Positions 1-35,699 of a stretch of 35,699 nt of DNA are shown one piece after another (the first letter of the stretch is position 1; each line of letters begins with the position of its first letter). This DNA is from Bacteroidota bacterium. GTDB taxonomy: Bacteria; Bacteroidota; Bacteroidia; Bacteroidales; VadinHA17. The translations under genes and the position numbers were made by a program. The stretch is taken from the NCBI GenBank assembly GCA_011042635.1, contig DQWH01000193.1, forward strand, positions 1 through 35,699. Direction: 5' to 3'. A model generated the notes under the pieces. The model was not told where the DNA came from, searched no databases, and worked only from the letters and a program-made list of their open reading frames with translations.

Positions 1-1103
1 AAGATAAACTGTGTTTCAGCGCCATATTCGAAATGGATGAACAGGCCCGGGTACTGAGCGAGTGGTTTGGCAAAACGGTGATCCGTTCCAAACGAAGGTT
101 CAGTTACGAAGAAGCCCAGGAGGTAATCGAGACCGGGCAGGGAGATATGAGCCGGGAAATTCTGGTTTTGCACCGGCTGGCAAAGAAACTGAGAAAAGCC
201 CGGTTTGCCGCCGGGTCAATCGATTTCGAACGAACGGAAGTAAAATTCGATCTGGATGAGAGAGGGCGTCCCCTGCGTGTACACTTTAAGGAAAACAAGG
301 AAGCGAACCAACTGATCGAAGAATTTATGTTGCTGGCCAACAGGAAAGTGGCCGAAAAGGTGGGGAACCCCGGCAAGGGGAAAAAGGGGAAAACATTCGT
401 GTACCGCATTCATGACAAACCCAATCAGGAAAAGCTGGAAAAACTCTCGATGCTGGTTACGCGTTTCGGATACAAACTAAAAACCTCGGGTCAGGGTGTG
501 TCAGAATCATTCAACCGGCTTCTTGACGGGGTAAAAGGAAAGAAAGAACAGGACCTGATAGAAACCCTGGCCATCCGGACCATGGCCAAAGCCAGGTATT
601 CAACTGAAAATATAGGACACTACGGACTTTCGTTCCCATATTATACACACTTCACCTCACCCATCAGGCGTTACCCCGATATGATGGTACACCGGTTGCT
701 GGAAGCATACGCTCAGGGAGCTCCTTCAAAAAACCGCGACAGGTATGAATCCCGCTGCCAGCATTCTTCCGAAATGGAACAGCGGGCCACCGATGCCGAA
801 TGGGCCTCCATCAAATACAAACAGGTGGAATTCATGAAGGACAAGATCGGCCGGGTGTATGAAGGAATTATTTCCGGGGTGGCCGAGTGGGGACTGTATG
901 TGGAAATCGTGGAAAACAAATGCGAGGGAATGATCCCCATCCGGGAACTGGGCGACGATTTTTACGAATATGATGATGATCAATACTGTTTACGGGGGCG
1001 CCACAGCAAGAAATGCTACCAGCTGGGTGACCCGCTGAAAGTAGAAGTCTACCGCACCAACCTGCTCAAACGGCAGCTCGATTTCCGCCTGGCGGAAGAC
1101 TGA
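1..1103 (+). CDS. rnr: Ribonuclease R (RNB family exoribonuclease), 3' part
   Basis: This is the C-terminal part of a 3'-to-5' processive exoribonuclease that degrades structured RNA in the cytoplasm. The reading frame is open from the window edge (first full codon at 3), so the start lies outside; the methionine at 33 is internal. The visible 366 or so residues hold the second half of the RNB catalytic domain, with the family hallmark TSPIRRYPDMMVHR at about 651-692, then a C-terminal S1 RNA-binding domain (about 850-1090) beginning GRVYEGIISGVAEWGLYVE. No lysine-rich tail follows the S1 domain, unlike the E. coli enzyme. The catalytic aspartates near the N-terminal side of RNB are not in view. 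A TetR gene follows about 100 bases downstream. RNase II is less likely given the S1 context and family distribution. Confidence 0.93.
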   Translation, partial: DKLCFSAIFEMDEQARVLSEWFGKTVIRSKRRFSYEEAQEVIETGQGDMSREILVLHRLAKKLRKARFAAGSIDFERTEVKFDLDERGRPLRVHFKENKEANQLIEEFMLLANRKVAEKVGNPGKGKKGKTFVYRIHDKPNQEKLEKLSMLVTRFGYKLKTSGQGVSESFNRLLDGVKGKKEQDLIETLAIRTMAKARYSTENIGHYGLSFPYYTHFTSPIRRYPDMMVHRLLEAYAQGAPSKNRDRYESRCQHSSEMEQRATDAEWASIKYKQVEFMKDKIGRVYEGIISGVAEWGLYVEIVENKCEGMIPIRELGDDFYEYDDDQYCLRGRHSKKCYQLGDPLKVEVYRTNLLKRQLDFRLAED

Positions 1104-1200
1104 TCCATCCAGGTCGAAATAAAACCCGGGAAATATGCTGACCGATATTGGTGTTTTGGATTTCGACCATTATATTCGTAAAGTCAAAACTTCATGCCGG

Positions 1201-1782
1201 ATGGTAGACAAAGACCAGGTACGCAACAATATTATCCGGGCGGCAGGAACCATATTCAGCAAATTTGGTTTCCGGAAGACCACCATGGATGAAATTGCGC
1301 GGGCGGCAGGAAAAGGGAAAAGTTCCATTTATTATTATTTCAGCAGCAAGGAAGAAATATTCGAGGCCGTGGTGGTGAAAGAAGCCCGCACCCTGAAAAA
1401 AGAACTTTCGAAGGTTATTGCCGGCTCCCCCGATCCCCTGGAAAAGTTGCGGAACTATATTCTGGTCAGGATGAAGACTTTCCATCAGTTATCCAATTTT
1501 TACCGGGCCATTTTCGACGAGGGGCTGAGTCATTTTGATTTTATTGAACGCATCCGCGAAAGATATGACAAGCAGGAAATCCTGACCATCCGTTCCATTT
1601 TCCTGGAAGGAATAAAAACCGGCCACTTCAAGCCCGAAGATCCGGACCTGGTGGCCATTGCCATTGTCCGGGCGCTGAAAGGACTGGAAATTCCCCTGTT
1701 CTGGACTCATGTGAACGAAGATGTGGACATTGCCACGGAAGAGATCCTGAACATTCTCTTCTACGGGATCGTGAAACAATAG
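1201..1782 (+). CDS. TetR/AcrR-family transcriptional regulator
   Basis: A 193-residue dimeric DNA-binding repressor of the TetR type. The N-terminal helix-turn-helix is textbook: AAGTIFSKFGFRKTTMDEIA followed by AAGKGKSSIYYYFSSKEEIF. The C-terminal ligand-binding half (residues 60-193) is helical and diverged, so the inducer cannot be guessed. The frame stays open to an ATG at 1135, but the extra 22 residues do not look like part of the fold, and the ATG at 1201 (MVDKDQVRNN) puts the first helix where the family normally has it, so I chose 1201. It lies between rnr and a YtfJ-like gene, all on the same strand but with separate spacing. Target genes are unknown; many TetR proteins control a neighbour, here possibly the YtfJ-like gene. 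Confidence 0.9.
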   Translation: MVDKDQVRNNIIRAAGTIFSKFGFRKTTMDEIARAAGKGKSSIYYYFSSKEEIFEAVVVKEARTLKKELSKVIAGSPDPLEKLRNYILVRMKTFHQLSNFYRAIFDEGLSHFDFIERIRERYDKQEILTIRSIFLEGIKTGHFKPEDPDLVAIAIVRALKGLEIPLFWTHVNEDVDIATEEILNILFYGIVKQ

Positions 1783-1805
1783 GATGACCGGCCGCAACCA
1801 CCTGC

Positions 1806-1834
1806 TTTTTATTCCGCGAATATTTTTATATTTA
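1806..1834 (+). promoter_or_regulatory. Possible Bacteroidota-type promoter for the YtfJ-like gene
   Basis: A -7-like box TATATTTA at 1827-1834 (one mismatch to TAnnTTTG) follows a T-run at 1806-1810 with a 16-base spacer, shorter than the usual 19-21. A start around 1840 would leave about 36 bases before the ATG at 1876 and would favour that start over the ATG at 1849. Weak match. Confidence 0.25.
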
Positions 1835-1875
1835 CTTCCTGTTAATACATGCGATCACCTAAACTTATTTGGTAT

Positions 1876-2409
1876 ATGAAAAAACTGGCTTTCTTCTCAT
1901 TCATCCTGCTTTTCGCCGGCTTTCAGGCAGCCGGGCAGGGCAAGCTCGAGGTAGGCAAAAAAGCTCCTGAATGGAGCCTGCCCGATGCCGACAAGAACCT
2001 GTTCACCATGGATTCCTGGAAAGGAAAAGTGCTGCAGATCAATTATGTGGATCCCGACGAGTCGGACATGAACGATCCTTTCAACGATGCCATTGACCAG
2101 GCAACCGATGTGGATAAGCGAATCAACAAGGATTATTTCAAGGGTTTCGGGATTGTCGACTGCAAGTCCACCTGGAAACCCAACCGGTTGATCCGGTGGA
2201 TTGCAGGGAACAAGGCAAAAAAATACGATACCACCATTCTGTTTGATTACGACGGATTACTGCATGACATCTGGGGAATGCCCGAGGATTCCTACACTGT
2301 GGTGATTGTTGATAAAAACCGGATTGTCAGAGCCATTTATCGCGGGATAATCCCGGAATCGGAGCACGAAAAGATCATTCAGCTGATCATCCGTCTGACC
2401 CAGGAATAG
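1876..2409 (+). CDS. YtfJ-family thioredoxin-fold exported protein
   Basis: A 177-residue exported protein. Residues 1-20 form a signal peptide (MKKLAFFSFILLFAGFQAAG), then a thioredoxin-like fold begins with GKKAPEWSLPDADKNLF. Near the end the run DYDGLLHDIWGMPEDSYTVV and VVIVDKNRIVRAIYRG parallels E. coli YtfJ, where WQLDEESSAVVVLDKDG occupies the same place. There is no CxxC and only one cysteine (VDCKSTW), so a disulfide-oxidoreductase role is unlikely; the YtfJ family has no settled function despite old database names calling it a transcriptional regulator. An in-frame ATG at 1849 exists, but the ATG at 1876 directly begins a good signal peptide. The gene converges on the glycosyltransferase gene with 31 bases between the stops. 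Confidence 0.75.
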   Translation: MKKLAFFSFILLFAGFQAAGQGKLEVGKKAPEWSLPDADKNLFTMDSWKGKVLQINYVDPDESDMNDPFNDAIDQATDVDKRINKDYFKGFGIVDCKSTWKPNRLIRWIAGNKAKKYDTTILFDYDGLLHDIWGMPEDSYTVVIVDKNRIVRAIYRGIIPESEHEKIIQLIIRLTQE

Positions 2410-2440
2410 GACAGGCCATGCAGCCTGTTCTCCGGACCGG

Positions 2441-3553
2441 TCAGCCCACCCGGGTACCCATCACATTTTCCAGTGCATCTACTGCTTTCCCCCAGCGGTA
2501 ATTTTCCTGCGTGTATTCAATCTGTGCCTTTCTGTGGGTATGCAAAGCCGGTTCCCGCAAAAGGGCGGCCAGTTCTCCGGCCGTACGGAAATATTTTCCG
2601 AAATGCCTTAACACTTCCCTGTTAAATGGATTATCGTGTGCCAGGATCAGGCACCCGTCGGCCATAGCCTCCAGGATAGAGGGATTGGTGCCACCCACCG
2701 AATGCCCGTGCAAATATACCCGGCAATGTTGTCTAAGGTGCCGCAGTTTTTCCGTATCATACAAAGCTCCGGCAAAGCAGATATTCTTATGATGTCCGAA
2801 CCTGCGGGTAAGTCTTCTTCCATAGCGCGTGCCCGTATCACCCACTATCACCAGCGTGTCAGGGATACCCGCCTGCAGGAATCCACGGATGATCATCTCT
2901 CCCTGATTTTCCGGTTCCAGCCGGGCTATCGACAGGCAGTACCCCTCAAGCTTCAGGTCTGCCCCCGGAAAAGACAAGCCGGATAAGTCTTTCCCATTCC
3001 CGTATTCTTTTTCATCCACTCCGTACCCCACATGGAAGGTTTTTATTCCGTATTTCCCGGAGTAATATTTCTGCACTTCCGGATGATCGGTCAACAACCG
3101 ATCCGAATATTTCACAGCCAATTTTTCGCACCACCGGATAAATCGTCCGGCCATCCATCCCCACTTGCCTCGTTTCCATTCCATGCCGTCCATGTGCGTA
3201 ATGATAAACGCCCGTTTTCTTCGCGACAGAACAGGCAGCCACACGGAGGAAGTATACCCGCACTGCAGGATCACATGCGCCTTTGAGCGGAGGGCATGAC
3301 GAAGGCAGAAAAGATCGAAAACCAGAGGAGCGACAGGACCCAGAAAACGCAGAAAAGTTTTCCTGACCACCCGGACTTCCCCCAGAACGGGGTTACGATA
3401 AGGGTGAACGGAAGGATTGTATACCGTAACGGTATACCCCCGCCTGGCCAACCCGGCTGATATTTCCTCGGCAAATCTTTCAAATCCGCCATACCGGTTG
3501 GGAATACCGTATGTGCCGACCATGTGAATGCTTTCCACCTTTCCGTCGTGCAC
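2441..3553 (-). CDS. Glycosyltransferase family 4 with N-terminal DUF1972 domain
   Basis: A 370-residue GT-B glycosyltransferase. The N-terminal donor/acceptor half matches DUF1972 (rhamnosyltransferase-like): VGTYGIPNRYGGFERFAEE at residues 12-30 is the family's glycine-rich loop. The C-terminal half has SIARLEPENQGEMIIRGF and GGTNPSILEAMADGCLILAH plus DNPFNREVL, the GT4 nucleotide-sugar binding region. It probably adds a deoxyhexose or hexose to a surface glycan on the cytoplasmic face of the inner membrane. The start is a GTG that overlaps the lspA stop (TAGTG), so the two are translationally linked; an ATG at 3523 would cut into the first beta strand. No other capsule or O-antigen genes adjoin it except the sugar transferase at 8244-9797, so it looks like a stand-alone glycan gene in a housekeeping operon. 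Confidence 0.85.
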   Translation of the reverse strand: MHDGKVESIHMVGTYGIPNRYGGFERFAEEISAGLARRGYTVTVYNPSVHPYRNPVLGEVRVVRKTFLRFLGPVAPLVFDLFCLRHALRSKAHVILQCGYTSSVWLPVLSRRKRAFIITHMDGMEWKRGKWGWMAGRFIRWCEKLAVKYSDRLLTDHPEVQKYYSGKYGIKTFHVGYGVDEKEYGNGKDLSGLSFPGADLKLEGYCLSIARLEPENQGEMIIRGFLQAGIPDTLVIVGDTGTRYGRRLTRRFGHHKNICFAGALYDTEKLRHLRQHCRVYLHGHSVGGTNPSILEAMADGCLILAHDNPFNREVLRHFGKYFRTAGELAALLREPALHTHRKAQIEYTQENYRWGKAVDALENVMGTRVG

Positions 3554-4155
3554 TATTTGAAGTATCTTTTCTGAAATACCAGGATCATCAGAACCCCTAT
3601 GGTAATACAGGCATCGGACAGGTTAAACACGGGCCGGAAGAAAATAAAGGATTCGCCCCCCCGGAAAGGGAACCACTCGGGATATACACCCCTGATAACG
3701 GGAAAATACAACATATCGACCACCTTCCCGTGCAGAAAACTGCTGTATCCGCCTCCTTCGGGGAAAAAAACGGCTGTTTCGAACGGGGTGCTCCGACTGA
3801 ATATCAATCCGTAAAAAGCACTGTCAATCATATTCCCGATGGCGCCGGCCAGCACGAGAGAAATGGCCATGATCATTCCGTTGGGTGCCTTTTCCCTGAT
3901 CAGTTTGACCAGATACCAGGTAATGGCGGCAATGGCAACCAAGCGGAATAAGCTCAGAATAATCTTTCCCGACTCGCCTCCCATTTCCATACCGAAAGCC
4001 ATTCCGTTGTTTTCTATAAAATGGATGATGAACCAGTTCCCGAACACCCGGATTTCTTCCCCCAGGGTCATACCGGTTTTTACCAAGAATTTGGATACCT
4101 GGTCGGCAATCAGTATACCGATAATGAAAATCAGCGATTTGGCGGACCTTGACAT
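3553..4155 (-). CDS. lspA: Lipoprotein signal peptidase (signal peptidase II)
   Basis: The inner-membrane aspartyl protease that removes signal peptides from diacylglyceryl-prolipoproteins. It has 200 residues and four membrane segments. Catalytic aspartates are D111 in GAIGNMID and D181 in FNLSDACI; the conserved ENNGMAFG lies at 48-55. About 60 residues separate the two catalytic motifs, more than in E. coli LspA; this periplasmic insert is typical of the long Bacteroidota form. Its product would process the many lipoproteins encoded in this window (11465, 21283, 33667, 34673). It is followed by the glycosyltransferase with a one-base overlap. A terminator lies just upstream (4203-4241), so it needs its own promoter or readthrough; a weak candidate sits at 4183-4213. 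Confidence 0.95.
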   Translation of the reverse strand: MSRSAKSLIFIIGILIADQVSKFLVKTGMTLGEEIRVFGNWFIIHFIENNGMAFGMEMGGESGKIILSLFRLVAIAAITWYLVKLIREKAPNGMIMAISLVLAGAIGNMIDSAFYGLIFSRSTPFETAVFFPEGGGYSSFLHGKVVDMLYFPVIRGVYPEWFPFRGGESFIFFRPVFNLSDACITIGVLMILVFQKRYFK

Positions 4156-4159
4156 GCTT

Positions 4160-4180
4160 CAATGAATGGATCAATGAATG
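4160..4180. repeat. Two direct copies of CAATGAATG upstream of lspA
   Basis: CAATGAATG occurs at 4160-4168 and again at 4172-4180, a 12-base period, within what would be the lspA leader. It could be a regulator site or chance; nothing else supports a function. Confidence 0.3.
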
Positions 4181-4182
4181 CC

Positions 4183-4213
4183 CAAAGAAACGAAAAACGG
4201 GAAATAAAAAAAA
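4183..4213 (-). promoter_or_regulatory. Weak candidate promoter for lspA
   Basis: On the minus strand TTTCTTTG (4190 down to 4183) differs from TAnnTTTG by one base, and a TTTT lies about 19-20 bases upstream, inside the T-run of the preceding terminator. The leader to the lspA ATG would be about 25 bases. Confidence 0.2.
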
Positions 4214-4241
4214 ATGATCGGAACAGTGTCCCGATCATTTT
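4203..4241 (-). terminator. Rho-independent terminator after the dksA-like gene
   Basis: A perfect 11-bp stem (AAAATGATCGG at 4211-4221 with CCGATCATTTT at 4231-4241) and a 9-base loop is followed on the minus strand by a run of T. It lies 20 bases past the stop of the dksA-like gene and should end ileS-dksA transcription before lspA. Confidence 0.85.
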
Positions 4242-4261
4242 CGGTACGTCAACAATCCTGA

Positions 4262-4639
4262 TTATCGTTGTTTTTCCTTGGCATCGATGCTCAGGGTAGC
4301 ATGGGGTACGGCACGCAATCTTTCCTTGGGAATCAGCTTTCCGGTTTCCCGGCATATTCCGTAGGTTTTGTTTTCAATCCGCACCAGGGCCGCCTGGAGA
4401 TGCTGAATGAACTTCATCTGCCGCTGAGCCAGTTTGCCGGCTTCTTCCTTTGACAGAGTGGCGGCTCCTTCTTCAAGCACCTTAAAGGTAGGTGAAGTAT
4501 CTTCCGTATCATTGCTGTCGCTCTGTGTAATGGCACTTTTCAGAAGTTCATAATCCTTTTTAGCTTTTTCAAGCTTCTGCAGAATGATTTGTTTGAACTC
4601 ATCAAGCTCCGCATCAGAATACCTTGTTTTTTCTGCCAT
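4262..4639 (-). CDS. DksA/TraR-family RNA polymerase-binding protein, cysteine-poor
   Basis: A 125-residue member of the DksA/TraR family, which inserts a coiled coil into the RNA polymerase secondary channel and works with ppGpp. Residues 8-90 form the helical coiled-coil arm; the C-terminal globular part reads YGICRETGKLIPKERLRAVP, the family zinc-finger region. Only one of the four usual zinc cysteines remains (C96); the second position of the first pair and both of the second pair are replaced (HATLSIDAKEK). This loss is common in Bacteroidota homologues as far as I know. It lies 58 bases downstream of ileS on the same strand and is followed by a strong terminator, so it is probably co-transcribed with ileS. 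Whether it is functionally equivalent to E. coli DksA cannot be told from sequence. Confidence 0.85.
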   Translation of the reverse strand: MAEKTRYSDAELDEFKQIILQKLEKAKKDYELLKSAITQSDSNDTEDTSPTFKVLEEGAATLSKEEAGKLAQRQMKFIQHLQAALVRIENKTYGICRETGKLIPKERLRAVPHATLSIDAKEKQR

Positions 4640-4697
4640 AGCTCCAACTTTTTAAAGAAAGCTAAATATAATAAAAAAAACCTTTGAAGGGTATACT

Positions 4698-7600
4698 TTA
4701 AACCAGCCTTACAACACGTATACTGACAACCACTCCGTCATCAATTTCCACTTCCTTTGTTCCGTTTCCGTCGAGGTGGTCGGGCATCTCAATGCTTTGG
4801 GCCAAGGTCTGGGCGGCAATGTAATCCCGGTGTTCTTCCACGGCCCTGGCTACAGCTTCGTGGTATCCGATTTCCACCCTGATCTTGTCGGTTACATTGA
4901 ATCCGCTTTCTTTCCGGATATGCTGGATGCGATTCACGAATTCGCGGGCCATGCCTTCGTTCCGCAGTTCGGGACTCACCTTGATATCCAGCGCCACCGT
5001 GAGATTCCCTTCATTGGCAACCAGCCATCCGGGAATATCTTCCGAGAGAATTTCCACCTCCTCAAGTTTCAATTCGGCCTTTTCCTGGTTCAGCTTCACT
5101 TTAAAACGGCCTTCCCGTTCGAATTGTTGTATTTCCTCCTGGGTCATTTGCTGAATGGCCTGTGTTATTTCCTTCATGTGCTTTCCGAACCTCGGTCCCA
5201 GCACCCTGAAATTCGGCCTGACTTTTTTGACCAGGATACCGGCCGAACTGGTCAGGTATTCCACCTCTTTCACGTTCACCTCATTCAGAATCAGCGTTTT
5301 CACCGCCTCGAAACGCTCGACAAACCGGTTGTCGGGCACGGGTATCATGATCTTGTTCAGAGGCTGCCGCACCTTGATATTCACCTTTCTTCTCAAACCC
5401 AGCACCATGGACGACACATTCTGGGCCAGTTCCATGCGTTTTTCCAGTTCGCGGTTGATCAGTTTTTTGTCGGCTTTCGGGAAATCGGCCAGATGGACAG
5501 AAGAAACGCTGTAACGCCCTGTCACCTCGTTCAGATCACGGAAAATCCTGTCGGAATAGAAAGGGGCAATGGGCGCCGCCAGCAGGGACACCGTTTCGAG
5601 GCAGGTACAGAGGGTCTGGTAGGCAGACAGCTTGTCCTCATTCCATTCCCCTCCCCAGAAACGTTTTCTGTTGAGACGCACATACCAGTTGCTCAGGTTC
5701 TCGATTACAAACTCCTGTATTGCCCGGCCGGAGCGGGTGGGTTCATAGTGATCATAATTTTTTTGCACCTCTTTCACCAGGCTGTTCAGCAGGGAAATGA
5801 TCCAGCGGTCGATTTCAGGCCGCCTGCTCATGGGGATATCTTCTTCTTCGTACCGGAAACCGTCAATATTAGCATACAGGGCAAAGAATGAATAGGTGTT
5901 GAAAAGGGTTCCGAAGAATTTTCTTTTGACTTCTTCCAGGCCGGCCATATCGAATTTCAGGTTATCCCAAGGCTGTGCGTTGGTGATCATATACCATCGC
6001 AACGGATCGGAGCCGTGCCGGCTGATGGTCTCGAAGGGATCCACCGCATTTCCCAGGCGTTTCGACATTTTGTTGCCGTTCCTGTCAAGCACCAGCCCGT
6101 TCGATACAATATTCCTGAAGGCAACCGAATCGAAAAGCATGACCGCCAGGGCATGCAGGGTAAAAAACCACCCGCGGGTCTGGTCCACTCCTTCGGCAAT
6201 GAAATCGGCCGGGAAAACCTTTCTGAAACCCTCCTCGTTCATGGCAAAAGGGTAGTGAAACTGGGCATAGGGCATCGCTCCTGAATCGAACCATACATCG
6301 ATCAGGTCGGGTTCACGGAACATGCGCCTGCCTGAAGGAGAAACCAGAACTATCTCATCCACCATGGGACGGTGGAGATCAAAACGGGCATAATTTTCAT
6401 CGGAGAAGTCCCCCACCCTGAAATCCTTCAGGGGATTCGATTTCATAAAACCCACTTGTACCGAGCGTTCTATTTCTTCTTTCAGCTCCGCCACAGACCC
6501 GATGCATTTTTGTTCTTTCCTGTCTTCAGACACCCATACCGGCAAAGGGGTCCCCCAGTAGCGGGACCGAGAAAGGTTCCAGTCGACCAGGTTTTCCAGC
6601 CATTTCCCGAACCTGCCCTGCCCTGTGGCCAGGGGTTTCCAGTTTATGGTATTGTTTAGCTCGATCATGCGTTCTTTTAGGGCAGTGGTTTTGATAAACC
6701 ATGAATCAAGCGGATAATACAGCACCGGTTTATCGGTTCGCCAGCAATGGGGATAGTTGTGTATGTGTTTCTCAATGCGGAATGCCAGGCCTCGTTTTTT
6801 CAGGTGTACGGCAATGTCCACGTCCACTCCTTCGTCATCTTCGGCTGCCTCTTCATCGTACTCCACCTTTACGTAACGGCCGGCAAACGGAGCATATTCC
6901 TGCCTGTTCACTTTGCTGTCAATAAAAGCGGGATCAAGATCTTCCAGGCGTACGAACCTCCCTTTCCGGTCGACCAGCGGCATGACCTGCCCCTGTTTGT
7001 CGGTTACGGTAAGAGGGGGTATGTTGTTTTCCAGTCCGGCCCGGTAATCGTCGGCCCCGAAAGTGGGGGCCGTATGCACCACACCGGTCCCTTCCTCGGT
7101 GGTAACGAAATCGCCCGTAATAATCCGGAAAGCCTGTTCACCCGGGTCCACCCAGGGCAGCAGTTGTTCATACCGGATACCTTTCAGTTCCCGGCCGGTA
7201 AATTCCTCCATTTCCCGGAATGGAAGATGTTTATCACCCGGCTGGTATGCATCCAGTTTTTTGTCCCGGTTTTTTTCCGGAAAATATTTTGAAACCAGAG
7301 CGGAGGCCAGTACCACGGTGATGGGATCGCCCGTGTAAGGGTTGAAAGTGCGGACCTTCCGGTAAGGGATATCCTCACCTACCGTAAGAGCGGTATTCGA
7401 TGGCAGGGTCCACGGAGTAGTGGTCCATGCCAGCACAAAGACATCGGTATCCACATCCCGGAACAGGAATTCCGATTTTTCATCCCGGACCACCCGGAAC
7501 TGGGCCACGATGGTGGTGTCTTTCACGTCGCGGTAGCACCCCGGCTGGTTCAGTTCGTGGGTACTGAGACCGGTACCTGCAGCGGGGGAATAGGGTTGTA

Positions 7601-8144
7601 TGGAATATCCCTTATAGAGCAGGCCTTTTTCGTACAGCTTTTTCAGGAGAAACCACAATGTTTCGATATACCGGTTATCATAGGTAATGTAGGGATCATC
7701 CATATTGATCCAGTATCCCATCTTCCGGGTCAGTTCCTCCCATTCCCGGGTGTATTTCATTACATCGGTACGGCAGGCCCTGTTAAAATCTTCTACGGAA
7801 ATCTTCCCTTCCTTCCCAATATCTTCCTTGGTGATCCCCATACTTTTCTCCACGCTAAGCTCCACCGGCAGACCGTGGGTATCCCAGCCGGCTTTTCGTT
7901 CCACCAGATAACCACGCATGGTTTTGTACCGGCAGAAAATATCCTTGATGGTACGCGATATCACATGGTGAATCCCCGGAATCCCATTGGCTGAAGGAGG
8001 ACCTTCATAAAATACAAAGGCATCGCTGTTTCTGCGGAGTTCCAGACTTTGTTCGAATGTCTTCTCCCTGTCCCAGGTATGTAGTACCTCCTGGTTGATC
8101 TTTGCCAGATCCAGTGTTTTATGTTCCGGGAATTTCTTTTTCAT
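4698..8144 (-). CDS. ileS: Isoleucyl-tRNA synthetase, type 2 (IleRS2)
   Basis: Charges tRNA-Ile with isoleucine in the cytoplasm. The 1148-residue length, WDTHGLPVELSVEKSMG, and the long C-terminal anticodon-binding region place it in the eukaryote-like type 2 clade. The KMSKS loop is present as GNKMSKRLGNA (about 6055-6075). The class I HIGH signature is altered: PSANGIPGIHHVISRT reads GIHH where the canonical motif is HxGH (codons at 7965-7976), i.e. the GXHH form. The editing domain is present (WTTTPWTLPSNTALTVG; GTGVVHTAPTFGADDYRAG). A TTG at 8168 is in frame, but a perfect -7 box at 8182-8189 would place transcription start almost on it, so I chose the ATG at 8144 (MKKKFPEHKTLDL). It precedes the dksA-like gene. 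Confidence 0.97.
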   Translation of the reverse strand: MKKKFPEHKTLDLAKINQEVLHTWDREKTFEQSLELRRNSDAFVFYEGPPSANGIPGIHHVISRTIKDIFCRYKTMRGYLVERKAGWDTHGLPVELSVEKSMGITKEDIGKEGKISVEDFNRACRTDVMKYTREWEELTRKMGYWINMDDPYITYDNRYIETLWFLLKKLYEKGLLYKGYSIQPYSPAAGTGLSTHELNQPGCYRDVKDTTIVAQFRVVRDEKSEFLFRDVDTDVFVLAWTTTPWTLPSNTALTVGEDIPYRKVRTFNPYTGDPITVVLASALVSKYFPEKNRDKKLDAYQPGDKHLPFREMEEFTGRELKGIRYEQLLPWVDPGEQAFRIITGDFVTTEEGTGVVHTAPTFGADDYRAGLENNIPPLTVTDKQGQVMPLVDRKGRFVRLEDLDPAFIDSKVNRQEYAPFAGRYVKVEYDEEAAEDDEGVDVDIAVHLKKRGLAFRIEKHIHNYPHCWRTDKPVLYYPLDSWFIKTTALKERMIELNNTINWKPLATGQGRFGKWLENLVDWNLSRSRYWGTPLPVWVSEDRKEQKCIGSVAELKEEIERSVQVGFMKSNPLKDFRVGDFSDENYARFDLHRPMVDEIVLVSPSGRRMFREPDLIDVWFDSGAMPYAQFHYPFAMNEEGFRKVFPADFIAEGVDQTRGWFFTLHALAVMLFDSVAFRNIVSNGLVLDRNGNKMSKRLGNAVDPFETISRHGSDPLRWYMITNAQPWDNLKFDMAGLEEVKRKFFGTLFNTYSFFALYANIDGFRYEEEDIPMSRRPEIDRWIISLLNSLVKEVQKNYDHYEPTRSGRAIQEFVIENLSNWYVRLNRKRFWGGEWNEDKLSAYQTLCTCLETVSLLAAPIAPFYSDRIFRDLNEVTGRYSVSSVHLADFPKADKKLINRELEKRMELAQNVSSMVLGLRRKVNIKVRQPLNKIMIPVPDNRFVERFEAVKTLILNEVNVKEVEYLTSSAGILVKKVRPNFRVLGPRFGKHMKEITQAIQQMTQEEIQQFEREGRFKVKLNQEKAELKLEEVEILSEDIPGWLVANEGNLTVALDIKVSPELRNEGMAREFVNRIQHIRKESGFNVTDKIRVEIGYHEAVARAVEEHRDYIAAQTLAQSIEMPDHLDGNGTKEVEIDDGVVVSIRVVRLV

Positions 8145-8181
8145 CCGGGATAATTCAAAAGAGTTCAAAAAAATAAGTTCA

Positions 8182-8213
8182 CAAAGATAGAGGGTTGGGC
8201 GGGAAAATGCAAG
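8182..8213 (-). promoter_or_regulatory. Bacteroidota-type promoter of ileS
   Basis: On the minus strand the -7 box TATCTTTG (8189 down to 8182) matches TAnnTTTG exactly, with CTTG (8213 down to 8210, one mismatch to TTTG) 20 bases upstream. Expected start near 8175, giving a leader of about 30 bases to the ATG at 8144. Confidence 0.55.
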
Positions 8214-8243
8214 GGAGAAAAAACCGGGCCCGAAAGGGTGAGA

Positions 8244-9797
8244 TTACCTGCTTCTCGCTTTTCTAAAGAGTATGTTATAGAAAGCCTTCCAGAAATATTT
8301 CCAGTCGGTCAGCAGGGGATGCCGGTCGTAGGCTTCCAGGTAGCGTATTTCACTGTTCTGTATTTCATCAAGTGTTTCAGGAAGATCGGCATAGAAGGGA
8401 GGGATCAGTCCGGGTTTATACCTTATCCTTTTTCCCTGCACTTCGGAGCGGTACAGACTAAAATAGTGCTCACTGATCGGTCTGACACCCACCAGTTTCA
8501 GTTCTCCCCTGAACCAGTTGTACAGCATGGGCAGTTCATCGATCCAGAATTTACGCATAATACGACCCTGGGTCGATATTCTGAAATCCTCCCGGAATTT
8601 ACCTCCATTTTCCAGGTTATTCTTTTCATATATGTATTCCTGAAGGTACTCGGCATAAGGATGCATGGTGCGCATTTTCAGCACTTTGATGATCTTTCCG
8701 TCCCTGCCGATGCGCCTCAGCCTGACAAATGGCCCGTAGGAAGGATGCATGTCGTATACAGGCTGTCCGTTCTTCTGGCAAACAAAATAAAACAGGGGGC
8801 CCACAAAGGCCTCTTCTCTGATCCTGAACCCGCATGAAACCAGTCTCCCCAGTGTTTCAGCCCGGGTAATGACCCGGTTATTCCCTTTTGTAAGGAAAAA
8901 ATAAATGCTCTTGGTGATCCCGAATTTGGGGAACACACGCTTCACGGGGAAGTCAATAAAATAATAAAAAAGATAATTGAAAGGAGTGATAAATTTCCTG
9001 AATATCCTTTGCTTGCGCATATCCTTGGTTTCGGCACAACCGATAAAGATACCGCCCGACGGAAGTTGACTGTTTACCGCCTCGAAAAATTTGTTCATCC
9101 GCCGGATATCATTGATGCGGCGCAGGTTAATGATGGTGTGGTAAGTTCCGGGCTTTTTTGATTCCACATTGAACAGGCTGGTAGTAGCCAAAATCAGGGT
9201 TTTCCGGTCGTTAAGCAGGGCATGCCGGTTCAGAAAATGAAAAGCCTCTTCTCCGGATTCCTCCAAAATGGTGCTACGTATATATTCTTTTACTTCAGAT
9301 TCTTCCAACCCGGTTTCCATTTCCGGAAGCACATGCAAGCGGGCTGCATCTTCGGTGCGGCCCAGGCCTCGGTACTCCCTTTCAACCGATTCACCGATTA
9401 CCACCGACCTCCGCACATAGTACACCATATTGGAAAGGATCAGGTCGAACAGGGTGGCCACGGCTATGGTCCCGAATACGATGAAACGGGAATAACCTTC
9501 GGCCCGGAACAGGTACATCAGTATGGCTACGGCACCAAGGGAAGCCAGGCCGCTCAGCACCACGGGAACCAGCAGGTCTTTCAGCTTGTTGCTTTGTATT
9601 CGGCGGTATTTCCCCAAAACAGCCGACAGGCCCACCCAGATCATAATGAATATGCCAAGGGCAGCCAGGTAATCCGAAAAGTACAACATCCCCGCACCGG
9701 GCTTCAGCCACAGCACCAGTATGAATGACACGAACACCACTGTTATGTCAACCATGACAGAAAGAATAACACGTTGTATCCGGGTCATAAAAATCAT
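8244..9797 (-). CDS. Polyprenyl-phosphate sugar-1-phosphate transferase-like membrane protein
   Basis: A 517-residue protein of the initiating sugar transferase (WcaJ/PglC-like) superfamily, which loads a sugar phosphate onto undecaprenyl phosphate. Residues 1-130 hold about four membrane segments; a Rossmann-like middle part follows; the C-terminal catalytic domain has KVLKMRTMHPYAE, RIMRKFWIDELPMLYNWFRG and LKLVGVRPISEHYFSLY, where the conserved DELPQL...G.ms.VGPRP pattern is recognisable. The usual membrane re-entrant hairpin before the catalytic core and KRxFD motif are not obvious, and VGPRP has become VGVRP, so it is a diverged member. The ATG at 9788 (MTRIQRVIL) is an alternative start and fits a promoter at 9806-9837 better. 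It may start a glycan to which the DUF1972 enzyme at 2441-3553 adds a sugar. Confidence 0.8.
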   Translation of the reverse strand: MIFMTRIQRVILSVMVDITVVFVSFILVLWLKPGAGMLYFSDYLAALGIFIMIWVGLSAVLGKYRRIQSNKLKDLLVPVVLSGLASLGAVAILMYLFRAEGYSRFIVFGTIAVATLFDLILSNMVYYVRRSVVIGESVEREYRGLGRTEDAARLHVLPEMETGLEESEVKEYIRSTILEESGEEAFHFLNRHALLNDRKTLILATTSLFNVESKKPGTYHTIINLRRINDIRRMNKFFEAVNSQLPSGGIFIGCAETKDMRKQRIFRKFITPFNYLFYYFIDFPVKRVFPKFGITKSIYFFLTKGNNRVITRAETLGRLVSCGFRIREEAFVGPLFYFVCQKNGQPVYDMHPSYGPFVRLRRIGRDGKIIKVLKMRTMHPYAEYLQEYIYEKNNLENGGKFREDFRISTQGRIMRKFWIDELPMLYNWFRGELKLVGVRPISEHYFSLYRSEVQGKRIRYKPGLIPPFYADLPETLDEIQNSEIRYLEAYDRHPLLTDWKYFWKAFYNILFRKARSR

Positions 9798-9805
9798 ACC
9801 GGCAT

Positions 9806-9837
9806 CAAAATTAGGTGAACCCGTTGAAATTTAAAAA
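9806..9837 (-). promoter_or_regulatory. Candidate promoter of the sugar transferase gene
   Basis: On the minus strand TAATTTTG (9813 down to 9806) is an exact TAnnTTTG -7 box, with a T-run (9837 down to 9833) 19-20 bases upstream as a weak -33. It would give a very short leader, which favours translation from 9788. Confidence 0.35.
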
Positions 9838-9859
9838 CGGTTTATTTCAGGACCCGCAC

Positions 9860-9882
9860 TCAGAAGAAAAGGTTGCTTCTGA
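9860..9882. repeat. Inverted repeat in the divergent 9798-9969 region
   Basis: TCAGAAG at 9860-9866 pairs with CTTCTGA at 9876-9882 across a 9-base spacer, between the two divergent promoters. It could be an operator or a short hairpin; no regulator is adjacent. Confidence 0.3.
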
Positions 9883-9899
9883 AATTTTATGGATATTCC

Positions 9900-9930
9900 T
9901 TCGAAATGAACAAAAGTTCATTTAATTTTG
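9900..9930 (+). promoter_or_regulatory. Bacteroidota-type promoter of the VOC gene
   Basis: An exact -7 box TAATTTTG at 9923-9930 lies 19 bases after TTCG at 9900-9903 (one mismatch to TTTG). The leader to the ATG at 9970 is about 33 bases. Confidence 0.45.
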
Positions 9931-9969
9931 CTTTGAAGTTATCCCGAAATTCTATAAAACCCTAATGGT

Positions 9970-10344
9970 ATGTTAGAACATGTAGCCCTGGCAGTAAATG
10001 ACTCGGAAGATATAGAGAACTTTTTTGAAGAAGTGCTGATGTTCAGGCTGGAGAAAAAATTTATCCTGCCCGGAGAAGTGACCCGGCAGGTATTCGATTT
10101 AGAAAAAGACACCGACGTTTATCTGATGAAGCACAAGGAAGTAACTCTGGAAATTTTTATCACCGGCGAAAAAGAGAAAAGGGTATTTTCACATATGTGT
10201 CTGGCTTATCCGGATCCTGAAAATGTGTATAAAAGAGCCGTAGGAAAAGGATATGCTGCCATCCTCCGTGAAAAAAGGGAACAAACCACGTATTTCATTC
10301 GGGATAAGAGTCACAATATGTTCGAGATCAAAAAAGCCGGATGA
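9970..10344 (+). CDS. VOC superfamily (glyoxalase-like) protein
   Basis: A 124-residue protein made of two beta-alpha-beta-beta-beta units, the vicinal oxygen chelate fold. It opens MLEHVALAVNDSEDIENFFEEVL and ends YFIRDKSHNMFEIKKAG. Four residues sit where glyoxalase I has its metal ligands: H4, E61 (TLEIF), H75 (FSHMC) and E119 (MFEIKK), so a metal-dependent enzyme is plausible. It could be a lactoylglutathione-lyase-like, methylmalonyl-CoA-epimerase-like or resistance-type protein; the sequence does not decide. The membrane gene at 10376 follows with 31 bases between them on the same strand and may be co-transcribed. Confidence 0.72.
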   Translation: MLEHVALAVNDSEDIENFFEEVLMFRLEKKFILPGEVTRQVFDLEKDTDVYLMKHKEVTLEIFITGEKEKRVFSHMCLAYPDPENVYKRAVGKGYAAILREKREQTTYFIRDKSHNMFEIKKAG

Positions 10345-10375
10345 TTTTTTCAGCCAATGAAAAGTTCTGTAACAT

Positions 10376-11134
10376 ATGATAATAGCGAAATGGTGCAATA
10401 ACCGGGCAAAGGTCAATCTGATCATCGATGCATTCCTGCTGATTCAGCTAATGGCTATGGCCGGCATAGGATTTCTGATCAAGTACATTCTGGTACCGGG
10501 AGAGGAAAGGAACTTGTTGTATGGACGCGATGTGGAATTATCCTTTCTGGGACTTACCCGCCACGACTGGGGGAAAATCCATCTTTGGGCAAGTATTTCC
10601 TTTCTGGTTCTTATCCTGCTTCACATCATACTGCACTGGAAAATGATCGGATGTATTTTCAGGCAGATGTTCGGTGCGAAAAAAGTTCGTATGGCCATAG
10701 CATGTGTACTTCTGGTCATATCCGTTTTTCTGGCAGCCTCACCCTTCCTGGTCAGGCCGGAAGTTTCCGAAATGCCGCGTAAAGGACTTCACCAGCGCTT
10801 CAGGGAATCTTTGCCACTTGCGGAATCAGAAAATCTGCCGCCTGAAACTGAAGACCAGAAATACTCAGAGACAGCGGGAACATTTCCGGCTTCTGTTCAA
10901 ACACCGGATCATGAACCAGAACATGAATCTTCCCTTCATGAAATGGAAATATACGGATACATGACCCTGGAGCAGGTAGCCGAACAATTTGAAGTTCCGG
11001 TCTCCAGCCTGTGTGAAAAACTTTGTGTTCCTTTATCAGAGGCGGGCCAGCGTATCAGCCGGCTTAAAAGAATATACAATTTCCATACGAGCGAGGTTAA
11101 GAAATACGTGCTGGTGATCGGTGGTTCCTATTGA
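10376..11134 (+). CDS. DUF4405-like membrane protein with helix-turn-helix-like tail
   Basis: A 252-residue inner-membrane protein. Three membrane segments lie at about 13-38, 67-88 and 104-122. H63 and H69 (TRHDWGKIHLW) and H83 and H87 (LLHIILHW) are spaced as in small cytochrome b-like proteins and in DUF4405, so haem binding is possible. After a Pro/Glu-rich linker (130-190) the C-terminal 55 residues (YMTLEQVAEQFEVPVSSLCE through FHTSEVKKYV) look like a small helical domain of helix-turn-helix character; I have a general impression of similar tails on ferredoxin-type membrane proteins, which is not proof. It follows the VOC gene and precedes a structured gene-free stretch. A role in electron transfer next to the polyferredoxin cluster is inferred. 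Confidence 0.6.
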   Translation: MIIAKWCNNRAKVNLIIDAFLLIQLMAMAGIGFLIKYILVPGEERNLLYGRDVELSFLGLTRHDWGKIHLWASISFLVLILLHIILHWKMIGCIFRQMFGAKKVRMAIACVLLVISVFLAASPFLVRPEVSEMPRKGLHQRFRESLPLAESENLPPETEDQKYSETAGTFPASVQTPDHEPEHESSLHEMEIYGYMTLEQVAEQFEVPVSSLCEKLCVPLSEAGQRISRLKRIYNFHTSEVKKYVLVIGGSY

Positions 11135-11259
11135 TTCTACGATACTTGTTAAATAATACAGAAGGGACATATCCCTTAAATAAATATGCAATTTATTTCG
11201 TCTGTACCTAACCCGGAACATATAGCATAACTCACATTGGATGAGTTATTTAGAACCCC

Positions 11260-11286
11260 TCTGAATTTCTTCAGATTTTTCGTTTT
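11260..11286 (+). terminator. Short terminator downstream of the DUF4405-like gene
   Basis: TCTGAA at 11260-11265 pairs with TTCAGA at 11270-11275 around a TTTC loop, followed by TTTTTCGTTTT. The stem is short and AT-rich, so efficiency may be modest. Its T-run overlaps the -33 region of the next promoter. Confidence 0.45.
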
Positions 11287-11310
11287 ATCAGAATTTATTT
11301 TATAGATTTG
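11279..11310 (+). promoter_or_regulatory. Bacteroidota-type promoter before the metal/redox cluster
   Basis: An exact -7 box TAGATTTG at 11303-11310 follows TTCG (11279-11282, one mismatch to TTTG) with a 20-base spacer. It would transcribe the lipoprotein gene at 11465 with a long leader of about 150 bases, and possibly the ECF sigma gene by readthrough. Confidence 0.4.
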
Positions 11311-11464
11311 CCCCCGCGTCCGGATTATTTCCACTGATGGCAATAGGTGAAAACTTAACGGGCGCCTGCATGTAGCATGTTTCGGGGATTGTTAATGCTT
11401 TCCGGGAAAATTCTGTTTTTTCGGGATGGTATTGTTATGTCTAATTTTTAAAATAAAAACAATC

Positions 11465-11902
11465 ATGAAACATGCAAAATCAGTACTGATCGTCACCACG
11501 GTTTTCTCTCTTCTTATTATTTCCTGTTCCGAAAGAAATGAATCCGGTTCGCAACAGGGAATTACCCAGGAGATGATTAACAACGATGAAACCCTGAATG
11601 AAGAACTTGCCGGCAAAATTGGCGACTGGGTGGAAAAGGGGGTTGAATGTTATGGCATTGTGGTTGCCACTTTTCAGGATGGAAGAACCGTCGGAAAATC
11701 TGTTAAATGCAAGGTAATGTCTATCGGCAGGGATAAGGTCAAGATGAAGGCAATTGAAAACGTTAGTCTTATGGAAAGCAAAGGCTGTGATGCTCTTGGA
11801 TTGAGTTACGGCGATACCTGGTGGGAAACCGAGGGGGATATTTTTCAAACCCGGGAAGAAGCCGATGAATATCTTATCCGGAAAGGGTGGCTCATCAAAT
11901 AA
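11465..11902 (+). CDS. Small lipoprotein of unknown function
   Basis: A 145-residue predicted lipoprotein. Residues 1-22 are a signal peptide ending in a lipobox (SLLIISC, lipidated Cys at 23). The mature part has an acidic, polar stretch (ESGSQQGITQEMINNDETLN) and then a compact domain with three cysteines (GVECYG, SVKCKV, SKGCDAL) and a tryptophan-rich end (YGDTWWETEGD). I do not recognise a family. An upstream frame extension to 11426 lacks a signal peptide, so the ATG at 11465 is the start. It lies 65 bases before the ECF sigma gene, separated from it by a terminator-like hairpin; given the neighbours, a periplasmic accessory role in metal or redox sensing is possible but only inferred. 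Confidence 0.65.
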   Translation: MKHAKSVLIVTTVFSLLIISCSERNESGSQQGITQEMINNDETLNEELAGKIGDWVEKGVECYGIVVATFQDGRTVGKSVKCKVMSIGRDKVKMKAIENVSLMESKGCDALGLSYGDTWWETEGDIFQTREEADEYLIRKGWLIK

Positions 11903-11930
11903 GCTGGTTCTGATCAACGAAATCTCACAC

Positions 11931-11962
11931 GGGGAGGTGGGGGGAAGAATCCCCCTCTTTTA
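11931..11962 (+). terminator. G/C hairpin with T-tract just before the ECF sigma start codon
   Basis: A G-run (11939-11944) pairs with CCCCC (11951-11955) around the loop AAGAAT, extended below a small bulge by GAG/CTC-type pairs, and is followed by TTTT. It ends six bases before the ATG at 11968. It can be read as the terminator of the lipoprotein gene, or as an attenuator governing entry into the sigma operon; no other promoter is evident between it and the ATG. Confidence 0.6.
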
Positions 11963-11967
11963 AAACC

Positions 11968-12555
11968 ATGGATGACCGGGAACTTGTGAAGGAGGTGCTA
12001 GCTGGTAACCAGCGGGCCATGAGGGATTTGATCGTCAAATACCAGGACCTGGTAGTGAACACCTGTTATCAGGTACTCCATAACCAGCATGATGCTGAAG
12101 ATGTGGCTCAGGAAGTATTTCTGACTGCCTATCATTCCATGGCCGCCCTGCGAAATGAGAAATGCCTTTCGTTCTGGCTGTACCGGATCGCGCTAAATAA
12201 ATCATTGAATTATTCCAGAAAGCACAGGATCTTCAAGAAGGGAATCCGCTTTGACCCGCCCTGTGAGGGTCATTATCATGAACCGGAAACGCAGGTGCCG
12301 GACAGGGAAGATTCCCCTCATGAAATAATGGAGAATAATGAAAAAATGGAAGTGATCTCACTCATGATCGATACTCTTCCTGCCAGGCAAAGGAAGGCTT
12401 TTATCTTACATCATATTGAACGTTTGTCATACCGGGAAATTGCCGAGGTGTTGAACCTGTCGCTCCCAACGGTGGAATCACTGATTTTCAGAGCCAGATC
12501 AACACTGAAAACCAAGTGCCGGGCTTACTATGAATTCGGGAATAACACGGATTAA
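11968..12555 (+). CDS. ECF-type RNA polymerase sigma factor
   Basis: A 195-residue extracytoplasmic-function sigma factor that directs RNA polymerase to a small set of promoters. Region 2 spans about residues 15-90 with HDAEDVAQEVFLTAYHSMAA (core binding, -10 recognition); region 4 spans about 130-185 with LPARQRKAFILHHIERLSYR and a helix-turn-helix EIAEVLNLSLPTVESLIFRA. There is no region 1 or 3. It is followed after 11 bases by a membrane-anchored sensor and then a short single-TM protein, so its activity is most likely held at the membrane and released by an envelope signal. CnrH of Cupriavidus (about 190 residues) has the same size and type of neighbours. It most likely drives this operon, though the autoregulated promoter was not identified. 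Confidence 0.93.
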   Translation: MDDRELVKEVLAGNQRAMRDLIVKYQDLVVNTCYQVLHNQHDAEDVAQEVFLTAYHSMAALRNEKCLSFWLYRIALNKSLNYSRKHRIFKKGIRFDPPCEGHYHEPETQVPDREDSPHEIMENNEKMEVISLMIDTLPARQRKAFILHHIERLSYREIAEVLNLSLPTVESLIFRARSTLKTKCRAYYEFGNNTD

Positions 12556-12566
12556 ACCTAACAATT

Positions 12567-13097
12567 ATGGATCAGATCAAAGTAAACCGTTCCATCCGCT
12601 GGTTGAATTATCTGCTTTTGATCATCAACCTGACGGCTTTATGTACCCTGATCTTTTTCAGGCCTCACCATGAGCCTGATAGGGAAAACCTTCAGGTCAC
12701 TTCCCTGGAATTTTTAAGGGAAGAGCTGGGTTTGACCGGTGAACAGTATCAGGAGGTGGTACGGCTGGACGAAACCACCTACCGGACATACCATCTTATT
12801 ATCGACCTCCTCTGCGAAGCAAATATCGAATTGCTTGAAGAACTGGCAAAAGAAACGCCCGATCAGGAAGTACTGGACAGGCTAACACGGAAAATCGGCA
12901 ATCTGAACACTTCACTGAAAAAAGCCACGATCAGGCATTTTGACCATATCCGGAGCATCTGTAACGAAGAGCAAAAGGCCAGGCTGATAGGGATTTTCAA
13001 GGAGATCATGCAGCTGGAAGAACAATGCGAAATTTGCAACCGCAAAGAGTGTCCCAGGAAAACCAGACTGGAAAATTTAGGAAAAATGGAAGAGTGA
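12567..13097 (+). CDS. Membrane-anchored Spy/CnrX-like periplasmic (metal) sensor
   Basis: A 176-residue protein with one N-terminal membrane anchor (residues 12-31) and a helical periplasmic domain. The domain has LGLTGEQYQEVVRLDETTYR (residues 54-73) and IRHFDHIRSICNEEQKARL (122-140), matching the helical hairpin with LTxxQ-type repeats in Spy, CpxP, ZraP and CnrX. Possible metal ligands are H34, H35, H76, C83, H124, H127 and C132; the C-terminus adds a cysteine cluster C154-x2-C157-x4-C162 not found in Spy. Position between an ECF sigma gene and a small TM protein matches CnrX, the Ni/Co sensor of the CnrYXH trio. Metal binding and identity are inferred. A chaperone role like Spy is an alternative. 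Confidence 0.75.
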   Translation: MDQIKVNRSIRWLNYLLLIINLTALCTLIFFRPHHEPDRENLQVTSLEFLREELGLTGEQYQEVVRLDETTYRTYHLIIDLLCEANIELLEELAKETPDQEVLDRLTRKIGNLNTSLKKATIRHFDHIRSICNEEQKARLIGIFKEIMQLEEQCEICNRKECPRKTRLENLGKMEE

Positions 13098-13188
13098 GCA
13101 CAAGTTTTTCATCGCAGTCCTGTCTTATTCTTTAAACCTGTCTCCCGGACAGATACATCCGGCAGGTAAAAACCGAAAAAAGGAAACC

Positions 13189-13524
13189 ATGGCATCAGGT
13201 AATTCTTCAAAGGATTTCGATCTTCCGGTTCCCCGGAAAATCCGGGCATCAGCCGGATTTGCCGACCGAGTGATGGCCAGAATTGAAGAAGAAAATTCTT
13301 CCAGAGTGGTGCATCTTCCCCTGGTTACCAGAATTACAAGTATTGCATCACTGGTTCTGCTGTGTGTGGCTATGGGAATACTGATCGGTTACCACAGCGG
13401 TTTTACCCCCCATTTCACAGAGGAAACGGCAAATAAACAAACCCTGGAACAGTTCCGGGATCGTTACCACCTGTATAGTGTAAGAAATGAAGACCTCATG
13501 ATGATGAAAATGTTTGCAAACTGA
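13189..13524 (+). CDS. Short single-TM protein, candidate anti-sigma factor
   Basis: A 111-residue protein with a cytoplasmic N-terminal segment of about 45 residues (including IRASAGFADRVMARIEEENS), one membrane segment at about 48-68 (TSIASLVLLCVAMGILIGYH) and a short periplasmic tail. This size and topology match the minimal anti-sigma factors such as CnrY, which wrap the sigma factor with a short N-terminal helix pair. It lacks the zinc-binding HxxxCxxC motif of ZAS anti-sigmas, as CnrY does. It sits two genes after the ECF sigma, 91 bases after the sensor and 28 before the polyferredoxin. The assignment rests on topology and context rather than on clear homology. Confidence 0.55.
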   Translation: MASGNSSKDFDLPVPRKIRASAGFADRVMARIEEENSSRVVHLPLVTRITSIASLVLLCVAMGILIGYHSGFTPHFTEETANKQTLEQFRDRYHLYSVRNEDLMMMKMFAN

Positions 13525-13552
13525 ATATTATCTTTTTTCTAACAGAATCCCG

Positions 13553-15511
13553 ATGAAAGTGTTCAATTCCCGAAAAAACTGGTACAAAGATTTCTTCCAG
13601 ATTGCCATTCTTCTTATACTTGTTTTCATAGGAATCCGCCTCTGGCTGGATAAAACCTATGCTCCTGATTTTGAAGCCTATTGCCCGCTGGGCGGATTGC
13701 AGGCACTGGGAAGCTACCTTACCCGTGGCTCCCTGGCCTGTACCATGACCAGCGCCCAGATCATGATGGGCATTATTCTGATAGTGGGGATCATTTTCTT
13801 CAGCAAACTGTTCTGCGGCTATATCTGCCCCCTGGGAACAGTTGGCGAATGGCTTGGAAAACTGGGCGACAAGTTCAAGATCAGATCTACCATCCAGGGA
13901 TGGCCTGACAAAGCCCTGCGTTTGCTGAAATACGGTTTGCTTTTTGCCACTTTTTATTTTACCCTGCAGAGCAGTGAGTTGTTCTGCAAGAAATTCGACC
14001 CATATTACGCCGTCACATCCGGCTTTGATACCGATGTGGAATTACTCTGGGCCATCGGGGCCATCCTGGTTCTGGTTCTGGGCTCTGTTTTCCTGAGGCT
14101 TTTCTGGTGTAAATACCTGTGCCCATTAGGCGCTGCTTCAAATATTTTCAAATTCTGGTGGTGGTTTGCCGGGATACTGGGCATATACATCGTGATCATC
14201 CTGCTGGGAACCAGCCTGCACTGGGTGTGGCCTCTGGCCGTTATTACAGCCGGAGGGTTTATTCTGGAAGTGTGGCGCATGAAAAAAGCCGGTCCCGGGC
14301 TGGTACATATCACCCGCAATAAGGAAACCTGCATCGATTGCAATCTTTGCTCCAAAAATTGTCCCCAGGGCATTGATGTGGCCTTGGTGGAAAAAGTAGA
14401 GCATGTTGATTGCAACCTCTGCGGTGACTGCATTACAGCCTGTCCGGAAACAAACACCCTGCAGATCAACAGCAGAAACATGCGCTGGCTACCTGCCACC
14501 GTGCTGACTGTTCTCATTGTGGCAGGAATCATTCTGGGAACCCGGTGGGAACTACCTACCATTGATGAAAAATGGGGAACAAAAGAGCAAATTGAGCAGG
14601 CTGGAATATTTACGCAGGAAGGGCTGAAAAACATCAAGTGCTTCGGAAGTGCAAGCGCTTTTGCAAATCAGATGCGCACAGTAAAAGGGATTTACGGAGT
14701 TGCTGCCTATGTTGGAAACCACTCGGTAAAAATCTACTATGACAAAAACGTATTTGAGGATGAGGAAGAAATACAAAAACTTTTGTTCACACCCGCAAAG
14801 AGGGTGATCAGGCCCATCGGTCAGGAAGTAAACGAGCTGGAAAAATACACTACCACAGTAGATAAGTTTTTCGATCCCATGGATGTGTATTACCTCCAGC
14901 AATTGATGCTGCAGAAATCAAAAGCCGTTGCTTTCGAAACCAAGTACGCCTGCCCCGTAATCATTCATTTCTACTATCCGGCCGGGGAAGCCCCCTCAGT
15001 CGAAGAATTGGAAGAGATTATTGAAAGCCGCACACTGACCTACACAGCTAGCGGTCAGGAATTTCATGTAAAACTGAATTATGAGCTGATGAGTTTCGAT
15101 GAAAATCCTGTGATACTCAGCCGAACGGATTACATCAGAGCCATGTATACCCCGACGGTAATGAAGTTCAACAAATTCTCCTCCTTCACGGAAGACGTGC
15201 TGAGGCAGTACCGGATCTCCATGGAAGAAAACAGGGCGCTGAGAAGCAGGTATTCTTACCTGATCAGCCACCTTTCAAACGATGAAGGAGTGGTGGCCTT
15301 TGAAACCTGGCTCGATTCGCTGGGCACAGAAATGGCCAGTATCGTATTTGTAGATACCCTTACCACCGCCGGGCAGATTGATGCCGCTCTCCGTACCGAT
15401 TCACTCAGGGTTACCTACAGCGGCGGGCGCACCGGCGTGGTGGAAAATCCTTTCACTTTCAGCGGCAGTGGAGAAACAGCCGATTACCCTGATAACAACT
15501 TAAATCATTAA
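13553..15511 (+). CDS. NapH/NosR-like polyferredoxin membrane protein with HMA-like tail
   Basis: A 652-residue inner-membrane iron-sulfur protein that should pass electrons across or along the membrane. Membrane segments lie at about 13-31, 68-87, 122-140, 164-183, 203-221 and 312-330. CPLGG at 44-48, C88xxxCP and C186xxxCP are the NapH/NosR/CcoG loop motifs. Two [4Fe-4S] ferredoxin sites follow on the cytoplasmic side: C260, C263, C266, C270 and C287, C290, C293, C297. Beyond the last membrane segment, residues 356-415 (GLKNIKCFGSASAFANQM, then YGVAAYVGNHSVKIYYD) resemble an HMA metal-binding fold with a single cysteine (C363) instead of CxxC, and a further domain carries C467. The ATG at 13553 avoids overlap with the upstream gene. 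It is followed by an ABC transporter, as NosR is linked to NosFY in nitrous-oxide reductase loci, but no NosZ or NosD is present. Confidence 0.85.
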   Translation: MKVFNSRKNWYKDFFQIAILLILVFIGIRLWLDKTYAPDFEAYCPLGGLQALGSYLTRGSLACTMTSAQIMMGIILIVGIIFFSKLFCGYICPLGTVGEWLGKLGDKFKIRSTIQGWPDKALRLLKYGLLFATFYFTLQSSELFCKKFDPYYAVTSGFDTDVELLWAIGAILVLVLGSVFLRLFWCKYLCPLGAASNIFKFWWWFAGILGIYIVIILLGTSLHWVWPLAVITAGGFILEVWRMKKAGPGLVHITRNKETCIDCNLCSKNCPQGIDVALVEKVEHVDCNLCGDCITACPETNTLQINSRNMRWLPATVLTVLIVAGIILGTRWELPTIDEKWGTKEQIEQAGIFTQEGLKNIKCFGSASAFANQMRTVKGIYGVAAYVGNHSVKIYYDKNVFEDEEEIQKLLFTPAKRVIRPIGQEVNELEKYTTTVDKFFDPMDVYYLQQLMLQKSKAVAFETKYACPVIIHFYYPAGEAPSVEELEEIIESRTLTYTASGQEFHVKLNYELMSFDENPVILSRTDYIRAMYTPTVMKFNKFSSFTEDVLRQYRISMEENRALRSRYSYLISHLSNDEGVVAFETWLDSLGTEMASIVFVDTLTTAGQIDAALRTDSLRVTYSGGRTGVVENPFTFSGSGETADYPDNNLNH

Positions 15512-15557
15512 TTCAATAACCATTCCCTTGAGGGGGAATCACAACCAGAGAAAAGGT

Positions 15558-16442
15558 ATGTATGCCATTGAATGTAAGAACCTGACCCATTATTACGGTA
15601 AAAAGCTCGTTTACGAGAATCTGAATTTTACCGTGGAAGAAGGAAAAATTCTGGGTTTGCTGGGGAAAAACGGTGCGGGAAAATCCACCACCATCAATAT
15701 TCTGAACGGATTCCTCCATCCCACGGCAGGAGAATGTCTCATTTACGGAGAAAATTCCCAGCATCTGACACCCGCCACGAAGGAAAGAATAGGGTTCCTC
15801 ATCGAAGGACATATACAGTATTCCTTCATGAATATCCACCAGATTGAAAAATTCTATTCCGGGATTTACTCCCGTTGGAACAGCGAACCATACTGGGAGC
15901 TGATGTCGAAGCTCAAGGTTACTCCCAGGCAGAAGATATCGAGCATGTCGTGCGGGCAGCGCTCACAGGTGGCCCTGGGCCTGATCCTGGCACAGGACCC
16001 CGACCTGCTGATCCTCGACGACTTTTCCATGGGGCTGGACCCCGGATACCGGCGGCTGTTCATCGATTATCTGAGAGATTACGCCAAAACCAATCAAAAA
16101 ACCATATTCCTCACCTCGCACATCATCCAGGATATGGAAAGGCTGATCGACGATGTGCTGATCATGGATTATAACAGAATCCTGACACAGCAGCCGGTTA
16201 ACGAGTTCATGAAACGTTTCAAACAGTTCGTGATCCGGCTTAAAAACCCGAATGCCGATTTCCCGAAAAATTCGCTGTCCCTGAACATTGAGAGAACAAA
16301 AGACCGGGTGGAATTTTATACCTACGGCACCCTGGAGGAATTAAAGCAGTTCCTGTCGGAACATGCCGTGGAATATGTCTCCGTTGAACAACAACCTCTG
16401 ACCCTGGAAGATGCCTTTATCGGGCTTACCGGAAAGTATTAA
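15558..16442 (+). CDS. ABC transporter ATP-binding protein
   Basis: A 294-residue ATPase of a two-component export-type ABC system (compare NosF or CcmA-like families). Walker A is GKNGAGKST (36-44), the signature is MSCGQRSQVALG (C132 replaces the first G of LSGGQ), Walker B is LLILDD with D155 where the catalytic glutamate normally is, and the switch histidine is H188 in TSHII. The E-to-D change usually slows but need not abolish hydrolysis. The C-terminal 90 residues form a regulatory extension. A TTG start upstream at 15528 is in frame, but the ATG at 15558 directly begins the first strand (MYAIECKNLTHYYG). The permease begins five bases after its stop. It is most likely part of the same operon as the polyferredoxin. 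Confidence 0.92.
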   Translation: MYAIECKNLTHYYGKKLVYENLNFTVEEGKILGLLGKNGAGKSTTINILNGFLHPTAGECLIYGENSQHLTPATKERIGFLIEGHIQYSFMNIHQIEKFYSGIYSRWNSEPYWELMSKLKVTPRQKISSMSCGQRSQVALGLILAQDPDLLILDDFSMGLDPGYRRLFIDYLRDYAKTNQKTIFLTSHIIQDMERLIDDVLIMDYNRILTQQPVNEFMKRFKQFVIRLKNPNADFPKNSLSLNIERTKDRVEFYTYGTLEELKQFLSEHAVEYVSVEQQPLTLEDAFIGLTGKY

Positions 16443-16447
16443 CGAAA

Positions 16448-17134
16448 ATGCAAATTGATTATACCATGTGGAAAGCAATTATTTACAAGGAATGGATCAA
16501 GATCAGATGGACGGCCGCCATCTTCCTGGGGCTCGGGATTCTGGTGCTGATCAACATTCTGCTGCGCATCAGGCATGACATTCTGTTTGTGGACGCAACC
16601 AATTACTGGTACAATGTGCTGTTCAGGGGATACAACTACGCCTCCATGCTCAAATTTCTCCCGTTTCTTGCCGGTCTGGGCATTTCGGCAGCCCAGTACT
16701 TCCCGGAAACGGTCAACCGCAGAATCAAGCTTACCTTCCATCTGCCCGTAAAAGAAAGCAGGGTACTGATGGGTATGCATCTGTTCGGTACCGGAAGCCT
16801 GCTGCTGATCTATGCCGTATGGCTAATTCTTTTCGTTATTATCAGTGCCATTTATTTCCCTCCCGAGATCATGCAGTCAACCCTGATCACGATCATCCCC
16901 TGGTTCATGGGAGGTCTGGCCACCTATTTCATGGCCGCTTTGATTTTGCTTGAGCCGGTGTGGTTGTTCCGGGTACTTTATGCCCTGGTAGCTTATGGTT
17001 TCATTACCATGTTCTACCAGAGGGCGGGTCTGGCAGCTTACCTGCCTGCTCTTCCGGAACTGGCCGTTTTAACAGTTTTATCGAGTATTGTGGTTTTATT
17101 CTCAGGTTACCGTTTCAGAAAAGGAGAAATGTAA
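16448..17134 (+). CDS. ABC transporter permease (ABC-2-like)
   Basis: A 228-residue integral membrane protein with six segments: about 18-37, 60-80, 110-130, 142-162, 170-190 and 200-220. It starts MQIDYTMWKAIIYKEWIKIRW, an amphipathic lead-in typical of ABC-2 type permeases such as NosY. There is no recognisable substrate-binding motif. It sits five bases after the ATPase and its stop overlaps the next start (TAATG), so the two-gene transporter and the DUF4857-like gene are translationally coupled. Substrate unknown; in NosFY the partner moves a sulfur species for copper-cluster assembly, which is a suggestive but unproven comparison. Confidence 0.82.
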   Translation: MQIDYTMWKAIIYKEWIKIRWTAAIFLGLGILVLINILLRIRHDILFVDATNYWYNVLFRGYNYASMLKFLPFLAGLGISAAQYFPETVNRRIKLTFHLPVKESRVLMGMHLFGTGSLLLIYAVWLILFVIISAIYFPPEIMQSTLITIIPWFMGGLATYFMAALILLEPVWLFRVLYALVAYGFITMFYQRAGLAAYLPALPELAVLTVLSSIVVLFSGYRFRKGEM

Positions 17135-18375
17135 TGATGGTTAAGATTAGCAGATACATACTGGTGTTTATCGGCATACTGGCTGCTTCCGTAGCCCTGC
17201 CCGAACTGTACTGGACCATTTTCGAACAGGTTCCCGGCACTCCCAATGTATATTACAGTTGCACCCTGAACGATTTTATCATGCTCCGCCCGGGTGACAA
17301 CGGCGTAACACGTCAGGACACAAAGGGGAACACCTATACACTGGATGAGTTTGAACAACATCTTCCCATGATGTTTTTCAGGCAGCTCATGACCGACGGC
17401 ACCATGCCCGACTCCATTCATGGAGTGGAAATGGATCCCACGGCCATCAACAAGGCCAGGTCGTATTTCCGATATACCACGAAAGACATGCTTTCACCCA
17501 GGCCCAAACTGTGGCCTATGTTCGAATCGGAAAGCGGCCGGGTAAACCTCGCCATGCCCGATGATTATTTCCGGATCACCCGGAAAATGGAATTCATTGA
17601 TGCAGCCACCAATGAAGTGAACCGGGGAAAAAGCGAAAAATTCACCCGTGCTCTGGAAGAACAGGATTTTCTTTTCCCGGCCCGGCTCATTGCGGGAATC
17701 CCGACTACACGGAAAAGCTGTGACGAGGGGTATTTTGTGAAAGACAGCCGGGGAGATCTGTTCCATGTGAAAATGATCAAAGGAGAACCTTACGTGGCCA
17801 GGATCGATATTCCCGATCCGATGGACATACTCCACATCGAATGCGTGGACCTCCGCAGCAAGGAATATTACTGCTACCTGTTTACCAGGCACAGCGGAGT
17901 GTTTGTCGTGATGGAAGGAGTATACCATCTGCAACGGATCCCGCTGGAAGGATTCAATCCTTTCGAACACGAGCTGAAGATCAACTGCGATATGTTCAAC
18001 AAAACTTTTGCCATGGAAGGGGAAGATTTCCTCAAGGTAGTGGCTGTGGATGATATGTACGAGGTGGTGGATACCTACGAAGAAACATGGGATGGGATTT
18101 TCAAACGTCCTGACGGCAAAATGTTTGCTTCCATTTTCCCCTTCGAGCTGGAACTGAGGATTGCCAAAACCGGTTATGTGGATTTCTACTTCACAAGGTC
18201 GCCTGGCTTTGCCTGGCTTATCGTGAACCTGATCTTCGTGGGTCTGGCTGTATGGCTTATTTTGAGAAGAAGAGGCAACCTGATGAAAAACATCCCCGAC
18301 CTCCTCATTGTTCTGGTAACGGGAGTTTTCGGATTCATTGGAACCCAGATATTTCCTAACAAATTCTATGACTAA
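17134..18375 (+). CDS. DUF4857-like membrane-anchored protein
   Basis: A 413-residue protein with an N-terminal membrane segment (residues 8-26, ILVFIGILAASVALPELYWT), a periplasmic domain of about 310 residues, and two C-terminal membrane segments at about 355-374 and 386-405. The periplasmic part has repeated beta-rich motifs (DSRGDLFHVKMIKGEPYVA; LFTRHSGVFVVMEGVYHLQR). I believe it belongs to DUF4857, known from Bacteroidota next to ABC transporter genes, but that rests on memory of context. The start ATG at 17134 overlaps the permease stop, and the TonB receptor follows after 15 bases. It may be the periplasmic partner of the ABC pair, linking it to outer-membrane components. No enzyme motif is visible. 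Confidence 0.65.
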   Translation: MMVKISRYILVFIGILAASVALPELYWTIFEQVPGTPNVYYSCTLNDFIMLRPGDNGVTRQDTKGNTYTLDEFEQHLPMMFFRQLMTDGTMPDSIHGVEMDPTAINKARSYFRYTTKDMLSPRPKLWPMFESESGRVNLAMPDDYFRITRKMEFIDAATNEVNRGKSEKFTRALEEQDFLFPARLIAGIPTTRKSCDEGYFVKDSRGDLFHVKMIKGEPYVARIDIPDPMDILHIECVDLRSKEYYCYLFTRHSGVFVVMEGVYHLQRIPLEGFNPFEHELKINCDMFNKTFAMEGEDFLKVVAVDDMYEVVDTYEETWDGIFKRPDGKMFASIFPFELELRIAKTGYVDFYFTRSPGFAWLIVNLIFVGLAVWLILRRRGNLMKNIPDLLIVLVTGVFGFIGTQIFPNKFYD

Positions 18376-18390
18376 CCAAATTCACCTGCT

Positions 18391-21255
18391 GTGAAAAGGT
18401 TTCTTCTCATTCTTCTGATATGCTGGCCGGCTCTGGCATCCTATTCCCAGGAAAAATACGATGTGGCCGGTCAGGTAATCAATGCGGCCGACGATAAGGT
18501 GATAGAAATGGTGGCGGTCGGCATCAAGGAGCTGAACCTCTGGACTGCCTCCGACATGGAGGGGAAGTTTCTTCTGAAGAACATCCCGCCGGGGAAATAC
18601 ACCATGCAGGCCAGTTGCCTGGGATTCGAGATCTATGAACAATCCTTCACCGTGCCTCTTGATTCGCGAAGGTTTACCATCCGCATGGAACCCACCACTC
18701 TTGCCCTGGAAGAAGTGGTGGTTCTTGCCAAAGAAGGGAAGAAGTTGGGAAGCACTTCCTCCATCAGCCAGTCGGCCCTGGAACATGTGCAGCCGGTCGA
18801 CCTATCGGATGTGATGCAACTCCTGCCCGGACAGGTCAGCATTAACCCCGATCTTTCCGATCCCAAACAGTTGTCGATCCGCGATATCAGTACCCAGGGC
18901 GATCCCATGGCCGGGCTGGGAACCCTGCTGATGATCGACGGGGCCCCGGTATCAAACGACGCAAATCTGCAAACCCTGGGTACGGCCAAGGCCAGTCTGG
19001 GAACAGTGACTTCCCATTTTGCCTCCACCGCCACCGGAGGTGCCGATGTGCGGCAGATCCCCGTTGACAACATCGAATCCATTGAAGTAGTCAGGGGAAT
19101 TGCCAGCGCCGAACAGGGAGATATACTCAGCGGAGTGGTTAAAGTAAACCTGAAAAAGGGGAAAACACCCTGGATTGGAAAGATCAAGATCGATCCCAAT
19201 ATCAAGCAGGCATACGTGGGAAAGGGGTTCAACCTTCCCGGTTCGGGCGGAGCCATCAACGTGGATGTGGATTTTGCCCGTTCCCTGGATGATATCCGCT
19301 TCCCCTACAAAACCTACAACCGGCTTACCGGAAGCATTGCCTACAGCAACACCTTCCTGAAACAATGGAAACCTCTTACCTTGAGCCTGACAGGAAGATA
19401 TACCGACAGCCGCGATACCGAAGAAACCGATCCCGACATGCTGGATTATGAAAAATTCGAATCCCACGACAGGAACCTTAGCCTGGTTCTTTCCGGTAAA
19501 TGGGCTTTGAATACGACCCTGTTAACCAATCTCAATTACAACATATCGGGAAACATACAGCACCAAATTGGAAGGGAAATTGACCAGGAAAGCCTGAACG
19601 GACCCATGCCACAACCCGTTTCAAAAATAGCGGGTATATTCGAGGCACCGTACCTGCCCAGCCGGTACGTCAGCGATGTCACCATCGACGGGCGTCCCTT
19701 CTATTTCAACAGCAAGATCACCGGGACCAAAACCTTCCACATAGGCGAAGGAATGAACAATCTGAGAGGCGGGGTGGAATACAAAATATACGGCAATAAC
19801 GGGGACGGAAGGGTTTATGATATGGCCTTCCCGCCCAATCCAACCAGTTCAGGCGATGCCCGGCCGCGCTCATACAAGGAGATCCCCTCCCTGGGTCAGC
19901 TGTCTATGTTCCTGGAAGAAGATCTCAGCCTGCCTCTGGGACCTACCAAGCTGGATCTGCAGGCAGGGATCCGGTTCACCAATGTTCAGCCGGAGAGCAT
20001 TTTCCGTTCGGCCGAAAATACCACCATGCTCGACCCTCGGTTTAACGTAAAATACAATCTGCTCGACCGGAAGGCAAAAGGGATCAATAAATTCGACCTG
20101 CGTTTCGGGTACGGCGTGTTCTCCAAAGCACCCACCTTGTTGCATTACTATCCCGACAAAGCCTATACCGACCGGATGAGTTTCAACTATTACGATCCCC
20201 CGGGATCCCTCCTCCTCCTTACAACCCATGTGGTGGAAGATACGCGGAATTATGAGCTGAAGCCTGCCTATAACAGAAAGATGGAGGCGGGTTTTGACCT
20301 GACGGTGGCCGGAGTGGAGTTGCTGGTTACCGCTTTCCGTGAAAAAATGACCGACGGATTCTCCTTCCACAGAAATTACGAATTGTTTATTTACGATAAA
20401 TACGAAACGCTTTCGGAAACGGGATTGAATCCTTATTATATGCCCGGGGAAGGGGTATTCTATATCGATCCTGTTACAGGCGACCCCTTAGCGGTACCCC
20501 GTTCGAACGACACCATCTGGATATCCCACACTTATCCGGAAAACACCGAACACACCACTAAAAAAGGCCTGGAATATACCCTCGATTTAGGTACACTGAA
20601 TGCGCTTAGAACTTCCCTTGTTCTGGACGGAGCTTATCTGTACGTAAAAAAACAGGATATGGCCGAATATTTGGAAAAACCCGTATCCACCTATCAGAAC
20701 AGACCCTATCCTCTTATTGGAGTTTATCCGGCCGGAAGCGGAAAGATCAATCAGCGGTTCAACACCAACATACGGACGGTAACCCATATCCGGGAGCTGA
20801 GGATGATCGTGACCCTCACCACGCAGATCATCTGGTTCGAAAAAACAAGGTATATACACGAGGATGAAAACGGCAATCCCCTGGTTTACACTGATATTCC
20901 TGTGGATAATGTATATGAAGACCGTACCCAGGTCAAATACATTATTCCCAGGGGATATTATGACCTGACAGGAACCTATCATGAATTCAACGTGGAAGAA
21001 GCCACGGAAAAACCTTACAGCGATCTGAAAGACCGCACGGGGAATCCTTACTACTTTGTGGAAAGAACCTACCCGCCCATCTACCAGATCAATCTCAGGA
21101 TGACCAAGGAACTGTCAGACGGGGCCAGCATTTCCTTCTATGTGAACAACATCACCAATTACAAGCCTCTGCAAAAGATCGGCGGAATGATCAATTTATA
21201 TACCCGCAGAAACCAGTCAATATATTTCGGCGCCGAGCTGAGGCTTAAATTTTAG
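18391..21255 (+). CDS. TonB-dependent outer-membrane receptor with carboxypeptidase-like N-domain
   Basis: A 954-residue outer-membrane barrel that imports a ligand using TonB energy. The order is: signal peptide (1-20, ending ALASYSQ), a carboxypeptidase-D-like regulatory domain (24-105, KYDVAGQVINAADDKVIEMV and IPPGKYTMQASCLGF), a plug domain (about 115-250, DVMQLLPGQVSINPD, LLMIDGAPVSND, NIESIEVVRGIASAEQGD), then the barrel, ending with aromatic IYFGAELRLKF. The start is a GTG. There is no SusD-like partner, so glycan uptake is less likely; a lipoprotein of DUF4876 type takes that place. No FecA-type signalling (STN) domain precedes the plug. With ECF sigma and polyferredoxin genes in the same operon, a metal complex, haem-like compound or other cofactor is the best guess for ligand. 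Confidence 0.92.
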   Translation: MKRFLLILLICWPALASYSQEKYDVAGQVINAADDKVIEMVAVGIKELNLWTASDMEGKFLLKNIPPGKYTMQASCLGFEIYEQSFTVPLDSRRFTIRMEPTTLALEEVVVLAKEGKKLGSTSSISQSALEHVQPVDLSDVMQLLPGQVSINPDLSDPKQLSIRDISTQGDPMAGLGTLLMIDGAPVSNDANLQTLGTAKASLGTVTSHFASTATGGADVRQIPVDNIESIEVVRGIASAEQGDILSGVVKVNLKKGKTPWIGKIKIDPNIKQAYVGKGFNLPGSGGAINVDVDFARSLDDIRFPYKTYNRLTGSIAYSNTFLKQWKPLTLSLTGRYTDSRDTEETDPDMLDYEKFESHDRNLSLVLSGKWALNTTLLTNLNYNISGNIQHQIGREIDQESLNGPMPQPVSKIAGIFEAPYLPSRYVSDVTIDGRPFYFNSKITGTKTFHIGEGMNNLRGGVEYKIYGNNGDGRVYDMAFPPNPTSSGDARPRSYKEIPSLGQLSMFLEEDLSLPLGPTKLDLQAGIRFTNVQPESIFRSAENTTMLDPRFNVKYNLLDRKAKGINKFDLRFGYGVFSKAPTLLHYYPDKAYTDRMSFNYYDPPGSLLLLTTHVVEDTRNYELKPAYNRKMEAGFDLTVAGVELLVTAFREKMTDGFSFHRNYELFIYDKYETLSETGLNPYYMPGEGVFYIDPVTGDPLAVPRSNDTIWISHTYPENTEHTTKKGLEYTLDLGTLNALRTSLVLDGAYLYVKKQDMAEYLEKPVSTYQNRPYPLIGVYPAGSGKINQRFNTNIRTVTHIRELRMIVTLTTQIIWFEKTRYIHEDENGNPLVYTDIPVDNVYEDRTQVKYIIPRGYYDLTGTYHEFNVEEATEKPYSDLKDRTGNPYYFVERTYPPIYQINLRMTKELSDGASISFYVNNITNYKPLQKIGGMINLYTRRNQSIYFGAELRLKF

Positions 21256-21282
21256 TACCTCACCCTCAAAATTCTATTTATT

Positions 21283-22485
21283 ATGAAACAAACATTTGTA
21301 ATTATCATCGCACTGATCGCAGGCATGTTCGTTACATCATGCGAAAAAGACGAAGGAGCCAAACTGTACGATGTGACAGTTATGGTGAACTTCCCTGAAG
21401 GATACACGGTAACCGACATGTCGGGTGTAACCGTAAAATGTCTGAACACAGTATCCTCCAAGGAGGAAACCGCCACCACAGACGCTTCCGGAACGGTGGT
21501 TTTCAAAGTAGAAGCCGGAACCTACACTTTTTCGGCTACCATGACCACGGAGGAATTCGTATTCAACGGGATTACCGAAAACCAGCAGGTGGATGCCCAG
21601 AATACCGAATTTGAAATTGATCTGGTGGCTTCGGCCATCGGAGGCGGGCTGGTGTTCAAGGAGATCTATTTTACCGGCTCAAGAACACCGGAAGATAAGT
21701 CCTATTATGCCGACCAGTTTCATGAGATCTACAACAACAGCGACGAGGTGATCTACCTCGACGGCCTTTGTATTGGAGTGTTACAGCCCTCCAGTTCATC
21801 TCCCTCCGACTGGGTGGATGACCAGGGGAACCTTCTGGATGTGTTGCCCATTACGTACCATACCTGGATGTGGCCCGGTACCGGCGAGGATTATCCCCTG
21901 CAGCCCCGTACCAGCGTGGTACTGGCACAGGACGGGATAGACCACCAGACCGATCCTGCCGGAAACCCCAACTCACCTGTCAACCTCGGCAATGCCGACT
22001 GGGAAACCTATGTGGAGTGGTCCGACAAGGATACCGATTCCCCCGGTGTTCCCAATCTGAACTGCATTTACACCACCACCACCTCGATGTACGACTGGCT
22101 GCATCCTGTTTTCGGTGGTGCCATTGTGATCTTCCGCCTCCCCACCGGACTGGATTATGACAGCTTTGTCAATAATCCCGAAAACTTCATGACCCGCCCG
22201 GGAAGCACCAGCACCAAAGAGTACCTGATGGTGCACAAAGACTGGGTGATAGATGCCGTGGAAATCGTCCGGGTGGAAGAAGACAAGCGCTATAAGCGCC
22301 TGCCCATTGAACTGGATGCCGGCTACACATTCTGCAGCGGAACGTATATTTCCAAGAGCATCCGCAGGAAAGTGGACAAGATCATCGACGGAAAAGTCAT
22401 TTACAAGGACACCAACAACTCCAGTGAAGACTTCCTGGGTGATCAGGATCCCACACCTTTTGTTCATCCTTCAACGGTTGACTAA
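21283..22485 (+). CDS. DUF4876-like surface lipoprotein
   Basis: A 400-residue predicted lipoprotein. The signal peptide ends in MFVTSC with lipidation at Cys20, followed by the acidic EKDEGAK typical of surface-exported Bacteroidota lipoproteins. Residues 25-115 form a beta-sandwich of carboxypeptidase-regulatory or Ig type (TTDASGTVVFKVEAGTYTFS). The main domain then has LVFKEIYFTGSRTPEDKSYY and FHEIYNNSDEVIYLDGLCIG, which I associate with DUF4876 and which resembles a lamin-tail-type fold. It sits 27 bases after the TonB receptor and probably caps it on the cell surface, as SusD or other lipoproteins do. Ligand unknown. A strong terminator-like hairpin follows its stop. Confidence 0.72.
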   Translation: MKQTFVIIIALIAGMFVTSCEKDEGAKLYDVTVMVNFPEGYTVTDMSGVTVKCLNTVSSKEETATTDASGTVVFKVEAGTYTFSATMTTEEFVFNGITENQQVDAQNTEFEIDLVASAIGGGLVFKEIYFTGSRTPEDKSYYADQFHEIYNNSDEVIYLDGLCIGVLQPSSSSPSDWVDDQGNLLDVLPITYHTWMWPGTGEDYPLQPRTSVVLAQDGIDHQTDPAGNPNSPVNLGNADWETYVEWSDKDTDSPGVPNLNCIYTTTTSMYDWLHPVFGGAIVIFRLPTGLDYDSFVNNPENFMTRPGSTSTKEYLMVHKDWVIDAVEIVRVEEDKRYKRLPIELDAGYTFCSGTYISKSIRRKVDKIIDGKVIYKDTNNSSEDFLGDQDPTPFVHPSTVD

Positions 22486-22492
22486 TACCGAA

Positions 22493-22538
22493 AATGAAGA
22501 GGTCGGGCTCATGGCCAGGCCTCTTCATTCTTCTTTTT
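22493..22538 (+). terminator. Terminator-like hairpin between the lipoprotein and the DUF6850-like gene
   Basis: A perfect 10-bp stem (AATGAAGAGG at 22493-22502 with CCTCTTCATT at 22520-22529) with a 17-base loop is followed by CTTCTTTTT. It sits inside a gene run that otherwise looks continuous, so it may lower expression of the last two genes rather than end the operon. Confidence 0.75.
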
Positions 22539-22557
22539 CAACACAATCCAGACGGGA

Positions 22558-24126
22558 ATGAAAAAAATCCTTTTTCTGAGTTGCCTTATATGCCTGACAG
22601 CGGCTCTTGAAGCCGCTATGTTGCAACCCGGCGATTCTCTTAGCTACGGCAAATCCCGGCTATTCTATTTCTATCTTCCAGTAATAAACCCCTGGTCGCA
22701 GGGAAACAATCCGGCCGGGAACTATTTCTACTCGCTGAACAACATCAGCCGGATCAGCACCGGGTATGATTTTACCAGGAATCACAACCGTAGTGCCCAG
22801 GAACCCGGCGAAACAGGAAAATACCATATCGGTACCGAAGGGATCAAACGCATCGGCAGGTTTGTATTCAATGGCAGCATCGGATACAATAACCTGCAGT
22901 ATAATGACCTGTTGTACAATAACACCATGTCGTTCGATAACCGGAACTTGTATGCCATCGGCGATACGGTACCGGGAAAACAGAAACAGGAAGGATTCCA
23001 CATGTGGACCGGTGTTGCTTTCCCGCTGGGGAAAAACCTGGTCGGTGGCTTCGGCGCCCGCTATGAAAACTCCCTTTCCGGGAAAATGAAAGATCCCAGA
23101 AACCTGAACAAGATATCTTCCCTCAAACTCACACCCGGTCTTGTCTATCAGAGAAATAATCTGTCTTTTGGAATCAGCGGTGGTCCCCTGTGGGAAAACA
23201 ACGAGCTGACAGTCAGTGTGATGGAAAATGCAAAACACAACATTTTCCAGTTTCTCGGAATGGGATATTTTGAAGCTATCCGGAATATCTATTCCTACAG
23301 CGCCAGATACGACAAGAGCGGATACCAGGCCGACCTCCAGGTACACCTTCAAAAACCCGGCTGGTCATTCTTTAACAACCTGGGCTACATCAGCACCACG
23401 GAAGAACTCCGGGAAGGGTCCGGCTACCGCCTTCTCGATGGCATTACCCATGTTACCAACATGCACTACACCGGCGACCTGCTCATTCATGGTGAAAAAG
23501 TGAAGCATCTGGTCCGTGCCGGAGTGCAATATGAAAAAATCAAAGGAACGGAAGTGGAACAGCACTCCGTGACCGTCAACGACGGATATGTGAGCTGGGA
23601 TTCCATCGTCACCGACCGGTGGGTGGATGACAAGCACATCATCAGCAATTATGCGGGGAACCTGTCCTATACCCTTCTCGGTATGCGACAGAACAAACCT
23701 GTTCATTACAGGCTCTGCGCCCGGGTATCCGGGAAATACTATACCTCCAAACATTACCCCGTGGAAAGCTACGGATATTATGAGGTGTTCAGCCTCACGG
23801 GCCTTCTCGAATACCAGCATTATTTCACCTTTAAAAAATTGAATCTGGATCCCGCAATTAGACTGGGACTGCGTCATTCCCTTTCCAATGCTCTCGAATA
23901 CCAGGTGGAGGAAAAATTTTTTGCAGCCGTTCCCGAAGCCGATTTTATGAACCTGGCGGCAGATTATTATACGGGACATGCCTCCCTGCAGTTTTCAGGC
24001 GGGTTGTCGGGCCTTTTCCGGGAATGGTTCGTCGATGCAAATGGAACATATTATTATTTTCCTGATCTGCCTGCCGGATCAAATTTCAACCTCGCTATTC
24101 AACTCAGCGTGGGAGTTATTTTTTAA
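22558..24126 (+). CDS. DUF6850-like outer-membrane beta-barrel protein
   Basis: A 522-residue exported protein. Residues 1-20 are a signal peptide (MKKILFLSCLICLTAALEAA). The rest alternates short polar and aromatic strands (FNGSIGYNNLQYNDLLYNNT; LVGGFGARYENSLSGKM; AGNLSYTLLG) and ends in a barrel-closing strand NLAIQLSVGVIF with terminal Phe, the outer-membrane insertion signal. I believe this corresponds to DUF6850, seen with DUF4876 and TonB receptor genes in Bacteroidales; the name is from memory. It begins 72 bases after the lipoprotein stop, behind a hairpin, and is followed ten bases later by the C25-like gene. It may be a second channel or a structural partner of the receptor. Confidence 0.65.
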   Translation: MKKILFLSCLICLTAALEAAMLQPGDSLSYGKSRLFYFYLPVINPWSQGNNPAGNYFYSLNNISRISTGYDFTRNHNRSAQEPGETGKYHIGTEGIKRIGRFVFNGSIGYNNLQYNDLLYNNTMSFDNRNLYAIGDTVPGKQKQEGFHMWTGVAFPLGKNLVGGFGARYENSLSGKMKDPRNLNKISSLKLTPGLVYQRNNLSFGISGGPLWENNELTVSVMENAKHNIFQFLGMGYFEAIRNIYSYSARYDKSGYQADLQVHLQKPGWSFFNNLGYISTTEELREGSGYRLLDGITHVTNMHYTGDLLIHGEKVKHLVRAGVQYEKIKGTEVEQHSVTVNDGYVSWDSIVTDRWVDDKHIISNYAGNLSYTLLGMRQNKPVHYRLCARVSGKYYTSKHYPVESYGYYEVFSLTGLLEYQHYFTFKKLNLDPAIRLGLRHSLSNALEYQVEEKFFAAVPEADFMNLAADYYTGHASLQFSGGLSGLFREWFVDANGTYYYFPDLPAGSNFNLAIQLSVGVIF

Positions 24127-24136
24127 TGATTCAACT

Positions 24137-26287
24137 ATGAAAAAACTGTTTTACTTCTTGTTGTTATGCCTTCCGGGAACCATCACCGGCCAGCATACCC
24201 GGTTTGCGATTGTGGTAGATCCAGACCATTACGATAAGGCGAGGTATGAAATTGAAGAATACCGAACCGTGCTGGAAGAAGAAGGCCTTCAGTCACTCGT
24301 CGTGGTGGACCGCTGGCATCATCCCGATTCCATACGGGAGGTACTCAGGAATTTATACCTGGAAAACAAAGCCTTTGAAGGAGCTGTTTTTATCGGAGAT
24401 ATTCCCATACCCATGCTGAGGGATGCACAGCATATGACCTCTGCCTTCAAAATGGACCAGAAAAGATATCCCTGGAACCGTTCTTCGGTTGCTTCCGACA
24501 GGTTCTATGAAGATTTTGACCTCCGTTTTCATTTTCTGAAACAGGACACCGCCGCACCCTCCTACTTCTATTACAGCCTGGCCTATGATTCCCCCCAGGT
24601 ACTCAGGCCCGATATCTATTCGGGAAGGATCCGTATACCCGACGATCCCGACGGGACCAAACTTCGGGCATACCTGAAAAAGGTGGTGGCAGCCCACCGG
24701 GAAACTAACCGGGCCGATGAACTTCTGTTTTTTGCCGGCCACGGATACAACTCCGAATCATGGATTGCCCGTATGGACGAAAAAGTGGCCCTGCTGCAGC
24801 AGTTCCCCTGGCTGAATAAACAGGAAAACAGCCTTGAATACATTGATCATACCTTTGACACCCATATCAAATACCGCCTTCTTTCCCAGCTAGCCAGGGA
24901 AGACCTGGATCTGTCCATCCTTCACCATCATGGCGGAGCCACGGCCCAGTATCTGAACGGGACACCCATGGTAAGCGGAGTGACACAGTCCATTGAAAAT
25001 ATCAAGCAGTACCTGCGGTCCAAACTGCGGGATGCAGCCGACAGAGGCCGGGATCTGGACAAAACCATGAATCAATACATGGACACTTACCTGGTTCCCA
25101 GAGCGTGGTTTGACAACAGCCTGGATCCCGAACAGATGGTGGAAGATTCCATTTTCTGGAACAGTATGGACATCTCGGCCGAGGAGCTGGAAAATTACCG
25201 ATCCAATGCCCGATTCATTGTTTTTGATGCCTGCTTCAACGGTTCCTTTCACCAGCCCGATTACCTCTCGGCACGGTATGTCTTCGGCAACGGAAAAACA
25301 ATTGTAGCCCAGGCCAATACAGTCAATGTTATTCAGGACAAATTCCCCGATGAAATGATCGGCCTGCTGGGTTACGGCCTGCGCGCCGGAGCCTGGAACC
25401 AGTATGTGTGTTACCTGGAAACCCACATTATTGGCGATCCCACTTTCCGGTTTGCTTCAATAGATGAGAAACTCCACGCAGACGACCTGCTGTCTGTCAG
25501 GGGAAATAACAGAAAAGTGCTGAAATTTACCGGTTCAGATCATCCCGACATACGCGCCTGGGCATGGAGAACCCTGTATGAAAACGGGTATCCCGGCCTT
25601 GCTCCTGTGCTGAAATCCGCCTTTAGGCAATCACCCTTCGGCACGGAAAGAATGGAGATCCTGAAAATTTTGTCCGAAATCCGTGATGACAATTTTATCC
25701 AGGTGCTGCAAGCCGCCATGAGCGATTCCTACGAACTGATCCGCCGCCAGGCAGCCATTTTTGCCTTGAAATCGGGCGACCCCAGGCTGGCTTGCTTCCT
25801 CATCCGGGCCGTTACCGATCCGAACTGTTCCAAAAGAGTACGTTACCAGCTCAAGGAAGCTTTGGGATTTTTTCCGAAAGAGATCCTGCTGACTGCCCTT
25901 GAAAACCTGAGCCTGCCCGATGACAATACCGGGTACAGTAAACGGAGAAAGGAAGAAGTAAGGGAATGGGTGGAAAACGCCTGGTCGTCGTACGAAAGTT
26001 ACATGAAAGACATTGTCTCTTCTGAAAGCAACAGGAAAGACAGGGCATTTGCCATAAGGGCGTTTCGCAATAAACCATTTCACCAGGGAATACCCCAGCT
26101 TACTTCATTCCTGTTTGAATGTGAAGACGAAGATACACAGATCATGCTGCTGGAAGCCCTGGGATGGTACCGGTACAGTTACCGGCGGGATGAAATTATT
26201 GATGCCTGTCATCGGATCATACAATCGGATAAATACAATGGGAGGGTGAAAGAAGAAGCAGAGCGCACGGTTCGCAGATTATCCTAG
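24137..26287 (+). CDS. Gingipain-type (C25) caspase-fold protein with C-terminal HEAT-like repeats
   Basis: A 716-residue exported protein. A signal peptide (1-18) precedes a caspase-like alpha/beta domain at about 20-440. The putative catalytic histidine is H265 in ILHHHGGATAQY and the cysteine is C366 in FIVFDACFNGSF, the same order and surroundings as the His-Gly and Ala-Cys-x-Asn-Gly motifs of gingipains; IIGDPTFRF near 432-440 matches the conserved GDPS/T end of that fold. Residues 465-716 are helical repeats of HEAT type (REVREWVENAW, DSYELIRRQAAIFALKSGDP, EDTQIMLLEALGWYR). There is no type IX sorting tail, so it is probably periplasmic or retained at the envelope. A longer open frame begins at 23978, inside the previous gene; the ATG at 24137 starts the signal peptide. 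A terminator follows its stop. Confidence 0.78.
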   Translation: MKKLFYFLLLCLPGTITGQHTRFAIVVDPDHYDKARYEIEEYRTVLEEEGLQSLVVVDRWHHPDSIREVLRNLYLENKAFEGAVFIGDIPIPMLRDAQHMTSAFKMDQKRYPWNRSSVASDRFYEDFDLRFHFLKQDTAAPSYFYYSLAYDSPQVLRPDIYSGRIRIPDDPDGTKLRAYLKKVVAAHRETNRADELLFFAGHGYNSESWIARMDEKVALLQQFPWLNKQENSLEYIDHTFDTHIKYRLLSQLAREDLDLSILHHHGGATAQYLNGTPMVSGVTQSIENIKQYLRSKLRDAADRGRDLDKTMNQYMDTYLVPRAWFDNSLDPEQMVEDSIFWNSMDISAEELENYRSNARFIVFDACFNGSFHQPDYLSARYVFGNGKTIVAQANTVNVIQDKFPDEMIGLLGYGLRAGAWNQYVCYLETHIIGDPTFRFASIDEKLHADDLLSVRGNNRKVLKFTGSDHPDIRAWAWRTLYENGYPGLAPVLKSAFRQSPFGTERMEILKILSEIRDDNFIQVLQAAMSDSYELIRRQAAIFALKSGDPRLACFLIRAVTDPNCSKRVRYQLKEALGFFPKEILLTALENLSLPDDNTGYSKRRKEEVREWVENAWSSYESYMKDIVSSESNRKDRAFAIRAFRNKPFHQGIPQLTSFLFECEDEDTQIMLLEALGWYRYSYRRDEIIDACHRIIQSDKYNGRVKEEAERTVRRLS

Positions 26288-26314
26288 GCCTGGGAGGCTT
26301 TGTTTCTGAATCAG

Positions 26315-26347
26315 GGGGCAGTCAATGTACTGCCCCTTCCTTTTATT
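26315..26347 (+). terminator. Rho-independent terminator of the metal/redox cluster
   Basis: GGGGCAGT at 26315-26322 pairs with ACTGCCCC at 26329-26336 around CAATGT, followed by TTCCTTTTATT. It is 28 bases past the C25-like gene's stop and abuts the stop of the convergent butyrate kinase gene. Confidence 0.85.
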
Positions 26348-27440
26348 CATATACCTGCGGCTGAATCTCCCCTTTCAGCAGCAGCATTCCGTTATGGGCC
26401 ATGGCTTCCAGCTCATCATCCCCCGGATACAGGTGAACAGGCGCTATCTTCGATACTCTTCCCACCAGGTAATTCATCAGGGTGCGGCTGTGGGCCAGGT
26501 TCCCTGTAATCAGAACCGCATCGGGCTTTTCAGGAAATGCCATGCTCATAGCCCCTGCACTCTGGGCCACCTGATAGGCCATGGCTTCCATGATGAACCG
26601 GGCATGATCGTCTCCCGCATCAATGCGTTGCTCCACCTCATAGCCGTTGTTGGTACCCAGGTAGGCTTTGAGACCTCCCTCACCCCGTATCATGGCCAGC
26701 ATTTGTTCCCGGGTATATTTGCCGCTGAAACACATTCTGATCACATCGCCCATCGGAAGAGTCCCACTGCAGATAGGCGAAAACGGCCCGCCCCCATCAT
26801 ACCCCTGGGTGGTATCGATCACCCGCCCAAGGTGATGCGCTCCGATCGAAATGGCCCGGCCCAGACTGATCACGATCAGGTTCATTTCCTCATAGGCTCG
26901 GCCTACCGAACGGGCATGGCGCCTGGCCACATATTTCTGGTTCAGGGCGTGAAATACAGACCGCCTTTGAATAAGGGGATGGCCCGATATTCTGGATATC
27001 TCATCGAATTCATCCATTACCACCGGGTCGGAAATGAACGGACGGGCATTTTTCAGCTTCTGAGAAACCGCATAAGCCACCAGTCCCCCCAGATTCAGCA
27101 CATCCATGCCATACTCCCCGCAGCTCAAATCCTCACGCAATTTATCGTTCACCTCATACATCCCCGATTTTACCGGCTTGCACAACCCGCCCCTGCCGAT
27201 AACCAGGCGGATCTCATCCAGGGCGATCTCATTGTCATGTAACTCCTTCATGATGGCTTCCTTCCGGAAGTCGGTCTGATCACATATCCCGGAAAATTTT
27301 TCCAGTTCTCCGGGTTCATGCCTGATCCTTTTCAGAAAAAGGATCTTACCGTACCGGTACAGGGCAATCTTGGTAGCCAGATCCCTGGGATTAATGGTAA
27401 GGATAATGGCCTTGCTGTAGTGGTTTTTTATTTCACTCAT
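26343..27440 (-). CDS. buk: Butyrate kinase-like protein (acetokinase family)
   Basis: A 365-residue member of the ASKHA acetate/butyrate kinase family, which converts butyryl phosphate and ADP to butyrate and ATP. Family landmarks include LVIGRGGLCKPVKSGMYEVN, NLGGLVAYAVS, VVMDEFDEISRISGHPLIQR, ISLGRAISIGAHHLGRVID and GGPFSPICSGTLPMGDV. The N-terminal phosphate motif, normally NPGSTSTK, reads NPRDLATK (residues 17-24), so the glycine and both hydroxyl residues are replaced. ILITGN near the end is intact in form (VLITGNLAHS). Three starts are possible: TTG 27461, ATG 27446 and ATG 27440; I use the last. A -7-like TAAATTTG (27466 down to 27459) lies right upstream, leaving a very short leader. 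No phosphotransbutyrylase gene is next to it. Activity is uncertain because of the altered motif. Confidence 0.88.
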   Translation of the reverse strand: MSEIKNHYSKAIILTINPRDLATKIALYRYGKILFLKRIRHEPGELEKFSGICDQTDFRKEAIMKELHDNEIALDEIRLVIGRGGLCKPVKSGMYEVNDKLREDLSCGEYGMDVLNLGGLVAYAVSQKLKNARPFISDPVVMDEFDEISRISGHPLIQRRSVFHALNQKYVARRHARSVGRAYEEMNLIVISLGRAISIGAHHLGRVIDTTQGYDGGGPFSPICSGTLPMGDVIRMCFSGKYTREQMLAMIRGEGGLKAYLGTNNGYEVEQRIDAGDDHARFIMEAMAYQVAQSAGAMSMAFPEKPDAVLITGNLAHSRTLMNYLVGRVSKIAPVHLYPGDDELEAMAHNGMLLLKGEIQPQVYE

Positions 27441-27564
27441 CACCATACCTGTTTCGGGCAAATTTACACAATTCTCACTTTTAGCTGTTTTCCTTATGTA
27501 ACAATGTTGTTTATTTTCAGAAAAAAGGAATTTTTATTCGGGGATTGTTGGTCAATCCGGTTAA

Positions 27565-28117
27565 AAACATGCATGGGAACAGGTATACGGATTTCCCCGT
27601 TACGGAATGGGCCTGTACTACGGCAATATCGGCAACCCGGAAGTGCTGAACAATCTTTTTGCCCTGTATTCCTTTTTTGATGTTCCGCTGATCAGTGGGC
27701 GCCTGCTCCCGTCCCATACCCAGATCGCCCTGGGAATGGTGGCGGGGTTTAATCCCTTCCATCCCACCTACAATCCCCTGAACCTGGCCATCGGCAACCG
27801 AGGGAACGTATTTTTCTATTACAATTTCAATGTGGGAATACCATTGCCCGACCGGTTGCGGTGGGTTCACGGGGCCAATTTCACCCATTTCTCCAACGGT
27901 GTACTTACCCTGCCCAACACCGTTTTCTACCTGCTGGATTATTTTACTTCCCTTCAGTAGGCCCTTTATTCCGAACTTCCTTTTTTTCAAAAAGATCCAC
28001 TGCCCGGTTTTCTCCAGCCCACGAGTTTTACCTCGTTCCGGCAACAGGTATAAAAAGGGGGAAAACCGATTATATCGAATGGGGTTTAGGATATTCTTTG
28101 ATAAAAAATACAAATGA
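27565..28117 (+). pseudogene. Decayed lipid A deacylase-like (PagL/acyloxyacyl hydrolase) gene
   Basis: Broken outer-membrane enzyme remnant. One frame, from 27565 after an in-frame TAA at 27562 to a stop at 27960, reads WEQVYGFPRYGMGLYYGNIG, then FNPFHPTYNPLNLAIGN and VHGANFTHFSNGVLTLPNTV. The THFSNG element carries the His and Ser expected of PagL-type lipid A deacylases and follows the Bacteroidota acyloxyacyl-hydrolase layout. In a different frame, 28041-28117 gives ATGIKRGKTDYIEWGLGYSL, a barrel-like strand pair expected near the C-terminus. No signal peptide or N-terminal third is found upstream, so the gene is 5'-truncated and frameshifted. The residual identification rests on pattern memory. 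Confidence 0.55.
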
Positions 28118-28142
28118 ATGGTGTTCATTCCCAGGCATTTGC

Positions 28143-28150
28143 TATTTTTG
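28143..28150 (+). promoter_or_regulatory. Possible -7 box before the HAD phosphatase gene
   Basis: TATTTTTG matches TAnnTTTG exactly, but no TTTG lies at the right distance upstream. It would start transcription near 28157 and supports the GTG at 28172 as the translation start. Confidence 0.25.
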
Positions 28151-28171
28151 TTGTTTTACAATCATCGTTTC

Positions 28172-28960
28172 GTGAACACTTCATCCCCAAAACCATTTGA
28201 TCCCGAAGCCGTCATTTTTGACCTGGACGGTGTGATTACACGCACGGCGCGTGTACACAGCCGGGCATGGGAACAATTGTTCAATTCATACCTTGAACAA
28301 CGAGGGAAAAGTCTGGGAAAAACCTATCCCCCCTTCAGGCACGATCCCGATTACCTGAAGTATGTGGACGGAAAGCCCCGTTATGAGGGAGTTGACAGTT
28401 TTCTGCGATCCAGGGAAATTGTCATTCCCTGGGGATTCCCGGGAGATCCACCCGGTATGGAAACCGTTTGCGGACTGGGGAACCGGAAAAACGAACTGTT
28501 CCGTTCCATACTCCGAAAAGAAGGTGTGGAAACGTTTTCTTCCACCATTGCCCTGGTAAGGGAGTTGCTGGAAAACGGAATTGCCACGGGCGTGGCTTCT
28601 TCAAGCAAAAATTGCCGGGAGATACTCGAGGCAGCAGGCATTGAAAAACTCTTTCAAACCCGGGTCGACGGGGAAGTATCCGCCGAGCTGGACCTGAAAG
28701 GAAAACCCGAACCCGATATTTTTCTGAAAGCCTGCGAAAACCTGGGGAAAGATCCGGGAATAAGCATTGTGGTGGAAGATGCGGTATCGGGGGTGCAGGC
28801 GGGAAAAAAAGGGGGGTTCGGGCTGGTGATCGGCATTGCCCGGGAAGATAACCGTGAAGAGCTTCGCCGTAACGGTGCCGACGTGGTGGTAAACGATATG
28901 TCTGAAATCGGCGGAATAAAAGGATTGCGGGATCTGTTCCGAAGGAACTTTGCCGGTTAA
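28172..28960 (+). CDS. HAD-superfamily hydrolase, beta-phosphoglucomutase-like
   Basis: A 262-residue cytoplasmic HAD subfamily IA enzyme. Motif I is FDLDGVITRT with nucleophile D17 and acid/base D19; motif II is GVASSSKNC; the motif III lysine is in KGKPEPDIF; motif IV is VVEDAVSGVQAG. The helical cap holds HSRAWEQLFNSYLEQRG and YEGVDSFLRSREIVIPWG, the arrangement of beta-phosphoglucomutase relatives that occur with trehalose or maltose phosphorylases. Substrate is therefore a sugar phosphate, most likely beta-glucose-1-phosphate, but other phosphosugars remain possible. The frame is open from an ATG at 28118, but those 18 residues are hydrophobic read-through of the pseudogene region; the GTG at 28172 fits better. 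No phosphorylase gene is nearby. Confidence 0.85.
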   Translation: MNTSSPKPFDPEAVIFDLDGVITRTARVHSRAWEQLFNSYLEQRGKSLGKTYPPFRHDPDYLKYVDGKPRYEGVDSFLRSREIVIPWGFPGDPPGMETVCGLGNRKNELFRSILRKEGVETFSSTIALVRELLENGIATGVASSSKNCREILEAAGIEKLFQTRVDGEVSAELDLKGKPEPDIFLKACENLGKDPGISIVVEDAVSGVQAGKKGGFGLVIGIAREDNREELRRNGADVVVNDMSEIGGIKGLRDLFRRNFAG

Positions 28961-28970
28961 TTCCCCTGAT

Positions 28971-29390
28971 TTATCTCCTTTTCCGGCTAATATCCACCGG
29001 CAAACCCCTCAGCTTCCATTCCCGCAGACCGCCCTTCAGTATGGTCAGATTGCCGAACCCTTTTACCAGCAGCATTTCTGCCGCCTGCACCGAACGCGAT
29101 TCGTCATTGCAGTACAGGTATATGGGATGCTCCGCATCCAGACCATCCGTCAGGCGGAACAGCTCCTGTGAACGGGGGGCAGACACCGCATTGGGTATCC
29201 TGTCCTTCCTGTATTCACGGGCTACCCGAACATCCACCAGCAGGGGTTCAACCGCAAGATGCAGGGAAATATAAAACGAATCAGGGTCCAGCTTGCTGAC
29301 TTCCTGCGAACAGGCCGGCCGGACAGGAAGAAGGAGCAAAAACGCTGCACACCAGATTATGGATCTCCTGTTTTTTTGTGTTTGCTTCAT
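28971..29390 (-). CDS. Exported rhodanese-like domain protein
   Basis: A 139-residue protein with a signal peptide (residues 8-28, IIWCAAFLLLLPVRPACSQE) and one rhodanese domain. The active-site loop is YLYCNDESRS with catalytic Cys94, preceded by VDVRVAREYRKDRIPNAVSA and followed by LTILKGGLREWKLRGLPVD, all standard features. The persulfide-forming cysteine is present, so sulfurtransfer activity in the periplasm is plausible. PAC at 26-28 is a poor lipobox, so cleavage by signal peptidase I seems more likely. It is divergent from comF with about 90 bases between them containing a palindrome, and convergent with the HAD gene. Its physiological sulfur acceptor is unknown. Confidence 0.87.
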   Translation of the reverse strand: MKQTQKNRRSIIWCAAFLLLLPVRPACSQEVSKLDPDSFYISLHLAVEPLLVDVRVAREYRKDRIPNAVSAPRSQELFRLTDGLDAEHPIYLYCNDESRSVQAAEMLLVKGFGNLTILKGGLREWKLRGLPVDISRKRR

Positions 29391-29420
29391 TTCTTTTAAA
29401 GGTAAAAAAACTTAGATACC

Positions 29421-29443
29421 TGAGGACATGTTTTCCGTCCTCA
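29421..29443. repeat. Palindrome between the rhodanese and comF genes
   Basis: TGAGGAC at 29421-29427 and GTCCTCA at 29437-29443 form a perfect 7-bp inverted repeat with a 9-base spacer, 31 bases before the rhodanese start and 36 before comF. It could be an operator for the divergent pair. There is no adequate T-tract for a terminator. Confidence 0.35.
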
Positions 29444-29479
29444 AATTCGCTGATTTTTCTATTTTTTGTAAATTTCCGT

Positions 29480-30166
29480 ATGTCAAGCTGGTTGGGTGAC
29501 CTGATCCGACTGTTTTTCCCGGCCGTTTGTGCGGGATGCGGAGAATCGCTGGTAACAGGGGAAAAAGTACTGTGTACCCGCTGCCTGTTCCTTCTTCCGC
29601 GTTCACAATACCATCTGTCAACCGACAACCCGGTAAGCAGGCTTTTCTGGGGCAGGGTAACCATTGAACAGGCCACGGCACTGTATGTTTTCGAAAAAGG
29701 AAGCATATTCCAGTCGCTGATCCACCAGCTGAAATACCGGGGCAGAAAAGATATCGGTCTCTACCTCGGGAGATTGCTGGGTACCGAAATAAAAGATGCT
29801 CCGGGCTTCAGCCATGCGGAAGTAATCATTCCGGTGCCCCTGCATCCTTCCAGGAAACGGGAAAGGGGATACAACCAGGGCGAATACATTGCCAAAGGCA
29901 TGGCTGAGGTTATGCAGGCCGAAACCGAATTCGGCAACCTGGTGCGAAAAAGAAAAACCCCCACCCAGACACGCCGTTCCCGCATTGAACGCTGGGAGAA
30001 TGTACGTGGCATGTTTGCCGTAAAAAAACCGCATCGCCTGGAAAACAGGCATATTTTGCTGGTTGACGATGTGGTAACCACAGGAGCTACCCTGGAAGCC
30101 TGTGCAGAAGTGTTACTGGGCATTCCCGGGGTAAGAGTTAGCATAGCCACTCTGGCTGTGGCATAA
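29480..30166 (+). CDS. comF: ComF-family phosphoribosyltransferase-like protein
   Basis: A 228-residue ComF homologue. Cysteines C17, C20, C32 and C35 (FPAVCAGCGESL, KVLCTRC) form the N-terminal zinc ribbon, and the C-terminal type I phosphoribosyltransferase domain has the PRPP loop ILLVDDVVTTGATLEAC and PVPLHPSRKRERGYNQ. ComF is needed for uptake of single-stranded DNA in naturally transformable bacteria, but it is widely conserved in species not known to be competent, so the presence of this gene alone does not prove competence. An upstream extension to 29378 is hydrophobic and unlike the family; the ATG at 29480 gives the normal length. It converges on the PorT-like gene with only six bases between the stops. 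Confidence 0.9.
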   Translation: MSSWLGDLIRLFFPAVCAGCGESLVTGEKVLCTRCLFLLPRSQYHLSTDNPVSRLFWGRVTIEQATALYVFEKGSIFQSLIHQLKYRGRKDIGLYLGRLLGTEIKDAPGFSHAEVIIPVPLHPSRKRERGYNQGEYIAKGMAEVMQAETEFGNLVRKRKTPTQTRRSRIERWENVRGMFAVKKPHRLENRHILLVDDVVTTGATLEACAEVLLGIPGVRVSIATLAVA

Positions 30167-30172
30167 CACGCT

Positions 30173-30787
30173 TCAGAAGGGCGGCCACAGCCGGTAATAA
30201 AAACAAAAGGTCAGCAGGTTATTGTAATGCCCCCGGTTCAGGTACCAGGTAGCTCCACCCACATGCTCACGTACCGGGATCACTGAATAGGAAAACCGGG
30301 CTCCCACGGCCAGCCGGTCGGTAAAACGGTACATCACTCCTGCCACCCCACTGAGCTCAACATGACGGAACGGATCCGTATCGAGCATCATACCGTTCTC
30401 ATCCTTCTCCGTGTATCCTATCAACCATCCCACAGCCGGACCCAGCTCCAGGAAAACCATCTTCCTGTGCACATACTGAAACAAAACCGGCATTTCCAGG
30501 TAATGCAAATTCAGCCGGTAATAAGTATTGGTTCCTTCTACCTGGTTGCCGTCGGAGCTCCCTTTGCCGATATACCGAAGCTCGGCCTGGACTCCCGCAT
30601 AATGCCCTATACCCATACGCGCATAGCCCCCCATGACGGCCCCGGCCTTATAATACCCCGTATAGGGATCCCCGTCAACCTGTGATACGCTAATCCCTCC
30701 CATCCATCCTATTTCAGGAACCTGGGCACAGAGCGACAGCACATTAAGCCACCATGCCGTCCAGATGAAACAGCTAATTTTTTTCAT
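30173..30787 (-). CDS. PorT-like outer-membrane beta-barrel protein
   Basis: A 204-residue predicted small barrel. Residues 1-21 are a signal peptide (MKKISCFIWTAWWLNVLSLC), followed by alternating beta strands (IGWMGGISVSQVDGD, GVQAELRYIGKGS, LHYLEMPVLFQYVH, VFLELGPAVGWLIG) and a closing strand ending in aromatic residues FCFYYRLWPPF. This is the layout of the PorT/outer-membrane beta-barrel family (PF13568) of Bacteroidota. Many members have no known role; only some act in type IX secretion, so no function is assigned. Its ATG overlaps the sirtuin stop by four bases, so it is translated from the same mRNA after it. Confidence 0.8.
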   Translation of the reverse strand: MKKISCFIWTAWWLNVLSLCAQVPEIGWMGGISVSQVDGDPYTGYYKAGAVMGGYARMGIGHYAGVQAELRYIGKGSSDGNQVEGTNTYYRLNLHYLEMPVLFQYVHRKMVFLELGPAVGWLIGYTEKDENGMMLDTDPFRHVELSGVAGVMYRFTDRLAVGARFSYSVIPVREHVGGATWYLNRGHYNNLLTFCFYYRLWPPF

Positions 30788-31476
30788 ACGTATTTCCTGA
30801 GTTCCTCCTGTAGGGTTTTCATTCCCCGGGTGGCCGTATCCCTGATATGGACAAATTTTCTTCCGGAAGGAAAGAAAACCTCTCCGGGGTCTATCAAAAA
30901 AACAGGGCTTGAGGCAGGTATTTCAAATACCAGCCCTGCTGCCGGATAGACATTCAGAGAGGTCCCGATCACCACAAACAGGTCGGCCACAGCAGCCAGC
31001 CTCGCAGCTTCCTCCATGGCCGGAACCGGCTCCCCGAACCACACCACATGGGGACGGAGTTGCGACCCTTTTTCACAGATATCCCCATCCTTAAGCTCCC
31101 AGCCATCTATTTCATATACCAGATCCGGATCGACGGTACTGCGGGCTTTTCGTAATTCACCATGCAAATGGAGCACCCGGGTGCTTCCCGCCCTCTCGTG
31201 CAGATCGTCCACATTCTGGGTAATGATCTGCACATCAAAATCTTTCTCCAGTTCTGCCAGTCCCAGGTGGGCCGCATTGGGCTTCGCTTCCAGCAATTGT
31301 TTCCTCCTTTCGTTGTAAAAGCGCAACACCAGGGAACGGTTCGTTTCCCAAGCTTCCGGGGAGGCAACCTGTGTTACATCGTATTGTTCCCATAATCCGC
31401 CCATGTCGCGGAATGTTTTCAGGCCGCTTTCGGCACTGATCCCGGCACCGCTCAGTACCACCAGTTTTTTTCTCAT
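30784..31476 (-). CDS. cobB: NAD-dependent protein deacylase (sirtuin), zinc-less class III
   Basis: A 230-residue sirtuin that removes acyl groups from lysines using NAD. The NAD-binding loop is LSGAGISAESGLKTFRD (8-23), the catalytic histidine is H105 in HLHGELRK, and TQNVDDLHERAG (87-98) is present. Y54 and R57 in RFYNERRKQL match the Tyr-x-x-Arg pair that binds acidic acyl groups in CobB and SIRT5, so desuccinylase activity is likely alongside deacetylation. The four zinc cysteines are absent: only C134 remains in the region. This short zinc-less form is, I believe, common in Bacteroidota. A longer frame begins at 31509, but the ATG at 31476 (MRKKLVVLSG) fits. The PorT-like gene overlaps its stop. 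Confidence 0.92.
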   Translation of the reverse strand: MRKKLVVLSGAGISAESGLKTFRDMGGLWEQYDVTQVASPEAWETNRSLVLRFYNERRKQLLEAKPNAAHLGLAELEKDFDVQIITQNVDDLHERAGSTRVLHLHGELRKARSTVDPDLVYEIDGWELKDGDICEKGSQLRPHVVWFGEPVPAMEEAARLAAVADLFVVIGTSLNVYPAAGLVFEIPASSPVFLIDPGEVFFPSGRKFVHIRDTATRGMKTLQEELRKYV

Positions 31477-31627
31477 GGCATGCTTCTTCCTTACGGGAAA
31501 AAGATACAAATTATCCCGGTATTTTTCCGGTCACATACTCAAATTATCCGTTCTCCGACCAGTTATTTTTTGTACCTTTATGCTGGGTGGTGATTATATA
31601 ATCTATTGTAATACAGGGAATAAGAAT

Positions 31628-33577
31628 ATGGCGGTGATTGATCATGATACGGTAACCCGGATACTGGATGCGGCCAATATTGTGGAGGTAATTCAGGATT
31701 TCGTGACCCTGAAGAAAAGAGGGGCCAATTACATCGGCCTGTGCCCTTTTCATCATGAAAAAACCCCTTCATTCAACGTTTCTCCTTCCAAAGGCATATA
31801 TAAATGTTTCGGATGCGGAAAAGGAGGCAGTGTGGTCAATTTCCTGATGGAGCATGAACATTTTTCCTATCCGGAAGCTTTGAAATACCTGGCCCGTAAG
31901 TACAACATTGAGGTGGTGGAGAAAGAGCTGACCGATGAAGAAAAGCGGCAGCAATCGGAAAGGGAAAGCCTGCTGGTTCTGACTTCCTGGGCACAGAAAT
32001 TTTTCACACGCATGCTGAATCAGCATCCCGAAGGCCGGGAGGTGGGTATGAGCTACTTTCGGGAAAGGGGATTCCGCGAGGAGACTCTGAAAGAATACCA
32101 GCTCGGATACTGTCCCGAAGAGAGGGGCATCCTGTCGAAATCGGCCCTGCAGGCAGGATACAAAAAGGAATTCCTCCTGAAATCGGGGCTATCGGTGGAA
32201 AGGGGAACTGAACTGGCCGACCGGTTCAGCGGACGGGTCATTTTCCCCATCCACAGCATTTCAGGTCAGGTAATCGGCTTCGGGGGAAGGATCCTTAAAT
32301 CGGGTGAAAAAACCGCCAAATACCTGAATTCTCCCGAATCGGAAATTTACCACAAAAGCCGGATCGTTTACGGAATCTTCCAGGCAAAGCGGGAGATCAT
32401 CTCCCGGGAAAAATGTTACCTGGTGGAAGGATATACCGATGTGCTTTCCCTGTTTCAGGCCGGTATCAAAAACGTGGTGGCTTCTTCAGGAACCGCTCTT
32501 ACCTCCGAACAGATCCGGCTCATCAGAAGATTCACCGCTAATGTTACGGTCATTTACGACGGTGACGAAGCCGGCATCAAAGCCTCGCTGCGGGGCATCG
32601 ACCTGCTGCTGGAAGAAGGTATCGATGTGCGGGTGGTGGCCATGCCCCCTGGTGAAGATCCCGATTCGTTCGCCCGGAAGGTAAGTCAGACCGAACTGGA
32701 AGAATACATCAGGAACCATGAGCAGGATTTCATTTCCTTCAAAACCTCCCTGCTGCTGGAAGAAGCCAGCACCGATCCCGTAAAAAGGGCCCAGATGATC
32801 ACCGAGGTGGTCAGGTCCATTGCCCTGATATCCGATCGCATCAAACGGGCTGTCTACATCAGGGAATGTGCCTCCCTGCTGGATATCGATGAGAAGATCC
32901 TGTATACGGAAGTGTACCAGAGAAGAAGGAAAAAGGCTGAGGAAACTTTCCGGAAATTTAGTCTTGACCAGGAGGTCAGGCTGAGATCCACACCCGTACC
33001 TTCTTTTGTAAAAGAGGTTTACAGCGAACCCCAGGAGAAGGAGATCATCCGGCTGCTGCTTCATTACGGCGACCGGGAACTGTTTCCCCTGGACGAACTG
33101 GCTCCTGAATCGGAGTACATCAGCGTGGCCGAATACATTATCCAGGAGATCAAGAATGATGAACTGGAATTTAAGAACCTGGTATACAGGAAAATATTTG
33201 AGGATTACCAGCGATTGCTGAGCCGCGGGGAAGAACCCGACCACCGGTACTTTATCAATCACGAGGATCCGCAGGTACGTGAGCTGGTTGCCGATCTGCT
33301 TTCGAACCCCTATGTGCTTAGCAAGGTCCATTCCAGAAAAGGAGTGCATGTGAAAACCGAAGATCTGATCCTAAAGAAAAGTGTTCCGGAAACGCTGATC
33401 GCCTACAAAACGAAAATACTGAAAATGGCGGCCCAGGAAAAGCTTTCCGAAATCGGGAAAGCCCAGGAAAAAAAACTCCCCCCGGAAGAAATTACCCGCA
33501 TACAGCAGGAATACCGCATCATCAAGGAAGTGATCACCACCATAGCCCATGACCGTAAAATGGTGATCATCACCTGA
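31628..33577 (+). CDS. dnaG: DNA primase
   Basis: A 649-residue primase that lays RNA primers at replication forks. The N-terminal zinc finger is LCPFHHEKTPSF with CFGCGKGG. The TOPRIM core has CYLVEGYTDVLSLFQAG (catalytic Glu), SSGTAL and VIYDGDEAG (metal-binding Asp residues), and GFGGRILKSGEKTAKYLNSP precedes it. The C-terminal DnaB-interacting region is present and helical. The open frame runs from 31403, but the ATG at 31628 (MAVIDHDTVTRIL) is the family start; TACCTTTA at 31573-31580 is a possible -7 box, with no good -33. It is divergent from the sirtuin gene with 151 bases between the starts. Confidence 0.97.
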   Translation: MAVIDHDTVTRILDAANIVEVIQDFVTLKKRGANYIGLCPFHHEKTPSFNVSPSKGIYKCFGCGKGGSVVNFLMEHEHFSYPEALKYLARKYNIEVVEKELTDEEKRQQSERESLLVLTSWAQKFFTRMLNQHPEGREVGMSYFRERGFREETLKEYQLGYCPEERGILSKSALQAGYKKEFLLKSGLSVERGTELADRFSGRVIFPIHSISGQVIGFGGRILKSGEKTAKYLNSPESEIYHKSRIVYGIFQAKREIISREKCYLVEGYTDVLSLFQAGIKNVVASSGTALTSEQIRLIRRFTANVTVIYDGDEAGIKASLRGIDLLLEEGIDVRVVAMPPGEDPDSFARKVSQTELEEYIRNHEQDFISFKTSLLLEEASTDPVKRAQMITEVVRSIALISDRIKRAVYIRECASLLDIDEKILYTEVYQRRRKKAEETFRKFSLDQEVRLRSTPVPSFVKEVYSEPQEKEIIRLLLHYGDRELFPLDELAPESEYISVAEYIIQEIKNDELEFKNLVYRKIFEDYQRLLSRGEEPDHRYFINHEDPQVRELVADLLSNPYVLSKVHSRKGVHVKTEDLILKKSVPETLIAYKTKILKMAAQEKLSEIGKAQEKKLPPEEITRIQQEYRIIKEVITTIAHDRKMVIIT

Positions 33578-33599
33578 AGCCACGGGTGCTTTTGCTCCT

Positions 33600-33631
33600 T
33601 TTGTTTTTATTTTGCAAAATGATTATCTTGG
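33600..33631 (+). promoter_or_regulatory. Candidate promoter of the first paralogous lipoprotein gene
   Basis: TTTG at 33600-33603 matches the -33 box and is followed after 20 bases by TATCTTGG at 33624-33631 (one mismatch to TAnnTTTG). The start would lie about 30 bases before the ATG at 33667. Confidence 0.4.
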
Positions 33632-33666
33632 TAACGGCATTCACCCAGGTTGCTAAACTTGTCCAA

Positions 33667-34578
33667 ATGGACCTGAAAAAGATCTCCCCGGCATTTCTGA
33701 CCTTTTCCATCCTGCTCTGTCCTTCCTGCCAAGACAATAAAGAACATACCGAAGCCGATATCAGCGAGGATGTTGATATAATGGTAGACGTTACATCGCG
33801 CCTGGAAGAAATGATCTCTTCCAGAAAAACCATCTTCTATGGCATCTATTCCCCCGTGGAAATGTCGGCTTTCTTCGAGCAATACCAGATCGGTTTCGAT
33901 CCGTCGGTGCTCCATCCGTCGGATATGGCCAACCAGTATGTGCTGACCGACAAGATTGCCCTGAATATCGGGGTCTATGGGGCGGATCTGAGTTATATCA
34001 AACTGTTCGACCAGCCCCAGGAAGCCATCCGTTACTACCTAACCATCGGAAAACTCAGCCGGCAGCTGGGCATTCCGGATGAGCTGATCCGGACTCCGGC
34101 AGATGATTACCTGCAAAACATTGACGACCCGGATAAGCTGGTTAACATAGCCACCACCACCTATGTGGCTACCGAACAGTTCCTGAACAGAAATGACCGG
34201 GAGCATGCGGCCGTCCTGATGCTGGCTGGCGGATGGGTCGAGGCCATGTACATTGCCACCCATGCTTTATGCGATTCTGACGGGCCCAGGGAAGAAGTCA
34301 CAGAACGAATCGTCGCCCAGAAATATTCCCTGAACATGCTTATTGCCATGATGCAGAACCATGCCCATCATGAATCCGTAGCCAGGTACCTGCACCTGCT
34401 GAACGTACTGAAAAAGTATTTCGACCAGTTTGATATCTATTTCGAAAAGGATGATGTAAAGATTGATACCGCCAGCCGGTCAATCATATCATCCCGTTCC
34501 TATGTGGATATATCTGCCGGTATCGTGGAGAACATCAAACGGGTGGTGGCCGGTATCCGGTATGTAATAACCGGTTGA
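33667..34578 (+). CDS. Lipoprotein of unknown function, paralogue A
   Basis: A 303-residue exported protein with a signal peptide ending LCPSC (Cys21; a weak lipobox). The body is mostly helical. It shares with the next gene the segments LNIGVYGADLSY (99-110) and AGGWVEAMYIATH (187-199), with similar spacing between them, and both proteins follow a signal peptide with a polar stretch. I do not recognise a named family and assign no function. The open frame extends up to 33586, but the ATG at 33667 fits both the signal peptide and the candidate promoter. The gene follows dnaG by 89 bases and precedes its paralogue by 94. A role at the envelope is all that can be inferred. Confidence 0.65.
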   Translation: MDLKKISPAFLTFSILLCPSCQDNKEHTEADISEDVDIMVDVTSRLEEMISSRKTIFYGIYSPVEMSAFFEQYQIGFDPSVLHPSDMANQYVLTDKIALNIGVYGADLSYIKLFDQPQEAIRYYLTIGKLSRQLGIPDELIRTPADDYLQNIDDPDKLVNIATTTYVATEQFLNRNDREHAAVLMLAGGWVEAMYIATHALCDSDGPREEVTERIVAQKYSLNMLIAMMQNHAHHESVARYLHLLNVLKKYFDQFDIYFEKDDVKIDTASRSIISSRSYVDISAGIVENIKRVVAGIRYVITG

Positions 34579-34635
34579 CCGGGAAATATTCCATGAATTA
34601 TCGCCGGGTATCAACCACCAGAAAATAAAATTTGA

Positions 34636-34643
34636 TATCTTTG
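34636..34643 (+). promoter_or_regulatory. Possible -7 box of the second paralogous lipoprotein gene
   Basis: TATCTTTG matches TAnnTTTG exactly, about 30 bases before the ATG at 34673. No TTTG lies at the right distance upstream. Confidence 0.25.
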
Positions 34644-34672
34644 AATTGAATTTACATTAAACTGAATGCATT

Positions 34673-35506
34673 ATGAATGGTTCCGCAAAAACACTGAAAA
34701 ACATTGTTCTGGCCATGGTGCTGATTATGCTGGCTGCACCCGCCTGCAAGCGCCGGGGAGAAATGGGTTCGGCCCGGGAAAGCAGGAAAGAAACCTATGT
34801 AAAGGAATCCATTGAATCGAAAGTCAGGGAATTTGTATACCCCCTTCCCACCGCCTTCGAGGTAACTGAAATGCTCAACGAAATTGGAGCCAATTATATC
34901 CTGACCCTGACCAACTCGGTTAAGAATGCCGACAAATACTTCACAGAAAAAAGCAAAGCCCTGAACCTGGGCGTATATGCTGCCGACCTGTCTTACAACA
35001 GCACCTACCAGCAAAAGCAGGAAACCATGTTCTACATTGAAGCCAGTAAAAAGCTGTCGGACGGGCTGGGTATTTCGGGTGTTCTTACCGAAGAACTGGC
35101 CGAAGAAGTAGAAGATAACATCAACGACAAGGAAAAGCTGGTGGAAATCATTACCAATGCATTCTATGACACATACAATGAGCTGAACCGGACGGGAAAA
35201 GGCAACCTGTCGTTACTGGTTATTGCCGGAAGCTGGGTGGAAGCCCTGTATATTACCACCAATATTTCCGAAAACGTATACCATAATCTGGAAATCGTAA
35301 AAATCATCCACCAGCAAAAAGAAAACCTCGACAAATTCTGGTCCATCCTGGAAGAAAACCAGAACGGGGAATATATTAATGAAATCATGAATGAACTGAA
35401 ACCTGTAAAGGATATATATGATAACATAGACCAGAGCCTCTCGGAAAAGGATGTCATAGCTATCACGCAGGAGATCAGCCGGATCAGGGAAAAATTCATT
35501 TCATAA
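34673..35506 (+). CDS. Lipoprotein of unknown function, paralogue B
   Basis: A 277-residue exported protein whose signal peptide ends AAPAC (Cys25), a better lipobox than its neighbour's. Shared segments with paralogue A are LNLGVYAADLSY (97-108) and AGSWVEALYITTN (186-198). The rest is charged and helical (SKALNLG, YIEASKKLSDGLG, NLDKFWSILEENQNGE). It probably arose by tandem duplication of the same ancestor as the previous gene, since divergence is now large outside these segments. No enzyme motif is visible. A rho-independent terminator follows 28 bases after the stop, so the pair forms the end of this transcription unit. Confidence 0.7.
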   Translation: MNGSAKTLKNIVLAMVLIMLAAPACKRRGEMGSARESRKETYVKESIESKVREFVYPLPTAFEVTEMLNEIGANYILTLTNSVKNADKYFTEKSKALNLGVYAADLSYNSTYQQKQETMFYIEASKKLSDGLGISGVLTEELAEEVEDNINDKEKLVEIITNAFYDTYNELNRTGKGNLSLLVIAGSWVEALYITTNISENVYHNLEIVKIIHQQKENLDKFWSILEENQNGEYINEIMNELKPVKDIYDNIDQSLSEKDVIAITQEISRIREKFIS

Positions 35507-35533
35507 AATTACCGATATCTCCAATTTTTATCT

Positions 35534-35562
35534 GCCGCCGGAAATCCCGGCGGCTTTCTTTT
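35534..35562 (+). terminator. Rho-independent terminator after the paralogous lipoproteins
   Basis: GCCGCCGG at 35534-35541 pairs with CCGGCGGC at 35547-35554 around AAATC, followed by TTTCTTTT. A textbook GC-rich stem with a U-tract. Confidence 0.9.
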
Positions 35563-35599
35563 ATAATACATCCCTTCGTTCTCCAGAGGAAAGGTAGCC

Positions 35600-35699
35600 C
35601 TGAGGGGCAGCCCCGTCGTCGGCGGTGCTTCCATTATTGTAGTAATAGAATTTGCCATCAAAAAAATACAGACAACCCCGGAGGGGTTGCATTATTTCT
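35600..35699. repeat. GC-rich palindromic tail resembling a dispersed intergenic repeat
   Basis: Past the terminator, GCCCTGAGGGGCAGCCCC at about 35609-35626 and CAACCCC/GGGGTTG at 35673-35689 form compact hairpins separated by an AT-rich stretch. The arrangement recalls the multicopy GGGG/CCCC-bearing intergenic repeats found in many Bacteroidota genomes, but copy number cannot be judged here. No coding frame is evident from 35507 to the window end. Confidence 0.35.

Follow-up and report, generated by a model that had tools for sequence, protein, structure and literature searches.

An eleven-gene run joining a NapH-type polyferredoxin to a TonB-dependent receptor in a Bacteroidota genome: a candidate operon for reductive release of imported metal

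Introduction

The locus described here raises the question of why genes for signalling, electron transfer and outer-membrane uptake should stand side by side, and what substrate they would serve. It lies in a window of 35,699 nucleotides (the whole stretch of DNA analysed) from a Bacteroidales genome (contig DQWH01000193.1, assembly GCA_011042635.1). A preliminary description of the sequence read eleven genes as one system that takes in a metal or cofactor and handles it by reduction. The Pseudomonas Fpv system of pyoverdine uptake (FpvA, FpvGHJK, FpvCDEF) is a working precedent and a functional parallel, combining a TonB receptor, inner-membrane reduction by FpvG and the ABC transporter FpvDE (PMC6206403). 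It differs from the run in its reductase, FpvG, and its two soluble binding proteins, FpvC/F, and has no polyferredoxin. Neither a PepSY-type reductase nor periplasmic binding proteins of the FpvC/F kind were found in the run; the lack of binding proteins counts against a mechanism of this sort here. In this study, we aimed to establish whether the run is a genuine cluster and what it most probably does.

Results

Layout of the run

The ORF listing of the window confirmed the positions of all eleven genes, every one on the + strand. Two close junctions held up: five bases (16443-16447) separate the ABC ATPase gene from the permease gene, and the DUF4857 start overlaps the permease stop in TAATG at 17134. 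Pfam bore out DUF4857, DUF4876 and DUF6850, and called Plug/CarbopepD, Fer4_5, ABC_tran and HEAT_2. A strong terminator-like hairpin with the highest G+C-pair count in the scan lies 3' of the last gene (26313..26338, + strand).

The earlier gene list omitted a conserved gene upstream of the sigma gene, here called SM (11462..11902, + strand), an ORF call for a lipoprotein of approximately 146 aa that matched no Pfam family. Its homologues share two conserved cysteines, C63 and C109 (numbered from the 11462 start), and a conserved Trp. SM precedes the sigma gene at 13/13 trio loci of the close group (trio: sigma factor, sensor and short TM protein), is present at 27 of 29 trio loci, and lies on the same strand at 36 of 80 polyferredoxin loci. 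A terminator-like hairpin (11939-11955) stands between SM and the sigma gene in the window; as a terminator dividing the two it was rejected, being not conserved among relatives. Upstream of SM, no clear promoter or operator element common to the close group was found.

Conservation of the cluster

The eleven-gene run together with SM is a genuine and widely conserved cluster, far beyond chance. The same 12-gene order occurs in eight other MAGs, and a ninth has a split polyferredoxin. Across the nine loci of identical order, the trio and polyferredoxin proteins diverge down to 22-61% identity between genera. A wider core, comprising the TonB receptor, DUF4876, DUF6850, ABC ATPase, permease and DUF4857, recurs across the order. 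DUF4876 was present in 51 of the 53 genomes with DUF4857 (393 genomes; Fisher p 7e-43), and the two lay within 15 kb of each other at 46 of 61 loci. Linkage of the polyferredoxin to DUF4857 was also seen in Ignavibacteriota, Fidelibacterota and Calditrichota. Among cultured organisms, Maribellus maritimus 5E3 has the complete set of the polyferredoxin version, and Draconibacterium aestuarii Z1-6 has a set that runs off the end of the stretch examined.

The preliminary description had named rare clustering of the homologues in other genomes as one refutation. Since the neighbour co-occurrence check showed that they do cluster there, the cluster stands. The combination had also been called unusual; it is not unique to this genome and its core is already known, but its electron module is distinctive.

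The sigma factor and its putative sensor

The ECF sigma-70 factor (11968..12555) matched PF08281 (1.2e-18) and PF04542 (6.9e-15). The next gene (12567..13097) encodes a putative membrane-anchored Spy/CnrX-like sensor, with a sub-threshold Metal_resist/Spy match (25.8 bits vs a cut-off of 29.2; E 1.3e-5). Judged by position and topology, the short single-TM protein that follows (13189..13524) is a probable anti-sigma factor in the CnrY position; the homologue in the same slot of locus L105 has weak zf-HC2/DUF3379 matches.

The trio had been described as CnrYXH-like control. The architecture supports this: CnrYXH of C. metallidurans likewise consists of three adjacent genes for an ECF sigma factor, an anchored helical periplasmic sensor and a small TM protein. 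The metal ligands do not. Across 31 homologues of the sensor, C83, C132, C154, C157 and C162 are near-invariant (kept in 30-31/31) and no His or Met is conserved, and on these grounds CnrX-type Co/Ni sensing was rejected. The role that Met123 of CnrX plays in CnrYXH (PMC7689651) is thus not matched by a conserved Met, and the sensor of the run is of a Cys type, unlike CnrX. CnrYXH also has the neighbouring CnrCBA RND pump under its control, whereas the window has no RND gene near the trio. Relatives have an AcrB-type RND operon upstream.

The polyferredoxin in place of a PepSY-TM protein

The distinctive part of the run is its electron module, a polyferredoxin where related clusters have a PepSY-TM protein. 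The ORF spans 13514-15511, with a better start at 13550, and matched Fer4_5 (PF12801, 6.3e-11); the NapH model scored 4.1e-14, yet far under its cut-off. The protein has multiple TM segments, two CX3CP motifs, two [4Fe-4S] ferredoxin motifs and an HMA-like tail, and its cysteines are kept in 78-79 of 81 sequences. The tail was only partly borne out: the window protein itself gave no HMA call, and homologues score weakly there (PF00403, E 0.004). The HMA-type CxxC pair is a single conserved Cys in the tail, followed further on by a conserved C/H. C480 of the tail did not cleanly track DUF4857 context; the residue follows phylogeny, with Glu in Ignavibacteriota/Fidelibacterota. The AlphaFold model (pLDDT 47) was too poor to place the tail.

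Among 61 mapped DUF4857 loci, 20 had a PepSY-TM protein, 12 had a NapH-type polyferredoxin and none had both. Each of the two has its companion, C1lip being paired with PepSY and SM with the polyferredoxin. The window has no PepSY-TM protein, and the polyferredoxin occupies its place. Because the PepSY-TM family includes periplasmic iron/siderophore (ferric) reductases (PMC8238504; PMC12424826), this exchange supports the idea that a metal, once imported, is set free by reduction. At about 28 of the 61 loci, some of them truncated where the contig stops, neither protein was nearby; an electron module in the neighbourhood is therefore not strictly required. Nor is the polyferredoxin strictly tied to DUF4857: of the 47 polyferredoxin loci sampled from the order, 40 were not near DUF4857, and the genome-level association was not significant (p 0.15), which makes the polyferredoxin a wider module.

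Fer4_5 membrane proteins and PepSY proteins are likewise alternative carriers in the NapH-like/PepSY-like extracytosolic systems of Meheust 2021, where PepSY is tied to iron assimilation (PMC8238504). The defining feature of those systems is a flavinylated FMN-binding partner, which the run lacks; Pfam found the FMN-binding domain PF04205 in neither the polyferredoxin nor any other protein of the run. PF04205 is present in a protein of L071.

The ABC pair, DUF4857 and the outer-membrane genes

The ABC ATPase (15528..16442; PF00005, 1.1e-22) is followed by a permease-like membrane protein of no named family (16448..17134), assigned from homologue context to a conserved cluster, C0, 52 members of which adjoin the ABC ATPase/DUF4857. 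The DUF4857 protein (ATG 17134..18375; PF16149, 2.7e-86) has an N-terminal TM segment, a periplasmic beta-propeller-like domain and two C-terminal TMs. Its AlphaFold2 model (mean pLDDT 90.5) gave only middling WD40/propeller matches in a fold search, NosD not among them, and these pointed to no function. The DUF4857 and DUF6850 profiles had no significant match among solved sequences.

The TonB-dependent receptor (18391..21255; CarboxypepD_reg and Plug) has no SusD partner in the run, as previously described. SusCD membership was rejected, with the SusC model TIGR04056 at 60.9 bits vs a cut-off of 368, and corrinoid (BtuB) models matched no better than siderophore models. The DUF4876 lipoprotein (21283..22485; PF16215, 5.3e-52) belongs to a family with a solved structure, 4q1z (match E 7.9e-67), and the DUF6850 outer-membrane beta-barrel (22558..24126) matched PF21012 at 3.1e-60. 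In the library searched, no paper dealt with DUF6850, and none addressed how DUF4857/DUF4876 work.

The last gene (24131, the signal-peptide start, to 26287) encodes a putative secreted clan-CD (C25-like) peptidase-HEAT protein. The HEAT half of this earlier assignment is firm (HEAT_2, 1.8e-14); Pfam calls no C25, and the peptidase half rests on clan-CD-like HG and DxCxNG motifs conserved in homologues, including those of B. finegoldii. Of all parts of the run the putative peptidase is conserved least, being found at 10 of 80 loci, and T9SS beta-propeller proteins are often in its place.

Relatives with expression data

With DUF4857, DUF4876 and DUF6850 above the Pfam cut-off, a TonB receptor and an ABC pair, the run contains a core that is, matched by annotation, an already known iron-stimulon locus. 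BT3625-BT3633 of B. thetaiotaomicron, induced 37-128-fold by iron depletion, likewise lists DUF4857, a hypothetical protein, an ABC ATPase, DUF4876 proteins and a TonB receptor (PMC10434189). It differs in its PepSY-TM genes, BT3628-29, and a fimbrillin-annotated gene, and its listing has neither a polyferredoxin nor an ECF trio nor a HEAT protein; iron induction is known only for PepSY-type relatives, likened to the run by annotation. The DUF4876/TonB receptor loci BT1933-39, which has a HEAT protein, and PG1019-22 of P. gingivalis are also induced by iron depletion; no ABC/DUF4857 or polyferredoxin is listed in either. At L046, peroxiredoxin and ferritin-like genes follow the core.

Discussion

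The reading first suggested, in which a metal or cofactor is brought in and handled reductively, is the best one, favoured by the alternation of polyferredoxin and PepSY-TM protein and by the iron-starvation induction of the PepSY-type BT3625-33 locus. From sequence, we put at roughly one in two the probability that these genes form an operon through which a chelated metal, most likely iron, is taken up in a TonB-dependent manner and then released by reduction at the inner membrane. The peptidase-HEAT protein, DUF4876 lipoprotein and DUF6850 barrel may aid capture or release of the metal complex at the surface, and the receptor, judged by its family, would bring the complex into the periplasm. 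There, the polyferredoxin would reduce the metal with electrons that its Fe-S clusters conduct through the membrane from quinol or a donor in the cytoplasm, a role suggested by its alternation with PepSY-TM proteins; SM and the HMA-like tail may be its periplasmic partners. The ABC ATPase, permease and propeller-anchored DUF4857 could move the metal inward, energise its release or expel the empty chelator. Going by the trio architecture, the sigma factor, anti-sigma factor and Cys-type Spy-like sensor would switch on the operon according to the metal or thiol state of the periplasm.

A broader and more tentative proposal concerns flavin-free NapH-type polyferredoxins with an HMA-like tail, as found in Bacteroidota and several related phyla. 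They may make up an independent second class of reductases that act on metal chelates at the inner membrane; in operons for TonB-dependent uptake they and PepSY/FoxB-type reductases would be able to replace one another, and an ECF sensor based on cysteines would turn them on. If the model is right, an iron-stimulon locus whose induction is strong in Bacteroidota of the gut and mouth would gain a mechanism, iron-sulfur and PepSY-type carriers would be modules that can stand in for each other when anaerobes release metal in the periplasm, and DUF4857, DUF4876 and DUF6850 would share a testable role. The cultured carriers of the polyferredoxin version make the model testable.

The same import-and-reduce design could serve copper, a corrinoid or another metal cofactor, with the polyferredoxin reducing Cu(II) or Co and handing it over via the tail. 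The conserved Cys of that tail, a five-cysteine sensor suited to soft metals and the copper-related NosR/NosDFY speak for such a substrate, as does the frequent presence of the trio at the polyferredoxin variant, the iron data coming from PepSY-type relatives. We consider it unlikely, as iron strongly regulates the closest locus for which there are data, the HMA pair is down to one Cys and the receptor shows no preference for BtuB models.

Still less likely, the polyferredoxin would supply electrons for mending the envelope or for detoxification under disulfide, sulfoxide or metal stress, with the trio as an envelope redox-stress switch and the uptake genes as co-regulated passengers replenishing Fe-S metal. 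The trio and SM do track the polyferredoxin, the trio occurs without the core at L139, polyferredoxins at L087, L089, L093 and L115 adjoin an AcrB-type RND operon while the core is missing, and PG1019/1020 are also up in an oxidative-stress data set. However, the polyferredoxin is directly linked to ABC-permease-DUF4857 without trio and SM at L065, L140 and L143, and its linkage to the core extends over several phyla.

Uptake of a peptide- or protein-bound nutrient is improbable. Here, surface peptidases would free a peptide or haem ligand for import by the receptor, DUF4876 and DUF6850, and metal reduction would be secondary. The C25-like HEAT protein of the run, three such proteins in B. finegoldii, S46 and M16-type peptidases at L116, the insulinase and feoB beside the P. 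nigrescens module and the haemin-regulated DUF4876 gene of P. gingivalis fit this reading; the poor conservation of the peptidase and its frequent replacement argue against it.

The partial parallel drawn earlier with the Nos locus is weak and goes no further than an ABC ATPase and permease near a NapH/NosR-type Fe-S protein, as in NosR/NosDFY. Profile searches agreed with the preliminary description that NosZ and NosD are missing from the run, and with the NosR-type FMN domain absent as well, membership of a Nos locus was rejected. A remnant of Nos-like copper-enzyme maturation or N2O respiration is most improbable, as DUF4857 looks propeller-like and the partner proteins are those of outer-membrane uptake.

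The gene run in the window

All eleven open reading frames of the preliminary description were recovered by ORF calling at the positions claimed on the + strand, and the gap of five bases (16443-16447) and the TAATG overlap (17134) were confirmed too. The window (contig C11) belongs to a genome of 2.64 Mb that is 80.7% complete. Pfam confirmed the ECF sigma factor, Fer4_5 polyferredoxin, ABC ATPase, DUF4857, TonB receptor (plug/CarboxypepD), DUF4876, DUF6850, and HEAT repeats; the Metal_resist match of the Spy-like sensor was below threshold, and the Pfam search assigned no family to the permease. A lipoprotein gene missing from that description, SM (11462-11902, +; ~146 aa), also lies 5' of the sigma gene in related loci. 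The run ends at the HEAT gene, because a strong terminator-like hairpin (26313-26338) follows it and a butyrate/acetate-kinase family gene (26343-27461, -) converges on the operon end just downstream. A G-rich terminator-like hairpin (11939-11955) between SM and the sigma gene of the window has no counterpart in relatives and is possibly an attenuation peculiar to this genus. The DUF4405 cytochrome-b-like membrane protein (10376-11134) and the glyoxalase-like gene (9970-10344) 5' of SM were not seen beside the locus in other genera.

Conservation of gene order

The gene run is real and conserved, beyond chance. The comparison drew on about 60 DUF4857 loci, taken from the order and related lineages, and on 80 polyferredoxin loci of named genomes; their ORFs were called and then labelled with iterative profiles. 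The full order (SM-sigma-Spy-TM-polyferredoxin-ABC-permease-DUF4857-TonB-DUF4876-DUF6850-HEAT) recurs in L077, L078, L079, L080, L081, L083, L085, and L091, in L094 with a split polyferredoxin, and in L082, L084, L086, and L088 as far as the contig ends reach. Gene order has survived much divergence, since the window and locus L075 share 22% (TM), 31% (DUF6850), 44% (sensor), 49% (sigma), 61% (polyferredoxin), and 76% (ABC) identity. Of 393 genomes of the order, 53 have DUF4857 (over the cut-off) and 75 have DUF4876, and the two occur together in 51 (Fisher p 7e-43); DUF4876 lay within 15 kb of DUF4857 in 46 of 61 DUF4857 loci. Two units, one of the outer membrane (TonB receptor, DUF4876, DUF6850) and one of the inner membrane (ABC, permease, DUF4857), vary in relative order and are kept together. 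Loci L053, L069, and L070 carry a permease-DUF4857 tandem duplication (one ABC ATPase, two permease/DUF4857 copies) adjoining SusC/SusD-like genes, a further setting in which the ABC unit occurs.

The electron module

The electron module is the variable part of DUF4857 loci. A PepSY_TM protein of 180-204 aa (PF16357, 4.9e-15) occurs in 20 of them, usually adjoining C1lip, a lipoprotein with a Cys/His motif ('C-THxCKHG'). The C1lip family, exemplified by L023:13739-14341 (-) with its conserved CTHxCKHG motif beside PepSY proteins, had no Pfam match and may, in parallel to SM, handle metal in the periplasm. Twelve DUF4857 loci carry a polyferredoxin on the same strand (the window, L054, L057, L063, L065, L074-L076, L050, L051, L062, and L073; L050 was counted via L157, and L051, L062, and L073 via L110, L108, and L101, with which they were paired by the length of the contig). 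None of the mapped DUF4857 loci carries both modules; outside them, one locus (L123) does. Neither was seen in ~28 DUF4857 loci, some cut by contig ends. In the DUF4857 locus L071, an FMN_bind-Fer4_5-flavin-reductase fusion (10331-12196, -) on the opposite strand is a flavinylation-type alternative to the polyferredoxin. Beyond Bacteroidota, polyferredoxin-DUF4857 linkage was found in Ignavibacteriota (L140, L143, L145), Fidelibacterota (L144, L147), and Calditrichota (L120).

The polyferredoxin is not restricted to the DUF4857 locus. The order sample contained 47 polyferredoxin matches, of which only 7 lay within 15 kb of DUF4857, and the association across genomes was not significant (p 0.15). 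The eight top-scoring polyferredoxins all came from DUF4857 genomes, an outcome favoured by a profile built from such loci. DUF4857 context was clustered on the polyferredoxin tree (16 changes vs 26 shuffled), in more than one clade. Seven polyferredoxins adjoining an AcrB-type RND operon fall within the window's clade, which suggests that the core was lost or the polyferredoxin re-used.

In L078-L081, L083, and L085, an AcrB-type RND efflux operon and, after it, a gene for a 97-aa protein that by eye resembles P-II also lie directly upstream of SM-sigma-sensor-TM-polyferredoxin (about 1.5-7.6 kb in L079). The same RND genes and then the polyferredoxin, with the uptake core absent, were observed in L087, L089, L090, L092, L093, L115, and L135.

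Protein features and regulation

Across 81 polyferredoxin sequences, two CX3CP motifs, both ferredoxin-type [4Fe-4S] motifs, C57, C76, C158, and the tail cysteine C376 at the HMA-like site are near-invariant. The HMA match is weak and found in homologues (PF00403, 0.004), with one Cys instead of CxxC. If the protein is arranged like NapH/NosR, its ferredoxin domain would lie in the cytoplasm and its tail in the periplasm. The AlphaFold2 model of DUF4857 was confident (pLDDT 90.5), with a beta-rich periplasmic domain flanked by TM helices (one at the N-terminus, two at the C-terminus) and middling structure matches to WD40-like propellers (Z about 8-9.5); the model thus predicts a membrane-anchored propeller-like protein adjoining the permease.

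The likeness to CnrYXH proposed for the regulatory trio (sigma factor, sensor, short TM protein) held for its architecture but not for the sensor residues. Five cysteines (C83, C132, C154, C157, C162) are conserved in 30-31 of 31 sensor homologues, with no conserved His or Met among the 31, whereas CnrX signalling requires Met123 (PMC7689651). Judging from these residues, the sensor more likely responds to thiol redox or to a soft metal than to Co/Ni. A homologue in the short-TM slot gave weak zf-HC2/DUF3379 matches, like anti-sigma factors. The trio is optional, being missing beside SM-polyferredoxin in L096-L098, L100, L101, L103, L107, and L112.

Proposed function

The similar locus BT3625-33 has been tied to iron starvation (induction 37-128x), as have PG1019-22 and BT1933-39 (PMC10434189). 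PepSY-like proteins have been connected with the reduction of iron outside the cytosol and with its assimilation (PMC8238504), and ferrioxamine use requires the PepSY protein HiuB (PMC12424826). In pyoverdine uptake, iron is reduced in the periplasm before uptake by an ABC transporter (PMC6206403). A NapH-type carrier occupies the PepSY position in otherwise equal loci, which suggests that the polyferredoxin supplies the reducing step. From this literature and the NapH/PepSY exchange, the best-supported mechanism, to which we give roughly even odds, is that a chelated metal would be imported, reduced in the periplasm with the polyferredoxin giving the reducing step, and then handled ABC-dependently; iron would be the favoured metal. 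The earlier proposal of reductive handling of an imported metal or cofactor was partly right: the cluster is real and conserved, but its core is already known as an iron-stimulon locus. In a limited literature search, no paper was found that describes the version with the polyferredoxin.

Neighbouring genes in other loci

At L046:15351-16564, the genes immediately after the TonB-DUF4876-DUF6850 unit encode a peroxiredoxin and a ferritin-like protein, which ties this core to iron and oxidative stress. At L116:11966-19604, the run TonB-DUF4876-DUF6850-polyferredoxin is succeeded by two S46-type peptidases and an M16-like protease, and an insulinase gene and feoB lie beside the unit in L164 (P. 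nigrescens). At L162:9959-22308 (Bacteroides finegoldii), the unit is followed by three HEAT/C25-like proteins; it lies near ParA/DUF3408 and iron ABC genes on a sequence recorded as a plasmid, and is possibly mobile.
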